From positions 63,748 through 127,747 of the forward strand of contig JARHVB010000082.1 of NCBI GenBank assembly GCA_029222685.1: a stretch of 64,000 nucleotides of DNA, given 5' to 3'. A program made the position numbers and the translations under genes. Positions 1 to 64,000 of this stretch are shown here, piece by piece. Below the pieces are notes generated by a model. It saw only the letters and a list, made by a program, of their open reading frames with translations, was not told the origin of the DNA and made no database searches. How positions within the stretch are numbered: the stretch's first letter is position 1; each line of letters opens with the position of its first letter. This stretch comes from Terripilifer ovatus. GTDB taxonomy: Bacteria > Pseudomonadota > Alphaproteobacteria > Rhizobiales > Beijerinckiaceae.

Positions 1-2031
1 GCGCGCGACAAGCGCGGCGTCAAGATCGTCACCATCGATCCGCGCCGCACCGCGACTGCCGAGACCGCCGACCTGCATCTGCCGATTGCGCCGGGCATGG
101 ACGTGCTGCTGTTCAACGGCCTGCTCGTGCACCTCGCCGACAGCGGCGCCATCGACCGCGACTGGATCGAACGTCACGTCAGCGGTTTCGACGAGGCGCT
201 CGCGGCGGCACGGCAATCGTCTCCGACCGCCGAGTTGGTCGCCGCCGCCACGGACCTGCAACCCAACGACGTGCAAGCCTTCTACGATCTGTTCGCCCGC
301 ACCGAGCGGGTGATGACGCTCTATTCGCAAGGCGTCAATCAATCGGTCAGCGGCACCGACAAGGTCAACGCCATTCTCAACTGCCACCTTGCGGCCGGTC
401 GTGTCGGCCGCGCCGGCATGGGGCCGTTCTCGCTCACCGGGCAACCCAATGCCATGGGCGGCCGTGAGGTCGGTGGCCTCGCCAACCAGCTTGCCGCGCA
501 TATGGCGTTTGCGACGGCCGATGTCGACCGCGTGCGCCGATTCTGGGATGCGCCCGCCATGGCGGCCAAGCCCGGCTACAAGGCTGTCGACCTGTTCGAT
601 GCCGTCATGGACGGGCGGGTCAAGGCAGTATGGATTGCCGCCACCAATCCGGCCGACAGCATGCCGCGCGCCGGCCGCGTGCGCGAGGCGCTGCAGAAGT
701 GCCCGCTCGTCGTCGTCTCCGACGCATGGCCGACGGATACGACCGCGCTGGCCCATGTGGTGCTGCCGGCCGCGAGCTGGGCCGAGAAGGACGGCACGGT
801 GACGAATTCCGAGCGGCGCATCTCGCGCCAGCGCGGCTTCCGCACAGCGCCCGGCGAAGCGCGGCCCGACTGGTGGATCTATACGCAGGTGGCGCAGCGC
901 ATGGGCTGGGTGGCGCAGTTTGCCTATACGCGGCCAGCCGACATCTTCCGCGAACATGCGGCGTTGTCCAGTTTCGAGAACGACGGCGCGCGCGTCTTCG
1001 ATATCGGCGCGCTGGCCGATCTCGACAACGCGGCCTATGACGCGCTGGCGCCGGTGCAGTGGCCTTGCGCCAAACCCGCCAGCAACGGCCGCGCCGGGCC
1101 GCGTCTGTTTGGGCGCGGCGGCTTTCCCACGTCCGACGGTCGCGCGCGCATGCTGCCGCTCGCCGTCACCGCGGACGAACGCTCGAGCGACTATCCGCTC
1201 ATCCTCAATACCGGCCGTATCCGCGACCAGTGGCACACGATGACGCGCACGGGCCGCGTGCCAAATCTGATGACCCATATCGGCGGGCCGCAGCTTTCCA
1301 TGCACCCGCGCGATGCCGCCCGCTGCGGCATCGAAGACGGCGGCCTGGCAAAGATCGACAGTCCGCACGGCAGCGCGGTGCTGCGCGTGGCGATCGACAG
1401 CGGCCAGCGCGCCGGCGACGTGTTCGTGCCGATGCACTGGACCGACCAGTTTTCCTCCTCGGGCCCTGTCGGCGCGCTGGTGCATGCGGCGACAGATCCG
1501 CATTCCGGCCAGCCGGATCTGAAGGGCACAAAGGTGCAGGTTTCGGCGCTTGGCGAAATCTGGCGCGGCCTGCTGCTGCAGTGCGACGACCACAAACCGG
1601 CGCTGAGCGCCGCGGTGCAATGGTCGAAGGCGCCGATTGTGAATGGCTTTGCCTATCAGATGTCCGGCTGGACGCCGCTGACCGATCTCATCCGTTCGGA
1701 ACGGGCATTGCGTGACCTCCTGCAGGTCTCCGACGCAGCCGAACTGATCTCCTATTCCGATCCGAAACGCGCCGTGTTTCGTTACGCGGCGCTGATCGAG
1801 GGCCGGCTGATCGCCAGTGTCTTTTTCGCGCGCGCCGGCGCCGCCTTCCCCGAATCGGCCCAGGCGGCACGGCTTATCGGGCAAGTTCTTGATCCGATGG
1901 CGAGACTGTCGCTTCTGGCGGGGCTCGAAACCAATACGGCGGCGAATGGTCAGATTGGCGGCAAGATCGTCTGCGCCTGCTTCTCGGTGGGCGAAGGCGC
2001 AATCTGCAGCGCGATTCGCGAAAAAACCTGA
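1..2031 (+). CDS. nasA: Assimilatory nitrate reductase catalytic subunit, 5' end outside the window, frameshifted near the 3' end
   Basis: Molybdopterin oxidoreductase that reduces nitrate to nitrite in the cytoplasm. The frame is open from base 1, so roughly the first 200 residues (N-terminal Fe-S site and start of the Mo-bisMGD fold) lie outside. Visible are the central molybdopterin domain, the dinucleotide-binding domain at about 1190-1550 (GRIRDQWHTMTRTGR, then DVFVPMHWTDQ), and the beginning of the C-terminal NasA extension with a CAC motif at about 1975-1983. The frame stops at TGA 2029-2031, directly after a run of six A (2021-2026). The rest of the expected tail, including CGSC, continues in the -1 frame to 2147. 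The downstream hemD-like gene fits siroheme supply for nitrite reductase. Family assignment is firm. Whether the protein is truncated, recoded or affected by a sequencing error is open. Confidence 0.9.
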   Translation, partial: ARDKRGVKIVTIDPRRTATAETADLHLPIAPGMDVLLFNGLLVHLADSGAIDRDWIERHVSGFDEALAAARQSSPTAELVAAATDLQPNDVQAFYDLFARTERVMTLYSQGVNQSVSGTDKVNAILNCHLAAGRVGRAGMGPFSLTGQPNAMGGREVGGLANQLAAHMAFATADVDRVRRFWDAPAMAAKPGYKAVDLFDAVMDGRVKAVWIAATNPADSMPRAGRVREALQKCPLVVVSDAWPTDTTALAHVVLPAASWAEKDGTVTNSERRISRQRGFRTAPGEARPDWWIYTQVAQRMGWVAQFAYTRPADIFREHAALSSFENDGARVFDIGALADLDNAAYDALAPVQWPCAKPASNGRAGPRLFGRGGFPTSDGRARMLPLAVTADERSSDYPLILNTGRIRDQWHTMTRTGRVPNLMTHIGGPQLSMHPRDAARCGIEDGGLAKIDSPHGSAVLRVAIDSGQRAGDVFVPMHWTDQFSSSGPVGALVHAATDPHSGQPDLKGTKVQVSALGEIWRGLLLQCDDHKPALSAAVQWSKAPIVNGFAYQMSGWTPLTDLIRSERALRDLLQVSDAAELISYSDPKRAVFRYAALIEGRLIASVFFARAGAAFPESAQAARLIGQVLDPMARLSLLAGLETNTAANGQIGGKIVCACFSVGEGAICSAIREKT

Positions 2032-2147
2032 CGACGACCGCCCAGATCGGAGTGGCCTTGCGCGCCGGCACGAATTGCGGTTCCTGTATCCCGGAACTCA
2101 AGAAGCTCCTGGCGGCGGAAGCGACCCAGCTCTCGCCAGCAGCGTAA
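2022..2147 (+). pseudogene. Displaced C-terminal [2Fe-2S] tail of nasA in the -1 frame
   Basis: Read in the frame starting at 2022, the sequence gives KNLTTTAQIGVALRAG followed by TNCGSCIPELKKLLAAE and a TAA at 2145-2147. This is the usual end of NasA-type reductases: the second cysteine pair (CxxC) of a BFD-like [2Fe-2S] site whose first pair (CAC) lies in the upstream frame. One additional A in the A6 run at 2021-2026, or a -1 ribosomal slip there, joins the two frames seamlessly. There is no start codon or ribosome site of its own. It is therefore best read as part of nasA rather than a gene. Confidence 0.8.
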
Positions 2148-2159
2148 ACGGCGGGACAC

Positions 2160-2978
2160 ATGAAACAGGCGCTCGACGGGCTGACGATCCTGATCCCGGA
2201 AAGCCGGGAACTCGACCTGTTTGCAACCATGCTCGAAGCAGAGGGCGCGACCGCCCTGCGCTGTCCGCTGGTGCAGATCCTTGATCTCGAGGACACCGCG
2301 GAGGCTGGAGCCTGGATCGACCAGTTGATCGCCGGAGCATTCCAGGACGTTGTCTGGCTCACTGGCGAGGGCCTGCGCCGGCTGCTGCCGATCGCCGAAA
2401 AAGCCGGCCATCGCGCGGCCTTCGTCGCGGCGTTGGGCAAGGTCCGCACGATCACCCGCGGCCCCAAACCCGCGCGCGCCCTGCGCGAGCTGGGCTTGAG
2501 CGCGCAGCTTCCTGCCGCAACGCCGACCTCGCAAGGCGTGCTCGACGCGCTTGCCGGCGAGGATATCGCCGGCAGGCCGATCGGGGTCCAGCTCTATCCC
2601 GGCGACGGCGGACTGCCGCTGGTTGCCAGCCTGCGTGCACGCGGCGCACACATATTCCCCGTCACGCCCTACCGCTATGCCTCGGAGACCGACACCGCCC
2701 AGGTGACCGGCATGATCGGCGCCCTGATCGCAGGCGAGATCGGCATGATCGCCTTCACCAGTTCGCCGCAGGTGGAACGGCTGGTGGCGGTGGCGAAAAG
2801 CGCCGGGCTTGAGACGCAGCTTCGCGACGCCTGCGCGCGCATCGATATTGCTTCCATCGGCCCGGTGGTCGAGGAGACGCTGCTGCGCCACGGTATCAAG
2901 GCGACCTTGCGCCCTGATACGAGTTTTCACCTCAAGCCGCTGGTGCGCGCCATCGTCGCTGCCTGGAGCGCGCGCTAG
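2160..2978 (+). CDS. Uroporphyrinogen-III synthase family protein (HemD-like)
   Basis: 272 residues, the usual size for HemD, which closes hydroxymethylbilane to uroporphyrinogen III, the precursor of siroheme and heme. The two-lobed layout is visible: an N-terminal lobe (LDGLTILIPESRELDLF, residues 6-22) and a second lobe with the family motif IAFTSSPQVERL at about residues 200-211. HemD-like proteins are often encoded beside nitrate and nitrite reductases, and here the start lies 12 bases after the end of the nasA tail, so co-transcription is likely. The stop TAG overlaps the stop of the convergent flavin hydroxylase by 3 bases (2975-2977). A role as a dedicated siroheme-branch enzyme is inference; a housekeeping hemD may exist elsewhere. 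Confidence 0.82.
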   Translation: MKQALDGLTILIPESRELDLFATMLEAEGATALRCPLVQILDLEDTAEAGAWIDQLIAGAFQDVVWLTGEGLRRLLPIAEKAGHRAAFVAALGKVRTITRGPKPARALRELGLSAQLPAATPTSQGVLDALAGEDIAGRPIGVQLYPGDGGLPLVASLRARGAHIFPVTPYRYASETDTAQVTGMIGALIAGEIGMIAFTSSPQVERLVAVAKSAGLETQLRDACARIDIASIGPVVEETLLRHGIKATLRPDTSFHLKPLVRAIVAAWSAR

Positions 2979-4747
2979 AGTCCGCGAACGGTATCGATCA
3001 GCTGCGCGGAGCCGATGCTCGGCTTCCCATTGCCGCGCCAGGCGACATGCCCATCCGGGCGAACCAGCGAGAAGGCCGCGCCGTAGGCCTGCCGGACGAG
3101 CGGGTCGTCGCAACGCTCGATTTTGAGCGGCATGCCACAGGCTTGCGCAGCCTTCATCATCTCATCGGCGACGCCTGACTCATCGGCATCCATCACCAGC
3201 AACACGAAAGACTTGCCGAAGAGATCCAGCGTCGAGGAGCCGTCGTTGAGCCAGACATGCGCGGCGCGCGCGCCGGGCCGCGTCAAGCCGCGGTAGATCA
3301 TCACGTCGCCTGGATGCAATTCCTCGCGATCGAGTTTCACCGGCGTGCCCTCGGTCATGTGGACAGAGAGCTTGTGCCATTCACGTATGAGCGTCGGCGA
3401 CGGATTCTCGACCTGCGCCAGCCATTCCATCACCGGCAGATCGTCGACAGGATTCTTTGCGTCATCCGGACCGATCACGGCCGAGCCGCCGTATTCATAG
3501 CCGAGATCGACGCCAAGCTTGTACCATTCGCGCAGCATCGAGGCCGAGTAGCGCCGGCCGACTTCGTAACGCAGCTTGCCGGCTTCGAATGTTTTATCGA
3601 GAAGACCGGGATTGGCGCCGGGCGACAAGGTGCGCAGCAGATTGCCTGAAGCTTCGCGCGCCGCCCTTGCGGCAACCGGCAGGCGCTCATGCGAATAGGA
3701 ATCGAGCAGACGCTCGCCGCCCCAGCCACGCAGCGCCGCCTCCAGCTTCCAGGAGAGATCGACCGCATCGGCGATGCCGGTGTTCATGCCGAAGCCGCCG
3801 GTGGGCGACATGACATGCGCCGAATCACCCGCAATGAAGATGCGGCCCTTGCGATAGCTTTGCGCTACCAGTTCGCGGCGCACCCAGGGCACCATGGTCA
3901 AGACTTCGAACTCGAACGGCTTGCCGAGCGTGCGCTCGATCGCGGCATCGATCTCGGCGGGATTGAGCTTACGCGGCTCGCCGGTGCCGATGATCGACAG
4001 GCGCCATTGATCGCGGCCGTTGATGGCGACGCAGGTGCCCCAGACACCTTCCGGCCCGACGAGGAGGTGACGATAGCCGTAGCGCTTGTCGTGCAGGGAC
4101 CAGAAGTCCTTGCAGCGGAAGATGACATTGGTCGTGTAGGTCAGCGCGCCATTGCCGACCATCTCGATGCCGAGCGCCTTGCGCACGCTGCTGGAAGCGC
4201 CATCGCAGCCGACGAGATAGGCGCCGTTCAGGGTGCGGCGTTCGCCGGAGGTGAAATCCTCGACATCCACCTCGACGCCGGCTTCGGTCTCGCGATAGCC
4301 GAGGAAGCGGGTGTTGTAGAGCAGTTTTGTCGATGGCTGAGCGCGGGCGAAATGCTGCAGGATGGGATCGAACAGGTTCTGCGGGCAGCGCGCACGCACT
4401 TCCGGGCTCGCACCCTTGCGCAGATCTTCCAGCGTGCCGGACGGCTTGGTGAAGCTCTCGCGGCCCAGTTCAAAGCCGGTGAAGCTCGTGAGATAGACCA
4501 TGTCCTGCGGCACATCCTGCGGATAGTCGCAGCCGTGCACCGCATCCGAAATGCCCCAGCGGCGGCAGAACTCCATGGTCCGCACGTTCACGCCATCCAT
4601 CTTCGGCTGATAGATGCGGCCGTCGGATTCTTCCAGCAGGATGCAGTCGATGCCGCGCCAGCCGAGATCGCCGGCCAGCGAGAGGCCGACCGGGCCGCCG
4701 CCGACGATGATGACGGTTTGATTGCTTGCTGATGTGCTCACGGACAT
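2975..4747 (-). CDS. FAD-dependent aromatic hydroxylase (class A flavoprotein monooxygenase, PheA/TfdB/MhpA type)
   Basis: 590 residues, the long form of class A flavin hydroxylases. The FAD-binding GGGPVG fingerprint is at residues 16-21, the DG motif (GCDGASSSVRK) near 180-190, and the GD motif (FIAGDSAHVMSPTGGFGMN) near 304-322. The C-terminal 170 residues match the thioredoxin-like domain seen in phenol 2-monooxygenase-type enzymes. It should insert one oxygen into an aromatic ring using NAD(P)H. It is last in a three-gene minus-strand operon with a gentisate dioxygenase (10-base overlap) and an FAH-family hydrolase, so a substrate one hydroxylation away from gentisate is the natural guess. 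The exact substrate cannot be read from sequence. Confidence 0.88.
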   Translation of the reverse strand: MSVSTSASNQTVIIVGGGPVGLSLAGDLGWRGIDCILLEESDGRIYQPKMDGVNVRTMEFCRRWGISDAVHGCDYPQDVPQDMVYLTSFTGFELGRESFTKPSGTLEDLRKGASPEVRARCPQNLFDPILQHFARAQPSTKLLYNTRFLGYRETEAGVEVDVEDFTSGERRTLNGAYLVGCDGASSSVRKALGIEMVGNGALTYTTNVIFRCKDFWSLHDKRYGYRHLLVGPEGVWGTCVAINGRDQWRLSIIGTGEPRKLNPAEIDAAIERTLGKPFEFEVLTMVPWVRRELVAQSYRKGRIFIAGDSAHVMSPTGGFGMNTGIADAVDLSWKLEAALRGWGGERLLDSYSHERLPVAARAAREASGNLLRTLSPGANPGLLDKTFEAGKLRYEVGRRYSASMLREWYKLGVDLGYEYGGSAVIGPDDAKNPVDDLPVMEWLAQVENPSPTLIREWHKLSVHMTEGTPVKLDREELHPGDVMIYRGLTRPGARAAHVWLNDGSSTLDLFGKSFVLLVMDADESGVADEMMKAAQACGMPLKIERCDDPLVRQAYGAAFSLVRPDGHVAWRGNGKPSIGSAQLIDTVRGL

Positions 4748-5688
4748 TCCACCTTGAGGAGACCCAGTTTTTCCTGTGCGACCCGATCCGACACGCAGAA
4801 CAGTACCGTGTCCTGCGTCGCCGTGTGCGCGTAGTCATGCCAGGTTGGTACCGCGATCACGTCGCCACGCCGCCATGCCAGGCGCGTATCGCCCACCTGT
4901 GTCATGCCTTCGCCGGAAACCACGGCGATGATCTGATTGGCTGTCGTTCTTTCACGCCGGGTCGTACGGCCGGCGAGGATGCGTTCCATATCCATGCCGA
5001 TCGTCGGCATGGAGGCATGATCGAGACTGATCACGAGACGGCCGCGCGCATCGAGTTTGGCCGCGTCGAGGCGGCTCTCGGTCTGCGCGTAGCTCATCAC
5101 AAAAGTGGAATCGCGTGTCTTGCTGACTGCCGTTTCGAGACCATCGGGATGAAACTCGAGGAACATCGGCTCCAGCAGTTGCACCATAGGCACGTCAAGA
5201 AAATCGATCCAGTAGCCGGGCTTGCTGCCCTTGTTGCCATGGCCGTGCCATGACCAGCCCGGCGTCAGCAGGACATCGCCCGGCGCCATTTCCAACTCGA
5301 CGCCATCGACGATGGTATAGCAGTCCTCGGCAACATCGAGGACGAGGCGCAAGGCATTCGGCGTGTGGCGATGCGAGCGCGCCTGCTCACCCGGCAGGAT
5401 CATCTGATAGGCGGATACCAGCGTGCGCAAGGTTTCGTAATAGTTGCCTTCACACGGATTGACGAGGAACAGGTTGCGGCGCTCCGCCTGCTCAGCGCTG
5501 ATCAGCCGGCCGGCGCTGTCGAGCGCGGCACGCGCACTCTTCCAATTCCAATGGGCCGGCTTGAATTTCGTGCGCGGGCGCGGCCAGAGCGACGGCTCCT
5601 GCTTGTTCCAGCCGGCACGCATTTCCAGCGGACCGAGCAGGCGGTTGAGCGTGTCGAGATTGTCGACGGTGTCGAGTGTCGATGTCAT
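4738..5688 (-). CDS. Gentisate 1,2-dioxygenase family bicupin ring-cleavage enzyme
   Basis: 316 residues. Fe(II) bicupin oxygenase expected to open a gentisate-type ring to maleylpyruvate. The first cupin shows the metal-binding motif PGEQARSHRHTPNALR with H106 and H108; the second cupin shows GDVIAVPTWHDYAHTA near the C-terminus. The start ATG overlaps the stop of the upstream FAH gene by four bases (ATGA, 5685-5688). An upstream in-frame extension to 6858 would run across the FAH gene and is not real. 1-hydroxy-2-naphthoate and salicylate dioxygenases belong to the same family and are alternatives. Neighbouring hydroxylase and FAH hydrolase support the gentisate route; no maleylpyruvate isomerase lies in this operon. 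Confidence 0.87.
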   Translation of the reverse strand: MTSTLDTVDNLDTLNRLLGPLEMRAGWNKQEPSLWPRPRTKFKPAHWNWKSARAALDSAGRLISAEQAERRNLFLVNPCEGNYYETLRTLVSAYQMILPGEQARSHRHTPNALRLVLDVAEDCYTIVDGVELEMAPGDVLLTPGWSWHGHGNKGSKPGYWIDFLDVPMVQLLEPMFLEFHPDGLETAVSKTRDSTFVMSYAQTESRLDAAKLDARGRLVISLDHASMPTIGMDMERILAGRTTRRERTTANQIIAVVSGEGMTQVGDTRLAWRRGDVIAVPTWHDYAHTATQDTVLFCVSDRVAQEKLGLLKVECP

Positions 5689-6581
5689 GTCGGGATGCCC
5701 TGGGCAGTGGTTTGGGGCAGATGGGTTGGAATGGCGATATTGCCGCCGATCTCGCCCTGGTGGACGGCAATGCTCATGGATGCGACGCGATCGATCTCGA
5801 TGCGGATCGTGTCGCCGGCCTCGATCGGGCCGACGCCTTCGGCGGTGCCGCTGGCGATAATGTCGCCCGGCTCCAGGGTCATCACCGCCGAGCACATGGC
5901 GACGGTTTCGCGCACGTTCAGGATCATCTTGCTTGTGTTGGCGTCCTGGCGGATCCGGTCGTTGACCCAGAGCCGCACCTGCAGATCGTCCGGCTCGCCG
6001 ACCTCGTCGGAGGTGACGATGTAGGGTCCGACCGGCGTGAACGTGTCGTAGGACTTGCGGATGGCGCGCTCCTGCTTGCCGCGCACGGTGATGTCGAGTA
6101 GGCACGCGTAACCGAACACATGATCGAGCGCCTCTTCTGCCGTGACATTGCGGCAGCGCTTGCCAATGATGATGGCAAGCTCCGCCTCGTGATGGATCTG
6201 CCGGCCGGGCAGATAGGGCAGGACGATGGGCTCGCTGGCACCCGAGAGCGAGGAGCTCGCCAGAACGAAGAAGCCGCCGTTGCGCGAAATCGCCGGCGAC
6301 GACATTTCGAGCGCATGGGCGTGATAGTTGACCGGAATGGCGATGAGCTTGTTCGGCCAGGGGATCGGCGTTTCGAGCTTCACGTCGGCGAGCTTGTGAC
6401 GCTCGGCGTTTGCGATCGCCTTTTCGATGAGCGGCCGCTTCTGCGCAAAGTCGGCGATGAGCCGGACCGGGCCGACCGGCGGCCACTCCTGCGCATCTAC
6501 GCCGGCGGCCACTGTGATATCGTGAACCATATCGTCGATGACGACACCGATCTTGCCGCCGTTGAAGCGCGCAATTTTCAA
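5685..6581 (-). CDS. Fumarylacetoacetate hydrolase family protein (likely fumarylpyruvate or acylpyruvate hydrolase)
   Basis: 298 residues from a TTG start. FAH-fold hydrolases cut the C-C bond of acylpyruvates after ring cleavage. Diagnostic parts are IPVNYHAHALEM, the metal-binding HHEAELAIIIGK, and the C-terminal GDIIASGTAEGVGPIEAGD. The start was chosen because a GGAG box sits seven bases upstream of TTG 6581 and because family members begin with a KIARF-like strand right there. An ATG 13 codons upstream (6620) gives 311 residues but has no good ribosome site. First gene of the operon with the gentisate dioxygenase and flavin hydroxylase, divergent from a LysR gene that probably controls it. 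Confidence 0.85.
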   Translation of the reverse strand: MKIARFNGGKIGVVIDDMVHDITVAAGVDAQEWPPVGPVRLIADFAQKRPLIEKAIANAERHKLADVKLETPIPWPNKLIAIPVNYHAHALEMSSPAISRNGGFFVLASSSLSGASEPIVLPYLPGRQIHHEAELAIIIGKRCRNVTAEEALDHVFGYACLLDITVRGKQERAIRKSYDTFTPVGPYIVTSDEVGEPDDLQVRLWVNDRIRQDANTSKMILNVRETVAMCSAVMTLEPGDIIASGTAEGVGPIEAGDTIRIEIDRVASMSIAVHQGEIGGNIAIPTHLPQTTAQGIPT

Positions 6582-6872
6582 AGGTTTTCTCCAGAACTGA
6601 ATGCGATCGCCATGCGACACTAACGCGTTGCGAGCAGCGGCGATCGCGCCGATATGCGCAGCAAACTAGCGGCGGTGCGGAGAATCGCCATGCCCGAAAC
6701 GGCATAAAACCCATCGCGGATCGCGATAGCGGAAGGCGACAGGCAAAGTATTCCGGCCTAGTACGTTGCCGTGAATGACATTCGTTCAGATACTTACCTC
6801 GAGAGAAAGTGGCCCGGGGCCACCGCAGCCACGCATATTCCCTGAAACCGGCGCACACGCTAAAGACCGGGC
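6582..6872. promoter_or_regulatory. Divergent promoter region between the gentisate-type operon and its LysR regulator
   Basis: 291 bases with no gene. It holds two perfect dyads: ATGCC-N6-GGCAT at 6690-6705, and ATCGCG-GAT-CGCGAT at 6713-6727. The second satisfies ATC-N9-GAT, that is T-N11-A, the canonical box of LysR-type regulators. The dyad centres are about 22.5 bases apart, close to two helical turns, as expected for recognition and activation sites of a tetrameric LysR protein. Dyads are seen in the sequence; binding is inferred. Confidence 0.55.
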
Positions 6873-7808
6873 ATGGACTTTCAGGATCTCAACGCCTTCG
6901 TACATGTGGCCCGCCTGGGCAGCTTCTCGCGCGCGGCTGTCAACCTGCGGACCGCGCAATCGGCGCTCAGCCGGCGGGTGGCGCGGCTCGAACACGGGCT
7001 CGGCGTGTCGCTGCTGGAGCGCCATGGCCGCGGCGTGCGCGTGACCCGCGCGGGCGAGCTTCTGCTCGGCGAGGCCGATGAGCTCATGGAAAAGCTGATG
7101 AAGATCGAGCGCCTGATGGGCGAGCATTCCGGGGCGCCGATCGGGCTTTTGAAGATGGCGATGCCGCCGACAACCGGCCAGGTGCTCGGCGGCGTCCTGG
7201 TGGCGAAATGCCGGGAGCTGTTTCCGCGGCTGCAATTGCAGCTCATGGAAGGTTTCAGCGGCTCGATCCATCGCTGGATCGAGGGCGGCGATGTGGATAT
7301 CGCGATCCTCTACGATCCGGAACCAAGCGCGCATTTCCTGGTGACGCCGCTTCTCAAGGAGCCGTTGTACCTGATCGCGCCCGCCAAACCCGGCGCGGAA
7401 GAGGCGTTGTTGCGCAATGGGGAAATCCGTGTCCGCGACCTCACCAAATTGCCGCTCATCCTGCCAGGACGGGCACATAGCATCAGAGCGCTGATGGAAC
7501 GCTATGCGGCGGAGCATGGATTCAAGCTGAATGTCATCAACCAGGTCGATGGCATCCGCACGACGACCGGCATGATCGAAGCGGGGCTTGGATATACGAT
7601 CTACAGCTATGCGGGCGTCTACGAATGGCTGCAGAGCGGCGCCTTGCGCGCCATTCCGCTGTCGCCGCGCCTGCGCTGGACGCTGGCCATCACCCACAGG
7701 CTGGATATCGCGCCCTCCTTGCTGGAAGGCATACGGCGCATGATCATCGAACAGGTCGATATCCTGCTCGAGCGCGGTCTGTGGCACGGCGAGCGGGCCA
7801 CAGACTAG
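6873..7808 (+). CDS. LysR family transcriptional regulator of the divergent gentisate-type operon
   Basis: 311 residues, normal LysR length. The N-terminal winged helix-turn-helix reads FVHVARLGSFSRAAVNLRTA then QSALSRRVARLEHGLG (residues 10-45). The C-terminal effector-binding domain follows from about residue 90. It is transcribed away from the FAH/dioxygenase/hydroxylase operon across a 291-base region with two dyads, the usual arrangement for a LysR protein regulating a catabolic operon in response to a pathway intermediate. The stop TAG (7806-7808) is also the first three bases of the intergenic repeat at 7806-7910. Target and inducer are inferred from position. Confidence 0.9.
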   Translation: MDFQDLNAFVHVARLGSFSRAAVNLRTAQSALSRRVARLEHGLGVSLLERHGRGVRVTRAGELLLGEADELMEKLMKIERLMGEHSGAPIGLLKMAMPPTTGQVLGGVLVAKCRELFPRLQLQLMEGFSGSIHRWIEGGDVDIAILYDPEPSAHFLVTPLLKEPLYLIAPAKPGAEEALLRNGEIRVRDLTKLPLILPGRAHSIRALMERYAAEHGFKLNVINQVDGIRTTTGMIEAGLGYTIYSYAGVYEWLQSGALRAIPLSPRLRWTLAITHRLDIAPSLLEGIRRMIIEQVDILLERGLWHGERATD

Positions 7809-7910
7809 AGCGTTTTCGAGCGAAGTGGTCGCCGGTTCGCGTGAAGAAAACGCGTCAAAACATAGAACGAGAGCTTCGGTTCTGATTTTATCAGAGCCGA
7901 AAATGCTCTA
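7806..7910 (+). repeat. Intergenic palindromic repeat, copy 1 (about 105 bp)
   Basis: Begins TAGAGCGTTTTCGAGCGAAG and ends AAAATGCTCTA. Terminal segments AGAGC and GCTCT are inverted, and an internal hairpin is formed by GGTTCTGAT and ATCAGAGCC. A second copy lies in the opposite orientation at 34609-34712 with about 90 percent identity by eye. Both copies begin inside the stop codon of the preceding gene and are followed by GCGCGC. Such elements are dispersed in Hyphomicrobiales genomes; a name cannot be assigned without a search. It may act as a transcription terminator for the LysR gene. Confidence 0.85.
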
Positions 7911-7917
7911 AGCGCGC

Positions 7918-8880
7918 TTACTTCTTGTTGTACTCGCGATAGAAGCGCTCGGCGCCGGGGTGCAGAGGCACATCGAGCGGCGTCGAATAGGTGTTCTCGA
8001 ATACCTGCAACACATCGCCCTTATAGCCGGTCTCTTCCCACGGGATTTCTTCCTGTCGGGCCATGAAGGCTGCGGCCACGTCATAGGCCAACTGCTCGGG
8101 CAGATCCTCGCGCGTATAGAGCGGCCAGCCGCTGTAATCGATGCAGGGATGATCTTCCTTGAGGCTGGGGAACAGGCTCTTGGGCGCCATGTTGCGCCAG
8201 CCGAGCTTGCCGAGGTATTCGAACGCTTCCGGCTCCAGATGCAGCGGCACCATGCCGTGTTTCAGCGCCTCGTTGAACCAGATCGCCAGGCCTTCGTCGA
8301 AAATCGCGTCGAGCTTGCCCTCGGGCAGAAGGCTCATGCGGCGCACATCGGCAGGCGCGCCGGTGAGATTGAGCTTGCCGCCCCAGGAGACGATGTCGGC
8401 GAGGCTGAAGCCGTAGAAGGACAGCACCTGGTCGATCATGGTGCGCGTCGAATGGGTGACGTCTTCCTTCACCGATACATGCAGCGGATAGCGCCGCTCG
8501 CGAATGTCATGCAGCGACTTGATGCCGGTCGACGGATTGACCACGAAGATGAACCAGTCCCAGGTCGGATAGACGCCGATGACACGCAGCGGCAGCGGCT
8601 CCTTGAAGAGGCCGACGCCGCGATAGGCCTGGGTCAGCAGGCCCGACGGATTGACCATCGCCATCTCTAGGTTTCCCGCCGCCACGTCATGGGCGAGAAT
8701 CGGCGAGCCGGTCGCCATCCGCAGCGCCGGACGGAACGCCGTGCCCGAGCCGTTGCCGACGGTGATGCACATGTCGCGATCGCCGCCATAGGGCGTCAGC
8801 GGATTGCCGGCCACGTGCAAACCGAGTTCCCAGAACATTTTGGCGCGTTTGAAGTTCGAGCCGCGCGGCAGGCGTTCCAT
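7918..8880 (-). CDS. TAXI-family TRAP-type solute-binding protein without a recognisable signal peptide
   Basis: 320 residues resembling the TAXI/NMT1-like binding fold: an early glycine-rich segment (DMCITVGNGSGTAFRPAL), HDVAAGNLEMAMVNPSGLL, and STGIKSLHDIRER. The N-terminus (MERLPRGSNFKRAKMFW) is charged and has no hydrophobic export signal, although the start is well supported by GGGAG upstream. No TRAP membrane subunit is present in the window. It may be a cytoplasmic sensor-like member, may use an unusual export route, or may be mis-started. It follows the cupin gene at 8919-9251 by 38 bases on the same strand. The ligand is unknown. Confidence 0.7.
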   Translation of the reverse strand: MERLPRGSNFKRAKMFWELGLHVAGNPLTPYGGDRDMCITVGNGSGTAFRPALRMATGSPILAHDVAAGNLEMAMVNPSGLLTQAYRGVGLFKEPLPLRVIGVYPTWDWFIFVVNPSTGIKSLHDIRERRYPLHVSVKEDVTHSTRTMIDQVLSFYGFSLADIVSWGGKLNLTGAPADVRRMSLLPEGKLDAIFDEGLAIWFNEALKHGMVPLHLEPEAFEYLGKLGWRNMAPKSLFPSLKEDHPCIDYSGWPLYTREDLPEQLAYDVAAAFMARQEEIPWEETGYKGDVLQVFENTYSTPLDVPLHPGAERFYREYNKK

Positions 8881-8918
8881 GGCCGTCTCCCTGAACTGTT
8901 ATGGCCGTTCGATAGGCC

Positions 8919-9251
8919 TTACGGCGCTGTCGCGTCAACCAGCACCAGGGCGATACGCCACACTTCCGTGCCGCGATTGACCCAGGCGTGATCGGTGCCC
9001 TGCTGCACCACAATGTCGCCCGCCTTAAGACGGACGGTGGAATCATCCAGCAGCATGTCGATCTCGCCCTGCAGCACGACGACATAATCGATGGTGCGGG
9101 TGCGATGCATGAATGCATGGGGCGGTGGCAGGGCTCGCGTCACCGGCTCACGATTGGCGATGCCGTAAGGCCAGTAATCATCGCCCATGATCGCCTTGGT
9201 CTCCTCGACCTCGGCGGCGACCATGATGCCGAATTCGGCGAGGCGCGGCAA
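8919..9251 (-). CDS. Short cupin-domain protein, probably a deletion chimera with a decarboxylase remnant
   Basis: Up to 110 residues from TTG 9251 (ATG alternative at 9224). The C-terminal 65 residues are a single cupin: HAFMHRTRTIDYVVVLQGEI, then LDDSTVRLKAGDIVVQQGTD and HAWVNRG. Cupins of this type normally have about 90 more residues before it. Instead, the first 38 residues (VEETKAIMGDDYWPYGIANR) resemble the C-terminal region of 4,5-dihydroxyphthalate-decarboxylase/NMT1-like proteins. The simplest reading is that a deletion joined the 3' part of a decarboxylase gene to the 3' part of a downstream cupin gene. The frame is intact, so a product may be made, but function is doubtful. Confidence 0.6.
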   Translation of the reverse strand: MPRLAEFGIMVAAEVEETKAIMGDDYWPYGIANREPVTRALPPPHAFMHRTRTIDYVVVLQGEIDMLLDDSTVRLKAGDIVVQQGTDHAWVNRGTEVWRIALVLVDATAP

Positions 9252-9406
9252 GCAGGCCTGCTTGGCCTGCTATTTGCCAGACGCCGGACGCGCCAGCTAC
9301 CGCAAAGATCACGTAGAGCGGTATAGCTATTATCTCAAACGGGGATAGAAGGATCGGCAATACCAAGGACCCCGATGCGGCGCATCGGGGCGGGCTGGGG
9401 ACAAGC

Positions 9407-10495
9407 ATGTCATCTCGACGCAAGGCTATGCGCATTATCCTGCCGGTTTTCGCGCTGGCCCTGGCGGGCGCTATGCATTTCGGCGGACCGCTCGAGCCGC
9501 TGCCTGCCAGGATTGCGCTCGTCTGTCTTGCCGCCGTCACGCTCGTCGTCACGGTGTTTGTCGTCGTCCACCATGCGGAAGCCGTTGCGCAGCGGATCGG
9601 CGAGCCTTACGGCACCCTGCTGCTGACCTTCGCTGTCACGACGATCGAAGTGTCGGTCATCGTCTCGATGATGCTCAAGGGCGCCAACAATCCCTCGTTG
9701 GCGCGCGAATCCGTGTTCTCGACGGTGATGATCGTCTGCACCGGCCTGGTCGGCATCTGCCTGACGCTCGGCGGCTGGCGGCATCAGTACCAGGATATCA
9801 AGCGGCAGGGCACCAGCGCCTTTCTGGCAGTCTTGATCGCCCTGTCGGTGCTGACCTTGATCCTGCCGGACTACACGCTGGCAACGAAGCCGGGCACGTT
9901 TTCGACCGCGCAGCTCATCTTCGTCAGCGCGCTCTCGGTGCTGCTCTACGGCGCTTTCGTTTTCGCCCAGACGGACCGTCACCGCGATGACTTCGTCTTT
10001 CACGTTGAAACGGAAGATGGAACCGGCGAGATCGCCACATCGGCGAGCGCCAGCATCGCCCTGCTCGCCACGGGGCTCGTGGGTGTCGTGCTTCTGGCCG
10101 AACTGGTGGCGTCCGAGGTAGAACGCGGATTGATCGCGTTCCATGTGCCCCAGGTCGACGCCGTCATCGGTGCGCTGATCGCCCTGCTCGTGCTCATGCC
10201 GGAAGGCGTGGCAGCGATCCGCGCGGCGCTGAGCAACGAGCTGCAGCGCAGCCTCAATGTCGCGCTCGGTTCGGCCTGCGCGACGATCGGCCTGACGATT
10301 CCTGCTGTTGCCGTGGCGAGCCTGGTGACCGGCAGGGACCTGGACCTCGGTCTTGGACAGGGAGACACGGTGCTTCTGGTGCTGGCCCTGACCATCAGCG
10401 TGGTCAGCTTCAGCACCGGAAAGACGACGGTTCTGACCGGCCTGGTCCATCTCGTCGTCTTCGTCGCCTACCTGCTGCTGGTCATCGTCCCCTGA
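9407..10495 (+). CDS. chaA: Calcium/proton (cation/H+) antiporter, ChaA family
   Basis: 362 residues with about eleven hydrophobic segments. The two homologous halves of the Ca2+/cation antiporter fold are visible, each with its conserved acidic helix: GEPYGTLLLTFAVTTIEVS near residues 65-83 and LLVLMPEGVAAIRAALSNEL near 260-280, followed by QRSLNVALGSACATIGLTIP, a strong ChaA signature. It would expel Ca2+ or Na+/K+ from the cytoplasm in exchange for protons at the inner membrane. A short hydrophilic loop with FHVETEDGTGE lies in the middle. It is a single gene, not obviously linked to the catabolic neighbours. The start is preceded by GGGGACAAGC. Confidence 0.85.
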   Translation: MSSRRKAMRIILPVFALALAGAMHFGGPLEPLPARIALVCLAAVTLVVTVFVVVHHAEAVAQRIGEPYGTLLLTFAVTTIEVSVIVSMMLKGANNPSLARESVFSTVMIVCTGLVGICLTLGGWRHQYQDIKRQGTSAFLAVLIALSVLTLILPDYTLATKPGTFSTAQLIFVSALSVLLYGAFVFAQTDRHRDDFVFHVETEDGTGEIATSASASIALLATGLVGVVLLAELVASEVERGLIAFHVPQVDAVIGALIALLVLMPEGVAAIRAALSNELQRSLNVALGSACATIGLTIPAVAVASLVTGRDLDLGLGQGDTVLLVLALTISVVSFSTGKTTVLTGLVHLVVFVAYLLLVIVP

Positions 10496-10533
10496 AAATG
10501 TAAGCGTATTCCAGCTACTTTAACGAAAGCATC

Positions 10534-11106
10534 TCATCTTCCGTCAAGGTTGCCATTGCTCACGTCAGCCGTCCTGACATTACGAGGCGTTTCCTCATTC
10601 GAAGCTTCGCGTGTGCTCAGATCAGGATTTCTGACCGGATTTGCTTTGCCGACTTTCTGCAGCATCTGAAGGTCGGTGCGGTCTTTGTATCTGGATTCGG
10701 CCAGCGGCCGGATCTGGCCGCCGTCCCTGCCACGCTCGTAGACGGCGAGGCCTTCGGAGGTCACCAGAATGTCGCCCGGCCGGACGGTCTGATCCTTCAG
10801 AAACGCGGCCTTGACGCCTTCGGTCTTCGCTACGGCATCGAGTTTCCGGATGTTGGCGAGGGTCGCTTCCCGTGCATTTTTCTGCGGGTCGCCATCAGCC
10901 GACGCGGACGCCCTGCGGATGCGGTCATGATCCTTCACGCGCGGCAGCGGACGGGCCGGCGCATAGCCGGGAACGTAAACCGGCCGCTGGTTGCCGAGCT
11001 GCTGCTGGCCGCCGAACAGAAAATCGAAGAAGCCGGCCTGCGACTGGCCGGTCAGGCCCAGTGTCAGCAAGGCCGCGCATGTCAGTGTCTGATGCAAGCG
11101 ACGCAT
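10534..11106 (-). CDS. Secreted protein of unknown function
   Basis: 190 residues. A clear Sec signal peptide (CAALLTLGLTGQSQA, cleavage before GFFDFLFGG at about residue 25) points to the periplasm. The mature protein starts with a Phe/Gly-rich stretch and a Pro-rich linker (YVPGYAPARPLPR), then a compact region around VRPGDILVTSEGLAVYERG that many alphaproteobacterial secreted proteins share, and a polar, probably disordered C-terminal tail. I do not recognise the family with confidence. It is convergent with the antiporter gene (38-base gap) and divergent from the small membrane protein gene. Confidence 0.65.
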   Translation of the reverse strand: MRRLHQTLTCAALLTLGLTGQSQAGFFDFLFGGQQQLGNQRPVYVPGYAPARPLPRVKDHDRIRRASASADGDPQKNAREATLANIRKLDAVAKTEGVKAAFLKDQTVRPGDILVTSEGLAVYERGRDGGQIRPLAESRYKDRTDLQMLQKVGKANPVRNPDLSTREASNEETPRNVRTADVSNGNLDGR

Positions 11107-11335
11107 GATGTGTTCCTATCCGCCTGAATGACGCCGGACGATGTCGCGATAAAGCATCATGGGCGCAGCCAGGAAGTGCCGAAACGCACGCGCAAGGGAT
11201 CGCCGCCCTGACATAGATGTCCTGATCGGATTTTCGCAATACCGTCTCTCTATCAGAGGAAACTCACATACCGAGCAGTTTGTTCCGAGATTGCCGCCAC
11301 TGCTCTTGAGCCCTGAGAGATCGAAGCCGGGAAAG

Positions 11336-11668
11336 ATGATGAGATTCAAGAATATCTATCCGTTCAGCCTCGCCATCGCGATGTTCTCGGCGGCGATCAA
11401 ACTATACCTCACCTTTGTCATGTGGCTGGGATTTCCCGACGGATTCATCGCCGAGCTCGAACGCGCCGAGGAGCCATTGGCCATCTATCTGGGCTGGTTC
11501 TTTCTCACCATGGGCGTGGTCTTCCTGGGCCTTGGAGCCTGGTCGTTCCGCGGCGACATCGGAAGGCCGGTGATCTATGCCTGCATCCTGATTGTGCTGG
11601 TTGCAGCCACCGGCGGCGCGGTTGATCTTTATTTTCGAAGCTACATGATGGACAGCCGTGGCGGCTGA
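11336..11668 (+). CDS. Small integral membrane protein of unknown function
   Basis: 110 residues from ATG 11336 (a second ATG follows directly). Three hydrophobic segments are visible: FSLAIAMFSAAIKLYLTFVM, YLGWFFLTMGVVFLGLGAW and VIYACILIVLVAATGGAV. The frame is open further upstream to 11159, but that part is arginine-rich and lies in the divergent promoter region, so the later start near GGGAAAG is preferred. No family is recognised. It sits upstream of the secreted protein pair 11729-13194. Confidence 0.55.
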   Translation: MMRFKNIYPFSLAIAMFSAAIKLYLTFVMWLGFPDGFIAELERAEEPLAIYLGWFFLTMGVVFLGLGAWSFRGDIGRPVIYACILIVLVAATGGAVDLYFRSYMMDSRGG

Positions 11669-11728
11669 TCAGCGTTCCAAACTGTCCGGTTGTATCTTCG
11701 GTTGTCATGGCTTTTGGGGGCGATATCG

Positions 11729-12310
11729 ATGGGTTGCAGGTTCATGACATTCCTCGCCGCTACCGTCTTTTCCACGGCTCTCGCCATGGCCGCCCAAGGC
11801 AGCAAGGATGCCAAACCGGCGCAACCGCGCCCGCGCGCGGCCGGCGAAAAATGCAGCGTGCTGAGGGGACAGACCGGCACGGATTTCTATTGCGCGAGCT
11901 CGGTGCTCGCGCCGCAATCCGGCAGCAGCTATGGCGTCGATCATCTGTTCAGCAACAAAACCGGCGAGGCATGGGTTGAAGGCAAACCTGGCCAAGGCAT
12001 CGGGCAATGGATCACCATCGACTTCAAAGCGCCGAGAGAGGTCAAGGCGCTCATCATCCGCAACGGCTATCAGAAGGATAGCGAGACGTTCAGCAAGAAC
12101 AGCCGCATCAGCCGGCTTCGCCTGGTGTTCTCGGAGGGCGAGACGAGAGCGATTGCCGTGCCTGACACGATGGATCTGCAAACCATCGCGATCGACCCGC
12201 CGGTCAGAAGCTTCTGGGTGCAGTTCATCATCGATGACGTCTATCCGGGAAGCGCCTATTCCGACACGGCGATCTCCAAGCTCTTCGTCACGTCGGAGCC
12301 TGTACGATGA
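11729..12310 (+). CDS. Secreted protein with a discoidin-like NADase-type glycan-binding domain
   Basis: 193 residues from ATG 11729, chosen because GGGGG lies eight bases upstream; an in-frame start at 11690 adds 13 residues. Signal peptide FMTFLAATVFSTALAMA. The mature part has a beta-rich domain with YGVDHLFSNKTGEAWVEGKP, then GQWITIDFKAPREVKALIIR and NGYQKDSETFSKNSRI. This is the pattern of the NADase-type glycan-binding (F5/8 discoidin-like) domain, which binds carbohydrate outside the cytoplasm. The stop overlaps the next start (ATGA), so the two secreted proteins are translationally coupled and may act together. The ligand is unknown. Confidence 0.7.
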   Translation: MGCRFMTFLAATVFSTALAMAAQGSKDAKPAQPRPRAAGEKCSVLRGQTGTDFYCASSVLAPQSGSSYGVDHLFSNKTGEAWVEGKPGQGIGQWITIDFKAPREVKALIIRNGYQKDSETFSKNSRISRLRLVFSEGETRAIAVPDTMDLQTIAIDPPVRSFWVQFIIDDVYPGSAYSDTAISKLFVTSEPVR

Positions 12311-13194
12311 TGGGCGCGCTGTCATGTCGCCGTGCGATGGCGGGCGCATGTCTCGCCTTCCTTCTCGCCACGACGGGGAGTTTTGCCCAGACACCCGGCG
12401 CGGCAGAACTCGGGCTTTACGACATCGCGGACAAACTTCCCGGCCATTCGACAGTCTCGTATTTCGACCTGCTCAAACAGGTCGTACCCGATCTCAGCGC
12501 CGGCAAGGATGCGGCGACCGGGCGCAGGATCGGCACGCTGCGGCACATCGCCGGGCCAGACAGCGGTGCGGGTGCTCCCGATGTCATCAGGATCAGCTCG
12601 CTGCAGGCGCTGACCTTCCAGGCGCAGGGCAAGCCCGCCATCGCCATCCTGGCCGAGATCGGCGAAGTCGAAGCCAGCGTCGAACAGCCTGTCGTGCTGG
12701 CGGTCTTCGAGGACGGAGAAAGTCCCCGTCTACTCGATTTCGTCGATGTGGGGATGGACCGTCTGACAGGTTTCGGCTCGCCGAAGCTGTTGCGGATCGG
12801 CCCGAACGATCAGGCCATCGTCACGGACAGCCAGCATTTCAATTCGAACGAAAACTTCGGTGCGCAGGCGCTGATCTTCATGCGTGACGGCAAGCTGCAG
12901 CTCATCGACACGTTCTCGACCTTCGGGGTGAGCCTGTGCTCCCGCAGGGAAACGCAGACCCTGTCGTTTCGCGCGCAAGCTGCCGGGGGGACCGCGCCGT
13001 ATTTCGCCATCGCGGTGAGCTTGAAGGAGCAAAGGGTGCGCACGGGAGAAACATGCGCGGGGGAGAAGCGGCTCGCCCCTTACGCCAGGACCGTGACCAC
13101 GACCTACGGCTGGAATCCGGCCAAGGGCCGTTTTGTCGCGAAATCGGACGCGATCAAGCGGCTGGAGAAGGCGACGGGCGAGCGGCTCAATTGA
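12307..13194 (+). CDS. Secreted protein of unknown function coupled to the glycan-binding protein
   Basis: 295 residues with a signal peptide (GACLAFLLATTGSFA, cleavage before QTP near residue 28). The mature chain alternates beta-type segments: VVLAVFEDGESPRLLDFVDV, KLLRIGPNDQAIVTDSQHFN and GAQALIFMRDGKLQLIDTFS. This looks like a lipoprotein or enzyme-inhibitor-like beta structure, but no family is recognised. Cys at the LCSRRET and GETCAGEK segments could form a disulfide in the periplasm. Start overlaps the preceding stop by four bases. Confidence 0.65.
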   Translation: MMGALSCRRAMAGACLAFLLATTGSFAQTPGAAELGLYDIADKLPGHSTVSYFDLLKQVVPDLSAGKDAATGRRIGTLRHIAGPDSGAGAPDVIRISSLQALTFQAQGKPAIAILAEIGEVEASVEQPVVLAVFEDGESPRLLDFVDVGMDRLTGFGSPKLLRIGPNDQAIVTDSQHFNSNENFGAQALIFMRDGKLQLIDTFSTFGVSLCSRRETQTLSFRAQAAGGTAPYFAIAVSLKEQRVRTGETCAGEKRLAPYARTVTTTYGWNPAKGRFVAKSDAIKRLEKATGERLN

Positions 13195-13282
13195 CGGATT
13201 TGGCGTCCGCGCCAGCGCCTCGCTATAGATGGCCTCTCCGTTGCGTCCGATTCGGATGGCGGGAATGCATCGCCGAGTCCTT

Positions 13283-13948
13283 ATGAGCAAGAGCGCCACA
13301 GCGCGAACACGAGATCCCGAACGCACGCGCGAGAAGCTGCTGGAAGCGGCGATGGTGGAATTCGCCACGCATGGGCTGACAGGTGCGAAGGTGGAGCGCA
13401 TCGCGCGCCGCGCCGGCGTCAACAAGCGGCTCGTCTATCATTATTTCAAGGGCAAGGAGCAACTCTATGGAGATGTCCTGGAGCGCACCTATCAGCAGAT
13501 CCACAGGCGCGAGGACGCCATCAACCTCGACGCACGAGCGCCCGAGCAGGCGCTTGCGGACCTGATCGACCGTCTGTTCGAGCGGATCATCGCCCTGCCC
13601 CATGCCAACGCCGTGATTGCCGACGAGAACCTCCACCAGGCCAGACACATCAAGACGGCGCCATGGGTGAAGGACATGCATGCGCGGCTGATCGCGCAGA
13701 TCGAAACCATGCTGGATGCGGGAAGTGCTGCGGGCATATTCCGTCCGGATGTCGATCCGGTGCGCTTCTTCATCTCGGTTCTGGGACTCTGCCTCACCTA
13801 TGTGACCAATCGCTACACGATGTCGGTGGTGTTCTCCCGCGACCTGTTTTCTCCGGGCGAGCGCGAAGCGTGGAAGCGGCACGTCCTCGATCTCTGCCTC
13901 AACGGCCTGCGGCCGGTCTCGGCCGAGACGCCGCGCCAGGACGCTTAA
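13283..13948 (+). CDS. TetR/AcrR family transcriptional regulator
   Basis: 221 residues from ATG 13283; in-frame ATGs at 13229 and 13256 would add Arg-rich leaders. The N-terminal TetR helix-turn-helix is clear: RTREKLLEAAMVEFATHGLT, AKVERIARRAGVNKRLVYHY, FKGKEQLYGDVL (about residues 13-60). The C-terminal ligand domain resembles TetR_C groups found next to aromatic or pyrimidine catabolism genes. It is transcribed toward the hyuA-hyuB-MFS-FAH genes, separated by 107 bases holding a tandem ACGGTA repeat, and is the likely regulator of them. Confidence 0.88.
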   Translation: MSKSATARTRDPERTREKLLEAAMVEFATHGLTGAKVERIARRAGVNKRLVYHYFKGKEQLYGDVLERTYQQIHRREDAINLDARAPEQALADLIDRLFERIIALPHANAVIADENLHQARHIKTAPWVKDMHARLIAQIETMLDAGSAAGIFRPDVDPVRFFISVLGLCLTYVTNRYTMSVVFSRDLFSPGEREAWKRHVLDLCLNGLRPVSAETPRQDA

Positions 13949-14022
13949 CCTCCGCTATTTGAGCCCCGGCTTTAATTCCATCGCGGTCGCTTGCGCGGCC
14001 GCCCGGTTTCGCCTAATAAGTA

Positions 14023-14034
14023 ACGGTAACGGTA
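14023..14034. promoter_or_regulatory. Tandem ACGGTA repeat upstream of hyuA, possible TetR operator
   Basis: Two direct ACGGTA hexamers lie just before the strong ribosome site GGGAGGA of the hydantoinase gene. With flanks, the sequence CGGTAACGGTATCG is an imperfect dyad (10 of 14 positions symmetric). The site is the only repeat in the TetR-hyuA spacer. Role as an operator is inference. Confidence 0.35.
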
Positions 14035-14055
14035 TCGGGAATTAAGGGAGGAACG

Positions 14056-16119
14056 ATGGCGTTGCTGATTGCCGCAGACACGGGCGGCACGTTTACGGAT
14101 CTGGCGGCCTACGACACCGCGACACGTCGGGTGACGTTCAGCAAAAGCCTGACCACCTACGGCAATCTTGTCGACGGGGTGATGGATTGCGTGCGCAAGA
14201 CCGAGCTCGATCTGGGCGACGCCGAGATCCTGAAATTCGGCACGACGCTGGTGATCAACACCTATGTACAGCGAAGCGGCGCGCGCACCGCGCTCGTCGC
14301 CACGCGCGGCTTCCGCGACATCCTCGAACTGCGGCGCGGCAACCGGCCGATTCCCTTCGACGTGCGCTACAAGCCGGATGCGCCGCTGGTGGACCGCGAT
14401 CTTCGCCTCGAGGTGACCGAGCGGATGGGCGCTGACGGAGCGGCCGTCACGTCGCTGGACGAGGCCGACGTCGAGAAGATCGCGCAGGTCCTGCGCGACG
14501 AGAAGGTCGAGGCCGTCGCCGTCAGTCTCCTCAATGCCTACGTCAACGACGCGCATGAGCGGCGCGCGGTGGAGATGCTGCGCAACCTGCTGCCCGGCGT
14601 CTATGTCACTTCCGGCACCGAGCTCAGTCCGGAATGGTACGAATACGAACGCACATCGACCGCAGCCGCCAATGCCTATGTCGGCCCGCGCCTGCACACC
14701 TATATCGACCGTCTCGACATGGCCGTGCGCGAGCGTGGCTTCGCCAAGAAGATGTTCCTGATGGCGTCGAACGGCGGTGTCTTCTCGGTCGAGCGCGCCC
14801 GTCAGCAGCCGGTGATGCTGGTCGAATCCGGCCCGGTGGGCGGCTGCATCGGCGCCGGCGTCTATGCCCGCGAGCTCGGCGTGAAGAAAGCCGTGGCCTT
14901 CGACATGGGCGGCACCACCGCCAAATGCGCGCTGCTCGACGACGGCCAGTTCGAGGTCAAATCGCCCTATTACGTCGGCGGCACGACGCAGGGCTTTCCC
15001 GTGCGTGGCGGCGTGCTCGACATTGTCGAGATCGGCACCGGCGGCGGTTCGATCGCCTATGCCGATCCGCACGGCCGCCTCTGCGTCGGGCCGCGCAGCG
15101 CCGGCTCGACGCCGGGGCCGGCCTGCTACGGGCTCGGCGGCAATGAGCCGACGATGACCGATGCCAATCTCATCCTCGGGCGCATCGGCCGCAATTCGTT
15201 CCTCGGCGGCACGATGTCCTTGAACGTGAAAGCGGCCGAAGACGCCATGGCGCGGCTCGCCGCGACTGTCGGCATCAAGGGACCGCAGTCACTCGAGCGC
15301 ATGGCACTTGGTGTCCTCACCCTCGGCACCCTGGCGATGGCGCAGGCCATCCGCCAGATCACGGTGGAGCGCGGGCTCGATCCGCGCGAATTCCTGCTCG
15401 TCGCCTTCGGCGGCGGCGGGCCGCTGCATTCGGTCGAGATCGCCAGCGAACTCGGCATTCCCGAAATCCTCATCCCGCCCGAGCCTGGCGTCTTCGCCGC
15501 CGTCGGCATGATCCTCGCCGATGCGCGGATCGACCGCACGCAGACCTTCCTGCGCGCGCTCGATGCCGAGGCCGCGATGGCGATGAAAGCCATGTTCGCG
15601 CGCATGGAAGAGGAGATGCGGCACGCCCTCAACGCCGATCTTCCCGCCGCGAAACTGTCGTTCGAGCGGCGCGCCGAGATGCGCTTTCGCGGTCAGCGGC
15701 ACACCTTGCTGACGCCGCTCGGTGAGGCCGAAAACATTGCCGAGATCGCAGGCGCATTCGAAGCGAGCTATCGCCGCCGCTTCGGCCGCTTCGACGAGAA
15801 GGCGCCGATCGAATTCGTCGGCCTGAGCCTGACCGCCTTCGCGGCCATGGGGCGGCCGCCGCTGGGCGACCTCTGCCAGACCGGACAATCCGGCGCGATA
15901 CCGGCGACGACCACACGCAAAGTCTATTTCGCCGACGGCGGCTGGAATGAGACCGAAGTCTATCAGCGCGCCACCCTGCCGCGCGGCTTCAAGGCATCGG
16001 GGCCGGCGGTCATCGAGGAATTCGGCTCCTCGACGGTCATCGGACCAAAACACAGCTTCGCGATCGGCGAAATCGGCGAAATCCGCGTGCATCTCGGCAA
16101 CGAAAGCGAACGCTCATGA
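14056..16119 (+). CDS. hyuA: Hydantoinase/oxoprolinase subunit A (ATP-dependent), first copy
   Basis: 687 residues, the usual length of HyuA/N-methylhydantoinase A. The actin-like ATPase phosphate loop DTGGTFTD is at residues 8-15, followed by the substrate-domain motif FGTTLVINTYVQRSGARTAL and a second nucleotide segment AFDMGGTTAKCALLDDG near 290. C-terminal: EFLLVAFGGGGPLHSVEIA. With HyuB it hydrolyses a cyclic amide (hydantoin, 5-oxoproline or similar), or carboxylates ketones in acetone-carboxylase-like members, using ATP. A consensus GGGAGGA ribosome site precedes it. Order here is A then B, opposite to the second pair at 51105-54850. The substrate is unknown. Confidence 0.9.
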   Translation: MALLIAADTGGTFTDLAAYDTATRRVTFSKSLTTYGNLVDGVMDCVRKTELDLGDAEILKFGTTLVINTYVQRSGARTALVATRGFRDILELRRGNRPIPFDVRYKPDAPLVDRDLRLEVTERMGADGAAVTSLDEADVEKIAQVLRDEKVEAVAVSLLNAYVNDAHERRAVEMLRNLLPGVYVTSGTELSPEWYEYERTSTAAANAYVGPRLHTYIDRLDMAVRERGFAKKMFLMASNGGVFSVERARQQPVMLVESGPVGGCIGAGVYARELGVKKAVAFDMGGTTAKCALLDDGQFEVKSPYYVGGTTQGFPVRGGVLDIVEIGTGGGSIAYADPHGRLCVGPRSAGSTPGPACYGLGGNEPTMTDANLILGRIGRNSFLGGTMSLNVKAAEDAMARLAATVGIKGPQSLERMALGVLTLGTLAMAQAIRQITVERGLDPREFLLVAFGGGGPLHSVEIASELGIPEILIPPEPGVFAAVGMILADARIDRTQTFLRALDAEAAMAMKAMFARMEEEMRHALNADLPAAKLSFERRAEMRFRGQRHTLLTPLGEAENIAEIAGAFEASYRRRFGRFDEKAPIEFVGLSLTAFAAMGRPPLGDLCQTGQSGAIPATTTRKVYFADGGWNETEVYQRATLPRGFKASGPAVIEEFGSSTVIGPKHSFAIGEIGEIRVHLGNESERS

Positions 16120-17873
16120 CAGTGCACGCGTCCATCCATGCCGATCTCGATCCGATCGAGGCGGAAATCATCCGCTTCGGCCTGCTCGCCATCCCCAAGC
16201 AGATTGAGGTCAACATCACGCGCACGGCCTACAGCCCGCTCGTTTACGAATACAAGGACTATGCGGTCGGCATCACCGACGCGGAGGGTCGCCTGGTTGC
16301 CGATTCGCAAGGCGGCATCCCGCTGTTCGTCGCCAATGCGCTCGGCGTCGCCGTGCGCGACGGCCTTAAGGTGCACGGCAAGGACGGCATCGCAGCTGGC
16401 GACGTGATCATCTCGAACCATGCCGGCACCCTGGGCCAGCATCTCAACAATGTTGTGATGTACACGCCGATCCATGCGCAGGGCGAGCTTGTCGGCTTCA
16501 TGGCCGTGCTTGTGCACTGGGTCGATATCGGCGGCATCACCATCGGTTCCTGCGCGCCGGTGGGAACATCGGAAATCTACCAGGAAGGCATCCAGTTCCG
16601 CAGCGTGAAGCTGATGGCGGCCGGCAGGCGCGTCGACGACATGTACCGGATGATCGAGTGCAATACGCGCTTTCCGGTGATGCTGATGGGCGATCTCGAA
16701 TCGCAGCTCGCCGGATGCCTGCTCGGGCGCGATCTCGCGACCGCCTTGTTCGAGAAATACGGCGTGCCGAAACTGCGCGCCGCCATCGAAGCGATGTGGA
16801 CACGCTCGGAGAAGATCGCGCGCGCCGCCGTTGCCGCCATGCCGGATGGCGAATATCGCGCATCGTCTTTCCTCGATAATGACGGGCTCGAGACGGACAA
16901 GAATGTGCCGATCGAGGTCATCGTGCGCGTCTGCGGCGAGGACATGACCGTCGACTTCTCCGGCATCGCCGACCAGTTGCGCGGCTCCATCAACTCGGGC
17001 CGCGAAGGCGGCGCCGTGACGGCAGCGCGCATCGCCTTCAAATATCTGGCGACGCCGCACGAGCCGGCCGATGAAGGCGCGTTCCGGCCGCTGCGCGTCG
17101 AAATCCCCGACGGCAAGTTTCTCAGCGCCAGCGCCGAAGCGCCGATGGCCATGTACAGCACGCCGCTGCCGACCGTCATCGATACGGTGATGCGGGCAAT
17201 GGTGCAGGCGGCGCCCGACCGGTTGGCGGCGGGGCATCATTCCAACTTCGGCATTCACTCCGTCGTCGGCAGCGACCGGCGCACGGGCGAACGCTTCTTC
17301 AATCTCACCTCGGGACAGGGCGGCTGGGGCGCGTCGAAGGGCTTCGATGGACCCGGCCCATACAAGACGATGAGCCACGGCGATACGTTCGACGTGCCCG
17401 TCGAGGTGCAGGAAGCACTCTATCCGATGCGCGTCGAGAGCTTCGGCCTGCGGCCGGATTCGGGCGGCGCCGGTGAGTTCCGCGGCGGTCTCGGCACGCA
17501 GAAAGAGTTGCTCATCCTCGACGACTGCGAGCTGCAATTGAACTTCGAGCGCACGCAATGCACGCCCTGGGGCGTTCTCGGCGGCAGCGACGGCGCGCCG
17601 CCCTCCGCCAATGTGGATGTCGGAGAGACGAAGGGACAGCGGATCCTGAAAGGCAATGTGGCGGTGAAGGCCGGCGACCGCCTGCATATGCGCATGTCGG
17701 GCGGCGGCGGCTTCGGCCCGGCGCGGCAGCGTGACGCCGCGACCGTGCTGCGCGACGTGAGGCAGGGATATGTCTCGAAGGAGGCCGCGCGCGCGCGCTA
17801 CGGCGTCGTCATCACCGATCAGGCGACGCTCGACGCGAGCGCCACAGATGCATTGCGGGGCACGATGACCTGA
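16116..17873 (+). CDS. hyuB: Hydantoinase/oxoprolinase subunit B, first copy
   Basis: 585 residues, typical HyuB length. Motifs are ARTAYSPLVYEYKDYAVGIT near the N-terminus, ISNHAGTLGQHLNNVVMYTP around 100, HWVDIGGITIGSCAP, and the C-terminal HMRMSGGGGFGPARQRD. In canonical HyuB the second motif reads FNDPYxGGTH; here it is ISNHAGTLGQHLN, so the acetone-carboxylase-alpha-like variant is closer. The start overlaps the hyuA stop by four bases (16116-16119), implying a stoichiometric complex with HyuA. Followed 51 bases later by an MFS carrier. Confidence 0.9.
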   Translation: MTVHASIHADLDPIEAEIIRFGLLAIPKQIEVNITRTAYSPLVYEYKDYAVGITDAEGRLVADSQGGIPLFVANALGVAVRDGLKVHGKDGIAAGDVIISNHAGTLGQHLNNVVMYTPIHAQGELVGFMAVLVHWVDIGGITIGSCAPVGTSEIYQEGIQFRSVKLMAAGRRVDDMYRMIECNTRFPVMLMGDLESQLAGCLLGRDLATALFEKYGVPKLRAAIEAMWTRSEKIARAAVAAMPDGEYRASSFLDNDGLETDKNVPIEVIVRVCGEDMTVDFSGIADQLRGSINSGREGGAVTAARIAFKYLATPHEPADEGAFRPLRVEIPDGKFLSASAEAPMAMYSTPLPTVIDTVMRAMVQAAPDRLAAGHHSNFGIHSVVGSDRRTGERFFNLTSGQGGWGASKGFDGPGPYKTMSHGDTFDVPVEVQEALYPMRVESFGLRPDSGGAGEFRGGLGTQKELLILDDCELQLNFERTQCTPWGVLGGSDGAPPSANVDVGETKGQRILKGNVAVKAGDRLHMRMSGGGGFGPARQRDAATVLRDVRQGYVSKEAARARYGVVITDQATLDASATDALRGTMT

Positions 17874-17924
17874 CGCCTGCAGGCGCGCCGCGAACAGGCA
17901 GCTTTAAAACGTGAAGGGGGGATC

Positions 17925-19307
17925 ATGGCCAATCTTGAAAGCACAACAGCGGCCCCGTCGGTCGCGGAGGTGGTGGCACGGCTTGAACGGCTGCCGCCGT
18001 CGCGCTGGCACGTGAGGATGCGCAGCATCATCGGCGTCGCCTGGTTCTTCGACGCCTTCGATGCGCTCGCCATCGCCTATGTGCTGCCGGTGCTGATCGG
18101 CATGTGGAAGCTTTCGCCGCTGGAGATCGGCTCACTGATCGCCGTCGGCTATGTCGGCCAGGCGATCGGCTCGCTGTTCTTCGGCTGGCTGGCCGAGCGC
18201 TGGGGCCGCGTGCCCTGCGCGCTGATCACCCTGGCGATCTTCACCGTGTTCAGCTTTCTCTGCGCCTTCGCCTGGAGCCTGCAGTCGCTGATGTGGCTGC
18301 GCTTCCTGCAGGGCATCGGGCTCGGCGGCGAGATTCCGATCCTCCATGCCTATGTCAACGAGTTCGCGAACTCCAAGCGCCGCGGCCGTTTCACGGTCAT
18401 CACGCAACTGCCGTTCCCGCTCGGCCTGTTTGCGGCGGCACTCATCGGCACCTGGACGGTGCCGCATTGGGGCTGGCAGTCGATGTTCATCATCGGCGCT
18501 CTGCCGGCCCTGCTCGCGCTGCCGCTGCGGCTGCTGCTGCCGGAATCGCCACGCTGGCTCGTCAACAACGGCAAGGCGCGGGAAGCCGGCAAGGTGCTCG
18601 ACGGCATCGAGGCGTCGATCACCGCCGAGGGCAAGACGTTGCCGCCGCTGACGACCGGCGCGAGCGTCATGCCGACCACGGCGCGGTTCGGCGATCTGCT
18701 CAGGGGCATCTATCTGCGACGCAGCCTGGTGATCTGGGCGATGTGGTTCTGCTGCTATCTCGTCGTCTACGGCCTCGCCGGCTGGTTGCCATCGATCTAC
18801 CGCACCGTCTATAAGCTCTCGGTGCAGGAGGCGCTGCAATATGGCCTCATCTCCAGTATCGCCGGTCTTCTCGGCTGCGTGATCGCCGCCTGGCTGATCG
18901 ACATCATCGGCCGCAGGCTTCTCATCGCCGCCTGCATGGTGCTCGGCGGCCTGCCGATGCTGGCGCTGTACTGGGCGTCGGCGCTCAGCGCATGGGAAGT
19001 GCTGGTTCTGGTGTGCATCAGCTTCGCCCTGACCAACGCCGTCGCTCTTTGTCTCGGCATCTACACGGCAGAAAACTATCCGACCTCGCTGCGGGCGTTC
19101 GGCTCCGGCGTCGGCAGCATGTGGGTGCGGATCGCCTCGATCCTCGGGCCGTATCTGGTCGGCTTCACCTTGCCGCTGGCCGGGGTCGGAACGGTGTTCG
19201 TGCTGTTCGGCGCGGTCTCGATCATCGGCGGGCTCATCTGCCTGATGTTCGCGATCGAAACCCGTGGCCGCGTGCTCGAAGAACTGTCGCCGCCCCTCAC
19301 ACCTTAA
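17925..19307 (+). CDS. Major facilitator superfamily transporter, organic-acid/aromatic-acid type
   Basis: 460 residues with twelve predicted membrane helices. The MFS loop 2-3 motif GWLAERWGRVPC (GxxxDxxGRR type) is near residues 85-96, its repeat after helix 8 is AWLIDIIGRR, and LPESPRWLVNNGKA follows helix 6. The pattern fits sugar-porter or AAHS-like proton symporters. Position directly after hyuA-hyuB and before an FAH-family hydrolase suggests it imports the substrate of that pathway. Good ribosome site GGGGGGATC upstream of ATG. Confidence 0.87.
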   Translation: MANLESTTAAPSVAEVVARLERLPPSRWHVRMRSIIGVAWFFDAFDALAIAYVLPVLIGMWKLSPLEIGSLIAVGYVGQAIGSLFFGWLAERWGRVPCALITLAIFTVFSFLCAFAWSLQSLMWLRFLQGIGLGGEIPILHAYVNEFANSKRRGRFTVITQLPFPLGLFAAALIGTWTVPHWGWQSMFIIGALPALLALPLRLLLPESPRWLVNNGKAREAGKVLDGIEASITAEGKTLPPLTTGASVMPTTARFGDLLRGIYLRRSLVIWAMWFCCYLVVYGLAGWLPSIYRTVYKLSVQEALQYGLISSIAGLLGCVIAAWLIDIIGRRLLIAACMVLGGLPMLALYWASALSAWEVLVLVCISFALTNAVALCLGIYTAENYPTSLRAFGSGVGSMWVRIASILGPYLVGFTLPLAGVGTVFVLFGAVSIIGGLICLMFAIETRGRVLEELSPPLTP

Positions 19308-19366
19308 AAGTCTTCCCAGCACGGCTTCTCCGTGCTTTTGTCTCCGCCTACGCCGAGGGAGTTCCC

Positions 19367-20320
19367 ATGCGCTACGTAACGATTTCAAACAAAGGCCAGG
19401 CCGCAGCGGCGGTGATGATCGGCGACGACGTTCTCGACCTGAAGGCGAGTGCTGTCTTGCTTCCCGAGGCGGGTGCTGTGGCAGGCTCTGTGCGCGACAT
19501 CCTGGCCGGCGGCGACGCGGCGCTGTCTTCCATCAGGAAGATCGTCGACAAGGTCGCCGCCAGCGGCAACCTGCAGGAAGATCTTAAATCGGGCGGCGCA
19601 CTCATGCCGCTCAAGCAGGCGAAACTGATGGCGCCCATCCCGCAGCCGACGCTCATCCTCTCCTGCGGCATGAACTACCATGAACATCTGCGCGAGATGA
19701 ACACGCCGGTGCCGAAAACGCCGACCGCCTTCACCAAGAACGCGGCCTCGGTGATCGCCTCGGGCGAAGCGATCATCCTGCCAAAGGCGGCGCCGGACAT
19801 GGTGGACTGGGAGGGCGAATTCAGTGTCGTCATCGGCAAGCCGTGCTTCAGCGTGAAGGCAGCGGATGCGCTGAACTACGTCGCCGGCTATACGATCATC
19901 AACGACGTGTCCGCGCGCGACTGGGTGGCGCCCATCTTCAAGGCCGAAGGCACGATGCCCTCGATCCTGGCGTGGGAGCATAATATTCTGGGCAAGCAGT
20001 TCCCGACCTTCTGCCCCATGGGCCCGGTGATCGTCACCGCGGATGAAATCGGCGATGTGTCCGACCTGCACCTGGAAGCGCGCCTCAACGGCAAGGTGAT
20101 GCAGTCGACATCAACATCGGACCTCGTGTTCGATGTGCCGAAGGTGATCGAGTATTTTTCGCAGTTCTACAGGTTGATGCCGGGGGACATCATCACCACC
20201 GGCTCTCCATCGGGCGTCGGCTACGGCCGCAACCCGAAGATTTTCATGAAGGCCGGCGACGTGATCGAAGTCGAGGTCGAGCGCATCGGCATTCTCAGCA
20301 ATCCGATCGCAATCGATTAG
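19367..20320 (+). CDS. Fumarylacetoacetate hydrolase family protein, second copy
   Basis: 317 residues from ATG 19367, chosen for GAGGGAG upstream; a longer in-frame opening back to 18992 overlaps the MFS gene and is not used. FAH fold motifs: CGMNYHEHLREMNTPVPKTP, the metal site DWEGEFSVVIGK, FSARDW-like NDVSARDW, and the C-terminal GDIITTGSPSGVGYGRNPK. Predicted to hydrolyse or isomerise a 2-oxo-dicarboxylate or acylpyruvate. It is the last gene of the hyuAB-MFS run and is followed by a strong hairpin. It is only distantly similar to the FAH protein at 5685-6581. Confidence 0.86.
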   Translation: MRYVTISNKGQAAAAVMIGDDVLDLKASAVLLPEAGAVAGSVRDILAGGDAALSSIRKIVDKVAASGNLQEDLKSGGALMPLKQAKLMAPIPQPTLILSCGMNYHEHLREMNTPVPKTPTAFTKNAASVIASGEAIILPKAAPDMVDWEGEFSVVIGKPCFSVKAADALNYVAGYTIINDVSARDWVAPIFKAEGTMPSILAWEHNILGKQFPTFCPMGPVIVTADEIGDVSDLHLEARLNGKVMQSTSTSDLVFDVPKVIEYFSQFYRLMPGDIITTGSPSGVGYGRNPKIFMKAGDVIEVEVERIGILSNPIAID

Positions 20321-20325
20321 ACCTG

Positions 20326-20357
20326 CATACCGCCGGCAGACTGCTGCCGGCGGTATG
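20326..20357. terminator. Perfect 14-bp hairpin between convergent genes
   Basis: CATACCGCCGGCAG, a four-base ACTG loop, then CTGCCGGCGGTATG. It lies in the 51-base gap between the FAH gene (plus strand) and the convergent glutathione transferase gene (minus strand). The stem is perfect and GC-rich; no long T run follows on either side, so it may work as a bidirectional terminator or mRNA-stabilising structure. Confidence 0.7.
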
Positions 20358-20371
20358 GGCCAGTACTCCTG

Positions 20372-21235
20372 TCACCCGGCAGCCTTGCCTACCTTGTCGA
20401 AGTCGCTGGCATCGTGACGTTCGGGCAACTGCTCCGACGGATCGCCCATGACGCGGTTGACCATGCGGCCGCGCTTGACCGCCGGGCGGGCGGCGATCGC
20501 ATCGGTCCAGCGCAGCAGGTTCTTGTACTCCTGCACCTGCAGGAATTCGGCGGCGCCATACTGATTGTTCCGCGTCATGCCGCCGTACCAGGGCCAGATC
20601 GCGATGTCGGCGATCGTATAGTCCTTGCCGGCAATATATTCGCTCTCGGCCAAGCGTCTGTCGAGCACATCGAGCTGCCGCTTTACCTCCATGGCGAAAC
20701 GATCGATGGCATATTCGATCTTGGTCGGCGCATAGGCGTAGAAGTGACCCAGCCCGCCGCCGAGATAGGGTGTGGCGCCCATCTGCCAGAACAGCCATGA
20801 AAAACATTCGGCCCGCGCGGCGCGCTCGGTCGGCAGCAGGGCGCCGAACTTTTCCGCCAGATAGGTCAGGATCGAGCCGGATTCGAAGACACGGATCGGC
20901 ACCGGACCGGATCGGTCCATCAGGGCTGGAATTTTCGAGTTCGGATTGACGCTCACGAAGCCGCTGCCGAACTGGTCGCCGTCGCCGATCTTGATCAGCC
21001 AGGCGTCGTATTCGGCGCCGCTATGGCCGAGCGCCAGGAGTTCCTCCAGCATGATGGTGACCTTGACGCCGTTGGGCGTGGCCAGCGAGTAGAGCTGAAG
21101 CGGATGTTTGCCGACCGGCAGGTCCTTGTCATGGGTCGGGCCGGCGATCGGCCGGTTGATATTGGCGAAGCGACCGCCATTCTCCTTGTTCCAGGTCCAG
21201 ACTTTCGGCGGCTGGTAATCCGAGACGTCCGTCAT
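20372..21235 (-). CDS. yghU: Glutathione S-transferase, YghU-like (nu class)
   Basis: 287 residues with the YghU/YfcG-type layout: a 40-residue N-terminal extension (YQPPKVWTWNKENGGRFANI), a thioredoxin domain with LYSLATPNGVKVTIMLEELL, the cis-Pro segment NPNSKIPALMD near residues 97-107, FESGSILTYLAEKFG, and an all-helical C-terminal domain with YTIADIAIWPW. These enzymes bind two glutathiones and reduce organic peroxides or disulfides rather than conjugating substrates. Convergent with the FAH gene. It may protect against peroxide or quinone by-products of the oxygenases nearby; that link is inference. Confidence 0.88.
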   Translation of the reverse strand: MTDVSDYQPPKVWTWNKENGGRFANINRPIAGPTHDKDLPVGKHPLQLYSLATPNGVKVTIMLEELLALGHSGAEYDAWLIKIGDGDQFGSGFVSVNPNSKIPALMDRSGPVPIRVFESGSILTYLAEKFGALLPTERAARAECFSWLFWQMGATPYLGGGLGHFYAYAPTKIEYAIDRFAMEVKRQLDVLDRRLAESEYIAGKDYTIADIAIWPWYGGMTRNNQYGAAEFLQVQEYKNLLRWTDAIAARPAVKRGRMVNRVMGDPSEQLPERHDASDFDKVGKAAG

Positions 21236-21277
21236 TTTCTTGATGCTCCAACGATGCAGGCGGCGGGCGGATGCCTC

Positions 21278-21306
21278 AGCCTGGACACATGTATGTGGCC
21301 CAGGCT
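21278..21306. other. Interrupted hairpin between two glutathione transferase genes
   Basis: Outer arms AGCCTGG (21278-21284) and CCAGGCT (21300-21306) enclose inner arms CACAT (21286-21290) and ATGTG (21293-21297) with a GT loop. It lies 43 bases upstream of the YghU-like gene and 64 bases after the other transferase gene, on their common strand. It could terminate the upstream transcript or structure the leader of the downstream one. Confidence 0.4.
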
Positions 21307-21369
21307 TTCAATCAACCTGTGCCTTGAATCAAGCCCATGTCTTAAACGGCTGACTTGAAGAATAAATTT

Positions 21370-22062
21370 CTATTTCGCGCCGACTTCGGCGGGCTCGATG
21401 AACCGTGACAGCCATTTCTGCCGCTTCTTCAAGGCGTCGCGGTACAGAGCCTCGAATTCCGCCGGCGGAAACGAATGCGTCGACGGGCGCGCGACCAGGG
21501 CCTCGCCCCATGCCTTCAGACGCGGGAATTTCTCGATATGTCCGAGCTTGCTGATCCGGTCGAGGAAAAAATAGCGCTGCAGAAACGGCGCATAGGCGGC
21601 ATCGACGAGCGAATAGGCGGCGCCGTTGAAGAAGGGACCGGCTCCCTGCTTCGCCAGCGCCTTTTCGAGACGTTCGAACGGCTCGGGAATGCGCTCGGCC
21701 GCCTTGTTATAGGCATCGAGCGTGTCGGCGTAGGCGACCGCCGTCACCGTATTGGCGAAGGTCGGCAGATAGTCCGTCCAGGCCCGGTTCACCGCGCGCG
21801 CCTCGGCATCCTCCGGATGCAGCCGCGGCGCAATCGTTTCGTCGAGATATTCGGCGATGGCGTTCGACTCGAACAGGGAGACCCGGTCCTCGACGCGCAG
21901 GACGGGAACCTTCCGATGGGGCGAGATGGCGAGGAACCAGTCCGGGCGGTTGTCGGGCTCGATGTGGGTGAAGTCGAAGGCGACCTTCTTCTCGCGCAGG
22001 ACAATGGCGGCGCGCTGCACCCACGGGCAGGTTTTGAAACTGACCAGCAGATATTTTGTCAT
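21370..22062 (-). CDS. Glutathione S-transferase family protein (omega/tau-like, CPW motif)
   Basis: 230 residues from ATG 22062, preceded by AAGGGG; the longer reading to 22143 has no ribosome site. The thioredoxin domain begins YLLVSFKTCPWVQRAAIVLR, with a CPW active-site motif at residues 13-15 (omega/lambda-like cysteine class). HRKVPVLRVEDRVSLFESN and AIAEYLDE follow, then a helical C-domain. Members reduce glutathionyl conjugates, dehalogenate or isomerise pathway intermediates. Zeta-type maleylpyruvate isomerase, missing from the gentisate operon, also has this fold, but the motif here is not zeta-like (SSxxC), so that role is not claimed. Confidence 0.83.
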   Translation of the reverse strand: MTKYLLVSFKTCPWVQRAAIVLREKKVAFDFTHIEPDNRPDWFLAISPHRKVPVLRVEDRVSLFESNAIAEYLDETIAPRLHPEDAEARAVNRAWTDYLPTFANTVTAVAYADTLDAYNKAAERIPEPFERLEKALAKQGAGPFFNGAAYSLVDAAYAPFLQRYFFLDRISKLGHIEKFPRLKAWGEALVARPSTHSFPPAEFEALYRDALKKRQKWLSRFIEPAEVGAK

Positions 22063-22391
22063 GATGACATCCCCTTGCATGGGTTCCAAACGGTCGAGCT
22101 TACAAATAAGGCTCCTCAGGCCAAGCTTATCGCCGCGGGCCATGGATGCAACGTGATTGTTCGGGAAAGACGCCGCGCGAGGGCTGCGACGTCGATCACT
22201 GTTGCGTTATCTGCAGCCCGGTTGTGAACAACCTGGGTCTTCCCGCTGCTTGACATTTATCATCGACTTGTCGCGCCATATCCGAAATTGAATTTCGCTT
22301 GCCTCACCTTTGGTTCGAGCGAATAATTCGAATATAGCCAAATCGACACGCGGCTATTGGAGGCTCTGCAATCCGCCGGCGAATCCCAAAT
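22063..22391. promoter_or_regulatory. Divergent intergenic region with A/T-rich dyads, upstream of a LysR gene
   Basis: 329 bases without a gene, locally richer in A+T than the surroundings. It contains TTGACA near 22251, and the dyads CGAAATT-G-AATTTCG (22283-22297) and CGAAT-A-ATTCG (22320-22330), the latter running into ATTCGAAT (22326-22333). The location between a minus-strand transferase and a plus-strand LysR gene suits autoregulation by the LysR protein. Confidence 0.45.
22359..22373 (+). promoter_or_regulatory. Ribosome site GGAGG placed for a non-canonical ATC start of the LysR gene
   Basis: GGAGG at 22359-22363 is followed after exactly seven bases by ATC at 22371, in frame with the LysR gene. 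The first ATG (22392) is 28 bases away from this site. The frame is open back to a TAG at 22335, with no ATG, GTG or TTG between. Confidence 0.45.
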
Positions 22392-23279
22392 ATGCAAGCG
22401 TTGCTGGCATTCGAAGCGACAGCTCGATACGAAAGTATCAAGCGGGCTTCCAACGAGCTGGCGCTTACGGAGAGCGCGATTTCGCGACAGATCTCGATGC
22501 TTGAGAAAACGCTTGGCGTGAACCTCTTTCATCGCGTGAAGAAACGCCTCTCATTGACGCGCGCGGGACGGTCTTACGCGGCCAATATTCTCAAGATTCT
22601 CGAACAGCTCGACCGCGACACTCTGAAGGTCATGTCGTTGGAAGGCGTGGGCGGCAATCTTGAGATTGCGTCGCTGCCTACCGTTGGCGCATCATGGCTT
22701 ATTCCACGCCTGACCGGCTTTTATGAGCAGCACCCTGATATCACCATCAACGTGAGCGCCAGAACCAATAGATTCCTTTTCGATGGCACGGATATGGATG
22801 GAGCGCTGAGCTTCGGCGAAGCCAATTGGGCAGGCGCCGTTTCAGAATTTCTGTTCGAGGAGGAGTTGGTGCCCGTTGTCAGTCCTACGCTACTGACCGC
22901 GAGCACAAAAAAACAGCCGGAGCAGCTCATAAGACAGAGAATGCTGCATTTGAAGACACGTCCGGCCGCCTGGCAGTTATGGTGCGAGGCAAACGGGCTG
23001 TCTGATTTGAACTTTATGAGCGGACCAAGATTCGAAATTCAGTCGATGCTCATCAGCGCCGCATGTGCAGGGCAAGGTGTTGCGCTGCTCCCGGAGTTCC
23101 TGATCGAATCCGAGCTGGAAACAGGTCTGCTGAAGATTCTGACCAAAAGTTCGATCCGGAGTGAGGGAGCCTATTACTTTTCCTATCCGGAAGCGCGCGC
23201 CAATGAGCCGCTTCTTGCTGTCTTTCGCGTCTGGCTGCAGAGCCAGGCCATTCAATTCCGGGATGCGAAGAAAAAATAG
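22392..23279 (+). CDS. LysR family transcriptional regulator, GcvA-like, possibly initiated upstream at ATC
   Basis: 295 residues from the first ATG. The helix-turn-helix reads AFEATARYESIKRASNELAL then TESAISRQISMLEKTLGVN (residues 6-44), and the effector domain has the GcvA-like pattern LEIASLPTVGASWLIPRL. GcvA-type proteins usually begin with RRLPSLNAL before AFE; here IRRRIPNMQALLAFE can be read if translation begins at ATC 22371 behind a perfect GGAGG. Base composition of the gene is less GC-rich than its neighbours. It is convergent with the flavin monooxygenase at 23293 (13-base gap). It may control that gene and the operon starting at 31111, which share a T-N11-A dyad. Confidence 0.85.
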   Translation: MQALLAFEATARYESIKRASNELALTESAISRQISMLEKTLGVNLFHRVKKRLSLTRAGRSYAANILKILEQLDRDTLKVMSLEGVGGNLEIASLPTVGASWLIPRLTGFYEQHPDITINVSARTNRFLFDGTDMDGALSFGEANWAGAVSEFLFEEELVPVVSPTLLTASTKKQPEQLIRQRMLHLKTRPAAWQLWCEANGLSDLNFMSGPRFEIQSMLISAACAGQGVALLPEFLIESELETGLLKILTKSSIRSEGAYYFSYPEARANEPLLAVFRVWLQSQAIQFRDAKKK

Positions 23280-23292
23280 CGGCACCCAACGA

Positions 23293-24492
23293 TTATAGCG
23301 CCGCCGCCTTCTCCAGCGAATCGAACATTGCAATGCGTCGCAGAAAAGCCCGCGTATTCTCGCGAGACGCCAAGGCCGTGCTGATCTCGTCCTTGAAAGC
23401 CTGGCGATCTTCAGGGGTCTTGGCTTCAAGATTGCGCTTGTTGCGGATGGTTCCGCTTTGAATCGCATCGAGCGTCACGGTCCTTCGCTGACGATCGTAC
23501 GTGTCCAGGCTTGACGGCGCAGCCGTGCCGTTGATCACCGGCCCCAGCAGCGTCGTCAGGTTGATCGCGTCATGAACCCCGCCGTTCATGCCCATTCCGC
23601 CCAGCGGATTGTTGATGTGTGCCGCATCTCCCGCCAGGAACGTGCGGCCCTGCCGGAAGCTGTCTGCGACACGTTGATGGACGCGATAGAGAGTGGTGTG
23701 AAATATGGGCGCCGTCCTGGCAGTGGGAAGTATGCTGGTCAGCATCTCCCGTGCAAAGGCATCACTTGTGACGGTTGCATCCGGCACCTCCGGCGGAACG
23801 GGAATCATGATGCGCCAGGCATCCAGTATTCGCAGATAGAAATGCCAGCGCGCCGGATCGGCCCAGTAGCTTACCGCGGTGACATTCGGATGCTCAGCGG
23901 CAACGTCTGCCGGCGTCGTAATGACCAGAAATCTTTCGCTCCAGGTGAACCCTTCGAAGGGTATGTTCTGGGCGCGCCGCACAATGCTGTTGGCGCCGTC
24001 CGCGCCGATGAGCCACCTGCAGCGCAGGCGTTCGTCATGGTCGCCGACACGAACCTGGAGGACGACCTCGTCCTCATCCTGAGACAGGCCTGTCAGCTCA
24101 TGCCCGAAGCGGATATCGTACAGCGGATTCGAGGAGAGCATTTCATGAATAATGCGGGTCAGCTTGAATTGCTCGGCTTGAAGCCGATAGGGATGAGCCG
24201 TCAAATCCGCGATATCGCCAAAGTTGAATGTGCCCAGTTCTCCATCAATCGTCGAGGAATATTGCACTTCGGGCGCTTTCAAGCCTTGGGCAATCAGTTT
24301 CTCGGCAAAACCGAGATCATCCAGCATATCGAGGGTCGGCGGATGAAACGTCGAGGCGCGAGACTCCCGGCTCAGTTCGTTTCCGACTTCCAGAATAACA
24401 ACTGGAATGTTTTGTCGTATGAGATTTGCCGCCGCCACCATACCGACCGGTCCCGCGCCGGCGATTATCACGGGGAGAATCCTATCGGCCAC
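23293..24492 (-). CDS. FAD-dependent monooxygenase, p-hydroxybenzoate-hydroxylase superfamily
   Basis: 399 residues, short form of class A flavin monooxygenases. FAD fingerprint GAGPVG near residues 11-16, DG motif WLIGADGANSIVRRA near 160-174, GD motif FLAGDAAHINNPLGGMGMNG near 287-306. The N-terminal FAD strand is followed by SRESRASTFHPPTLDML, typical of resorcinol/salicylate-like and PHBH-like hydroxylases. It lies alone on its strand between the LysR gene and an ABC operon, with a CTTGA-N7-TCAAG dyad 89 bases upstream of its start that recurs upstream of the 31111 operon. Substrate unknown. Confidence 0.88.
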   Translation of the reverse strand: MADRILPVIIAGAGPVGMVAAANLIRQNIPVVILEVGNELSRESRASTFHPPTLDMLDDLGFAEKLIAQGLKAPEVQYSSTIDGELGTFNFGDIADLTAHPYRLQAEQFKLTRIIHEMLSSNPLYDIRFGHELTGLSQDEDEVVLQVRVGDHDERLRCRWLIGADGANSIVRRAQNIPFEGFTWSERFLVITTPADVAAEHPNVTAVSYWADPARWHFYLRILDAWRIMIPVPPEVPDATVTSDAFAREMLTSILPTARTAPIFHTTLYRVHQRVADSFRQGRTFLAGDAAHINNPLGGMGMNGGVHDAINLTTLLGPVINGTAAPSSLDTYDRQRRTVTLDAIQSGTIRNKRNLEAKTPEDRQAFKDEISTALASRENTRAFLRRIAMFDSLEKAAAL

Positions 24493-24580
24493 CGTCAGTC
24501 TCCGCCTAAATTACTGCTCTGTTCCAAGCACAGGTACGGCCATTGCCGGCGCGTTATCAATTGATGATTATTGAACACAA

Positions 24581-24597
24581 CTTGAATTCTTCTCAAG
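24581..24597. promoter_or_regulatory. CTTGA-N7-TCAAG dyad upstream of the flavin monooxygenase (LysR-type box)
   Basis: CTTGA-ATTCTTC-TCAAG, a perfect five-base dyad that fits T-N11-A. The same dyad with a different spacer stands at 31334-31350. Nearby, ATCAATTGAT (24556-24565) is a second perfect palindrome. The intergenic stretch 24493-24675 otherwise shows nothing recognisable. Confidence 0.5.
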
Positions 24598-24675
24598 AAT
24601 TGGCCGCGCGATGATCGAGCCGATACTCGCCCCTCGGAGATGATCAAAGACGTTCGGCCAGGGCTCTCACCTCAA

Positions 24676-25011
24676 TCACGAAGTTTTCTCCTTCGCCGCC
24701 TTTTCGGCGGCAACCTCGTCGAGCCACTTCAGGGCGCGAACGACCGGATACAGGGGAGCGGACGCGCCGAGGAGCGCAAGCAGCGCGTGGCGCATGTTTT
24801 CGATGGGGACGTCGCACTCGAGCATCCGTTCGGCATGGATGCGAAAGGGAATCTCATAGCCCATCAGTGCAAAGCCACCGATGATGACGTATTCCCGCGT
24901 CTGGTAATCCAGTGGTCCTTCGCCGATATGGACGCGCATTTCCTTGAACGAAGCGGCTACCTCGGGCGCCAGTTGCTTCAGATAGTCGGACGGGATCGGG
25001 TCATCGTTCAT
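24676..25011 (-). CDS. Carboxymuconolactone decarboxylase family protein
   Basis: 111 residues from ATG 25011, supported by AAGGAG six bases upstream; earlier in-frame starts run into the permease gene. The small all-helical CMD/AhpD fold is suggested by LDYQTREYVIIGGFALMGYE, RIHAERMLECDVPIENMRHA and LLALLGASAPLYPVVRAL. The catalytic CxxC of AhpD-type peroxidases is absent; only one Cys is present in that region. It is the last gene of the minus-strand run beginning at 31111, 14 bases after the permease stop. It could be a decarboxylase or lactonase-like step of the pathway, or a structural homologue. Confidence 0.68.
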   Translation of the reverse strand: MNDDPIPSDYLKQLAPEVAASFKEMRVHIGEGPLDYQTREYVIIGGFALMGYEIPFRIHAERMLECDVPIENMRHALLALLGASAPLYPVVRALKWLDEVAAEKAAKEKTS

Positions 25012-25025
25012 TCTTTGCTCCTTCA

Positions 25026-26753
25026 TCAGGTTTGCAGGCCCCGCTTGCGGCGCACGAACGCCAGGACCGCCGCTACGACAATGACGTTGATGATCGTGGC
25101 GGTCAGCGCCAGGGCCGCGATCTCGGGAAACGAACCGTTCTGCCAAAGATCAAGCAGCACCTGACCGATGACGGGATTGGAGGTTTTGGCAAGCAGGGCG
25201 GAGGCGGTGAGCTCGCCCGCCATCTGGACGAAGAGAATGACCCAGCCTGCCGCCAGTCCGGGCAGCATGAGCGGCAGCATGATGCTGCGGAAGGCGCGTC
25301 CCGGCGCCGCCTTGAAGATGGCCGCGGCCTCCGTCAACTCCTTGCCGACCTGCGCCACGGCAACGGAGGCCGAACGCATCGCCTGGGGCATGAAGATGAC
25401 GAGATAGGCAAGCAGGAGAATGAGCCATGTCCCGCTGATATTCAGCCAGCCGCTGGAAAAACTCAGAATGAAGCCGACGGCCACGACGACATGCGGAACA
25501 CCTGCCGGCGCCGCCGTAACCGCCTGGATCAGGCGATTCAGCCCGCTGCCGGACACCTGCGCGCTGCGGGACAGCAGCGCGGCGATCAGCATGCCGATCG
25601 TCCCTCCGAGAGCGCCGAGCACGACGCTGTTGACGAGCGCCTTTCCGGCCAGCGAGGAGTTGAAGAAGATCGTCCGGTAATTGTCGAACCCCAGCGCGGC
25701 GAAATTGATATTCGGGGTCCAGAAGGGCTGGAGCGAGACGAAGGCAAGACCAAGGAGAGGCAGGATACCCGCCGTGACGATGAAGCTCAGAAGCAGGACA
25801 CGAGCCGGCCACCGCCACAGCCCCAGGCGGACCCGCGCCGCGCGTTGCGCCTTGCCGCCGATCTGCGCGGACAGGTTTGCCGGTGCAAGCACCGTCTGCA
25901 ACAGCAGCAGGGCTTGAACGAGGACCGTCAGAAACAGACCCAGCAGGATCGCGAGGTCCACACGCGCCGGATAGGCATAGACGAGCCGATAGATCAGGAC
26001 CGGCAGCATTTCGATTTTCGCGCCGGTGCCGATGATGACGGGGACCGAAAAGATCGCGAAGCCCATCATCATGACCAGCAGCAATCCCGCCAGCAGGGCT
26101 GGGCGGATGGCCGGCAGCGTGACCCGCCGAAATGTCGTGAAAGCGTCGGCCTTGGCCATCCTCGAGGCTTCTTCGAGACTTGGATCCAGCGACTTCAACG
26201 CAGACGACACCGGCAGATAGACGTAGGGTGTCAGATAAAGGGCCATGATCGCGATCAGCCCGTAGATCGTATAGATATCGAGCGGCCCGCTGGCGACCTC
26301 GATACCGAAGGCGTCCGCAAGTTTCCGGAGCCCCACGTTCAAAAGCCCTGCACGCGGGGCAAGCAGCATGACCCAACCGATGACGCCCGCAATCTGCGGC
26401 ATCAAAAGCGGCATGAGGGGCAATATTTCTCCCGTGCGGCCGGCACCCGCATCGGTTCGCTCGTTCAGCCAGGCAAGCAGCGTCCCGAACATCATCGCCA
26501 ACGCCCCCGAGGCCGCGACGACGATGACTGTATTCTGCAGCACCAGCCAGGTATTGGCTCTTGTCAGCGCCTCGATCAGGCCTTCCTTATGGACGGCGCT
26601 TCCCGGCCCGAATGCGGCCCACACCATCAGGCCGATCGGATAGACGATCAGCAGCGCGATCGCTGCGGCTATCAGAACGGAAATGCCCCGGAGTGAGAAA
26701 AAGCCGCCGGACAGAGCGCGGCCTGAAATCGCGGCGCCGGCAACATCACTCAT
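25026..26753 (-). CDS. ABC importer permease, two membrane domains fused (iron/aminoethylphosphonate type)
   Basis: 575 residues with about twelve membrane helices. Two EAA loops that contact the ATPase are visible: EEASRMAKADAFTTFRRVTL around residue 205 and TEAAAIFKAAPGRAFRSIML around 480, showing that two permease units are fused head to tail, as in FbpB/AfuB-type importers of the 2-aminoethylphosphonate/thiamine/ferric family. The start overlaps the end of the ATPase gene by eight bases. Works in the inner membrane with the ATPase (26746-27906) and binding protein (27906-28922). Confidence 0.9.
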   Translation of the reverse strand: MSDVAGAAISGRALSGGFFSLRGISVLIAAAIALLIVYPIGLMVWAAFGPGSAVHKEGLIEALTRANTWLVLQNTVIVVAASGALAMMFGTLLAWLNERTDAGAGRTGEILPLMPLLMPQIAGVIGWVMLLAPRAGLLNVGLRKLADAFGIEVASGPLDIYTIYGLIAIMALYLTPYVYLPVSSALKSLDPSLEEASRMAKADAFTTFRRVTLPAIRPALLAGLLLVMMMGFAIFSVPVIIGTGAKIEMLPVLIYRLVYAYPARVDLAILLGLFLTVLVQALLLLQTVLAPANLSAQIGGKAQRAARVRLGLWRWPARVLLLSFIVTAGILPLLGLAFVSLQPFWTPNINFAALGFDNYRTIFFNSSLAGKALVNSVVLGALGGTIGMLIAALLSRSAQVSGSGLNRLIQAVTAAPAGVPHVVVAVGFILSFSSGWLNISGTWLILLLAYLVIFMPQAMRSASVAVAQVGKELTEAAAIFKAAPGRAFRSIMLPLMLPGLAAGWVILFVQMAGELTASALLAKTSNPVIGQVLLDLWQNGSFPEIAALALTATIINVIVVAAVLAFVRRKRGLQT

Positions 26754-27906
26754 GACCGCCGTCCGTCGCGAAGGTTACCGCATGCTTGGTGTCCAGCGTG
26801 ACCCACACCTCGCTGCCCTCGTCGAGAAGATCCGGCCTGGTGCTGCGGACGACGAGACGCTGATCCTGAGCGGCAAGGATATATTCGGTATAAACACCGA
26901 GAAATGTCGCCAGCTCGATCCTGCCTCGAATGGCATTGACGGCAGGGCGGGCATCGGAAAACTGCAGATGTTCCGGCCGGATGACGATGCTGATCGCCTG
27001 ATCCGCAGCCAGCCCGTCTGGCCTGACCTGCAAAGGACCGATTGCGGTCTGGACCGCGGCGACGTCTTTCTCCACGCTGGAAATGCGACCCTCGATAATA
27101 TTGGCCGCGCCGGTAAAACCGGCCACATAGCGCGAGGCGGGCCGCTCGTAGATCTCGCGAACGGAACCGATCTGGGCGATCCTTCCCGACCGCATGACGG
27201 CGATCCGGTCCGCAAGCGCCAGCGCTTCGCTCTGGTCATGGGTCACATAAACGGTGCTGAACGCCAGCTTCTTCTGCAGGGCCGCCAGTTCGTTCCTCAA
27301 CTGCTCGCGCACCAGGGCATCGACATTGGACAGCGGCTCATCGAAGAGAACGGTTTCGTCACGGCCGACGATCGCACGAGCGAGCGATACGCGCTGTTGT
27401 TGTCCGCCCGACAATTGCGAGGGGTAGCGATCCGCATAGATATCGCAATTGACCATGCGCAGCGCCGCCATCACCCGCGCCTCGATGTCCGCCTTCGGCA
27501 CACGGGCGTTGATCAGGGGATAGGCGACATTCTGAAACACGGTCATATGCGGCCAGAGCGCATAGGACTGGAACACCATGCTGAGGCCACGCCGCTCGGG
27601 CGGCAGATGTATCCTCATGGAGGAAGAATAGACGATCTTTCCATCGATCTCGATTTCACCGGCATCGGGGGATTCCAACCCGGCGATGCAGCGCAGCAGG
27701 GTCGTCTTCCCGCAACCGGAGGGGCCGAGCAGCACCACCTTCTCGCCAGCGCCGATACTGATCGACACATCGTCGAGCGCGAGAACTTCCCCGCGGCTGG
27801 TGGAATATCGCTTGGTCAAACCAGACACGCGAATATGGCTGAGCTTGTCTCCATTGCCGATAGCAGCGGCGTTCATTGGCATATAAGTGTTTTGATCAGG
27901 ACGCAT
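26746..27906 (-). CDS. ABC importer ATPase (MalK/PotA-like, with C-terminal TOBE domain)
   Basis: 386 residues. Walker A GPSGCGKTT at 61-69, Q-loop VFQSYALWPH, signature LSGGQQQR at 165-172, Walker B TVLFDEP at 185-191 and switch His in TVYVTHDQSEALALADR. The C-terminal 120 residues form an OB-like TOBE domain. The start ATG shares one base with the stop of the binding protein gene (TAATG-type coupling); an internal ATG at residue 9 or 11 is possible. Powers the fused permease downstream. Confidence 0.92.
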   Translation of the reverse strand: MRPDQNTYMPMNAAAIGNGDKLSHIRVSGLTKRYSTSRGEVLALDDVSISIGAGEKVVLLGPSGCGKTTLLRCIAGLESPDAGEIEIDGKIVYSSSMRIHLPPERRGLSMVFQSYALWPHMTVFQNVAYPLINARVPKADIEARVMAALRMVNCDIYADRYPSQLSGGQQQRVSLARAIVGRDETVLFDEPLSNVDALVREQLRNELAALQKKLAFSTVYVTHDQSEALALADRIAVMRSGRIAQIGSVREIYERPASRYVAGFTGAANIIEGRISSVEKDVAAVQTAIGPLQVRPDGLAADQAISIVIRPEHLQFSDARPAVNAIRGRIELATFLGVYTEYILAAQDQRLVVRSTRPDLLDEGSEVWVTLDTKHAVTFATDGGHE

Positions 27907-28922
27907 TAAAGACCCAGGAGTGCAACAAGACGCGACCGCTCCGCCAGGGCCTGATCATATCTCGCCCGTTTGTGTTCCGGCGAGAGACGCAACGCGCCTG
28001 CCACATTGTTGCCGAGGGGCGACGCCGCCCATTCGGCGCAATAGGCGGACTGCCCTTCCGGAGTGAGATGGAAATTTGCCAGAAGCCGTGCGGCATTGGG
28101 ATGAGCCGCCCTGGCGCAAACGGCGATGAGAGACTCCTGGCCGCTGTCAAGCGCCGGCGCGATGTCTGCAACCGGCGCGCCCCGGGACAGCATCACCATG
28201 GTGGCCTGGTGCAGGCCGGGCGCGATAATAGCCCCGTCACCCGCAGCAAGCATCTGCAGGCCTGGCAGGATCGAAGGCACGTATTTCGGTTCCTGCGCCT
28301 TCAAGGCTGCGAGATAGCTTTCACCATAAGCGTCATAAACCATATACAGCCAATCGGCGACCTCGAGGTTGTTGCGGGGATCGCTGAGGAGGAGCCGCCC
28401 TTTCCATTTCGGATTGAGCAGATCCTTCCAGTCCTTCGGCCTGTCGGCTTCCTTGACGAGCTCGGTGTTGAAGATGATCGTATGCGGCGCGATCCCGATC
28501 GTGGCGAAATGCTCGGCCTTGGCCTCTGCCGGATAGGCCGCCGCTTGCGGCAAGTCGGACAAGGGCGCAAGCCAGCCCGCTTTGGCGGCATCCCTGAAAA
28601 CGAACGGATCCGAGAGCTGGATCAGGTCATTCGCGTAATTGCCGGCCTGGTGCTCGGACATGAAGCGTTGCGCGAGCTGCGCAGTCGCAAGGCGCAGGAC
28701 TTCCACCTTCACGCCCGGATATTGTTTCGAAAACGCATCGATGACGCGCTTGGAGATGTTCTCGTTGGCCGCGGCATAATAGACGACGCGCCCTTCGCCC
28801 TTGGCGGCCGTGTAGAGGGTGTCGACCTGTTCGGCGGAGAGAGCATGGTGCGGGGCAAGAAACGCAGCGGCTGCCGCGCCCCCGGAAAGTTGGAGAAGCG
28901 TCCGCCTGTTCATCATGTCCAT
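27906..28922 (-). CDS. ABC extracellular solute-binding protein (ferric/thiamine/phosphonate family)
   Basis: 338 residues with a Tat-like export signal: NRRTLLQLSGG, then AAAAAFLAP, cleaved near SAEQV. Type 2 periplasmic binding fold: EGRVVYYAAANENISKRVID at the N-lobe, GIAPHTIIFNTELV and PKDWKDLLNPKWKGRLLLSD at the hinge region. No Tyr pair typical for ferric binding is obvious. Family members bind ferric ion, 2-aminoethylphosphonate, thiamine or spermidine-like ligands. Ribosome site GAAGGGAA upstream. Followed directly by ATPase and permease genes. Next to an FMNH2-dependent monooxygenase, so the cargo may be a chelate or organosulfur/nitrogen compound; this is inference. Confidence 0.88.
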   Translation of the reverse strand: MDMMNRRTLLQLSGGAAAAAFLAPHHALSAEQVDTLYTAAKGEGRVVYYAAANENISKRVIDAFSKQYPGVKVEVLRLATAQLAQRFMSEHQAGNYANDLIQLSDPFVFRDAAKAGWLAPLSDLPQAAAYPAEAKAEHFATIGIAPHTIIFNTELVKEADRPKDWKDLLNPKWKGRLLLSDPRNNLEVADWLYMVYDAYGESYLAALKAQEPKYVPSILPGLQMLAAGDGAIIAPGLHQATMVMLSRGAPVADIAPALDSGQESLIAVCARAAHPNAARLLANFHLTPEGQSAYCAEWAASPLGNNVAGALRLSPEHKRARYDQALAERSRLVALLGL

Positions 28923-28961
28923 GGCGCTGTTCCCTTCGTTGTTGCCTGGGTTGGTTACAGA

Positions 28962-30278
28962 TTACGGCCGCTTCAAACCAAGATGTTCACGCAGCGTCTG
29001 CCCCGTGTAGTCCTGGCGGAAAATCCCGCGGCGCTGAAGTTCGGGTACGACCTTGTCGACGAAGCGGTCTATGGTGCCGGGCAGATAGGGCGGAATGATC
29101 ACGAAGCCGTCGGCCGCTTCCTGCTCGATCCATTCCTCCAGCGTGTCCGCTATCATCTTCGGCGTACCCTTGAGAGTCCAGTGCCCCCGGGAACCGGCGG
29201 CGTGCTGGTAGAGCTGACGGATTGTCAGGTTTTCCCGCTTGGCGAGTTCCGTCATGTTCTTCAGGCGGCCCTTGCCGGCATTCGAGTCCGTCAATTCCGG
29301 CATGGGACCGTCGAGGTCATATCCCGACAGGTCCACGCCCCCCAGCAATTCGCGCAGCAGGGCAAGGCCGACCTCCGGCAGGATCAGATCCTGCATCATC
29401 AGGAAGTCGGCCTGGGCTTCCTCCGCGCTGTCCCCGACAAAGGGCACGACGCCGGGCAGGATCTTCATCTGATCCGTCTCGCGACCGAACTTGGCCATCC
29501 GCCCCTTCAAATCGGCATAGAAGGCCTTGCCGTCCGACAAGGTCAGCTGCTGGGTGAAGACGATGTCCGCCGTCTCGGCGGCAAGCTCCTTTCCAGGCTC
29601 GGAAGACCCGGCCTGGGCCACGACGGGATGGCCCTGCGGGCTGCGGAACACGTTGAGCGGCCCGCGCACGGAGAAGCGCTCGCCCTTGTGGTTCAGCGGA
29701 TGCATCTTGGCCAGATCGAAATATTGGCCGGTCTGCTTGTTCAGAACCAGCGCATCGTCTTCCCAGCTGTCCCAGAGACCGCGCACGATATGGGCGACTT
29801 CGACAGCGCGCCCATAGCGATCCGCGTGGTCCATATGGGCGTCGCGCGAAAAATTATGGGCTTCGGCCTGGTTGGCCGAGGTGACCAGATTCCAGCCGGC
29901 GCGGCCGTCGCTCACATGATCGAGAGTGGCCATCTTGCGGGCGATATGGAACGGCTCGTTGTAGGTGGTGGTGATGGAGCCGACGAGGCCGATATGCTGC
30001 GTAACCGGCGCCAGTGCCGAAAGAAGGCTGACCGGCTCCATCTGGTAGAACGGCGACATCTTCGCCATGACTTCGTAATTGTGCGAGTGATGCATCGCGG
30101 CGCTGTCGGCCAGAAATACGAGATCGAATTTCCCTCTTTCGGCCGTGCGTGTGATTTCAATATAGCGCGAGAGCTTCGAGGCAAGATCAGGCCGGGCGTC
30201 CGGATGGCGCCAGGCGCCGATATGGAAGCCCACGGCGTTGAGCAAAAGGCCTAGCTTCATGTCTTTCTTGCGGGTCAT
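28962..30278 (-). CDS. LLM-class FMNH2-dependent monooxygenase, NtaA/SnaA/DszA family
   Basis: 438 residues, normal for the long NtaA-like group of bacterial luciferase-fold oxygenases (nitrilotriacetate, EDTA, dibenzothiophene sulfone or pristinamycin oxygenases). Diagnostic stretches: GAWRHPDARPDLASKLSRYI, FDLVFLADS, IGLVGSITTTYNEPFHIARK, LDHVSDGRAGWNLVTSANQA and the late GTIDRFVDKVVPELQRRGIF. It cleaves a C-N or C-S bond using O2 and reduced flavin supplied by a separate reductase, which is not encoded nearby. Placed between the alpha/beta hydrolase and the ABC importer genes, consistent with catabolism of an imported compound. A start at 30260 (MKLGLLL) is equally good. Confidence 0.88.
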   Translation of the reverse strand: MTRKKDMKLGLLLNAVGFHIGAWRHPDARPDLASKLSRYIEITRTAERGKFDLVFLADSAAMHHSHNYEVMAKMSPFYQMEPVSLLSALAPVTQHIGLVGSITTTYNEPFHIARKMATLDHVSDGRAGWNLVTSANQAEAHNFSRDAHMDHADRYGRAVEVAHIVRGLWDSWEDDALVLNKQTGQYFDLAKMHPLNHKGERFSVRGPLNVFRSPQGHPVVAQAGSSEPGKELAAETADIVFTQQLTLSDGKAFYADLKGRMAKFGRETDQMKILPGVVPFVGDSAEEAQADFLMMQDLILPEVGLALLRELLGGVDLSGYDLDGPMPELTDSNAGKGRLKNMTELAKRENLTIRQLYQHAAGSRGHWTLKGTPKMIADTLEEWIEQEAADGFVIIPPYLPGTIDRFVDKVVPELQRRGIFRQDYTGQTLREHLGLKRP

Positions 30279-30310
30279 TTGATTGTCCTGTCTTCTACTC
30301 TCGCCGGAAA

Positions 30311-31111
30311 TCAGTCCTGAAGAAACCGTCCGACAGCCGACGAAAAGAGGTCCGGCGCCTCGCTGATGGCGTTATGACGCTGGCCCTCGAGCCGCTCGAT
30401 GCGGGCGTTCGGCAGGCCCTCGGCCAGCATTTGCATGGCGTCGACATAACGCTTGGGACTGTCGCTGCCGAGAAGCAGCAGGACCGCGAAGCGGCAATTG
30501 CGGAATTTTTCCGGCTGGAAACGATAGGCGCGCACAGCCGCCAGCTCACGCGGCAAGGTCGCGGCCAGATCGACGCGCGCCTGCCAATCGGCCCCGCCCC
30601 TGACGGCGGCGATGCTGGCCGGCGGCATTTTCAGAACATCCCGCATGAAGATGGTCACCGCCTCGTCGCGGCGACCCGCTTCGACCTCAGCGCCGATGGC
30701 CGCGATATTAGCCTCGTCGACAGGATCGGGCGTGCAGGGAGGGACCGGCACCGGCGGCTCGTACAAGACGATGCGTCGCAAGCGCGGCAGTTCGAGCGCC
30801 GCTTCGAGAGCGAGAATGGCTCCGTAAGAATGCGCGACGATCTCCTCGGCTTTCGCGGCTTCGGCAACGGCTGCGATATCGGCAACCTCGTCCGACAAGG
30901 CATAGCGTGCCTGATCGCCGCTCAAGCCGCGGCCCCGACGGTCCAGCATCCAATAGGCACGATCGCCGGGCAATTTGTCGAGCACAGGAAGCCACCGCCT
31001 GCGGCCGGACGACGTGCCATGGACAAGCATTACCGGAGCGCCCTCGCCGGCTATCTCCACGCCCAGTGAGACTCCTGATGGCGACGCCACGATCCGTTGG
31101 TGCGTTTGCAT
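30311..31111 (-). CDS. Alpha/beta hydrolase
   Basis: 266 residues. Oxyanion loop VMLVHGTSSGRRRW near residues 27-40, nucleophile elbow VAHSYGAILALEAAL (Ser at the centre of HSYGA) near 92-106, and catalytic His in LEGQRHNAISEAPDL near 243. The acid is probably in the LLGSDSPKRYV segment. Broad esterase/lactonase/C-C hydrolase family. First gene of the minus-strand run 31111-24676 with a GGAAGG ribosome site; 32 bases separate it from the LLM oxygenase. It could open an ester or lactone before or after oxygenation. Confidence 0.85.
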   Translation of the reverse strand: MQTHQRIVASPSGVSLGVEIAGEGAPVMLVHGTSSGRRRWLPVLDKLPGDRAYWMLDRRGRGLSGDQARYALSDEVADIAAVAEAAKAEEIVAHSYGAILALEAALELPRLRRIVLYEPPVPVPPCTPDPVDEANIAAIGAEVEAGRRDEAVTIFMRDVLKMPPASIAAVRGGADWQARVDLAATLPRELAAVRAYRFQPEKFRNCRFAVLLLLGSDSPKRYVDAMQMLAEGLPNARIERLEGQRHNAISEAPDLFSSAVGRFLQD

Positions 31112-31504
31112 GGTTACACCTTCCGACTGTTTGCCTGTCTGTCCTGCAGGGCGATAAGTGCGACGGCGGCAGCACCCAGATGCGCAAGGAGCGTTCGGCG
31201 TGAGTAGGCATAGCCCATGCTGTTATCCCCTTAAATGGCCGTGGACCGCGCAGCGCCGAGCTGATCGTGAACTTGAGCCCAAAAACTAGACCAAGTGGGG
31301 AGATGCCGTGCAATTGAAATAATGGAACCAGGACTTGAGTTAAAATCAAGATCAGAACGCGCGGCTGCGCGCTAATGTCCTGTTCAACCGAAACGATTGA
31401 CGGTCCTGACGTGCGGTATGCCGACCCCGATGAGGCGGTTCGGTTCCGTCTTGTTACACGGTCGACAACCACGCTGTAATCGAACAGCTCCAGGGGGTTC
31501 TGGC
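31112..31504. promoter_or_regulatory. Divergent promoter region with a CTTGA-N7-TCAAG dyad
   Basis: 393 bases without a supported gene, between the alpha/beta hydrolase operon and the sulfurtransferase. At 31334-31350 stands CTTGA-GTTAAAA-TCAAG, the same T-N11-A dyad as at 24581-24597. A GCGCG-GCTG-CGCGC hairpin follows at 31359-31372. The stretch 31290-31350 is A+T-rich compared with the surroundings, fitting a promoter. Short open frames here overlap antisense and have no family likeness. Confidence 0.45.
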
Positions 31505-32377
31505 ATGACGCAGAATAATTTTCCTGACGCAGGTCCGCTCGTCGGCGTCGACTGGCTTGTCACCCAGGTCGGAAAGCCAAATGTCGCTGTGCTGGATGCG
31601 AGCTTCGTCTTGCCTGGCGGTGTTTTGCGTAACAATCCACCCAGGGCGCTGCCTGGGGCATGGCGCTTCGACCTGGATGTCGTGAAGGATCCGGGATCGC
31701 AACTGCCGCATATGTTGCCGCCCCCGGATATCTTTGCCGAGGCATGCGCGGCACGCGGCATCGGTCCGGACACGCTGGTGGTTTGCTACGATGCGGAAGG
31801 TCTTGCCGGAGCCGCGCGCTGCTGGTGGACTTTTCGTACGCACGGCCATGACAAGGTCCGCGTGCTGAACGGAGGTATCGATGCCTGGACGGGTTCCGGA
31901 CAGGCCCTCGTTGCCGGGCCTGCTCGCTCTCCTGCCGCAACGCCCGGTGCGTACCGGTCGGTGACGCCGGCACTCGCTCGTCCGTCGCTTGTCCGCACCG
32001 CCGAGGACGTGCTTGCGGCTTTGAAGTCAGGCGAGACCATTCTGGATGCCCGGTCCACCGGCCGGTTCCTCGGCTCCGAGCCGGAGCCGCGACCTGGCCT
32101 GCGTTCAGGCCACATGCCAGGCGCGAAATCGCTGCCTGCAGGAAGCCTGCTGGACCCCAGCGGCCGATGGTTGCTACCGAAATCAGATCTTGAGCAGCGC
32201 TTCGCCGGCGTTGGCGGTCCTGAAGCGGCCGCGATCGCCACTTGTGGATCGGGAATGACTGCCAGCCTGATCGCGCTTGCCGCGGCAGTGCTCGGCAATG
32301 ACGAGGTTGCGATCTACGACGGCTCGTGGGCGGAATGGGGCGCACGTGACGAACTTCCTGTCGCGACTGGAGCCTGA
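31505..32377 (+). CDS. Sulfurtransferase (two-domain rhodanese, TST/MST type)
   Basis: 290 residues from ATG 31505 with AGGGGG upstream. Two rhodanese domains: the first with VAVLDASFVLPG and DTLVVCYDAEGLAGAARCWW, inactive or structural; the second with TILDARSTGRFLG, the linker GLRSGHMPGAKSLPAGSLLD and the active loop TCGSGMTAS carrying the catalytic Cys near residue 246. CGSGxTA loops are typical of 3-mercaptopyruvate/thiosulfate sulfurtransferases. It transfers sulfane sulfur to cyanide or thiols. If the LLM oxygenase next door releases sulfite from an organosulfur substrate, this gene would fit that theme, but it is on the other strand and the link is weak. Confidence 0.9.
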   Translation: MTQNNFPDAGPLVGVDWLVTQVGKPNVAVLDASFVLPGGVLRNNPPRALPGAWRFDLDVVKDPGSQLPHMLPPPDIFAEACAARGIGPDTLVVCYDAEGLAGAARCWWTFRTHGHDKVRVLNGGIDAWTGSGQALVAGPARSPAATPGAYRSVTPALARPSLVRTAEDVLAALKSGETILDARSTGRFLGSEPEPRPGLRSGHMPGAKSLPAGSLLDPSGRWLLPKSDLEQRFAGVGGPEAAAIATCGSGMTASLIALAAAVLGNDEVAIYDGSWAEWGARDELPVATGA

Positions 32378-32528
32378 TGAAAGCGGCAAGGACACAGGCA
32401 GCGAACCGCGACAATGTTGACGAGACAACATTTGGTTGTGCCGCCTGAAACTTAATTTCCTCTGGGCGCTCCGGCGCCGCGGTGCTTAGATGCGATGTTG
32501 CGCATCCCGCGCCGATTGCGAGAGCATA

Positions 32529-33470
32529 ATGCAGATTCCGGACGGACGTATCGACGTTCATGTCCATGCCCTGCCGCCGTTTTATATTGAGGCCGTAGAG
32601 GCGTCCGGCCACAAGGCGTCCGTCAGTGCCGGCTTTCCGGCGTGGACGCCGCAGGCCGCGCTGGCCTTCATGGAACGCAACGGAATCGCTTTTTCGATCA
32701 ACTCGATCTCGCCGCCGGGCGTTGCCTTCGGCGACGAGACCAGGGCGCGCAATCTGGCGCGGCGCTGCAACGACTATCTGGCGACGCTTGCCGCGCAATA
32801 TCCGCGGCGTTTCGGCGGGCTCGGCATTCTGCCGATGCCCGACCTCGCAGGATCGCTGGATGAAATCGACCACGCGCTCGGCGTGCTGCACCTTGACGGC
32901 ATCGTGCTCTTCGCCAGCTATGGCACGGCGTTTCTCGGCGATCCGGTGTTCGATCCGGTGCTGGAGCGGTTGAACGAGGCGGAGGCCACGGTCTTCATCC
33001 ACCCCAACAGCCATCCGGCGAGCCTGTCGCTCGGCATGAACATTCCCACCTTCCTTGTCGAATTTCCGCTCGCCACGACGCGGGTCGTCGCCAACCTGAT
33101 CTTCTCCGGCGCGGTGCGGCGTTTCCCCAACATAAAATTCGTTCTCGCCCACAACGGCGGCGCCATTCCGTTCCTGAGCTGGCGCTTCGCCATGGCGCCG
33201 CTGATCGATGCGCGCTTCGAAGGCTTCACCCAGGAGAGCGTGCTGGCGGCGCTGCGCCGGTTCTATTTCGAATCGGCCCAGGCGGCGGGCCCGGCGCCGA
33301 TGGCGGCGCTCGCCGAGATTTCCGACCGCAGCCACTGGCTGTTCGGCTCCGACTGGCCCTATTGTCCGCAGAGCGTCACGCAGGCAGGCGAGGCTTCGCT
33401 TGCCGCAAGTGGATTTGCGCCGGATCTCTTCCGGCAGAACGCCCTCGCCCTGTTTCCGCGCCTGAAATGA
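32529..33470 (+). CDS. Amidohydrolase-2 family decarboxylase-like protein (ACMSD-like)
   Basis: 313 residues from ATG 32529. TIM-barrel metal hydrolase/decarboxylase: HxH motif in IDVHVHALPP (H11, H13), a metal His in TVFIHPNSHPASLSLGMNIP, LAHNGGAIPFLSWR, and the metal Asp in WLFGSDWPYCP (D275). The layout matches 2-amino-3-carboxymuconate-6-semialdehyde decarboxylase and gamma-resorcylate decarboxylase-like enzymes, which are non-oxidative decarboxylases of aromatic or ring-cleavage products. A start at 32490 adds 13 residues without support. Followed by a TctC-type binding protein. Two proteins with 3-hydroxyanthranilate-dioxygenase-like cysteine sites lie 1.2 kb downstream. Confidence 0.88.
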   Translation: MQIPDGRIDVHVHALPPFYIEAVEASGHKASVSAGFPAWTPQAALAFMERNGIAFSINSISPPGVAFGDETRARNLARRCNDYLATLAAQYPRRFGGLGILPMPDLAGSLDEIDHALGVLHLDGIVLFASYGTAFLGDPVFDPVLERLNEAEATVFIHPNSHPASLSLGMNIPTFLVEFPLATTRVVANLIFSGAVRRFPNIKFVLAHNGGAIPFLSWRFAMAPLIDARFEGFTQESVLAALRRFYFESAQAAGPAPMAALAEISDRSHWLFGSDWPYCPQSVTQAGEASLAASGFAPDLFRQNALALFPRLK

Positions 33471-33481
33471 GGATCACAAAA

Positions 33482-34495
33482 ATGAACACCGCACTCGTCC
33501 GCAGCGCCAGACAGATCGCGGCCGGCTTTCTGGTCGCGGCTTGTCTTGGCCCTTGCCTGGCTGGCGCGGCCACGGCGCAGGAGTGGCCGAGCCGCACGGT
33601 CAATATTGTCGTGCCGCTGGGCGCGGGCGGCGGCGCCGATATCGTGGCGCGCATTCTCGCCGCCAATCTCGGCCCGGTGCTGGGGCAGAGTGTCACCATC
33701 GAAAACGTCACTGGCGCCGGCGGCATGGTCGGCTCCGCGCGCGTCGCCAGGGCACAGCCCGACGGCTATCAGGCGCTACTCGGCACCGTCGGCACCCATG
33801 CGCAGAACCAAACGCTCTACAAGGCGCCGCTCTATGATTCCCGCACCGACTTCGAACCGGTGGCGCTGGTGGTCGACGTGCCGATCGTGCTGGTGACGAC
33901 CAACAGCATGCCGGTGAAAACGTTGCAGGAGTTCATCGCCTATACCAAAGCCAATCAGGCCAAGCTGCAATATGCCTCGCCCGGCGCCGGCTCATCGAAC
34001 CATCTCGCCTGCGTCTTCCTCAATGCCGCCATCGGCGTCGACGTCACCCATGTGCCCTATCGCGGCGCGTCCGATCTGTTCCAGGACCTGATCGCCGGGC
34101 GGGTCGATTATTTCTGCCCGACCAGCACGGCCGCCCTGCCCTTCACCGAGGAATCGAAACAGTTGCGGGCCATCTCGATCCTTGGCGGCGAGCGCCTCAA
34201 GGTGATGCCTTCCGTGCCCTCGGCCGCCGAGCAGGGACTGGCGAATTTCGAGGCCGGCACATGGTTCGCGCTGTTCCTGCCGAAAGGCACGCCTGCGACA
34301 ATCGTCAAAAAGCTCAACGCAGCCACCGTAAAAGTGCTGGAGAGCGAAGATGCCCGCAAGCGCCTGGAAGCCATCGGCGCCGTCGTCGTCGCGAAAGAGC
34401 GCATGACGCCGGACTACCTCAAGCGCTACGTCGCCGACGAAGTTGAGAAGTGGAAAGGCCCGATCGAGCGCACGGGCGTCAGCATCAGCCAGTGA
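33482..34495 (+). CDS. Tripartite tricarboxylate transporter (TctC/Bug) solute-binding protein
   Basis: 337 residues from ATG 33482 (ATG 33467, overlapping the previous stop, would add five). Signal peptide FLVAACLGPCLAGAATA before QEW. Bug fold: YPSR-like EWPSRTVNIVVPLGAGGGAD, ENVTGAGGMVGSARVARAQP, FEPVALVVDVPIVLVTT, YASPGAGSSNHLACVFLNAA, HVPYRGASDLFQDLIAGRVD. Binds a carboxylate in the periplasm. No TctA/TctB membrane partners lie in the window, which is common: orphan Bug proteins outnumber the transporters. Probably co-transcribed with the amidohydrolase. Confidence 0.9.
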   Translation: MNTALVRSARQIAAGFLVAACLGPCLAGAATAQEWPSRTVNIVVPLGAGGGADIVARILAANLGPVLGQSVTIENVTGAGGMVGSARVARAQPDGYQALLGTVGTHAQNQTLYKAPLYDSRTDFEPVALVVDVPIVLVTTNSMPVKTLQEFIAYTKANQAKLQYASPGAGSSNHLACVFLNAAIGVDVTHVPYRGASDLFQDLIAGRVDYFCPTSTAALPFTEESKQLRAISILGGERLKVMPSVPSAAEQGLANFEAGTWFALFLPKGTPATIVKKLNAATVKVLESEDARKRLEAIGAVVVAKERMTPDYLKRYVADEVEKWKGPIERTGVSISQ

Positions 34496-34608
34496 GGCCC
34501 TCATCCGACCCCTCGCGATGCGATGGTCACCTTCTCCCGTTAGAGAAACAGGAGAAGAATGAAGCTGCGGCCCTTCGCCCGCTTCAGTGAGGAAAAGGAA
34601 GTGCGCGC

Positions 34609-34712
34609 TAGAGCATTTCCGGTTCTGATAGAATCAGAACCGAAGCTCTAGTTTTTGTTTTGACGCGTTTTCTTCACGCGAACCGGCGTCCACTTCGCTC
34701 GAAAACGCTCTA
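34609..34712 (-). repeat. Intergenic palindromic repeat, copy 2 (104 bp, inverted relative to copy 1)
   Basis: On the minus strand it begins TAGAGCGTTTTCGAGCGAAG and ends GGAAATGCTCTA. The inner hairpin GGTTCTGAT-AGA-ATCAGAACC is perfect. Its first three bases on the minus strand are the stop codon of the gene at 34710-35306, the same arrangement as copy 1 and the LysR stop at 7806. It fills most of the gap between two convergent genes. Confidence 0.87.
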
Positions 34713-35306
34713 GATGGCCATCCGCGCCTGTCTCGTTGCATCCGTATCTCTTGCCTGGTCGAAACCATAGGTGAGCGGATGCACATGCCGGCACTGCGGG
34801 CAGGTGCGCAGATCTTCATCGACGTTGAAACGACTGACGCCGTCTTCGGCTGCATTGAGGAAGGTTTGAAATCCTTCGGCTGCGACATCGACCGTCGCCG
34901 TGCCGAACAACGTGCCGCATTGCGGGCAGACCCAGCCGTAGCTGACTTCGCCGGGACGCGCATCCGAGCCGCCGATGCAGAGTGTGTAATAGCGGCCGTT
35001 CTCGCCTGGCGCGTCGAGCCAGACGGTATCGACATCGGCCCGCATCCAGTAGCCGAAAAGATGGCGGATCTCGAACCAGGTCGAACGCGTCACCGGATGC
35101 AGGATGGCGCGGCCTGAACTGATCGGCACCGGCAGAACGCGCTGGCCGACAAGTTCGTGCAGCAGATAGGGCGACGCATTCTGATCGAGATTGCCGGACC
35201 AAATGGCGTAATCGCCTTGCAGTGGCCAGCCGGCCGAGCCCTCGACCATGGAGCGGGTATAGGAGAGAAGCGGGCCGCCGCCGGGCGCCGTTTGCGGGTT
35301 CACCAT
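34710..35306 (-). CDS. Protein with a rubredoxin-like four-cysteine C-terminus, paralogue of the upstream gene
   Basis: 198 residues from ATG 35306 (upstream in-frame opening to 35642 is antisense noise inside the neighbouring gene). From residue 84 on it aligns with the 35300-35950 protein: FGYW, then VCPQCGTLFG (C127, C130), GFQTF, FNVDEDLRTCPQCRHVHPL (C169, C172). Two CxxC knuckles of this spacing, preceded by a cupin-like part, are seen at the end of bacterial 3-hydroxyanthranilate 3,4-dioxygenases, where they hold a structural iron. The start lies within the last seven bases of the upstream gene, so translation is coupled and a heteromeric complex is likely. Enzymatic function is not known; it could be an oxygenase subunit. 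Confidence 0.65.
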   Translation of the reverse strand: MVNPQTAPGGGPLLSYTRSMVEGSAGWPLQGDYAIWSGNLDQNASPYLLHELVGQRVLPVPISSGRAILHPVTRSTWFEIRHLFGYWMRADVDTVWLDAPGENGRYYTLCIGGSDARPGEVSYGWVCPQCGTLFGTATVDVAAEGFQTFLNAAEDGVSRFNVDEDLRTCPQCRHVHPLTYGFDQARDTDATRQARMAI

Positions 35307-35950
35307 TGCTTGCGCGCCTCGCGCGTCTCCGGTGTGTCGGTGCTCATGAACCCCGAATAGGCTAATGGGTTGACGTGACCGCAGTTCCAGCAGGTGCGCT
35401 TGCGAATATCGGCATTGTATTCGCGCACCGCCGCCAGTTCCCAGCGCCAGAAGCCGCGAAAGCCTTCGCGGCCGGTGACATACTCGCTCATGTGCAGCAG
35501 CGAGGTGCATTCCTCGCAATACCAGGCGGCGCGGTCCGTCTCTTCGCCTGTCGGCCGGCCCATGATGATGACGATATGATCGGGGTCGCCGTTGACGCCC
35601 GGCACCGGGATGATGACTTCGTCCTTGTCGTTGATGTGCCAATAGCCGAAGACGAACTGCGTATGGTGCGGCGTGCCGGCGCAGGTGATATGGGCGACAT
35701 AGGGCACGCGCGGCACCTGCACGACGCCCTTCGGGCCGATCTCGAAATTCTTGCGCTCCTTGACCAGTTCCATCGCCAGATGGGCATTGCCGATTTCTTC
35801 GCGCTTGGCGTGAACGACCTGGCGAATGCCGTAGACGTTGTCACCGACCGGCAGAAAGCCCTGCAATTTCTTGATGACTTTGTCAGTCAGGAAGTCCCAG
35901 TCATCGTGAATCTTCTCGATCGGCTCGTCGACATAGATGTTCGTGTACAT
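35300..35950 (-). CDS. Cupin-like protein with rubredoxin-like C-terminal site (3-hydroxyanthranilate-dioxygenase-like)
   Basis: 216 residues from ATG 35950 with GGGAGG upstream; longer frames to 36355 run through the Rieske gene on the other strand. The middle part is beta-rich with candidate metal ligands in GTPHHTQFVFGYWHINDKDE (H95, H96, H105). The C-terminus AAWYCEECTSLLH (C145, C148) and RKRTCWNCGHVNPL (C187, C190) matches the WYC-x2-C/RTC-x2-CGxVHP end of 3-hydroxyanthranilate dioxygenases. Clearly paralogous to the next gene. Divergent from a Rieske ferredoxin and Liv-type importer over a dyad-rich spacer. A ring-cleavage or oxygenase role is inference; I do not know a characterised member. 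Confidence 0.68.
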   Translation of the reverse strand: MYTNIYVDEPIEKIHDDWDFLTDKVIKKLQGFLPVGDNVYGIRQVVHAKREEIGNAHLAMELVKERKNFEIGPKGVVQVPRVPYVAHITCAGTPHHTQFVFGYWHINDKDEVIIPVPGVNGDPDHIVIIMGRPTGEETDRAAWYCEECTSLLHMSEYVTGREGFRGFWRWELAAVREYNADIRKRTCWNCGHVNPLAYSGFMSTDTPETREARKQW

Positions 35951-36089
35951 GCCGAAACCTCCCGTCGTGCACACCCTCGTGGCGCTGCGTGAAACCCGCC
36001 TTCCGCGCATCTCATAAAAATGAGTTTGCCATTCTGACAGGAACATGTCAATTTTCCCGTACGCGAAAATAGGCGAGGGGACACGCGGG
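35951..36089. promoter_or_regulatory. Divergent promoter region with three dyads, candidate MarR operators
   Basis: Between the ribbon-protein pair and the Rieske/Liv operon. Dyads: CTCAT-A4-ATGAG (36011-36024), TGACA-N6-TGTCA (36035-36050), and ATTTTC-N8-GAAAAT (36051-36070) whose core is CGTACG. Dyads with TTGACA/TGTCAA-like arms are typical MarR sites, and a MarR gene ends the Liv genes (40988-41473). The two rightmost dyads abut, as if one protein could silence both directions. Confidence 0.5.
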
Positions 36090-36407
36090 ATGGGGTGGAC
36101 GGTGATTTGCCGATCGGAAGACGTGCCCGCAGGCGGCGTCAAACGCAGGCGTTTGCCCAATGGCGATCCCGTCGCTGTGGCGCGCCTGAAGGACGAACGT
36201 CTCGTCGCTTTCCATAATGAGTGCCCGCATTTCAAAGGGCCGCTCGGCGTCGGCGCGCTGCATGACACGGAGATCATCTGTCCGTGGCACTTCTTTCGTT
36301 TCGACTTGATCACGGGGAAGGCGGCCGGCACCGGCGAGAGCGTGATGAAGCTCAAGCTCTATGAGGTACGCGAGCTGGACGGCGAAGTGGCCGTCGCGTG
36401 CGACTGA
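36090..36407 (+). CDS. Rieske [2Fe-2S] ferredoxin
   Basis: 105 residues from ATG 36090, chosen because ferredoxins of this type begin at this strand and GAGGGG lies upstream; ATG 36045 would add 15 residues and place the start inside an operator-like dyad. Rieske ligands: C45-x-H47 (NECPHFKGPLG) and C64-x2-H67 (IICPWHFFRFD). It resembles the ferredoxin components of ring-hydroxylating dioxygenases or assimilatory nitrite reductase small subunits. No matching terminal oxygenase or reductase is in the window; the divergent cupin/ribbon pair may be its electron acceptor. Confidence 0.85.
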   Translation: MGWTVICRSEDVPAGGVKRRRLPNGDPVAVARLKDERLVAFHNECPHFKGPLGVGALHDTEIICPWHFFRFDLITGKAAGTGESVMKLKLYEVRELDGEVAVACD

Positions 36408-36442
36408 GAGTCCAGCAGGGATATGGTTTCGGGAGGGAAACT

Positions 36443-37627
36443 ATGGGTTTGAAACAATTGACGATGGCGGCGTTCGCCGCATGTCTTGCGAGCATGGCGG
36501 CGGCATTTCCCGCTGCGGCGCAGGCGCCGATCAAGATCGGCGTGCTGCATCCGTTCACCGGTCCGCTGGCCCTGATCGGCAGGGAATCGACCGACGGCTT
36601 CACGCTTTACTTCGAGCAGATCGGCAACAAGGTCGCCGGCCGGCCGGTGACGCTTCTCAAGGAGGATGATGCCGCCAATCCATCGCAGGGACTGGAGCGG
36701 ACACGCCGCCTGGTGGAACGCGAACAGATCCACCTGCTGAGCGGCATCACCAGCAGCGCCGTCGCCTATGCGCTGCGCACTTATGTCGACCAGCGCCAGG
36801 TCCCGCTCGTCATCATGGGCTCGGCCGGCGCCAACGATCTCACCGACAAACAGGCAAGCCCCTATATCTTCCGCACCAGCTTCAGCAATCGCCAGCTCGG
36901 CGCGCCGATCGGGCAATATGCCTGCGGCAAGCTCGGCCTGAAGAAGATCGTTGTCATGGCCAGCGATTTCGTCACCGGCTATGAGCAATCAGCGGCATTC
37001 GGCGAGCAATATGGCAAGGCCGGTTGCACGGTGGTGAAGTCGATCATGGTGCCGCTGGGCACATCGGATTTCACGCCGTTCCTGAGCCAGGTCGCCTCGC
37101 TCGGCGCCGATGGCGTGTGGGCGATGTTCTTCGCCGCCGACGCCATCGCCTTCGTCAAGCAATATGATGCGCTGGGGCTGAAGGCGAAGCTGCCGCTGAT
37201 CGGTCCGTCCGGGCTGATCGATCCGGCGCTACTCAACGCCATGGGTGCCTCCGCCGTCGGCGCCATGGGACCGATCTATTACACGGACAGCCTCGACTTT
37301 CCCGAGAACAAGGCTTTCGTGCAAGCGTTCAAGGCGCGCTACGGCCGCGAGCCGGGCGCAACCGCCGCTTCGGGCTATATCGCCGCCATGGCGATCGCCA
37401 AGGCCATCGAGGCCATCAACGGCAAAGTGGAAGACAAGCCGGCGCTTCTCGCCGCTCTGCGGCAGGTGCAATTGAAAACGCCGATGGGCGCTTTCCAGTT
37501 CGATGCCAAGCAGAACGTCGTGCTCGATTTCTATCTCGGTAAGGTCGCAGCGGGCGGAAGCGGCTACACCCTGCAGGTGGTGGAGCCGCTGGAGAAGGCG
37601 GTCGACCAGTATGGCGTGGCGCGCTGA
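36443..37627 (+). CDS. Branched-chain-amino-acid-type ABC substrate-binding protein (LivK family)
   Basis: 394 residues from ATG 36443 with GGGAGG upstream. Signal peptide LASMAAAFPAAA before QAPIKIGVLHPFTGPLALIG. Type 1 periplasmic fold (Leu/Ile/Val-binding class), with RRLVEREQIHLLSGITSSAV and VVMASDFVTGYEQSAAFGEQ. Proteins of this class beside catabolic genes commonly bind aromatic acids or amides rather than amino acids. First component of a complete importer: permease 37631, ATPases 39523 and 40263. Confidence 0.92.
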   Translation: MGLKQLTMAAFAACLASMAAAFPAAAQAPIKIGVLHPFTGPLALIGRESTDGFTLYFEQIGNKVAGRPVTLLKEDDAANPSQGLERTRRLVEREQIHLLSGITSSAVAYALRTYVDQRQVPLVIMGSAGANDLTDKQASPYIFRTSFSNRQLGAPIGQYACGKLGLKKIVVMASDFVTGYEQSAAFGEQYGKAGCTVVKSIMVPLGTSDFTPFLSQVASLGADGVWAMFFAADAIAFVKQYDALGLKAKLPLIGPSGLIDPALLNAMGASAVGAMGPIYYTDSLDFPENKAFVQAFKARYGREPGATAASGYIAAMAIAKAIEAINGKVEDKPALLAALRQVQLKTPMGAFQFDAKQNVVLDFYLGKVAAGGSGYTLQVVEPLEKAVDQYGVAR

Positions 37628-37630
37628 CAC

Positions 37631-39526
37631 ATGGCACTGCAACTGGTCAACGGGATTGCCTACGGCAATCTCCTGTTCCTGATCGCGGCTGGCTTCACGC
37701 TGATCTTCGGCATCCTGCGCGTCATCAACATGGCGCATGGCTCGCTGTACCTGCTCGGCGCCCATACCGCGATCTCGACCGCCACCGTGACGCATAGCGT
37801 CTGGGCCGGGATCATCGCCGGCGCGCTTGCCGCGGCGGCGCTCGGCGCCTTGATCGAACGCACCCTGCTCTATCGCATCCAGGGCAATTATCTGGCGCAG
37901 GTGATCGTCACCATCGGCGTGCTGATGATCGTCGGCGATCTCTGCCAGGTCTATTGGGGCGGCACGCCGCGCATCTACACCTTGCCGGAGAGTTTGCGCG
38001 CTTCGGTTCCGCTGGGCGAACTGCGCTATCCGCTCGACCGGCTCCTGCTCGTCGCCATCGGCCCGGCGATCGCACTCGCGCTGTGGTTCCTGATCGAGCG
38101 AACGGCGATCGGCGCCAAGGTCCGCGCCGCGGTCGATGACGAAGAGATCGCCCAGGCCATCGGCATCAGTGTGCCACGCCTGCGCGTCCTGGTGTTCGCG
38201 CTAGGCGGGCTGCTGGCGGGGCTTGCCGGCGCGCTCGGATCGACCTTCATCGGCGCCAAGGCCGGCATCGATCTCGACATCATCCTGCTGGCGCTGGTGA
38301 TCGTCGTCATCGGCGGGCCGGGCAGCCTGGTCGGATCCTACGTGGCGGCGCTCGCCGTCGGCCTGATCGATTCGATCGGCAAGAGCGTCTGGCCGGAAGC
38401 CTCGATGTTCCTGCTCTTCGCGCCGATGCTGGCCGTGCTGATCGTGCGGCCGCATGGCCTGTTCGGCAAGCCGCCGGGGCCGGCCACGGCGGCACGGCAA
38501 TTCAAGCCGATCCGGATTCCCGTTCCGGACTGGATCTGGTCGTTCATTGACGTCCTGCGCCATGGCGCGGCCCATGTCTCGTGGCCTGTCGCTGCGGTCG
38601 TCGCCCTGCTCGCCGGCGTCGCCGTTCCGGTCTTCGGCTCGGGCTTCCTTGTCACCGTCGTCGTGTTGATGCTGATCTGGTCGATGTTCGCCATCGGCCT
38701 CAACATCATGCTCGGCTATGGCGGCATGCCCTCGCTTGGGCATGCGCTGTTCTTCGGCGCCGGCGCCTATGCGATGGCCTGGTCGGGCTTTGCCGGCCTG
38801 AGCGCCTACATCGGCCTTGTCGCTGCCGTCGCCTGCGCCTGTGGCGCGGCGCTGTTTCTCACCGCCGTCGCGCTGCGCGCACGTGAGGCGCAATTGCTGC
38901 TCGTCACCCTCGCCGTCGCCCAGGTCGTGTGGGGGCTGGTGTTCAAATGGCGTTCGGTGACCGGCGGCGACGACGGCCTGATCCATCCGCAGGCGTTTCC
39001 GCTGCTCTGGAACGGCCTGTCACCCTCGACCAGCCTCTACATTCACGTCGCGGTGGCCTTCGCGCTCGCGCTGCTGGCCTACGCCTGGTTTGCCGGTTCG
39101 AACTTCCGTCTGCTCCTGACCGGCGTGCGCGGCAACGAGCCGCGCCTGCTGGCGCTCGGCTACAATGTCGATCTGCTGCGCCTCAAAGCCATCCTGCTGT
39201 CGAGCGCCTTCTCCGGTTTCGCCGGCGGGCTGGCCGCCGTCTATTCGGGCTTCGCCGCGCCGGAACTGTTCGGCGTGCATACGTCGGCGCGTGTGCTGAT
39301 GATGGTGGTGATCGGCATGGCGGGCACGTTCTTCGGGCCGATCATCGGCGCTGTCAGCGTCATCGGCATGGAAGAAGTGGTCTCGAGCTGGACCGAGCGG
39401 TCGAACTCCTTGCTGGGCGCGCTTTACATCATCGTGGCGCTGTTCGCTTTCGGCGGCGTCAGGTTCGTGCGGCGACGCATCGCGGCGCGATGCCCGGCGT
39501 CTCTGGCTCCGGTGGTCTCGTCATGA
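37631..39526 (+). CDS. Branched-chain-type ABC permease, LivH and LivM fused in one chain
   Basis: 631 residues. Residues 1-280 are LivH-like (NGIAYGNLLFLIAAGFTLIF, then MAHGSLYLLGAH, GAKVRAAVDDEEIAQAIGIS) and 320-620 are LivM-like (NIMLGYGGMPSLGHALFFGA, RGNEPRLLALGYNVDLLRLK, GTFFGPIIGAVSVIGMEEVV). About sixteen membrane helices. Usually these are two genes; the fusion fixes one-to-one stoichiometry. The stop overlaps the next start (ATGA). Confidence 0.93.
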   Translation: MALQLVNGIAYGNLLFLIAAGFTLIFGILRVINMAHGSLYLLGAHTAISTATVTHSVWAGIIAGALAAAALGALIERTLLYRIQGNYLAQVIVTIGVLMIVGDLCQVYWGGTPRIYTLPESLRASVPLGELRYPLDRLLLVAIGPAIALALWFLIERTAIGAKVRAAVDDEEIAQAIGISVPRLRVLVFALGGLLAGLAGALGSTFIGAKAGIDLDIILLALVIVVIGGPGSLVGSYVAALAVGLIDSIGKSVWPEASMFLLFAPMLAVLIVRPHGLFGKPPGPATAARQFKPIRIPVPDWIWSFIDVLRHGAAHVSWPVAAVVALLAGVAVPVFGSGFLVTVVVLMLIWSMFAIGLNIMLGYGGMPSLGHALFFGAGAYAMAWSGFAGLSAYIGLVAAVACACGAALFLTAVALRAREAQLLLVTLAVAQVVWGLVFKWRSVTGGDDGLIHPQAFPLLWNGLSPSTSLYIHVAVAFALALLAYAWFAGSNFRLLLTGVRGNEPRLLALGYNVDLLRLKAILLSSAFSGFAGGLAAVYSGFAAPELFGVHTSARVLMMVVIGMAGTFFGPIIGAVSVIGMEEVVSSWTERSNSLLGALYIIVALFAFGGVRFVRRRIAARCPASLAPVVSS

Positions 39527-40257
39527 GCGATGTGTCAAACGCCGCTTCTGGAGCCGCCATCGCCGTGAAGGGCCTGAAAAAGGCCTTCGGTTCGATCGAA
39601 GTCATTCGCGGCATCGATATTTCATTCCCGCACCGCGAGCGGCATCTGATCATCGGCCCCAACGGCGCCGGCAAGACGACCTTCTTCAACCTGCTCAACG
39701 GCCAGTATGCGCCGAGCGCCGGCCGCATCGAATTTCTCGATGCGGACGTCACCCATATGCCGGTGCGGCAGAGGGCGCTGCTGGGGCTCGGGCGGACGTT
39801 CCAGATCGCCAGCCTGTTCCAGGACCTGAGCGTGCGCGACAATCTCAGCATCGCCGCCGGCGCACCAGAGGTGGCGGCCCGCAGCGGCAGATCGGGCGAG
39901 GAGACCGTGGACAGCGCCTTGCGCTTCAGTGGTCTCGATGGCGACAGAGCCGTGCGGCATCTCTCCTATGGCGAGCAGCGCCGGCTGGAAATCGCCATGG
40001 GCCTGGCGACGGCGCCGAAGCTGCTGCTGCTCGACGAACCGATGGCCGGGCTCACTCAGATCGAACGCGGCCTGGTTGCCGAGCGCATCGTCGAACTCAG
40101 CGCCTCCACCGGCATCCTGCTGATCGAGCATGATCTCGAAGTCGCCCTGAAGCTGGCCGACCGGCTGACGGTTCTGCATCTCGGCCAGGTGGTCGCCCAT
40201 GGCGCGGTGGACGCCGTGATGGACGATCCCTTCGTGCGCAAGATCTACCTGGGTTGA
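39523..40257 (+). CDS. livG: Branched-chain-type ABC ATPase LivG
   Basis: 244 residues. Walker A GPNGAGKT at 45-52, Q-loop GRTFQIASLFQDLSV, signature LSYGEQRR at 147-154, Walker B LLLLDEPMAGLTQ near 167-179, switch His in ILLIEHDLEVALKLADR. LivG-type features: the DITHMP-like DVTHMPVRQRALLGLGRTFQ segment. It starts inside the permease stop and is followed six bases later by LivF. Confidence 0.93.
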   Translation: MSDVSNAASGAAIAVKGLKKAFGSIEVIRGIDISFPHRERHLIIGPNGAGKTTFFNLLNGQYAPSAGRIEFLDADVTHMPVRQRALLGLGRTFQIASLFQDLSVRDNLSIAAGAPEVAARSGRSGEETVDSALRFSGLDGDRAVRHLSYGEQRRLEIAMGLATAPKLLLLDEPMAGLTQIERGLVAERIVELSASTGILLIEHDLEVALKLADRLTVLHLGQVVAHGAVDAVMDDPFVRKIYLG

Positions 40258-40262
40258 CCGGC

Positions 40263-40987
<725 letters not shown>

Positions 40988-40991
<4 letters not shown>

Positions 40992-41473
40992 GCAAGACCT
41001 CGAAACCGACTCTTTCCGTACAAGCAGACCCCCGGAGCGAGCGCGGCATTGCCTATACCGATCTTATGTTCGAGATATTCCGCATCAACAACCGCATCAA
41101 TGCCTGGGGCGACCGCTTTTCGGCAGGAACCGGCCTCACAGGCGCCCGCTGGAGGGTGCTGGGCTCGACCTTGCCGGAACCGAAGCAGGTGGCGCAGATC
41201 GCCCGCGAGCGCGGCATGACGCGCCAATCGGTGCAGCAGATCGCCAATTCCCTGGTCGATGACGGGTTCGCGCGGTTCAAGGATAACGCACGGCACAAGA
41301 GTTCGAAACTGCTGGAGCCGACGGCGCTCGGCCGCAAGACGATCCTGCAGCTCAACGCCCGTTACGCCGGCTTCGCAGATGCGCTGTCCGATGGCTCGAC
41401 CGCCGCCGAACTGCGGGCAACCACGAAGCTGCTGGCGAGACTGTCGGCGCAGCTCGACGACGTGTCGTCCTGA
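40988..41473 (+). CDS. MarR family transcriptional regulator
   Basis: 161 residues. Winged helix: LTGARWRVLGSTLPEPKQVA, QIARERGMTRQSVQQIANSL with the recognition helix, VDDGFARFKDNARHKSSKLLEPTA-like wing (positions about 50-115). MarR proteins repress catabolic operons and release DNA on binding a phenolic ligand. It is translationally coupled to livF, so it is autoregulated within the Liv operon; likely target is the dyad-rich region 35951-36089. Confidence 0.88.
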
Positions 41474-41509
41474 ACCGGGACGCATGAATTTCAGAGGGGG
41501 AGTGAAGCC

Positions 41510-41920
41510 ATGAATTCTCGCAAAGCCGTTGTCTATGCGGCGCTGGTGCTCGGCGTTCTGCTGTTTGGCCGCGTTTCACTCGTCTACCTCTTCGACACGG
41601 CCACGGCGGCGGTGCGCGCAAATCTTCAACCGGCTTCGCCGGTCGGCCTCGGCAACCTGCGGGTTTTCGCCGGCGCCTTTCATCTTGCCGTGTGCCTGAC
41701 CACTGTCGCCGGACTGATTTACCAGCGCTATGCGACAGCGGCGCTGGCAAACCTCGTGATCGTTACGCTGACTGTCGCGGCGACACGCTGGCTGGGCGCG
41801 CAGGTCGACGGCGACGTGGCGCGCGTGCCGGCGGTCGTCGAGACTTCGGCGCTGGTGATCTTCGCATTGGCTTTGTGGATCGGCACGCGCGGCAAGTCCG
41901 CGGACATGCAGCCTGCCTGA
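41510..41920 (+). CDS. Small four-helix membrane protein of unknown function
   Basis: 136 residues with four hydrophobic segments (AVVYAALVLGVLLFGRVSLV, NLRVFAGAFHLAVCLTTVAG, ALANLVIVTLTVAATRWLGA, ETSALVIFALALWIGTRG). The pattern resembles DUF4345-type proteins, but I cannot assign it firmly. AGGGGGAG ribosome site. It lies between the MarR and creatinase-like genes in the same direction, so co-transcription is likely. Role unknown. Confidence 0.6.
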   Translation: MNSRKAVVYAALVLGVLLFGRVSLVYLFDTATAAVRANLQPASPVGLGNLRVFAGAFHLAVCLTTVAGLIYQRYATAALANLVIVTLTVAATRWLGAQVDGDVARVPAVVETSALVIFALALWIGTRGKSADMQPA

Positions 41921-41933
41921 ACGGGAGAAGCAC

Positions 41934-43115
41934 ATGCAGGACATCGGCAGGCCGCACTTTTCGACCGCCGAGCGCGATCGTCGCTGGGCACGGGTCCGCG
42001 AACTGATGGCACGCGATGGCATCGACGTGATTGTCGCCGTACCGCATACGGGGCATCACGACCATTTCTCCGCCTATTCCCGCTATCTGACCGGGCTCGG
42101 CGGCTATTCGCTTGAGGTGGGCGCCGTGTTTCCGCTGGCTGCCGACGTGACGGCCATCGTCGTTCCCGATGTGGCCATCGAAAGATGGCGCGCGCAACAG
42201 GATTGGGTTGCCGACATCCGCACCCATGGCCGCGCCTTCGGCGACGGCATGATCGCGCGGCTGAAGGAGCTGAAACTCGATCGCGCGCGCATCGGCCTCG
42301 CCGGGCTCACGGGCGTGCCGCGGTTTGCCGACGGCATCGTCGCGCAGGCGTTCTACGAGAATCTGAGGCGGGCGTTTCCCAACGCGGAGCTGTGCGACTG
42401 CACCCATCTCCTCGATCTCGCTCGCTACACCAAGGGGGCCGAAGAGATCGAATTCCTGCGCGGCAGCGTCGCCTATGCGGAGGCCGCCGTCGATGCCCTG
42501 CGCACGACGGCCCGGGTCGGGGTCACGGAGAACGAGGTTTATGCCGCGATGCTGGCCGCGATGATCGCGCGCGGTAGCGAAGTGCCGGCGATGATCATGT
42601 GGGCGGCCGGACGGTCGGATACGCTCGTCTCGGCCGGTCTTCCGACGGCGCGGCGCTTCGAACGGGGCGACATCATCCGCGTCGAGGTGGAGGGCCGTTA
42701 TGCCGGCTATTGCGGGCAGGTGACGCAGATGGCGGTGCTGGGTCCGGTGCCTGCCGCCTACCGCGACATGTGGAAGATGCAGCAGGAGGCGGTGGCGCTG
42801 TGCAGCGAACTGGCACGGCCGGGCATTAACCTGGGTGAACTGGCAACGCGGACAGAGGCGGTCGCCAAAGGGACGCCCTGCCGCATCCGCTTCCTGATGC
42901 ACGGGCGCGGGCTCGGCGACGACGCGCCGATCTATGTTTTCTCAGCCGACGACGAGATCAAGCGATGGCCGCTGGAGGAGAATGCCTCCTTCATCATCAA
43001 GCCGATGGTGCTGCGCGACGGCTATGCGGATGTCGTATCGGGAGATTCCGTCGTCATCACACCAGCCGGCGCGCGGCGGCTTGGAAAGATCGAGCCCGCT
43101 ATTCTGGAGCTCTGA
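41934..43115 (+). CDS. M24 (Xaa-Pro peptidase/creatinase) family protein with altered metal ligands
   Basis: 393 residues: N-terminal creatinase domain and C-terminal pita-bread domain starting near residue 170 (RYTKGAEEIEFLRGSVAYAE). In metal-dependent members the first ligands are in IDxG and DxTR; here the segment reads GDIIRVEVEGRYAGYCGQVTQM, so both Asp are replaced (Val/Glu context and Gln). His is kept in RFLMHGRGLG and Glu in LEENASFIIKP. This is the state seen in creatinase and other non-metal hydrolases of the fold. It may act on a guanidino or N-substituted amide rather than a dipeptide. Last gene of the Rieske-Liv run. Confidence 0.82.
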   Translation: MQDIGRPHFSTAERDRRWARVRELMARDGIDVIVAVPHTGHHDHFSAYSRYLTGLGGYSLEVGAVFPLAADVTAIVVPDVAIERWRAQQDWVADIRTHGRAFGDGMIARLKELKLDRARIGLAGLTGVPRFADGIVAQAFYENLRRAFPNAELCDCTHLLDLARYTKGAEEIEFLRGSVAYAEAAVDALRTTARVGVTENEVYAAMLAAMIARGSEVPAMIMWAAGRSDTLVSAGLPTARRFERGDIIRVEVEGRYAGYCGQVTQMAVLGPVPAAYRDMWKMQQEAVALCSELARPGINLGELATRTEAVAKGTPCRIRFLMHGRGLGDDAPIYVFSADDEIKRWPLEENASFIIKPMVLRDGYADVVSGDSVVITPAGARRLGKIEPAILEL

Positions 43116-43130
43116 AAGCAACCGCTTCGC

Positions 43131-43160
43131 CGTCATAGCCGGCCTTGTGCCGGCCACCCC
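43131..43160 (+). repeat. Short intergenic palindrome GCCGGC-CTTGT-GCCGGC
   Basis: CGTCATA then GCCGGC-CTTGT-GCCGGC (hairpin 43138-43154). It is of the dispersed CTTGT-loop type common in Hyphomicrobiales intergenic regions, and pairs with an inverted relative at 43232-43268 in the same gap. It probably ends transcription of the 41934 gene. Confidence 0.65.
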
Positions 43161-43231
43161 GCCGTGGTGCGCTTCATGCGGCAAGAAAGGCCTCCGCCAT
43201 CGGCTTATCCTGCAACAGCTCGCTGCATCAT

Positions 43232-43268
43232 CGCGTGGATACCCGCGACAAGCGCGGGCATGACGCGG
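43232..43268 (-). repeat. Short intergenic palindrome CCCGCG-ACAAG-CGCGGG (inverted relative)
   Basis: GCGTGGATAC, hairpin at 43242-43258, then CATGACGC. Read on the minus strand it has the same frame as the 43131 unit: CGTCATG, stem, CTTGT loop, stem, ATCCACG. The rest of the 194-base gap between the M24 gene and the DUF2585 gene shows nothing else. Confidence 0.65.
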
Positions 43269-43309
43269 TTGGTCGACTACGGCGTCTTCCGGCACGCTTC
43301 TGCACAAAC

Positions 43310-43897
43310 TTACTCTCCCGCCTGCCATCGCGACAGAGCGGCATTGGGATGGATGAGCTGGATGATATTCAGCGTCAGATTGTCCCTGATCATGTAGCCG
43401 ACGAAAAGCTCCATCGCGAGCGCCAGCACGACGGTCAGCCACACGGGCTGCTGGCGGGCGAGGAAGAAACCCAGCGCCATCGCCAGGACATCGGAGACGG
43501 AGTTGATGATGCTGTCGCCGAAATAGCCCTGTGCCAGGGCCGACTCACGGTAGCGATCCATGATCAGCGGCGTGTTTTCGAGGATCTCCCAGCCGGCTTC
43601 CAGGCCCACGGCAATCGCGAAGCGCAGGCCGGTGGGCGTGCGCGGCGCGATAAGCCAGAGCAGCAGGTAAAAGCCGAAACCGTGGATAATGTGGGAGAAC
43701 GTGTACCAGTCGGTCAGATGCTGGGAGTTCTCGGCACTGAGAACATCGCCCTGCCACAGTTTGACAGAACCGCAGGTGCAAATCGGCGGATGGCCCAGTG
43801 CGAAGAGTGACATCACCTGGATCGCGATGAGCCCGGCCACGATCGCTGCATACTGCGCGTGCGACATCGCGCGCAGACGATTGATGATGGCCGGCAT
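43310..43897 (-). CDS. UPF0314/DUF2585 membrane protein
   Basis: 195 residues. Strong family stretches: GHPPICTCGSVKLWQGDVLS, ENSQHLTDWYTFSHIIHGFG, then EAGWEILENTPLIMDRYRES and SIINSVSDVLAMALGFFLAR. Four to five membrane helices. The family is almost confined to Hyphomicrobiales and related alphaproteobacteria and has no established function; the conserved CTCG and HxxH-like residues hint at a metal or catalytic site. Located 14 bases after the lon stop, in the hsp20-lon-DUF2585 run. Confidence 0.88.
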   Translation of the reverse strand: MPAIINRLRAMSHAQYAAIVAGLIAIQVMSLFALGHPPICTCGSVKLWQGDVLSAENSQHLTDWYTFSHIIHGFGFYLLLWLIAPRTPTGLRFAIAVGLEAGWEILENTPLIMDRYRESALAQGYFGDSIINSVSDVLAMALGFFLARQQPVWLTVVLALAMELFVGYMIRDNLTLNIIQLIHPNAALSRWQAGE

Positions 43898-43911
43898 CGC
43901 GCCCGCGCCTG

Positions 43912-46299
43912 CTAGGATGCGGTATCGGCGGGCGCCGGCGCCGGCTCAAGGGCCGCCGCTATGGCTTCCTCGACGCGTTCGAGCCAGATGATCTCGAGAT
44001 GGTTCCTCACGTCGATCGGAATGTCTTCCAGATCACGCTTGTTGCGCGCCGGCAGCATCACGCGCGTCAGCCCGGCGCGCGCCGCCGCAATGACCTTCTC
44101 CTTGATGCCGCCAACCGGCAGCACGAGGCCACGCAATGAGATCTCGCCGGTCATCGCCGTGTCGCTGCGAACGGTGCGCCCTGTCAGAAGCGAGACCAGC
44201 GCGGTGAACATGGCGACGCCGGCGCTCGGGCCATCCTTGGGCGTGGCGCCGGCGGGCACATGAACGTGAATGTCGCTTTTCTGCAGCAGATCGTCGGCAA
44301 TACCGAAGGAAGCGGCGCGGCTCTTCACAAGGGTCATCGCGGCCTGGGCGCTTTCTCGCATCACGTCGCCGAGCTGACCGGTGAGGATCAGCGCGCCACG
44401 CCCCGGCGAGCGCGCGGCCTCGATGAACAGGATATCGCCGCCGACCGGCGTCCAGGCGAGGCCCGTGGCGACGCCGGGCACGCTGGTGCGCATGGCCACT
44501 TCGTTCTCGAAAATCGGACTGCCGAGAATGGCCGTCAGCTCATCGACATGAACGGTCGCGTGATCAATGCTGCCTTCGGCGATCCGCACCGCGACGGAGC
44601 GCAGAGTGCGGCCGATCTCGCGCTCGAGGTTTCGAACGCCTGACTCGCGCGTGTAATACTGGATGATATTGCGCAGGGCCTCGTCATCAATACCCGCCTG
44701 CTCAGGCTTCAGGCCATTGGCGTCGAGCTGGCGCTTGACGAGATAGCGCTTTGCGATCTCCAGCTTCTCATTCTCCGTATAGCCCGCCAGCGTGATGATC
44801 TCCATGCGGTCGCGCAACGGGCCCTTGATCGTGTCGAGCATGTTGGCGGTCGCTATGAAGACGACACGCGACAGATCGAACGGCACGCCAAGGTAATTGT
44901 CGCGGAAGGTGGAATTCTGCTCGGGATCGAGGACCTCAAGCATCGCCGCGGACGGATCGCCCTGGATGCCCTGGCCCATCTTGTCGATCTCGTCGAGCAT
45001 CATCACGCAATCGCGGCTGCCTGCCTTGCGGATGCCCTGGATGATGGTGCCCGGCAGCGCGCCCACGTAAGTGCGGCGATGCCCGCGGATTTCCGCTTCG
45101 TCATGAACGCCGCCCAGGCTGACGCGCACGAAGGCGCGGCCCATGGCCCGCGCGATGGATTGGCCGAGCGAGGTTTTGCCGACGCCGGGCGGGCCGGCGA
45201 AACAGAGAATGGGCGCCTTGCCGGTGGGAGAGAGCTTGCGCACGGCCAGATATTCGATGATGCGGCGCTTGATCTTGTCGAGCCCGAAATGGTCGGCATC
45301 GAGGATTTTGCGGGCCTCGGCGATGTCGATCGGCTTTTCGTCCGCCAGCGCCCACGGCAGATCGAGCAGCCAGTCGAGATAGGTGCGCACCATGCCGGCT
45401 TCCATGGCGCCTTCGGGCATGCGCTCATAGCGGCGCAACTCGCGGCGGGCCTGCTCCTCGACCTCGGCCGGCATGCCGGCCTTGGCCAGCTTTTCCGTCA
45501 GTTCGCGTACTTCGCCGGCACGGCCGTCGCCCTCGCCGAGCTGACGCTGGATCGTCGCCATCTGCTCGCGCAACACGGCCTCGCGCTGACGCTGGTCGAA
45601 CGTGGCCTTGGTCTGCTCGCCGATTTCATGGGTCAGCCGCAGAACCTCGAGCCGCTCGGCCAGAAGCTTCGCCACCTTGTCGATGCGCGCGGTCAGGTCG
45701 ATGGTCTCCAGAAGCTCCTGCTTCGCGTCTGCGGAAATCTCGAGATAGGCGGCGATCAGATCGGCAAGCGGGCCCGGCGCGGTAATGCCTTGCACCGCAC
45801 CGATCAACTCGCGCGGCGCCTGGGGCAGAAGTTGCAAGGCCTCGACCGCCTGCTGTTTCAGATGCAGGAAGCGCGCCTCTATATCGGGCGTGCGTGTCTC
45901 CGGCTCTTCGATGCGCTGCACGCGCGCCACGAGGAAGGGACGCTCGCGCACGAATTCGACGACCCGGAACCTCTGCTGGCCCTGCAGGACAAGATGATGC
46001 GTGCCGTCGGGCGCATTCACATAGCGAAGCACATTTGCGATTGTACCGGTGCGGTGAAGATCGATCGCCGACGGCTCCGCAACCGACGGATCGCGCTGCA
46101 TCAAAACGCCAATCTGACGTTCTTCACGAACCGCCTGCTGCGCCGCCGCAATCGAACGCTCGCGGCTGATCGCAATCGGAAACACCGTTCCAGGCAACAG
46201 CACGGTATCGCGCACCGGCACGATGATGAGGCCGTCCGGCGGAAAGGCGACAGAGCTTTCGGCATTGGCAGGCGCGGCGGTCTCGGAACCAGGATTCAC
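43912..46299 (-). CDS. lon: ATP-dependent protease Lon (LonA type)
   Basis: 795 residues, full length. N-terminal substrate domain (LIIVPVRDTVLLPGTVFPIA), coiled linker (QRQREAVLREQMATIQRQLG), AAA+ module with Walker A GPPGVGKTS at 369-377, and protease domain with the Ser-Lys dyad S692 (PKDGPSAG) and K735 (GGIKEK). Starts at GTG 46299 behind AAGGAG. It degrades misfolded and regulatory proteins in the cytoplasm. The C-terminus is short with an Ala/Pro tail. Located directly after hsp20, outside the usual clpP-clpX-lon-hupB order, so it may be a second, stress-linked lon; this is inference. Confidence 0.95.
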   Translation of the reverse strand: MNPGSETAAPANAESSVAFPPDGLIIVPVRDTVLLPGTVFPIAISRERSIAAAQQAVREERQIGVLMQRDPSVAEPSAIDLHRTGTIANVLRYVNAPDGTHHLVLQGQQRFRVVEFVRERPFLVARVQRIEEPETRTPDIEARFLHLKQQAVEALQLLPQAPRELIGAVQGITAPGPLADLIAAYLEISADAKQELLETIDLTARIDKVAKLLAERLEVLRLTHEIGEQTKATFDQRQREAVLREQMATIQRQLGEGDGRAGEVRELTEKLAKAGMPAEVEEQARRELRRYERMPEGAMEAGMVRTYLDWLLDLPWALADEKPIDIAEARKILDADHFGLDKIKRRIIEYLAVRKLSPTGKAPILCFAGPPGVGKTSLGQSIARAMGRAFVRVSLGGVHDEAEIRGHRRTYVGALPGTIIQGIRKAGSRDCVMMLDEIDKMGQGIQGDPSAAMLEVLDPEQNSTFRDNYLGVPFDLSRVVFIATANMLDTIKGPLRDRMEIITLAGYTENEKLEIAKRYLVKRQLDANGLKPEQAGIDDEALRNIIQYYTRESGVRNLEREIGRTLRSVAVRIAEGSIDHATVHVDELTAILGSPIFENEVAMRTSVPGVATGLAWTPVGGDILFIEAARSPGRGALILTGQLGDVMRESAQAAMTLVKSRAASFGIADDLLQKSDIHVHVPAGATPKDGPSAGVAMFTALVSLLTGRTVRSDTAMTGEISLRGLVLPVGGIKEKVIAAARAGLTRVMLPARNKRDLEDIPIDVRNHLEIIWLERVEEAIAAALEPAPAPADTAS

Positions 46300-46311
46300 A
46301 GGGATGCTCCT

Positions 46312-46716
46312 TCAGATCGCCTTGTGCAGGCTGATGAGCAGACAGCCGTCGCTGGTGGCGGTGCCGACGCGATCGTAACGGCCGGGCGGCAAGGCAATCC
46401 GCCGCTCGAAGCGACCTTGCGGCAATTCCAGACGATGAATGGTGGCGGTGCGCAACTGCGGCGGCAGAACACGGCGGCCTTTTATGACAATTGTTCCGTC
46501 TTCGATCATGGCCTCGACATTCTCCGGCGGAACGCCCGGCAAGGCGATGAAGATCAATATCTTGTCGTCGGTCTCGATGACATCGACGGGAGGCTCCCAG
46601 GTCGGCTGGGCCCGGGTTGCGCGGGGCGAGAAAACGTCGCGGTGCATTCTCTCCGCACGCGAGAGCATTTCAATCGCATCCGACCACATCCAGTTCCTCG
46701 GATTACCATCGGCCAT
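46312..46716 (-). CDS. Small heat-shock protein Hsp20/alpha-crystallin family
   Basis: 134 residues. Alpha-crystallin domain from about residue 40: PPVDVIETDDKILIFIALPG, VPPENVEAMIEDGTIVIKGR, then RLELPQGRFERRIALPPGRY. The usual C-terminal IxI anchor is weak (LLISLHKAI). ATP-independent holdase that binds unfolding proteins. Twelve bases upstream of lon, GGAGG ribosome site. Together they form a hold-and-degrade unit. Confidence 0.9.
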   Translation of the reverse strand: MADGNPRNWMWSDAIEMLSRAERMHRDVFSPRATRAQPTWEPPVDVIETDDKILIFIALPGVPPENVEAMIEDGTIVIKGRRVLPPQLRTATIHRLELPQGRFERRIALPPGRYDRVGTATSDGCLLISLHKAI

Positions 46717-47029
46717 GGACGAACCTCCGCGTCACTGTGAGCTGCCTGGGACGGCCTTTCATGGTCGCTTTTAAACGGACGGCCCACAAATCTTCAAGTC
46801 TGGAAACGACATATTTGAATGGATTGGCGACCTCGCCGGTTCCATCGCCTTCCGGCATCGGGGGCTGGCGTTGACAATCCTGGGGATGAGAGAAACGCTA
46901 CATTGATGTTCCGGTGCGGCCGGAAGCCGCAACGGCGGTGCAGCATGATGAGAATTGTTCTCGTGACTGCCGGTGGTATCTCATGGGAGATTGCTACGGG
47001 CGTTCTGGATAGCGAAGGGGGGCCATAGC
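46717..47029. promoter_or_regulatory. Divergent promoter region between hsp20-lon and cytochrome c/cbpAM
   Basis: 313 bases without a supported gene. On the minus strand a CTTGAAG element (46792-46798) is followed, 17 bases on, by TTAAAAG (46768-46774), 50 bases before the hsp20 start. CTTGAA is the alphaproteobacterial sigma-32 -35 core; the -10 match is poor. Small open frames here show no family likeness. Confidence 0.35.
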
Positions 47030-47350
47030 TTGTTCTTTCAGATTTTGGCACGAAATGGGTTTATGGCCTGTGTGTTCGCGGTAACGATCTTGTCTGCATC
47101 GGCCGCCGATGTGAGTAACGGCAAGAGAATCGCCGAGCGTTGGTGTGCGGCCTGCCATGTCGTCGCGCCCCAACAGACGCGGGCAAGCGCGGATGTCCCG
47201 ACGTTCGCTGCAATCGCCGCCAAATATGCGACATCGCGCGACCTTGGCGTTTTTCTGACCGACCCGCATCCGCGCATGCCGGATATGGCCCTGTCGCAAC
47301 CCGAGATCGCAGACCTTGTCGCCTATATCCGGTCGCTCGGGACGCAATAG
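47030..47350 (+). CDS. Periplasmic class I cytochrome c
   Basis: 106 residues from TTG 47030, chosen because GGGGGG lies ten bases upstream and the resulting leader (FFQILARNGFMACVFAVTIL, cleaved at ASA) is a proper signal peptide; ATG 47063 truncates it. Heme-binding CAACH at 39-43, distal Met in PRMPDMALSQPEI near residues 83-90. Single-heme electron carrier in the periplasm. It stands between the chaperone operons but has no evident functional link; similar small cytochromes c accompany stress islands in several alphaproteobacteria. Confidence 0.82.
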   Translation: MFFQILARNGFMACVFAVTILSASAADVSNGKRIAERWCAACHVVAPQQTRASADVPTFAAIAAKYATSRDLGVFLTDPHPRMPDMALSQPEIADLVAYIRSLGTQ

Positions 47351-47433
47351 GCTCGATCGTGGCATGACAGAATGTCCTCGAGCAGAGTTGTTGCCGGGAA
47401 GCGCCATAGCGTGGATTGAACGGGATCGGATCT

Positions 47434-48339
47434 ATGAAAGACCCTTACGAGACGCTCGGCGTCAAGCGATCGGCGAGCGACAAGGAAATCAAGGACGCCT
47501 TCAAGAAACTGGCGCGCCAGTACCATCCCGACCTGCATCCCGGCGACAAGGAAGCGGAAGGGAAGTTCAAGGACATATCGGCGGCCAATGACCTGCTCAA
47601 GGACGCCGAGAAGCGCCGCCGGTTCGACGCGGGCGAGATCGATGCCAGCGGGGCCGAACGACCGCAGCAACGCTACTATCGCGATTTCGCCGATGCGCCG
47701 CATGCCGCGCAGGACGGTTTCGCCAGCAACGAGGATCTGGAGGAATTTCTGGCCCGTGCCTTCGGCGGCGGAGGCGCCAGAAGCCGCGGCGGGTTTGCGG
47801 CGGCCGGCCAGGATGTCAACTACGTGCTTCCGGTCGGATTGCTCGATGTCGCCAACGGCGCCACACGGACGATCACGCTGCCGGACGGCAAGACGCTGCA
47901 GGTGACGATTCCCGAGGGCGCCGAAGATCGGCAAATGCTGCGGCTGAAAGGACAGGGCATGCCGGGCTTCGGCGGCGGACCGACGGGCGATGCCTATGTC
48001 GAGATCCACGTCGAACCGCATCCGTTCTTTCAACGCAAGGACGACAATATTCATGTCGATGTTCCCGTCACATTGAAGGAGGCGGTGCTAGGCGCGCAGA
48101 TCGAGGTTCCGACGATCAACGGCCCGGTGGTGGCGACGGTCCCCAAGGGATCGAATACGGGCACCACATTGCGGCTGCGCGACAGGGGTATCCGCAACCG
48201 CAAGACCGGACAACGCGGCCATCAGTTCATCAGCCTGAAAGTCGTTCTGCCGACGGCCGAAGAGCCGGACCTGACCGCGTTTCTCGAGACGTGGCAGCCG
48301 AAGGTTCAGCAGGAACCGCGCAAGGAGATGCTCAGATGA
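47434..48339 (+). CDS. cbpA: DnaJ-class co-chaperone CbpA
   Basis: 301 residues from ATG 47434. J domain with HPD at 31-33 (ARQYHPDLHPGDKEAEGKFK), Gly-rich linker (ARAFGGGGARSRGGFAAAG), then two C-terminal peptide-binding domains (GQDVNYVLPVGLLDVANGAT, then DDNIHVDVPVTLKEAVLGAQ). The cysteine zinc-finger of DnaJ is missing, as in CbpA. It stimulates DnaK ATPase. The start lies behind CGGGATCGG, 83 bases after the cytochrome gene, and the stop overlaps cbpM. Confidence 0.92.
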   Translation: MKDPYETLGVKRSASDKEIKDAFKKLARQYHPDLHPGDKEAEGKFKDISAANDLLKDAEKRRRFDAGEIDASGAERPQQRYYRDFADAPHAAQDGFASNEDLEEFLARAFGGGGARSRGGFAAAGQDVNYVLPVGLLDVANGATRTITLPDGKTLQVTIPEGAEDRQMLRLKGQGMPGFGGGPTGDAYVEIHVEPHPFFQRKDDNIHVDVPVTLKEAVLGAQIEVPTINGPVVATVPKGSNTGTTLRLRDRGIRNRKTGQRGHQFISLKVVLPTAEEPDLTAFLETWQPKVQQEPRKEMLR

Positions 48340-48674
48340 CTCATGTCGATGATCTTCTCGCGACGATCTCCACTTTGCAGCGCGGCGATATCGAGACCTG
48401 GATCCGCGAAGGACTGGTCGCGCCGCAACAGGAAGCGGGAACGCTGCATTTCACGGAAATGGAATGTGCGCGCGTCCGCCTCATCTGTACGCTGCACTAC
48501 GAACTCGAGATCGATGCCGAGACGTTGCCGATGGTGCTGTCGCTGGTCGACCAGCTTTACGACACGCGAAAGCGTCTCTTGTCCCTGACCGCCGCCGTTG
48601 CGGCGCAGGATCAGGACGTCCAGGCGGCGATCCTCGCCGCACTGGAGCGAGACGACCCTGCGCGGCAATCGTGA
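48336..48674 (+). CDS. cbpM: Chaperone modulator CbpM-like protein
   Basis: 112 residues from ATG 48336, overlapping the cbpA stop by four bases. MerR-like/CbpM layout: LQRGDIETWIREGLVAPQQE, TEMECARVRLICTLHYELEI, then a helical C-terminus with LSLVDQLYDTRKRLLSLTAA. CbpM binds the J domain of CbpA and inhibits it. The conserved gene pair makes the assignment secure despite low similarity expected for this family. Confidence 0.85.
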   Translation: MTHVDDLLATISTLQRGDIETWIREGLVAPQQEAGTLHFTEMECARVRLICTLHYELEIDAETLPMVLSLVDQLYDTRKRLLSLTAAVAAQDQDVQAAILAALERDDPARQS

Positions 48675-48679
48675 CAAGT

Positions 48680-50011
48680 CTAGGCAGGCATGGTCAACGG
48701 ATCATCGAGCGGTCCGTCGAGCACGGCAGCGATGATCGCTTCGATCTGGCGCTCATCGATGGCTGACGCTCCCGAACGAAACTTACCCACCAGTTCGTCT
48801 CGCGTGAGGGGCCGCTGCGGATCGCCGGGAACGTCATCGGTCATATAGGTGGCAGCCCGTCCGCCTGCCGTCACGGCAAGTTCGGCGCCTCGCTTGTCCT
48901 GCGCCGTCAGAACCGGATGTTCCTCGAGTTCGATCATGCCCTCGAGCCGGTGCACGTCGGGATTTGACAGTGCCTCGGCGCGGAACGCCTCCACCGTGAA
49001 ATCGCCGTGGAGCAAGGCCCAGGCGAGGCCGTAACTCAGGCTGAACTGGGCCTGTATCGGTGTCGCTGGATGCCTGACGCCGCAATAGGTCAGGGCGTTG
49101 CGATAGATCCTGAGCTGCACACGCTCGATATTCGCCGCCTGCGAACCATGATCCGCGTGCCATTGCGAGGCAGCGAAAACGCCATAGTGCACATGTTTGG
49201 CGACGGGATATTTCTTCAGATAGCCCTGCAGCAGCAGCCAATCTCCTGGCGCCGTGTCCAGCGCATGGACATCGCGGCCAAGCGCCAGGCGCATGTGTTC
49301 GCTCAGGCTGCCGGGCGGGCCGCCAAAGCCGGCACGGGCCGACGTCAGCGCGATGTCGGCGAGAAGCGCGCCATGCCCGACATAGAGATTGCGCGCGGTC
49401 GACCCGTGGGTGATGGGATAATAGAGACTGAAAGGCAGATGACAGGCGGCGTGGCTGATCGCCGCCAGGGCAGTCTCGGGCGTCTCGCCGCGCAGGCGCG
49501 CAAGCCCGGCCGCGGCGCCGAACGTGCCAAAGCCGCCGTCCACATGCATGCCCGGCCGCAGGCGATAGACCTCACCGAGACGGCCGCCGATCTCGTAGCC
49601 TGCGACCAGCGCATCCAGCACCTGGCGCAGGCTGCGCCGTTCCGGCAAGGCGCGCGCCAGCAGCGCCGGCACGACATGCAGGCCTGGACGCCCCTGCGCG
49701 AGCGCCAGACCTTCGGGCCCCTCGAAGCAGCAAGCGGCAGCCGAGAAGGCTGACAGGAATCCACTGGTCGAAAGTCCGCCAGGCATACCAGGAAACCGAA
49801 GTCCTCCCGGTTCGCTTTCATTGAGCCGCCCGACAAGGCCGCGAACCTCGTCCGTCGCCAGCCCCGACAGCGCACAGCCGATCGTATCGAACAGCAGATG
49901 TCTCGCGCGCTGCTCGATCGAACCGTCGTCGAGCGGCTGCGCAGACCACAGCCAGCGTAATGTCTGCAGAATATCGTCATCAAGTCGTGTGGGCCGGGTG
50001 CCGCTATTCAT
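48680..50011 (-). CDS. MmgE/PrpD family protein
   Basis: 443 residues. All-helical plus alpha/beta MmgE/PrpD fold: ARHLLFDTIGCALSGLATDE, YEIGGRLGEVYRL with HVDGGFGTFGAAAGLARLRG, SAAARN-like GSTARNLYVGHGALLADIAL, and KYPVAKHVHYGVFA. Members are 2-methylcitrate or itaconate-type dehydratases/decarboxylases and many of unknown substrate. Divergent from the GntR gene over 153 bases with two identical-spacing dyads, so it probably belongs to the same regulon as the downstream hydantoinase operon. Convergent with cbpM (5-base gap). Confidence 0.85.
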   Translation of the reverse strand: MNSGTRPTRLDDDILQTLRWLWSAQPLDDGSIEQRARHLLFDTIGCALSGLATDEVRGLVGRLNESEPGGLRFPGMPGGLSTSGFLSAFSAAACCFEGPEGLALAQGRPGLHVVPALLARALPERRSLRQVLDALVAGYEIGGRLGEVYRLRPGMHVDGGFGTFGAAAGLARLRGETPETALAAISHAACHLPFSLYYPITHGSTARNLYVGHGALLADIALTSARAGFGGPPGSLSEHMRLALGRDVHALDTAPGDWLLLQGYLKKYPVAKHVHYGVFAASQWHADHGSQAANIERVQLRIYRNALTYCGVRHPATPIQAQFSLSYGLAWALLHGDFTVEAFRAEALSNPDVHRLEGMIELEEHPVLTAQDKRGAELAVTAGGRAATYMTDDVPGDPQRPLTRDELVGKFRSGASAIDERQIEAIIAAVLDGPLDDPLTMPA

Positions 50012-50087
50012 AGCTTGTTGCCTCTCAGCGTGCCGTAAACTTGTGCGGGCGAAGGGATTGACGTTCTACAGTCATCTTATATCCTAG

Positions 50088-50122
50088 ACAGGTAACTGTA
50101 TTTTGACCAGACAGATTGCTGT
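50088..50122. promoter_or_regulatory. Double operator: two AGACAG-N4-CTGTATT dyads, 23 bases apart
   Basis: ACAG-GTAA-CTGT at 50088-50099 and ACAG-ATTG-CTGT at 50111-50122. Both are preceded by AG and followed by ATT, so they are direct repeats of a dyad, spaced 23 bases (two helix turns). The spacer lies between the MmgE/PrpD gene and the GntR gene. This is the organisation expected for a HutC-type repressor acting on both promoters. Confidence 0.7.
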
Positions 50123-50164
50123 ATTGCAGAGCTGCTGACAGCGGCCCTTCTCAGGGGAAACTGG

Positions 50165-51058
50165 GTGGACGCATTTGTTGAGCCATTCAAGGCGCGCAGG
50201 GTCTATCTCCTGCTCAGAAGCCGGCTGACGAGCGGACAGTTCGTGCCCGGCATGCGGCTGTCGAGCGAGCCGGCACTGGCGGCCGAGCACGGCGTCTCCC
50301 GTGTCACCGTGCGCCGCGCCCTCGACCAGTTGTGCAGCGAGGGACTGATCGAACGCAGACCCGGCGCCGGCACTTTCGTTCGCGATGCGGGATTAGGGCG
50401 GCCCGTGGTGGTCGACCTCACCAATGTCTTCTCTCACCTGCTCGAGATGGGCCGCGAGACGAGCGTTCGCCTGCTGTCGTTCGGCTATGTCACGCCGCCA
50501 AGCATGATTGCGACCGCGCTGCGGTTGAAGCCGGGCGAACGTACGCAGCGCTCGGTGCGCGCACGCAGCGCCGATGGCGCACCATTTTCCTATCTCATCA
50601 CCCATGTGCCCGAGCGCATCGGCCTGACCTATTCGGAAGCGGATCTTGGCACGCGGCCGCTGCTTCGCCTGCTCGAAAACTCCGGCGTCATCGCCGCCCG
50701 CGCCAGCCAGATGATTACGGCGACCCTGGCGGAGCCGGAGGTCGCCGAGGCGTTGCAGGTGGAGATCGGATCGCCGCTGCTGTCTTTGACGCGCATCGTC
50801 TATGAAGAAACCGGCAGCGGCGTCGAGCATCTGCAGGCGCTTTACAGGCCAGATCGCTACTCTTTCCATATGGATCTCGAACGCAACGGCGCGACGGGCC
50901 ACAAGAACTGGAGCCCGGTGGTGCGGCCGAGCGCAGAGACGCCGCCGCCCCCGGCTCGGCAAGCCAAGCCTCACGCCAACAAGACGCCTCTCGCCCGAAA
51001 TCCTCTCGTCAAGAAGAAGCCTCCGGCTTCAACCGCCCGCTCAAAAGGAAAAGGCTGA
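50165..51058 (+). CDS. GntR family transcriptional regulator, HutC subfamily (UTRA domain)
   Basis: 297 residues from GTG 50165. N-terminal GntR winged helix: VYLLLRSRLTSGQFVPGMRL, SEPALAAEHGVSRVTVRRAL, CSEGLIERRPGAGTFVRD (residues 12-78). UTRA effector domain from about 95 (PFSYLITHVPERIGLTY, ASQMITATLAEPEVAEALQV). The last 45 residues (PPPPARQAKPHANKTPLARN) are Pro/Lys/Ala-rich, low-complexity and unusual for HutC proteins; they may aid DNA binding. Heads the hydantoinase-importer operon, 46 bases before hyuB. Effector unknown; the UTRA domain of HutC binds urocanate, another ring compound. Confidence 0.88.
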   Translation: MDAFVEPFKARRVYLLLRSRLTSGQFVPGMRLSSEPALAAEHGVSRVTVRRALDQLCSEGLIERRPGAGTFVRDAGLGRPVVVDLTNVFSHLLEMGRETSVRLLSFGYVTPPSMIATALRLKPGERTQRSVRARSADGAPFSYLITHVPERIGLTYSEADLGTRPLLRLLENSGVIAARASQMITATLAEPEVAEALQVEIGSPLLSLTRIVYEETGSGVEHLQALYRPDRYSFHMDLERNGATGHKNWSPVVRPSAETPPPPARQAKPHANKTPLARNPLVKKKPPASTARSKGKG

Positions 51059-51104
51059 TGCATATGACGCTGAAGCAGCGATGGCCGAAAACCAGGGAAG
51101 CCGC

Positions 51105-52787
51105 GTGAGCACCATTGATCCGGTCACGCTCGCGGTTCTCAAGGGCCGCCTGGAACAGATCGTCGACGAGATGGACGCCACCTTGTTCCGTTCGGCGTTC
51201 AACCCGATCATCGCCGAGGCACGCGATGCCTGCCATGGCCTCTATCATCCTGAAACCGGCGCGACCCTGGTTCAAGGCACGCAAGGCCTGCCGATCTTCG
51301 TCGGCGCCATGGCCTTCGCCGCAAAAGCCGTCATCGACAAGGTGGCGCGCGACGGCGGCCTCGAGCCGGGCGATACATTCCTGTTCAACGATCCTTACGA
51401 AGGCGGGACGCATCTCAGCGACATGCGCCTGGTGCGGCCGGTCTACCGCAATGGCGCCCTGTTCTGCTGGATCGCCTCGGTCGGCCATTGGCTCGACGTC
51501 GGCGGCAATGTGGCCGGCGGCTACAATCCACGCGCCACCGAAAGCCATCAGGAAGGCGTGCGCATCCCGATCGTGAAGCTTTTCAGTGCCGGCAAGGTGA
51601 GGCAGGACGTCGTCGACATTCTCGCCGCCAACACGCGCTCGTGGTCGTCCAACTGGGGCGATCTCAACGGGCAGTTGAACGCGCTCGACCTCGGCGAGCG
51701 CCGCATTCACGCCCTGCTCGACGAATACGGCGACACAACCATACAAACGGTATTTACAATCTTCGCCGATCGCGCCGAAGCGCTGATGCGCGCCTCGATC
51801 GCGACATTGCCGGACGGCACCTATTCGTTCGAAGACATCCTCGACAATGACGGCATCACCGACAAGCCGCTGACGGTGGCGCTCGATCTCACCGTCAACG
51901 GCGATGCGATGACGCTCGATTTCTCGCGCTCGTCGCCGCCGGCCGCGGGGCCCATCAACATCGCCTATTCCACCGCCGTCGCCGCCTGCTATGTCGCGCT
52001 CAAGCACGCCTTCACCGATGTGCCGGCCAATGCGGGATGCCTGCGGCCCATCACCTTCGTCATCCCCGAGACCACCTTGCTGGCCGTAAAGGCGCCGAAG
52101 CCCGTGGCCGGCTATACGGAGACGATCCTGCGTCTCATCGGCGTGGTGTTCGGGGCGCTGGCCAAGGCGGATCCTTCGCGCGCGACGGCCGCGCCGTTTG
52201 GAACGATCAACGCCTTGTCATTGTCGGGCACACGCAACGACGGTTCGCCCTGGCTGATGTTCTCGTTCTTCGGCGGCGGCCTCGGCGGCAATCCCGAAAG
52301 CGATGGATTGAGCCACGCCAACAATCCGATTTCCACCGCCACCATTCCGCCAATCGAGATTCTCGAGGCGGCCTATCCGGTGCTGTTCACCCAATGGGCA
52401 TTGCGGCCGGACTCCGCCGGGGCAGGCGCACATCGCGGCGGGCTGGGCGCAATCTATGAAGTGGAACCGCTGGTCGACGCCAGCGTGTCGCTGCTCGGCG
52501 AGCGCGGCAAGGCGCCGCCCTTCGGGGTCAGCGGCGGACAGCCGGGCGCACTCAACCGCTTCATCTGGCAGAGCGACGAAGGCGACAAGTCGCCGCCGCT
52601 CGTCTCGAAGATCACCGACGTGAAGCTGCGCGCCGGACAGCGGGTGCGCCTGGAGACGCCCGGTGGCGGCGGCTGGGGCAACCCGAGCGATCGCGATCCA
52701 TCCGCGACCGCGCGTGATGTGCGGCTCGGCTATGTCAGCGCCGCTGCGGCCGGAAAGGATGAAGCACAAGAGGGAGCTGCCGCATGA
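51105..52787 (+). CDS. hyuB: Hydantoinase/oxoprolinase subunit B, second copy
   Basis: 560 residues from GTG 51105 (STIDPVTLAVLKGRLEQIVD, the standard HyuB N-terminus, with AGGGA upstream); ATG 51081 adds eight. Canonical HyuB motifs: EMDATLFRSAFNPIIAEARD, FNDPYEGGTHLSDMRLVRPV, GHWLDVGG, and the C-terminal RLETPGGGGWGNPSDRDP. Forms the ATP-dependent ring-opening enzyme with HyuA, whose start overlaps its stop by four bases. Less than half similar to the first copy; the FNDPYxGGTH motif, absent there, is intact. Confidence 0.92.
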   Translation: MSTIDPVTLAVLKGRLEQIVDEMDATLFRSAFNPIIAEARDACHGLYHPETGATLVQGTQGLPIFVGAMAFAAKAVIDKVARDGGLEPGDTFLFNDPYEGGTHLSDMRLVRPVYRNGALFCWIASVGHWLDVGGNVAGGYNPRATESHQEGVRIPIVKLFSAGKVRQDVVDILAANTRSWSSNWGDLNGQLNALDLGERRIHALLDEYGDTTIQTVFTIFADRAEALMRASIATLPDGTYSFEDILDNDGITDKPLTVALDLTVNGDAMTLDFSRSSPPAAGPINIAYSTAVAACYVALKHAFTDVPANAGCLRPITFVIPETTLLAVKAPKPVAGYTETILRLIGVVFGALAKADPSRATAAPFGTINALSLSGTRNDGSPWLMFSFFGGGLGGNPESDGLSHANNPISTATIPPIEILEAAYPVLFTQWALRPDSAGAGAHRGGLGAIYEVEPLVDASVSLLGERGKAPPFGVSGGQPGALNRFIWQSDEGDKSPPLVSKITDVKLRAGQRVRLETPGGGGWGNPSDRDPSATARDVRLGYVSAAAAGKDEAQEGAAA

Positions 52788-54850
52788 GCGCCTCCCTTGG
52801 ATCACTCGTCGGCGTCGATGTCGGCGGCACCTTCACCGATCTTTTCTTCTATGACGAGGACAAGCGGCGCTTCTCGACCGCGAAAGTGCCTTCGCAGCGC
52901 GGCGATGAAGCGGTCGGATTTCTGCAGGGCCTCAAGAGCCTGGGGCCGGTGGCATCGCTGACCTCCATCGTGCACGGCACCACGGTCGGCACCAATGCGC
53001 TGCTCGAGCGCAAGGGCGCGCGCATCGGCCTCATCACGACCAAGGGCTTTCGCGACGTGCTCGAAATGCGCCGCCGCGACCGCCGCCAGACCTGGGGACT
53101 GTGGGGCGACTTCATCCCCGTCGTCGACCGCGATCTGCGGCTCGAAGTCGATGAGCGGACGCTCGCCGACGGAACGATCCGGACCGAAGTCGACATCGAC
53201 GCCGTGAAGCGCGCCGCAGCGGCACTGCGCGCCAACGGCGCGCAGGCGCTCGCCGTGGTCTTCATCAATGCCTATGCCAATCCCGCCAACGAGCTGAAGG
53301 CGCTCGCTGCCGTCGCCGAGGTCTGGCCCAACGAGAACGTCGCCTGTTCGGCGCAGATCCTGCCGGAGATCCGTGAGTTCGAGCGGACATCGACGACAGC
53401 GTTGAATGCCTATCTCCAGCCTGTCGTCGGCGACTATCTCGCCAAGCTCGACCTGGCCTTGCGCTCGGAAGACTTCGGCGGCCGCTTTCATATCGTGCAA
53501 TCGAACGGCGGCGTGATGTCGACGGCGATGGCGCGCCGGCTGCCGGTGCGCACTGCGCTTTCCGGCCCTGCCGCAGGCGTGATCGCCGCGGCGGAAATCG
53601 CACGCGTTGCAGGCTTCGCCAATGTCATCACCGGCGATCTGGGCGGCACCTCGTTCGACGTGTCGTTGGTCGTCGAGGGCAAGACCTCGCTTGCCGCGCA
53701 GACGACGATCGATTTCGGTCTCGTCGTGCGCACGCCGATGATCGAGATCACCACCATCGGTGCCGGCGGCGGCTCGATCGCTCATGTCGATGTCGGCGGC
53801 CTGCTGCAGGTCGGGCCGGAAAGCGCCGGCTCGCGGCCGGGTCCGGTGTGTTACGCGCAGGGCAATACGCGGCCGACATTGACCGATGCCAACGTCGTCC
53901 TCGGCCGCATCAATGCGGCCAACCCGATCGGCGGCCAGCTCAGCCGGCTTGACGTCGAAGCCGCCAAGGCCGCCATCGACAAGCACGTTGCGCAGCCGCT
54001 CGGCCTCGACACGATGAGCGCGGCGGAGGCGATCGTCCGCATTGCCGACAGCAAGATGGCCGGCGCGATCCGCCTGGTGTCGATCGAACGCGGCCATGAT
54101 CCGGCCAAGTTCGCCCTGGTGCCGTTCGGCGGCGGCGGCGCGCTGCATGTCGGCGCGCTGATCAAGGATCTCGGCCTGAAGGGCGCGCTAATTCCGCGCT
54201 ACCCTGGCGTCACCTCGGCGCTCGGCTGCGTCATTGCCGACATCCGCCACGATCAGGTGCGCACGGTGAACCTGCCCCTGCACGGGCTCGACGCCGCGAG
54301 CCTCGACCGGCGGATGATCGAGGATGCCGATGCGGCGCGGGCGGTGGTCGAGAAAGCCGGCCTTACCGTCGAGCGCATCGACATCGTCTTCGAGCTCGAC
54401 ATGCACTATGTGGGGCAGACGCATACAGTCGCCGTTCCGCTGCCTGTCGTCGTCTCCGGCGGAACGACGGATATCAGCGAAGACATCATCCGGCGCGCCT
54501 TCGAGGCGGCCTATCAGACATCGTTCAGCCGCCTGCTGCCGGGCATTCCGGCGAAGATCGTCAATCTGCGGGTGGCGGCGATCGGCCGGCGGCCGCGCTT
54601 CGATCTCAAGGCGCTGGCGCCCGCCGAGGGCGCATCCATGGAAAAGGCCAGGCGCGGAACCCGTCCGGTCTGGTTCGACGGCGCCTGGCACGATGCGGCC
54701 ATCTATGCGCGGCTCGACCTCCCGGTCGGAGCCGAGATCCATGGCCCGGCGGTTCTTGAACAGCCGGACGCCACGACCGTCGTCGATCCAGAGCTTGTCG
54801 CAAGGGTCGACGCATTCGGCAATGTCATCGTGGAAAGGCCACAACGATGA
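52784..54850 (+). CDS. hyuA: Hydantoinase/oxoprolinase subunit A, second copy
   Basis: 688 residues. Phosphate loop DVGGTFTD at 12-19, VHGTTVGTNALLERKGARIG, REFERTSTTALNAYLQPVVG, second nucleotide motif GDLGGTSFDVSLVVEGK, GGGGALHVGALIKDLGLKG near the C-terminus. The actin-like ATPase subunit for hydantoin/5-oxoproline-type hydrolysis. Gene order B-A, coupled to both hyuB and the nitronate monooxygenase gene by ATGA overlaps. N-methylhydantoinase, hydantoin racemase-linked hydantoinase and oxoprolinase are all possible. Confidence 0.92.
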   Translation: MSASLGSLVGVDVGGTFTDLFFYDEDKRRFSTAKVPSQRGDEAVGFLQGLKSLGPVASLTSIVHGTTVGTNALLERKGARIGLITTKGFRDVLEMRRRDRRQTWGLWGDFIPVVDRDLRLEVDERTLADGTIRTEVDIDAVKRAAAALRANGAQALAVVFINAYANPANELKALAAVAEVWPNENVACSAQILPEIREFERTSTTALNAYLQPVVGDYLAKLDLALRSEDFGGRFHIVQSNGGVMSTAMARRLPVRTALSGPAAGVIAAAEIARVAGFANVITGDLGGTSFDVSLVVEGKTSLAAQTTIDFGLVVRTPMIEITTIGAGGGSIAHVDVGGLLQVGPESAGSRPGPVCYAQGNTRPTLTDANVVLGRINAANPIGGQLSRLDVEAAKAAIDKHVAQPLGLDTMSAAEAIVRIADSKMAGAIRLVSIERGHDPAKFALVPFGGGGALHVGALIKDLGLKGALIPRYPGVTSALGCVIADIRHDQVRTVNLPLHGLDAASLDRRMIEDADAARAVVEKAGLTVERIDIVFELDMHYVGQTHTVAVPLPVVVSGGTTDISEDIIRRAFEAAYQTSFSRLLPGIPAKIVNLRVAAIGRRPRFDLKALAPAEGASMEKARRGTRPVWFDGAWHDAAIYARLDLPVGAEIHGPAVLEQPDATTVVDPELVARVDAFGNVIVERPQR

Positions 54851-55935
54851 GCGAGGGTCTGTTCGATACGAGAGTCAGCGCCCGCCTCGGAATCGAGCTT
54901 CCGATCCTCGGCGCGCCGATGGGCGGTTGTGCCGGCCCCGATCTCGTCGCGGCAGTGTCCAACGCGGGCGGACTCGGCATCCTGGGCCATGCCACGCTCG
55001 AGCCCGACGAAGTGCTGCGACAGATCCGGCGGACCAAGCAGTTGACTGCCAGGCCGTTCGGAATCGGTCTGCTGTTCCCCGCGAATGACGGCAAGCTTGT
55101 CGCTGCGCACGCACCGGCGCATCCGCTCCCTCGGTTTCTCGAACAGTTCATCGACACGCAGACGCAGGTCAGCGAACCGCCCAAGCGCTATGATGCGCAG
55201 ACCGCCGAGCAGCGCCTCGAGATAGCCATTGCCGAGGGCGTCGCCGTCCTCACATTGGGGCTGGGCGCGCCCGCACATGTGATCGCCCGCGCCAAGGCCG
55301 CGGGCATGACCGTCATCGTTCTCGTCGGCAGCCGCCATGCGGCGCTCGACGTGGAAGCGCGCGGCGCCGACATCCTCGTCGCGCAGGGCCATGAGGCTGG
55401 CGGCCACACCGGCCGGACGTCGACCCTGGTCCTGGTGCCCCAGGTGGTCGATGCGGTCAAAATCCCCGTGGTCGCCGCCGGCGGCATCGTCGACGGGCGC
55501 AGCCTGGCGGCAGCGATGATGCTGGGCGCCGAAGGCGTCCTGATCGGCACGCGCCTGCTGGCGACGCCCGAAGCCGACACCGCGCCATCGCACAAGCAGA
55601 AGATCGTCGACATGCAGGACGACGAGACGCTGGTGTCGCGCTGCTATACCGGCAAGCCCTCGCGCGTGATCCGCAATGCCTTCACCGACGCCTGGAAGGG
55701 CCATGACAGCGAGTTGCGGCCGATGCCCGAGCAATGGGACATGGTGGCGCCGGTCGTCGTGCCGGCCAAAGCCAAGGGGTCGATCGCGGTCGGCAACTGG
55801 CCGACCGGACAGGGCGCCGCCCTCATCCATGATCTAAGTCCGGCAGGCGAGGTCGTGCAGAAGATGGCGGCGGAGGCCGAAGCGCTCGTGCACCGCTTCG
55901 GCCGTCCACGTGCGAGCGGAGGGCCTGGATGCTGA
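54847..55935 (+). CDS. Nitronate monooxygenase (2-nitropropane dioxygenase family)
   Basis: 362 residues. FMN TIM barrel: IELPILGAPMGGCAGPDLVA, AAVSNAGGLGILG, FGIGLLFPAN, the hallmark AQGHEAGGHTGRT (about 180-192) with the catalytic His, and VAAGGIVDGRSLAAAMMLGA. Oxidises alkyl nitronates; many members act on other substrates or as reductases. In a hydantoinase operon it may detoxify or process a nitro or nitronate intermediate. Starts in the hyuA stop; ends overlapping the permease gene by seven bases. Confidence 0.88.
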   Translation: MSEGLFDTRVSARLGIELPILGAPMGGCAGPDLVAAVSNAGGLGILGHATLEPDEVLRQIRRTKQLTARPFGIGLLFPANDGKLVAAHAPAHPLPRFLEQFIDTQTQVSEPPKRYDAQTAEQRLEIAIAEGVAVLTLGLGAPAHVIARAKAAGMTVIVLVGSRHAALDVEARGADILVAQGHEAGGHTGRTSTLVLVPQVVDAVKIPVVAAGGIVDGRSLAAAMMLGAEGVLIGTRLLATPEADTAPSHKQKIVDMQDDETLVSRCYTGKPSRVIRNAFTDAWKGHDSELRPMPEQWDMVAPVVVPAKAKGSIAVGNWPTGQGAALIHDLSPAGEVVQKMAAEAEALVHRFGRPRASGGPGC

Positions 55936-56846
55936 GGTTCCTCGCGCGCAGATTGACCCAGTCCGTCCTGACGGTCTTCGGCGTCCTCACCGCGGCATTC
56001 TTTCTCGTCCGCCTTGCGGGCGACCCTTCGGTTCTGCTGCTGCCGGTCGAAGCAACCGACAAGGACATCGCGCTGCTGCGCAGCGAACTCGGCCTCGATC
56101 AATCCCTCCCTGTCCAATACGGAAAATTCCTCCTCAATGTCCTGCAGGGCGACCTCGGGCTGTCCCTGCGGCAGCGGGTCCCGGCGCTCGATCTGGTTCT
56201 CGAGCGGCTGCCGGCGACGCTCGAACTGGCGCTGACGGCTTTCGTGCTCGGCCTCGTGCTGGCCTTCGTCGTCGGCCTTGTCATGCGGCTGACGCCAAGT
56301 CCGCGGTTGCGCGCCGCCATCATGTGGCTGGCCTTCATCCGGCAGGCGATCCCGGTTTTCTTTTTCGGCCTGCTGATGATCCTGCTTTTCTCGGTGACCC
56401 TGGGCTGGCTGCCTTCGCTCGGACGCGGCACGATCTACCACCTCATCCTGCCGGCGGTGACGCTTGCGACCTATGAACTGGCGCTCTACCTGCGCCTGTT
56501 CAATTCCGCCCTCGGCGAGCAGCAGGGCCAGGATTACGTTCGCACCGCCTATGCCAAAGGACAGACCCGCACCAGGATCATCCTGCGGCACATGCTGCCG
56601 AATGCGTTGCTGCCGCTGGTGACGATCGCCGGCATCAATCTGGGCATGCTGCTCGGCAGCGCCGTGGTCACGGAAACGGTGTTCAGTTGGCCCGGAGTCG
56701 GCCGCCTCATCGTTCAGTCCGTCAGCCAGCGCGATTATCCCGTCGTCATCGCCGGCGTGCTGATGATGTCGCTGGTGTTCGTGCTGATCAATCTGACCGT
56801 CGACCTGCTCTATGCCGTGCTCGATCCGCGCGTGAGGCTGTCATGA
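55929..56846 (+). CDS. Peptide/nickel-type ABC permease (DppB family)
   Basis: 305 residues, six membrane helices. DppB signatures: RFLARRLTQSVLTVFGVLTA at the N-terminus, LLRSELGLDQSLPVQYGKFL, the EAA loop DYVRTAYAKGQTRTRIILRH and late GSAVVTETVFSWPGVGRLIV. Forms the importer channel with the DppC-like protein encoded next, whose start overlaps its stop. Confidence 0.93.
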   Translation: MLRFLARRLTQSVLTVFGVLTAAFFLVRLAGDPSVLLLPVEATDKDIALLRSELGLDQSLPVQYGKFLLNVLQGDLGLSLRQRVPALDLVLERLPATLELALTAFVLGLVLAFVVGLVMRLTPSPRLRAAIMWLAFIRQAIPVFFFGLLMILLFSVTLGWLPSLGRGTIYHLILPAVTLATYELALYLRLFNSALGEQQGQDYVRTAYAKGQTRTRIILRHMLPNALLPLVTIAGINLGMLLGSAVVTETVFSWPGVGRLIVQSVSQRDYPVVIAGVLMMSLVFVLINLTVDLLYAVLDPRVRLS

Positions 56847-57757
56847 GCATTGCGACTGCCGACAAGACCGCCCCTGCGACCCATCGCTTTGCCTGGCTGC
56901 GCAGCGGCCTGCATATCATCGGGCAGTCCTATTCGATGATGTTTGCGGCCGCGCTGCTCGCCGCCGTGCTGTTGCTGATCGTCCTCGTTCCGCTCTTGCC
57001 AGGTTACGATCCCTATACGCAGAACCTGGCCGTGAGCCTTGCCGCGCCGTTCGAAAACATCGACGGGCGGACCTATATCCTCGGCACCGACACCCTGGGA
57101 CGTGACTTGCTGAGCCGCGCGGCGCTGGCCGGGCGGGTGTCTCTCCTCATCGGCCTCTCGGCCGTGATCATCAGCCTCGTGGTCGGCGTGTTTCTCGGAC
57201 TGGTGGCGGGCTTCTTCCGCGGCTTCGTCGAAAGCGTGGTGATGGGCCTGGCTGACCTGCAGCTCTCGATCCCGCGCGTGCTGCTGCTCATCGCGGTTGC
57301 CGCCATTGTCGGCCCGAGCGTCGTCAATCTCACGGTGCTGCTGGGCCTGACCAGCTGGGTGGTCTATGGCCGGGTCGCGCGCGCCATGGCCTTGTCGCTG
57401 CGCGAGCGCGAATTCGTCCTGTCGGCCGTCACCCAGGGCGCATCGGCGACGTGGAACATCCGCAAGCACCTGCTGCCGAACGTTCTGCCGCAGATGCTGA
57501 TCGTCGGCTCGTTCGAACTTGGGCAGATCATCGTCTTCGAAGCCTCGCTCAGCTATCTCGGTCTCGGCATCCAGCCGCCGCTGCCGAGCTGGGGCATGAT
57601 GATCAGCGAAGGCCAGCAGTATCTCGAGATCGACCCCTGGATCGCGCTGCTGCCGGGCATCGCCATCTTCATGCTGGTGACGGGAGTCCAGATTCTCAGC
57701 CAGGCGTTCACCTCCGAAGGCCAGTTCGACCTGGCATCCCCGCAGAAAGGGACGTGA
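56843..57757 (+). CDS. Peptide/nickel-type ABC permease (DppC family)
   Basis: 304 residues from ATG 56843 (ATGA overlap); in-frame reading back to 56687 runs inside the preceding gene. DppC signatures: YILGTDTLGRDLLSRAALAG, GLVAGFFRGFVESVVMGLAD, EAA loop EFVLSAVTQGASATWNIRKH and EASLSYLGLGIQPPLPSWGM. Second channel subunit. Two bases separate its stop from the start of the ATPase gene. Confidence 0.93.
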   Translation: MSIATADKTAPATHRFAWLRSGLHIIGQSYSMMFAAALLAAVLLLIVLVPLLPGYDPYTQNLAVSLAAPFENIDGRTYILGTDTLGRDLLSRAALAGRVSLLIGLSAVIISLVVGVFLGLVAGFFRGFVESVVMGLADLQLSIPRVLLLIAVAAIVGPSVVNLTVLLGLTSWVVYGRVARAMALSLREREFVLSAVTQGASATWNIRKHLLPNVLPQMLIVGSFELGQIIVFEASLSYLGLGIQPPLPSWGMMISEGQQYLEIDPWIALLPGIAIFMLVTGVQILSQAFTSEGQFDLASPQKGT

Positions 57758-57759
57758 GG

Positions 57760-58806
57760 ATGACGGAAACCACCGCACCCATCCTGTCAGTCCGCAATCT
57801 CGTCGTCGAAGCCGTAAATGCCAGCGGCCCGGTGCGCATCGTCGATGGCGTCTCCTTCGATGTCCACGCCGGCGAGGTCTTCGGCATCGTCGGGGAATCC
57901 GGATCGGGCAAGAGCATCACCATGCTGGCGGTGATGGGTCTCTTAAGCGGCCGCACCCGCCTTGCCGGCGGCGAGGTGAAACTTCGGGGCAAGAGCCTGA
58001 CCGACATGTCGCGCGAGGAGTTGCGCCGGGTCCGCGGCCGCAACGTCTCGATGATCTTCCAGGATCCGATGACGTCGTTGAACCCGGTTCTGCGCATCGG
58101 CAACCAGATCGCGGAAATTCTCGAAATCCATCAGCCGGAGCTGTCGCGCGCGGCGGTCCGTGACCGTGTCATCGAACTGTTGAGCCTCGTCGGCGTGCCC
58201 AGTCCGGAGCGGCGCTACCGGCAATATCCGCATGAATTTTCGGGCGGCATGCGGCAGCGCGCCATGATCGCCATGGCGATCGCCAACAATCCCGATATCC
58301 TGATTGCTGACGAGCCGACCACAGCGCTCGACGTCACCATCCAGGCGCAGGTGATGGAACTGCTGCTCGAAGTGCGCACGCGCAACCGGGCAGCGATGAT
58401 CCTCATCACCCATGATCTGGGCCTCGTCGCGGAAACTGTCGATCGCGTTGCGGTCATGTATGGCGGAAGGTTGATGGAAGAGGGTCCGGTCGAGGAGATT
58501 TTCAGCCGCCCGGCCCATCCCTACACGGTCGGGCTGATGGCCAGCCGGCCGCGGCTCGATGCGGCGCCGGCGTTTCTCTATTCCATCCCAGGCCAGCCGC
58601 CGAGCCTCGCCAACCGTCCGTCCGGATGCGTCTTCAACCCGCGCTGCGCCCTGCAGAACGGGCGCGAGATCTGCACGACGAAATTGCCGTTGCTGGATTC
58701 GGTCAGTACCGCGCACAGTGCCGCCTGTCATTTCTCGCGGGAGATCGACGGCTGGATCGGCGAGGTCGTGACCGCCGATCGTAACAGCATGCGGGAAGCG
58801 CCATGA
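57760..58806 (+). CDS. Peptide/nickel-type ABC ATPase (DppD family)
   Basis: 348 residues from ATG 57760. Walker A GESGSGKS near 43-50, Q-loop [16 protein letters not shown], signature FSGGMRQR, Walker [14 protein letters not shown] and switch His [16 protein letters not shown]. The C-terminal oligopeptide-ABC domain with four cysteines ([26 protein letters not shown]) is present and normally binds an Fe-S cluster. Partner of the DppF-like protein encoded next (ATGA overlap). Confidence 0.93.
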
Positions 58807-59876
58807 CGCAGGCGTCGCCAGACAAAGCATTTCTGCAGGTGGATGATCTCCACACCCATTTTCGCGTCCGCGGCGCCGGCTGGAGAAGCGAGACATTGCG
58901 TGCCGTCAACGGCGTCTCGTTCTCGATCGCGCAAGGCGAAACGCTCGGCCTCGTCGGCGAGTCCGGATGCGGCAAGTCGACCCTCGGGCGCACCCTTCTT
59001 CGCCTCAACGAGCCGACCCGGGGCGCGGTCTATTTCAAAGGCCAGAATCTCGTCGGCATGGGCCGTGGCAAGATGCGGGCGGTAAGACGCTCGATCCAGG
59101 TCGTCTTCCAGGATCCCTATGCGTCGCTTGATCCGAAGATGACGGTGGGCGAGATCATCGCCGAGCCGCTGCACATCAACAACTGCTACCGGCCGGCCCG
59201 CGTCGCGGAAATGATCGACTGCGTCGGCTTGCAGCAGGATGCCGCCAACAGACTGCCGACGGAGTTTTCCGGCGGCCAGCGCCAGCGCATCGCGATTGCG
59301 CGGGCGCTGGCGCTCGGACCGGAGCTGCTGATCCTCGACGAGGCGGTCTCGGCCCTCGACGTGTCGATCCAGGCGCAGGTCATCAATCTGCTGAAGCAGC
59401 TGCAGAAGGAGATGGGCCTGACCTACCTGTTCATTTCGCATGACCTGTCAGTGGTGCGATACATCTCCGACAAGGTGGCGGTGATGTATCTCGGCAAGAT
59501 CGTCGAGATGGGCGCCGGCGAGCAGATTTTCAGCGCGCCGGAACATCCTTATACGCAATCGCTGCTTTCGGCGGTTCCGATTGCCGATCCGTCGTACCGG
59601 AAACAACGCCAGCGCATCGTCCTGAAAGGCGATCTGCCGAACCCGCTCGATCCGCCGTCAGGCTGCGCCTTCCGGACCCGTTGTTTCAAGGCCCGGCCGA
59701 AATGCGCCGAGCAGGAACCGCAACTCGAGACGCGGGCCACCGCAGGCCACCTCAGCGCAGATCATGTCAGCGCTTGCCATTTTGCCGAACCGGTGGTGCC
59801 GGATTTCATGAAGATCAACACCAACACCCAGACCGCTGCGCCGGCCCTGCGCAGCGGTGCCATTCTGAAAGCCTGA
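58803..59876 (+). CDS. Peptide/nickel-type ABC ATPase (DppF family)
   Basis: 357 residues. Walker [13 protein letters not shown] near 54-65, Q-loop [20 protein letters not shown], signature [15 protein letters not shown], Walker [14 protein letters not shown], switch His [16 protein letters not shown]-terminal cysteine-containing domain ([24 protein letters not shown]). Last of the transport ATPases; the binding protein gene follows after 37 bases, with its own ribosome site. The Walker B segment has Ala-Val (DEAVSALDV) instead of the usual DEPTSALD, a common DppF variant. Confidence 0.93.
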
Positions 59877-59913
59877 AGCTGGAACAATCAGCCAACCATA
59901 AACGACAGGGGAC

Positions 59914-61428
59914 ATGATGATGAGCGTACCGAAATCGATTTCGACCATGGCCGCCGCGTTTTGCCTGCTCGCTGGGGCAGCGATGGCAACGCCTGCCGCC
60001 GCACAGTCCGGGCAATTGGTGGTGGCTCCGAGCTCGGACGTGCTGACGCTCGATCCCAGCCTCGATACGTCGCCGATCAGCCTGAACGTCTTCAAGAACA
60101 TCTACGACCAGCTCACCGATATTGCGGCTGACGGATCGGTCGCTCCGTTGCTGGCCGCCCGCTGGGAGGCGGGCGAAAACGCGACGGCTTGGACGTTCAC
60201 GATCAAGACCAACGCGAAGTTCCACGATGGCGCACCGGTTACCGTCGAGGATGTGATCTGGTCCTATCAGAAAATCATCGACGATCCGAAATCGCCGGTG
60301 CGCGCTTATCTCACCAAAGTAAGATCGATCGAGAAAGTGTCCGCCGACAAGCTTCGTTTCACCCTGTCGGCGCCGTTTGCAGCCTTCGACCGTCAGGTCT
60401 CGCTGATCTCGATCCTGCCGCGCAAGGTTTATGAGGAACGCGGTGCGGGCTTTGCGCAGAATCCGGTCGGGTCCGGCCCGTATAAAGTGGTCCGCTGGAT
60501 CAAGGACGATAGAGTCGAACTGGAAGCTTTCGCGGGCTATCATGGTGGAACGCCGAAGATCAAGACGGTGATCTTCCGCCCCGTGCCATCGGAATCCGCA
60601 CGTGCGGCGGCGTTATCGTCCGGCGAAGTGGATATCGTGCCGCTGTTGCCGCCGGCCCTCGTCGACCGGATGAGTTCGCGCAAGGGCGTGAGGGTCGAGA
60701 AGGTCCCCAGCAACCGCGTCATCTACCTGGGGTTCGATGTCAACAATCCCGTCCTGAGCAACCTCAAGCTGCGTCAGGCGATCGACATGTCGATCGACCG
60801 CAACACGATCACCACGAGGTTGCTGCGCGGGCTTGGCCATCCGATCGGACAGGTGGTGGCGCCGGTGACCTTCGGCTACGATCCGGCGATCAAGCCGACG
60901 GCCTACAATGCCGATGAGGCAAAGAAACTGCTGAAAGAGTCTGGCTACAACGGCGAGCCGATCGTCTTTCAATATCCGAACAACCGCTACGCGTTCGGCG
61001 AGGAAGTCGCCCAGGCCGTCGTCGGCTATATGAAAGCGGTCGGCATCAATGTCGAGATGCAGGGCATGGACTACAGCGCCTTCTTCCCGCTGTGGACGAG
61101 CAAGAAGCTCAACGGCATGCATATGTTCGCCTTCGGCCCTTCGATCATGGATGCCGACCTGCCGCTCGGCAGTCTCTATGAGACCGGGCCGGCGCGCGCC
61201 TACTGGTCGAACGCCAAGGTCAATGAACTCATCGCACAGCAACGCGCCGAGACCGATCCGGCCAAGCGTCGCGCGCAGATCGGCCAGATCTGGCAACTCA
61301 GCAAGGACAACGTGCCCTACGTGATGCTCTATAACGAGGTGCAGGCCTACGGCATCAAGGACAATGTGAAATGGACGGCGCGTCCCGACGAGCGCCTGCT
61401 TTTCAAGGATGCACAACTTGCCAAATGA
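59914..61428 (+). CDS. Peptide-type ABC extracellular solute-binding protein (family 5)
   Basis: 504 residues. Signal peptide (MAAAFCLLAGAAMATPAAA before QSG). Family 5 fold: APSSDVLTLDPSLDTSPISL, TFTIKTNAKFHDGAPVTVED, GSGPYKVVRWIKDDRVELEA, LKLRQAIDMSIDRNTI. Binds oligopeptides, opines, nickel chelates or small amides in the periplasm. Being inside a hydantoinase/CoA-ligase operon, the ligand is probably the pathway substrate. GGGG ribosome site; three ATG codons in tandem at the start. Confidence 0.92.
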   Translation: MMMSVPKSISTMAAAFCLLAGAAMATPAAAQSGQLVVAPSSDVLTLDPSLDTSPISLNVFKNIYDQLTDIAADGSVAPLLAARWEAGENATAWTFTIKTNAKFHDGAPVTVEDVIWSYQKIIDDPKSPVRAYLTKVRSIEKVSADKLRFTLSAPFAAFDRQVSLISILPRKVYEERGAGFAQNPVGSGPYKVVRWIKDDRVELEAFAGYHGGTPKIKTVIFRPVPSESARAAALSSGEVDIVPLLPPALVDRMSSRKGVRVEKVPSNRVIYLGFDVNNPVLSNLKLRQAIDMSIDRNTITTRLLRGLGHPIGQVVAPVTFGYDPAIKPTAYNADEAKKLLKESGYNGEPIVFQYPNNRYAFGEEVAQAVVGYMKAVGINVEMQGMDYSAFFPLWTSKKLNGMHMFAFGPSIMDADLPLGSLYETGPARAYWSNAKVNELIAQQRAETDPAKRRAQIGQIWQLSKDNVPYVMLYNEVQAYGIKDNVKWTARPDERLLFKDAQLAK

Positions 61429-61435
61429 GAACCCG

Positions 61436-62062
61436 ATGATCGACCTCGATCCGGCCACGACCGCCCTCATCGTCATCGACATGCAGAACGATTTCTGCCA
61501 TGCGGATGGATATTACGCCCGGGCGGGCCGGGACATCTCGCAACTGGCGGCAGCGACGGCTCCCGTGGCCAGGCTGCTCGAACGGGCGCGCGCTGCGGGC
61601 CTGAGCGTCGTGTTTACACGCCTCGTTCACGATGAGGCGCGCGGCGCGATGGAGGAGCGCCATACGATCAGGCCGCTTCGCTGGACCGCGCAGGGTAAGC
61701 GCCTGACACCGGGCACCTGGGGCGCCGACGTTGTCGACGCGCTGCGCCCGACGGCCGGCGAGCTGATCATCGACAAGCATGGTTACTCGGCTTTCGACGA
61801 CACGACGCTTGAGCAGGACCTGCATCGGCGCGGGGTCAAGACCGTGCTGCTGGCTGGCGTCGTCACCTATGCCTGCGTGCTCGCCACCGGCTTTGCCGCC
61901 TTCGATCGCGGCTTCGACGTGCTGCTGGTGAAGGATGCGGCCGGAAGCTGGATCGACAGGCTGGGCGCCAGCACGTCCGAGGTCGTCGATCTTCTGCTCG
62001 GCCGGTCCGTAGCCGGCGACGAGCTCAACTTTTCATCTACACAAATCATTGTTACAGAGTGA
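61436..62062 (+). CDS. Cysteine hydrolase of the isochorismatase/N-carbamoylsarcosine amidohydrolase family
   Basis: 208 residues from ATG 61436. Catalytic triad in place: D15 (IVIDMQNDF), K114 (IIDKHGYSAF) and C147 (GVVTYACVLATG), with the cis-peptide GVVTY. Thus a genuine amidase-type cysteine hydrolase rather than isochorismate lyase-like. N-carbamoylsarcosine amidohydrolase, which acts right after N-methylhydantoinase, belongs to this family, making it a plausible partner of HyuA/HyuB. Other options are maleamate, ureidoacrylate or nicotinamide amidohydrolases. Seven bases after the binding protein stop. Confidence 0.88.
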   Translation: MIDLDPATTALIVIDMQNDFCHADGYYARAGRDISQLAAATAPVARLLERARAAGLSVVFTRLVHDEARGAMEERHTIRPLRWTAQGKRLTPGTWGADVVDALRPTAGELIIDKHGYSAFDDTTLEQDLHRRGVKTVLLAGVVTYACVLATGFAAFDRGFDVLLVKDAAGSWIDRLGASTSEVVDLLLGRSVAGDELNFSSTQIIVTE

Positions 62063-62072
62063 GGAACTCCTG

Positions 62073-62960
62073 ATGTCCTATGCATTCAAAGCCATCGACG
62101 CGGTCTGCAACTACGAATTCGACGATTCGGAGACGGTGCGGCCGGAATGGTCGAAGACCTTCATCACCCAGAAGATCGGCGCGGAGCCTGGCAGGATCGG
62201 CAGCTTTACGCCCGAAAGCTTCATCGAGAAGATGGACCGCGCCGGCATCGAGCATGTGTTCCTGATCGCCGTGAAGGCCGGCAGCACGCAGCAGAAGATC
62301 CACCGGCGCATCAGCTACGAGACCGTCGCCGCCATGGTGAAGAAACATCCGACACGGTTCAGCGGCCTGGCCGGCGTCGACCCGACGGAAGGCATGAAGG
62401 GCCTGGCGCAGCTCGAATACGCCATCAAGGACCTGGGCTTTGTCGGCGCGCATCTCTATCCGCACTGGTTCGAGATGGCGCCCGATCACGCGCGCTACTA
62501 TCCGATCTACGCCAAATGCGCCGAACTCGGCGTGCCGATCCAGATGCAGGTCGGCCACTGCCTGCGCTATTCCGAAGAGCGGCCGCTGCCGAGCGTCGGC
62601 CGCCCGATCACGCTCGACACCATCGCCTGTCATTTCCCTGAATTGAAGCTGGTCGGCATTCATATCGGCTGGCCGTGGGTGGAAGAGATGATCTCCGTCG
62701 CCTACAAGCATCCCAACGTCTATATCGGCTCGGATGCCTATGCGCCGTCCCATTGGTCGAAGGAGTTCGTGCACTTCATCGATTCATGGGGCGCCAAGAA
62801 GGTGATCTTCGGCACTGACTTCCCGGTGATCGACCCGGAGCGGGCGCGCCAGGACATCGAAAAACTCGAGATCCGCGAGGCCTCCAGGCGCCGCTTTCTG
62901 CGCGACAATGTCATCGAGCTCTATAATCTGAAGCTTCCCCTGTCCGGAGCGACATCATGA
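62073..62960 (+). CDS. Amidohydrolase-2 family protein lacking the HxH motif
   Basis: 295 residues from ATG 62073 with GAGGA upstream; ATG 62049 adds eight residues and overlaps the previous gene. TIM-barrel amidohydrolase: DLGFVGAHLYPHWFEMAPDH, GVPIQMQVGHCLRYSEERPL, LKLVGIHIGWPWVEEMISVA, VIFGTDFPVIDPERARQDIE. At the N-terminus, where IDxHxH ligands occur in metal-bound members, the sequence is IDAVCNYEF, so two metal His are missing while the later His and Asp remain. The metal site must differ or be partial. Coupled to the CoA-ligase gene by an ATGA overlap. Confidence 0.8.
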   Translation: MSYAFKAIDAVCNYEFDDSETVRPEWSKTFITQKIGAEPGRIGSFTPESFIEKMDRAGIEHVFLIAVKAGSTQQKIHRRISYETVAAMVKKHPTRFSGLAGVDPTEGMKGLAQLEYAIKDLGFVGAHLYPHWFEMAPDHARYYPIYAKCAELGVPIQMQVGHCLRYSEERPLPSVGRPITLDTIACHFPELKLVGIHIGWPWVEEMISVAYKHPNVYIGSDAYAPSHWSKEFVHFIDSWGAKKVIFGTDFPVIDPERARQDIEKLEIREASRRRFLRDNVIELYNLKLPLSGATS

Positions 62961-64000
62961 TGCCGGAAACGACACTCTCGGACATCACCTTGCCGGATGT
63001 CCTGCGCCAGCCGCAGGACAAGCTGCGGGCGCTGCAGGATCGCCTGCTGCGCCAGACCGTGGAGCTTTGCTATCGCGGTCATCCGTTTTATCAGAAACTG
63101 ATGAAGCGCGAGGGCCTGGAGCCGCGCCACATCCAGACCTGCGACGACCTGGTGCGCCTGCCGCTGTCGACGAAGAAGGATTTTCTGGCCGATCCCGACG
63201 CATTCCGACTGCAGGGCGACGACCTGCCGATCGAGGCGCAGACGCTGTGGAAGATCATCTATACGACCGGCACGACGAGCGGACGCCCGGCCCCGATCTA
63301 TGTGCCGTCCGCCGATCATTATGCCTATCTGTTCGCATCGGCGCGCCGGCGCGAGCTCGTCGATATCCGCGATACCGACACCTTGGTGAACCTGTTTCCG
63401 CTGACCCCGTTTCCGATGGGCGCCTATGCGCGGGCGCCCGACGAGATCGCGGCCGTCGGCGCCGCCATCGCCTTCGCCCATACGGGCCGGCCCGAAGGCC
63501 CGTTTCCCGTGCACAGGAGCCTTGACGATGCGGTCCGCATGATCGAGCGTCACCACGCCACGATCCTTTGGGGCGTGTCCGGCTTCGTCCGCCGGGTGCT
63601 GTTGCGGGCGCAGGAGCTGAATGCGGACTTCAGCGCGGTGCGCATGGTCATGGTCACCGGCGAGGCCTCTTCCGGCGCGATGCTGGACGACATGCGCCGG
63701 CGCATGCGCGAACTCGGTTGCGCCGACACCAGGATCGTCAACCGCTACGGCTCGACCGAGCAGGGCGGCAGCATGGTCGAGTGCACGCCGGGCAGCGGTT
63801 TCCACAGCCTTGCGCCGGACCAGATCTTCCATGAGGTGGTCGACGGCGAGACGGGCCGGCGCCTCAACGACGGCGAGACCGGCATGCTCGCCTTCACCCA
63901 TGTCTATCGCCGCGGCACCGTCTTCCTGCGCTATCTCGTCGGCGATATCGTCGCTTTGACGAACGCGACCTGCCCGCATTGCGGCCGCACCTGCCCGCGC
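62957..64000 (+). CDS. Phenylacetate-CoA ligase-like AMP-dependent synthetase, 3' end outside the window
   Basis: 348 codons visible, starting with ATG-ATG in the stop of the previous gene. PaaK-like: CYRGHPFYQKLMKREGLEPR, DLVRLPLSTKKDFLADPDAF, the ATP/AMP P-loop YTTGTTSGRPAP at 102-113, VVNRYGSTEQGGSMVECTPG-like motif (NRYGSTEQGG) and CPHCGRTCPR just before the edge. Activates an aryl or acyl carboxylate to its CoA thioester. Closes the visible part of the operon and implies that the product released upstream is a carboxylic acid degraded as a CoA ester. About 80-100 residues are missing at the C-terminus. Confidence 0.88.
   Translation, partial: MMPETTLSDITLPDVLRQPQDKLRALQDRLLRQTVELCYRGHPFYQKLMKREGLEPRHIQTCDDLVRLPLSTKKDFLADPDAFRLQGDDLPIEAQTLWKIIYTTGTTSGRPAPIYVPSADHYAYLFASARRRELVDIRDTDTLVNLFPLTPFPMGAYARAPDEIAAVGAAIAFAHTGRPEGPFPVHRSLDDAVRMIERHHATILWGVSGFVRRVLLRAQELNADFSAVRMVMVTGEASSGAMLDDMRRRMRELGCADTRIVNRYGSTEQGGSMVECTPGSGFHSLAPDQIFHEVVDGETGRRLNDGETGMLAFTHVYRRGTVFLRYLVGDIVALTNATCPHCGRTCPR

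Follow-up and report, generated by a model that had tools for sequence, protein, structure and literature searches.

What does a bacterium take up and degrade with an operon that combines a hydantoinase-type enzyme, a peptide-type importer, a cysteine hydrolase and a CoA ligase? Such an operon closes the 64,000-nucleotide stretch of DNA analysed here (the window). Its enzyme types are known; we found no description of their combination.

Operon layout and boundaries

The GntR gene and the 11 co-directional genes that follow it form one genuine operon. All genes named in an earlier note on this DNA were recovered on the plus strand from open reading frames and Pfam matches, with HyuB ahead of HyuA as that note had read them. 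The tight packing it described past the GntR gene also holds, with successive intergenic gaps of 22, -4, -4, -7, -4, 2, -4, 37, 7, 10 and -4 bases (hence a range of -7 to 37), calculated with codon-model starts for HyuB, DppC and DppD. The features are as follows.

48680..50011, minus strand: MmgE/PrpD-family gene (Pfam MmgE_PrpD N and C domains), proposed hydratase/dehydratase step
50058..50085, plus strand: sigma-70-like promoter TTGACG-16-TATCCT, a predicted match and a lead only
50086..50125, no strand: two palindromes ACAG-N4-CTGT (50088-50099 and 50111-50122), proposed GntR operator pair
50165..51058, plus strand: GntR/UTRA regulator (Pfam GntR, UTRA)
51081..52787, plus strand: HyuB, ATP-dependent cyclic-amide hydrolase subunit (Pfam Hydantoinase_B, PF02538, 564.7 bits; start 51081 by codon model)
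52784..54850, plus strand: HyuA, ATP-dependent cyclic-amide hydrolase subunit (Pfam Hydant_A_N, Hydantoinase_A, Hydant_A_C; tree)
54847..55935, plus strand: nitronate monooxygenase/FabK-type FMN enzyme (Pfam NMO, 248 bits)
55929..56846, plus strand: DppB-type permease (Pfam BPD_transp_1)
56843..57757, plus strand: DppC-type permease (Pfam BPD_transp_1; start by codon model)
57760..58806, plus strand: DppD-type ATPase (Pfam ABC_tran, oligo_HPY; start by codon model)
58803..59876, plus strand: DppF-type ATPase (Pfam ABC_tran, oligo_HPY)
59914..61428, plus strand: binding protein (Pfam SBP_bac_5, 293 bits)
61436..62062, plus strand: isochorismatase-family cysteine hydrolase, an amidohydrolase (Pfam Isochorismatase; D, K and C residues; predicted fold)
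62073..62960, plus strand: Amidohydro_2/ACMSD-fold protein without the N-terminal HxH (Pfam Amidohydro_2; predicted fold)
62957..64000, continuing to 64348 outside the window, plus strand: PaaK-like adenylate-forming CoA ligase (Pfam AMP-binding; complete 463-aa ORF, L003:105-1496)

The operon end, which the earlier note had wanted sequenced beyond position 64000, lies 348 bases past the window edge: the ligase is the final gene, with 463 aa and a stop at L003:1496 (equivalent to window position 64348). No terminator-like site was found 3' of the ligase, and the next plus-strand ORF begins 124 bases on. At the other end, the MmgE/PrpD gene and the GntR gene diverge and are 153 bases apart if the former starts at 50011. 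The sigma-70-like match is unique within 49900-64000, but is only a lead because shuffled sequences yield 2.1 such matches on average in that interval. The window contains no PrpB-like or LeuCD gene.

The HyuA clade and the cysteine hydrolase

HyuA and HyuB gave full-length domain matches above the Pfam cut-offs, which places both in the ATP-dependent hydantoinase/oxoprolinase superfamily. The best NCBIfam model is caprolactamase, with 516 bits for CapA, roughly half the equivalog cut-off of 1000, and 312 bits for CapB, roughly a third. In a HyuA tree, the window protein is nested in a clade of 26 rows (the window and 25 others) with support of 100/100; outside the clade stand 14 own-genome paralog rows and 3 intermediate rows. 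Of the four rows of 44-48% identity, three were taken into the tree and L150, lost in gene calling, was left out.

An isochorismatase-family gene lies immediately 3' of HyuA at 23 of the 25 clade loci, and the neighbours include a PrpB-like lyase at 19, a LeuC-like protein at 16, a LeuD-like protein at 17 and a related GntR at 10. None of these five gene types occurs in any of the 13 neighbourhoods of the 14 own-genome HyuA paralogs, a control drawn from one genome only. The coupling of HyuBA with an isochorismatase-family amidohydrolase, noticed earlier in this operon, is thus a conserved pairing. In the window itself, six genes separate HyuA from the isochorismatase gene, whose product is about 30-38% identical to the clade isochorismatases and belongs to another subfamily; the linkage of HyuBA to this particular cysteine-hydrolase unit is seen in one operon. 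Genes of the HyuAB type abound under labels that tell little, with 15 HyuA matches in this genome alone. The neighbourhood rule (isochorismatase, diacid hydratase and PrpB-like lyase) sets one clade apart from the other 14 copies and turns a vague label into a testable substrate class.

At clade locus L164, the LeuD-like protein passes the LeuD/DmdB model (175 bits against a cut-off of 109) and the LeuC-like protein passes the homoaconitate hydratase family model (470 against 386). PDB matches of the PrpB-like lyase include 2-methylisocitrate lyase at up to 201.5 bits and 2,3-dimethylmalate lyase at 161 bits; the protein scores under the methylisocitrate lyase cut-off (293 of 354), and its family also includes phosphonate and oxaloacetate enzymes. 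Judged by family, the LeuCD-like and PrpB-like types act on diacids that carry no amino group. The clade gene set fits a route from a cyclic imide through a half-amide to a diacid, followed by hydration and cleavage. A succinate-glutarate-type CoA transferase is close-knit with these genes at 4 of the 25 loci, and glutaryl-CoA dehydrogenase is also present at 3 of those 4 (one genus); the complete set is found at no single locus. The annotated family representatives, which cover 158 of the 394 genes called at the clade loci, include no sarcosine enzyme.

In the 208-aa cysteine hydrolase, the D-K-C triad that had been described as intact is invariant: D15, K114 and C147, which we take to be the catalytic triad of the isochorismatase superfamily, are conserved in 32 of 32 aligned rows including its own (rows picked from 120 homologs among the matches listed). 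The subfamily numbers 378 proteins at E <= 1e-20. Its structural model (pLDDT 85.6) is closest in fold to BiuH, TrtA and RutB, i.e., biuret, triuret and ureidoacrylate hydrolases, with identities of 30-34% to the biuret and triuret hydrolases and 25-27% to RutB; a chain named nicF ranks only 50th among the best 50 fold matches shown. Comparison with PDB sequences likewise gave 84-97 bits to triuret/biuret hydrolases (best 97), versus 37 and 36 bits for the N-carbamoylsarcosine amidohydrolases 1nba and 26st and 66 bits for the related amidase 3eef. The scores for the NCBIfam equivalogs are 116 of 370 (BiuH) and 95 of 378 (RutB). The former label 'N-carbamoyl-type' is apt insofar as ureido hydrolases are the closest relatives of solved structure, but N-carbamoylsarcosine amidohydrolase is not the closest of them. 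The nearest folds of the model would also suit a ureide substrate.

The second conserved unit and the regulator

The binding protein, isochorismatase, Amidohydro_2 protein and ligase recur as a unit, and HyuBA is absent at all four other loci examined (L118, L121, L034 and L119), so that the operon is, by gene content, a mosaic of a HyuBA part and a second conserved unit. At L119, the unit is joined by an FMN enzyme 68% identical to that of the window, stands beside an MmgE/PrpD gene 53% identical to the window's, and is accompanied by an Asp/Glu-racemase-family gene. L118 and L121 carry CE4/PuuE-type genes (a solved relative of the L121 gene being the allantoinase PuuE) and L034 a PrpB-like gene; in L118 the CE4 gene, and in L034 the PrpB-like gene, lies about 8 kb from the isochorismatase gene on the opposite strand. 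CE4 genes are not specific to these loci, as they also occur at 1 of the 13 paralog loci (41%) and 1 of the 25 clade loci (L180, 30%). A sibling locus in the same genome, L202, has CE4, PrpB-like, LeuC, LeuD and Amdase-family genes within 11 kb.

With at most 7 or 8 candidates scored per genome, matches to the cysteine hydrolase at E <= 1e-55 or 1e-50 were found in 1 other genome of 396 in a sample of the order, 1 of 384 in a sample of the class and 0 of 397 in a sample of the phylum. Within their own families, of 39 and 8 genomes, G514 and G239 were the only genomes to give matches. A scan of genome contigs was dominated by a generic motif, and a single one of its 80 loci, L034, was accepted as a member (51%; next 36%-40%). 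Orthologs in close relatives were rejected, the best isochorismatase among 100 other genomes being just 44% identical, as was a plasmid-borne unit, the ligase having no match at 1e-60 in 72,556 plasmid records.

For the binding protein, the best solved relative (178 bits) is named only as an ABC transporter substrate-binding protein. The Amidohydro_2 protein has invariant D8 and N12 where the N-terminal HxH would be expected, and its fold is nearest to 3irs, then to decarboxylases and the LigJ hydratase. The ligase scores 88.3 bits against a solved phenylacetate-CoA ligase, and its window part (347 of 463 aa) reaches 69 of the 646 bits set for the PaaK equivalog TIGR02155. The aryl group proposed earlier derived from the PaaK name alone and finds no footing in these scores.

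The operon GntR is 37-56% identical to the GntR proteins at 10 of the 25 clade loci, and 56% identical to the GntR of operon L201 in its own genome. Exact copies of ACAG-N4-CTGT occur just twice across the 64 kb, both 5' of the GntR gene, and the promoter region of the L201 operon contains the same palindrome, at position 12902 of L201; two copies in one promoter and one in the other were reproduced by 1 of 20000 shuffles. Because both operons have this palindrome and their regulators are 56% identical, they probably share one regulon, and we infer from the sequences that GntR binds the palindrome. Other products of the L201 operon are an arylmalonate-decarboxylase-family protein and a PrpB-like lyase. 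We rejected the palindrome as a mark of the whole clade: besides the window, exact copies occur at only 3 of 31 scanned loci (L201, L183 within a gene and L185 beside a gene edge), and copies with one mismatch do not stand out near the GntR genes of the clade. Nor do exactly three sites genome-wide amount to enrichment, since the pattern was derived from those very sites; a backward control gave 3 and 4.

Candidate pathway, rival readings and known systems

We tentatively favour, at a likelihood just short of even, the reading that this operon is controlled by GntR and serves to degrade an imported cyclic amide, most likely a cyclic imide of the substituted succinimide or maleimide type; its reactions, their order and the substrate we infer. 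The Dpp-type importer and its binding protein would take up the cyclic amide, HyuBA would open the ring at the expense of ATP to give a half-amide, and the isochorismatase-type cysteine hydrolase would release ammonia from it, leaving a diacid. The MmgE/PrpD protein may then hydrate or dehydrate the diacid, and the FMN enzyme and the ACMSD-like protein may also take part in its conversion, after which the ligase would activate the acid as a CoA ester for central metabolism. The L201 operon, probably co-regulated, would supply its lyase and decarboxylase-family protein. Cyclic imides were already among the candidates of the earlier note, and this part of its substrate reading is supported, whereas its creatinine-type analogy and aryl group are not. 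Among the matches listed, searched by title and abstract start, the open-licence literature gave no description of HyuAB with an isochorismatase or with imides. Nor did we find an imide-active HyuBA: in the portions of the papers considered, relatives act on lactams, hydantoins and 5-oxoproline (PMC8453981, PMC11033972), and imides appear in the study of oxoprolinase OplAB on lactams as substrates of other hydrolases only (PMC11033972).

If the imide reading is true, the clade enzymes would open imides with ATP, and maleimide-type products of chlorophyll and heme breakdown might be degraded in this way. A bolder version seems to us rather unlikely: the HyuBA-isochorismatase-LeuCD-PrpB set would constitute a bacterial pathway, so far undescribed, that degrades substituted maleimides, e.g., from tetrapyrrole breakdown. 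Ring opening with ATP, amide hydrolysis, hydration and C-C cleavage would then yield pyruvate and a side-chain acid (glutarate, were hematinic acid the substrate), and the operon in the window would be a variant form in which the CoA ligase activates the acid.

Among the competing explanations, a ureide route has a modest chance of being correct: HyuBA would open a ring of the hydantoin or dihydropyrimidine type, the cysteine hydrolase would decarbamoylate the resulting N-carbamoyl compound and the ligase would activate the acid. This would agree with the proximity of the hydrolase to BiuH, TrtA and RutB, by NCBIfam (BiuH, RutB), PDB sequence and fold, and with the allantoinase relative of the L121 CE4 gene. 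However, the LeuCD-like and PrpB-like enzymes handle nitrogen-free diacids, and no aminotransferase, amino-acid oxidase or ammonia lyase was found by Pfam/NCBIfam annotation among the operon genes or among the annotated clade representatives (236 of the 394 genes being outside annotated families). That HyuBA was inserted into a transporter-hydrolase-ligase operon and acts on a different compound we consider improbable. The second unit does stand without HyuBA at 4 of 4 other loci, with MmgE/PrpD and the FMN enzyme in L119, and the window's FMN enzyme, Amidohydro_2 protein, ligase, binding protein and DppB have no match at 1e-8 among the genes called at the 25 clade loci; yet the genes, some of them overlapping, form a single array that resembles a transcription unit, and its GntR is of the regulator group found at 10 of those loci, so that regulator and HyuBA agree.

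We consider very unlikely an aryl-lactam route like that of anaerobic indoleacetate degradation, in which HyuBA would open an oxindole and the PaaK-like ligase would activate the product. The indoleacetate route uses a PaaK-like ligase, and one is present here, but it scores far under the PaaK cut-offs; the operon genes include no molybdenum hydroxylase, and to our knowledge the indoleacetate route needs no cysteine hydrolase. Its enzyme IaaCE is a HyuAB relative (PMC8453981).

Compared with known systems, the favoured imide route shares with creatinine degradation a HyuAB-type enzyme and an isochorismatase-superfamily amidohydrolase. The analogy to N-methylhydantoinase and N-carbamoylsarcosine amidohydrolase is not supported, however, by the scores of the cysteine hydrolase (36-66 bits versus 84-97 to biuret/triuret hydrolases), by the clade neighbours, which include diacid enzymes, or by the other operon partners. 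Dimethylmaleate hydratase and 2,3-dimethylmalate lyase, the end of nicotinate fermentation, resemble the LeuCD/DmdB-type hydratase and PEP-mutase-family lyase beside clade HyuBA, although neither HyuBA nor a cysteine hydrolase is known from nicotinate fermentation. The biuret/triuret hydrolases and RutB share the D-K-C residues and are nearest in fold and sequence to the cysteine hydrolase, which differs from them by its low identity and equivalog scores well short of the cut-offs. CapAB and other ATP-dependent lactamases belong to the same two-subunit superfamily and provide the best NCBIfam models, but the window pair scores far below them; lactam opening gives an amino acid (PMC11033972) and leaves no amide for hydrolysis. 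With HxnM/HxnN and the P. putida YZ-26 imidase, the favoured route has in common that a cyclic imide is opened and the amide then hydrolysed to an acid. In Aspergillus nicotinate catabolism, HxnM opens the imide before an amide hydrolase acts; HxnM shares 64.2% identity with a cyclic imide hydrolase of P. putida and resembles 3qbu, a chain that has PuuE as its closest characterised relative, and HxnN resembles FAAH1 (PMC9304392). In the window operon, ATP-dependent HyuBA and the cysteine hydrolase would perform the two steps instead.

Extent of the operon and its first conserved unit

The earlier note described a packed array running from a GntR regulator gene through an ATP-dependent cyclic-amide hydrolase (subunits HyuB and HyuA, together HyuBA) and an importer to a hydrolase and a ligase, and this array was borne out in gene content and in spacing, with intergenic distances of −7 to 37 bases. 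The coordinates are as follows:

G000 contig C81, 63748-127747: the window, in a genome of 7.2 Mb and 86 contigs
50165-51058: GntR, first gene of the array

The order 3' of GntR is HyuB, HyuA, nitronate monooxygenase/FabK-type FMN enzyme (NMO), DppB, DppC, DppD, DppF, SBP_bac_5 binding protein (SBP), isochorismatase-family cysteine hydrolase (ISO), Amidohydro_2 protein (AMD2) and PaaK-like ligase (LIG), and an MmgE/PrpD gene is divergent from GntR. LIG has 463 amino acids and its stop lies 348 bases past the window edge; because no terminator-like site was found 3' of LIG, the 3' end of the operon was set by the change of gene content. By eye, the open reading frames just upstream (43912-48674) resemble genes for a protease of the Lon type, a small heat-shock protein, a protein of the DnaJ/CbpA type and a small regulator.

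As judged from sequence comparison, the operon joins two conserved units, the first of which consists of MmgE, NMO, SBP, ISO, AMD2 and LIG. All six genes occur together in L119 (genome G514), at 53-80% identity to those of the window. L118 (genome G239) carries SBP, ISO, AMD2 and LIG, with DppBCDF about 8 kb off; L034 (Bradyrhizobium sp. LHD-71) carries SBP, ISO and LIG with divergent DppBCDF; and L121 carries ISO and AMD2, but an AMP-binding ligase of a different kind. HyuBA was found in 0 of these 4 loci. LIG of L034 is adjoined on the opposite strand (12276-15749) by a gene whose product combines POR, TPP_enzyme_C and DUF6537 domains, in the manner of indolepyruvate ferredoxin oxidoreductases. 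Unit one is rare in the genomes sampled (1/396 other genomes for the order and 1/384 for the class). We compared the homologs listed for ISO and for LIG, 120 in each case; since several contigs of the same size and organism, among them one of 24,452 bases from Variibacter and one of 246,457 bases from Micromonospora, recur among both sets of matches listed, the pair probably co-occurs in Alphaproteobacteria and Actinobacteria, through either inheritance or transfer. No close ISO relative was found in the listed same-genus genomes (1.9 to 6.4 Mb), all of which are smaller than the 7.2 Mb genome of the window; together, these two observations may point to acquisition.

The HyuBA clade and its neighbours

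The second unit, as delimited by gene neighbourhood, is HyuBA with an isochorismatase of its own. The class sample of 384 other genomes yielded HyuA at 57-67% identity in 25, and at 23 of the 25 loci HyuA is directly followed by an isochorismatase gene on the same strand (gaps of −49 to 14 bases). With neighbours annotated on family representatives, a PrpB-like lyase was present in 19/25 loci (immediately 5' of HyuB in 16). LeuC-like genes occurred in 16 loci and LeuD-like genes in 17, the latter encoding proteins of about 165 (13 loci) or about 205 amino acids (4 loci). Twelve loci carry a flavocytochrome c/TcuA-like FAD enzyme, 10 a GntR akin to that of the window (three of the 10 belonging to one genus), and 5 a distant MmgE/PrpD at 26-32% identity. 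As a control, we used the 13 neighbourhoods in which the remaining 14 HyuA copies of this genome lie: ISO, lyase, LeuC, LeuD and related GntR were found in 0/13, and matches were limited to a CE4 gene, an FAD match (27%) and an AMD2 match (26%), in one neighbourhood each. No ISO was found within 1.5 kb in four loci with HyuA at 44-48% identity. Maximum-likelihood analysis of 43 rows nests HyuA of the window in the 25-row clade (100/100 for 26 rows), with the own-genome paralogs and 3 intermediate rows outside it. In all, 15 HyuA matches occur in the genome, and the window itself contains a second HyuAB pair (14056-17873); the 14 copies besides that of the operon, at this and 13 other places, are without isochorismatase, lyase or hydratase neighbours.

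A palindrome shared with a second operon

The MmgE-GntR intergenic region (153 bases) contains ACAG-N4-CTGT twice, 23 bases apart, the sole two occurrences in the 64 kb. L201, on another contig of the same genome, encodes on one strand a binding protein, GntR, an arylmalonate-decarboxylase family (Amdase) protein, an ABC ATPase, a permease and a PrpB-like lyase (GntR and Amdase assigned by Pfam, the lyase by NCBIfam, the transporter parts by eye). Its GntR is 56% identical to that of the window, with an almost identical helix-turn-helix stretch, and the 164-base region 5' of the operon contains one ACAG-N4-CTGT. L201 was picked as the site of the best PrpB-like match, prior to any palindrome search. 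Any one palindrome occurring twice in the window region and once in the L201 region was obtained in 1 of 20,000 dinucleotide shuffles, and ACAG-N4-CTGT itself in the L201 region in 0.04%; a modest correction applies to these figures because the scan took in 31 loci in addition to the window. The genome-wide count is exactly three, which is not independent evidence. A co-regulated operon at another site in the genome probably supplies part of the pathway.

Candidate substrates and ring openers

On the most plausible reading, the operon is a catabolic mosaic that breaks down a cyclic amide taken up by the importer; we infer its reactions throughout, and an imide is more likely than a ureide as substrate. 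The hydratases and the 2-methylisocitrate/2,3-dimethylmalate lyases work on nitrogen-free diacid skeletons, and such enzymes following a cyclic-amide opener and an amidase would fit an imide. In the clade locus L164, the LeuD-like protein passes the LeuD/DmdB model and the LeuC-like one that of the homoaconitate hydratase family; the lyase, at 293 bits, falls below the methylisocitrate lyase cut-off of 354. Solved relatives of the lyase include 2-methylisocitrate lyase and 2,3-dimethylmalate lyase, and also phosphonate and oxaloacetate enzymes. The imide ring would be opened to a half-amide, amide hydrolysis would give a substituted maleate or succinate, and this diacid would be hydrated and then cleaved to pyruvate and an acid. 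Because MmgE/PrpD in L180 stands immediately before the lyase, in the slot held elsewhere by LeuC and LeuD, MmgE/PrpD of the window is a candidate hydratase.

What speaks chiefly against a plain half-amide is the predicted structure of ISO (pLDDT 85.6; residues D, K and C kept in 32/32 rows), the fold of which favours ureido substrates: the best matches are BiuH, TrtA and RutB, and among the best 50, a chain named N-carbamoylsarcosine amidase ranks 42 and one named nicF ranks 50. At about 32% identity, such fold matches do not settle the substrate. AMD2 (62073-62960) is one of a large family, in which 6105 of 6974 candidate proteins match at E ≤ 1e-30. D8 and N12 (IDAVCN in most) occur in 25/25 aligned rows at the position where amidohydrolases usually have the HxH metal motif; in these rows H126, H130, H196 and D248 are invariant and H161 nearly so. 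Its predicted structure (pLDDT 88.5) is nearest to an uncharacterised Bordetella protein, followed by dihydroxybenzoate decarboxylases, LigJ hydratase and ACMSD.

For the imide reading, the chemistry suggests that hematinic acid would yield pyruvate and glutarate by this route, which is an expectation and not a result; a maleimide substrate would be the bold reading. A succinate-glutarate CoA-transferase-like gene occurs in four clade loci (L175, L178, L179 and L187; 513 against a cut-off of 750 in L175), and a fifth, in L188, is only 35-38% alike. The three of these four loci that come from one genus also carry a glutaryl-CoA dehydrogenase (that of L178 scoring 621 bits to a solved enzyme), with no lyase found within the stretch covered, and L175 conversely carries a lyase without the dehydrogenase.

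Ring openers may be exchanged between loci. CE4 genes occur in 2 of the 4 HyuBA-less unit-one loci (L118 and L121), scoring 128 and 142 bits against the allantoinase PuuE model (cut-off 425); the L118 case is weak because some 8 kb separate the gene from ISO, which is on the opposite strand. CE4 is also found in 1/25 clade loci and beside 1/13 HyuA paralog loci of the window's genome (L213, C81:35106), the latter gene being 41% identical to the panel. The window's own genome contains, within 11 kb (L202, contig C45, 214000-232000), CE4/PuuE-like, PrpB-like, LeuC, LeuD and Amdase-family genes, interspersed with genes that by eye resemble those of a branched-chain-type ABC transporter; this locus may be a sister of the proposed pathway that uses a different ring opener. 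The CE4 protein of L121 is akin to PuuE of solved structure and, less closely, to 3qbu. HxnM, a cyclic imidase in fungal nicotinate catabolism, is reported to resemble 3qbu and to be 64.2% identical to a cyclic imide hydrolase of P. putida (PMC9304392).
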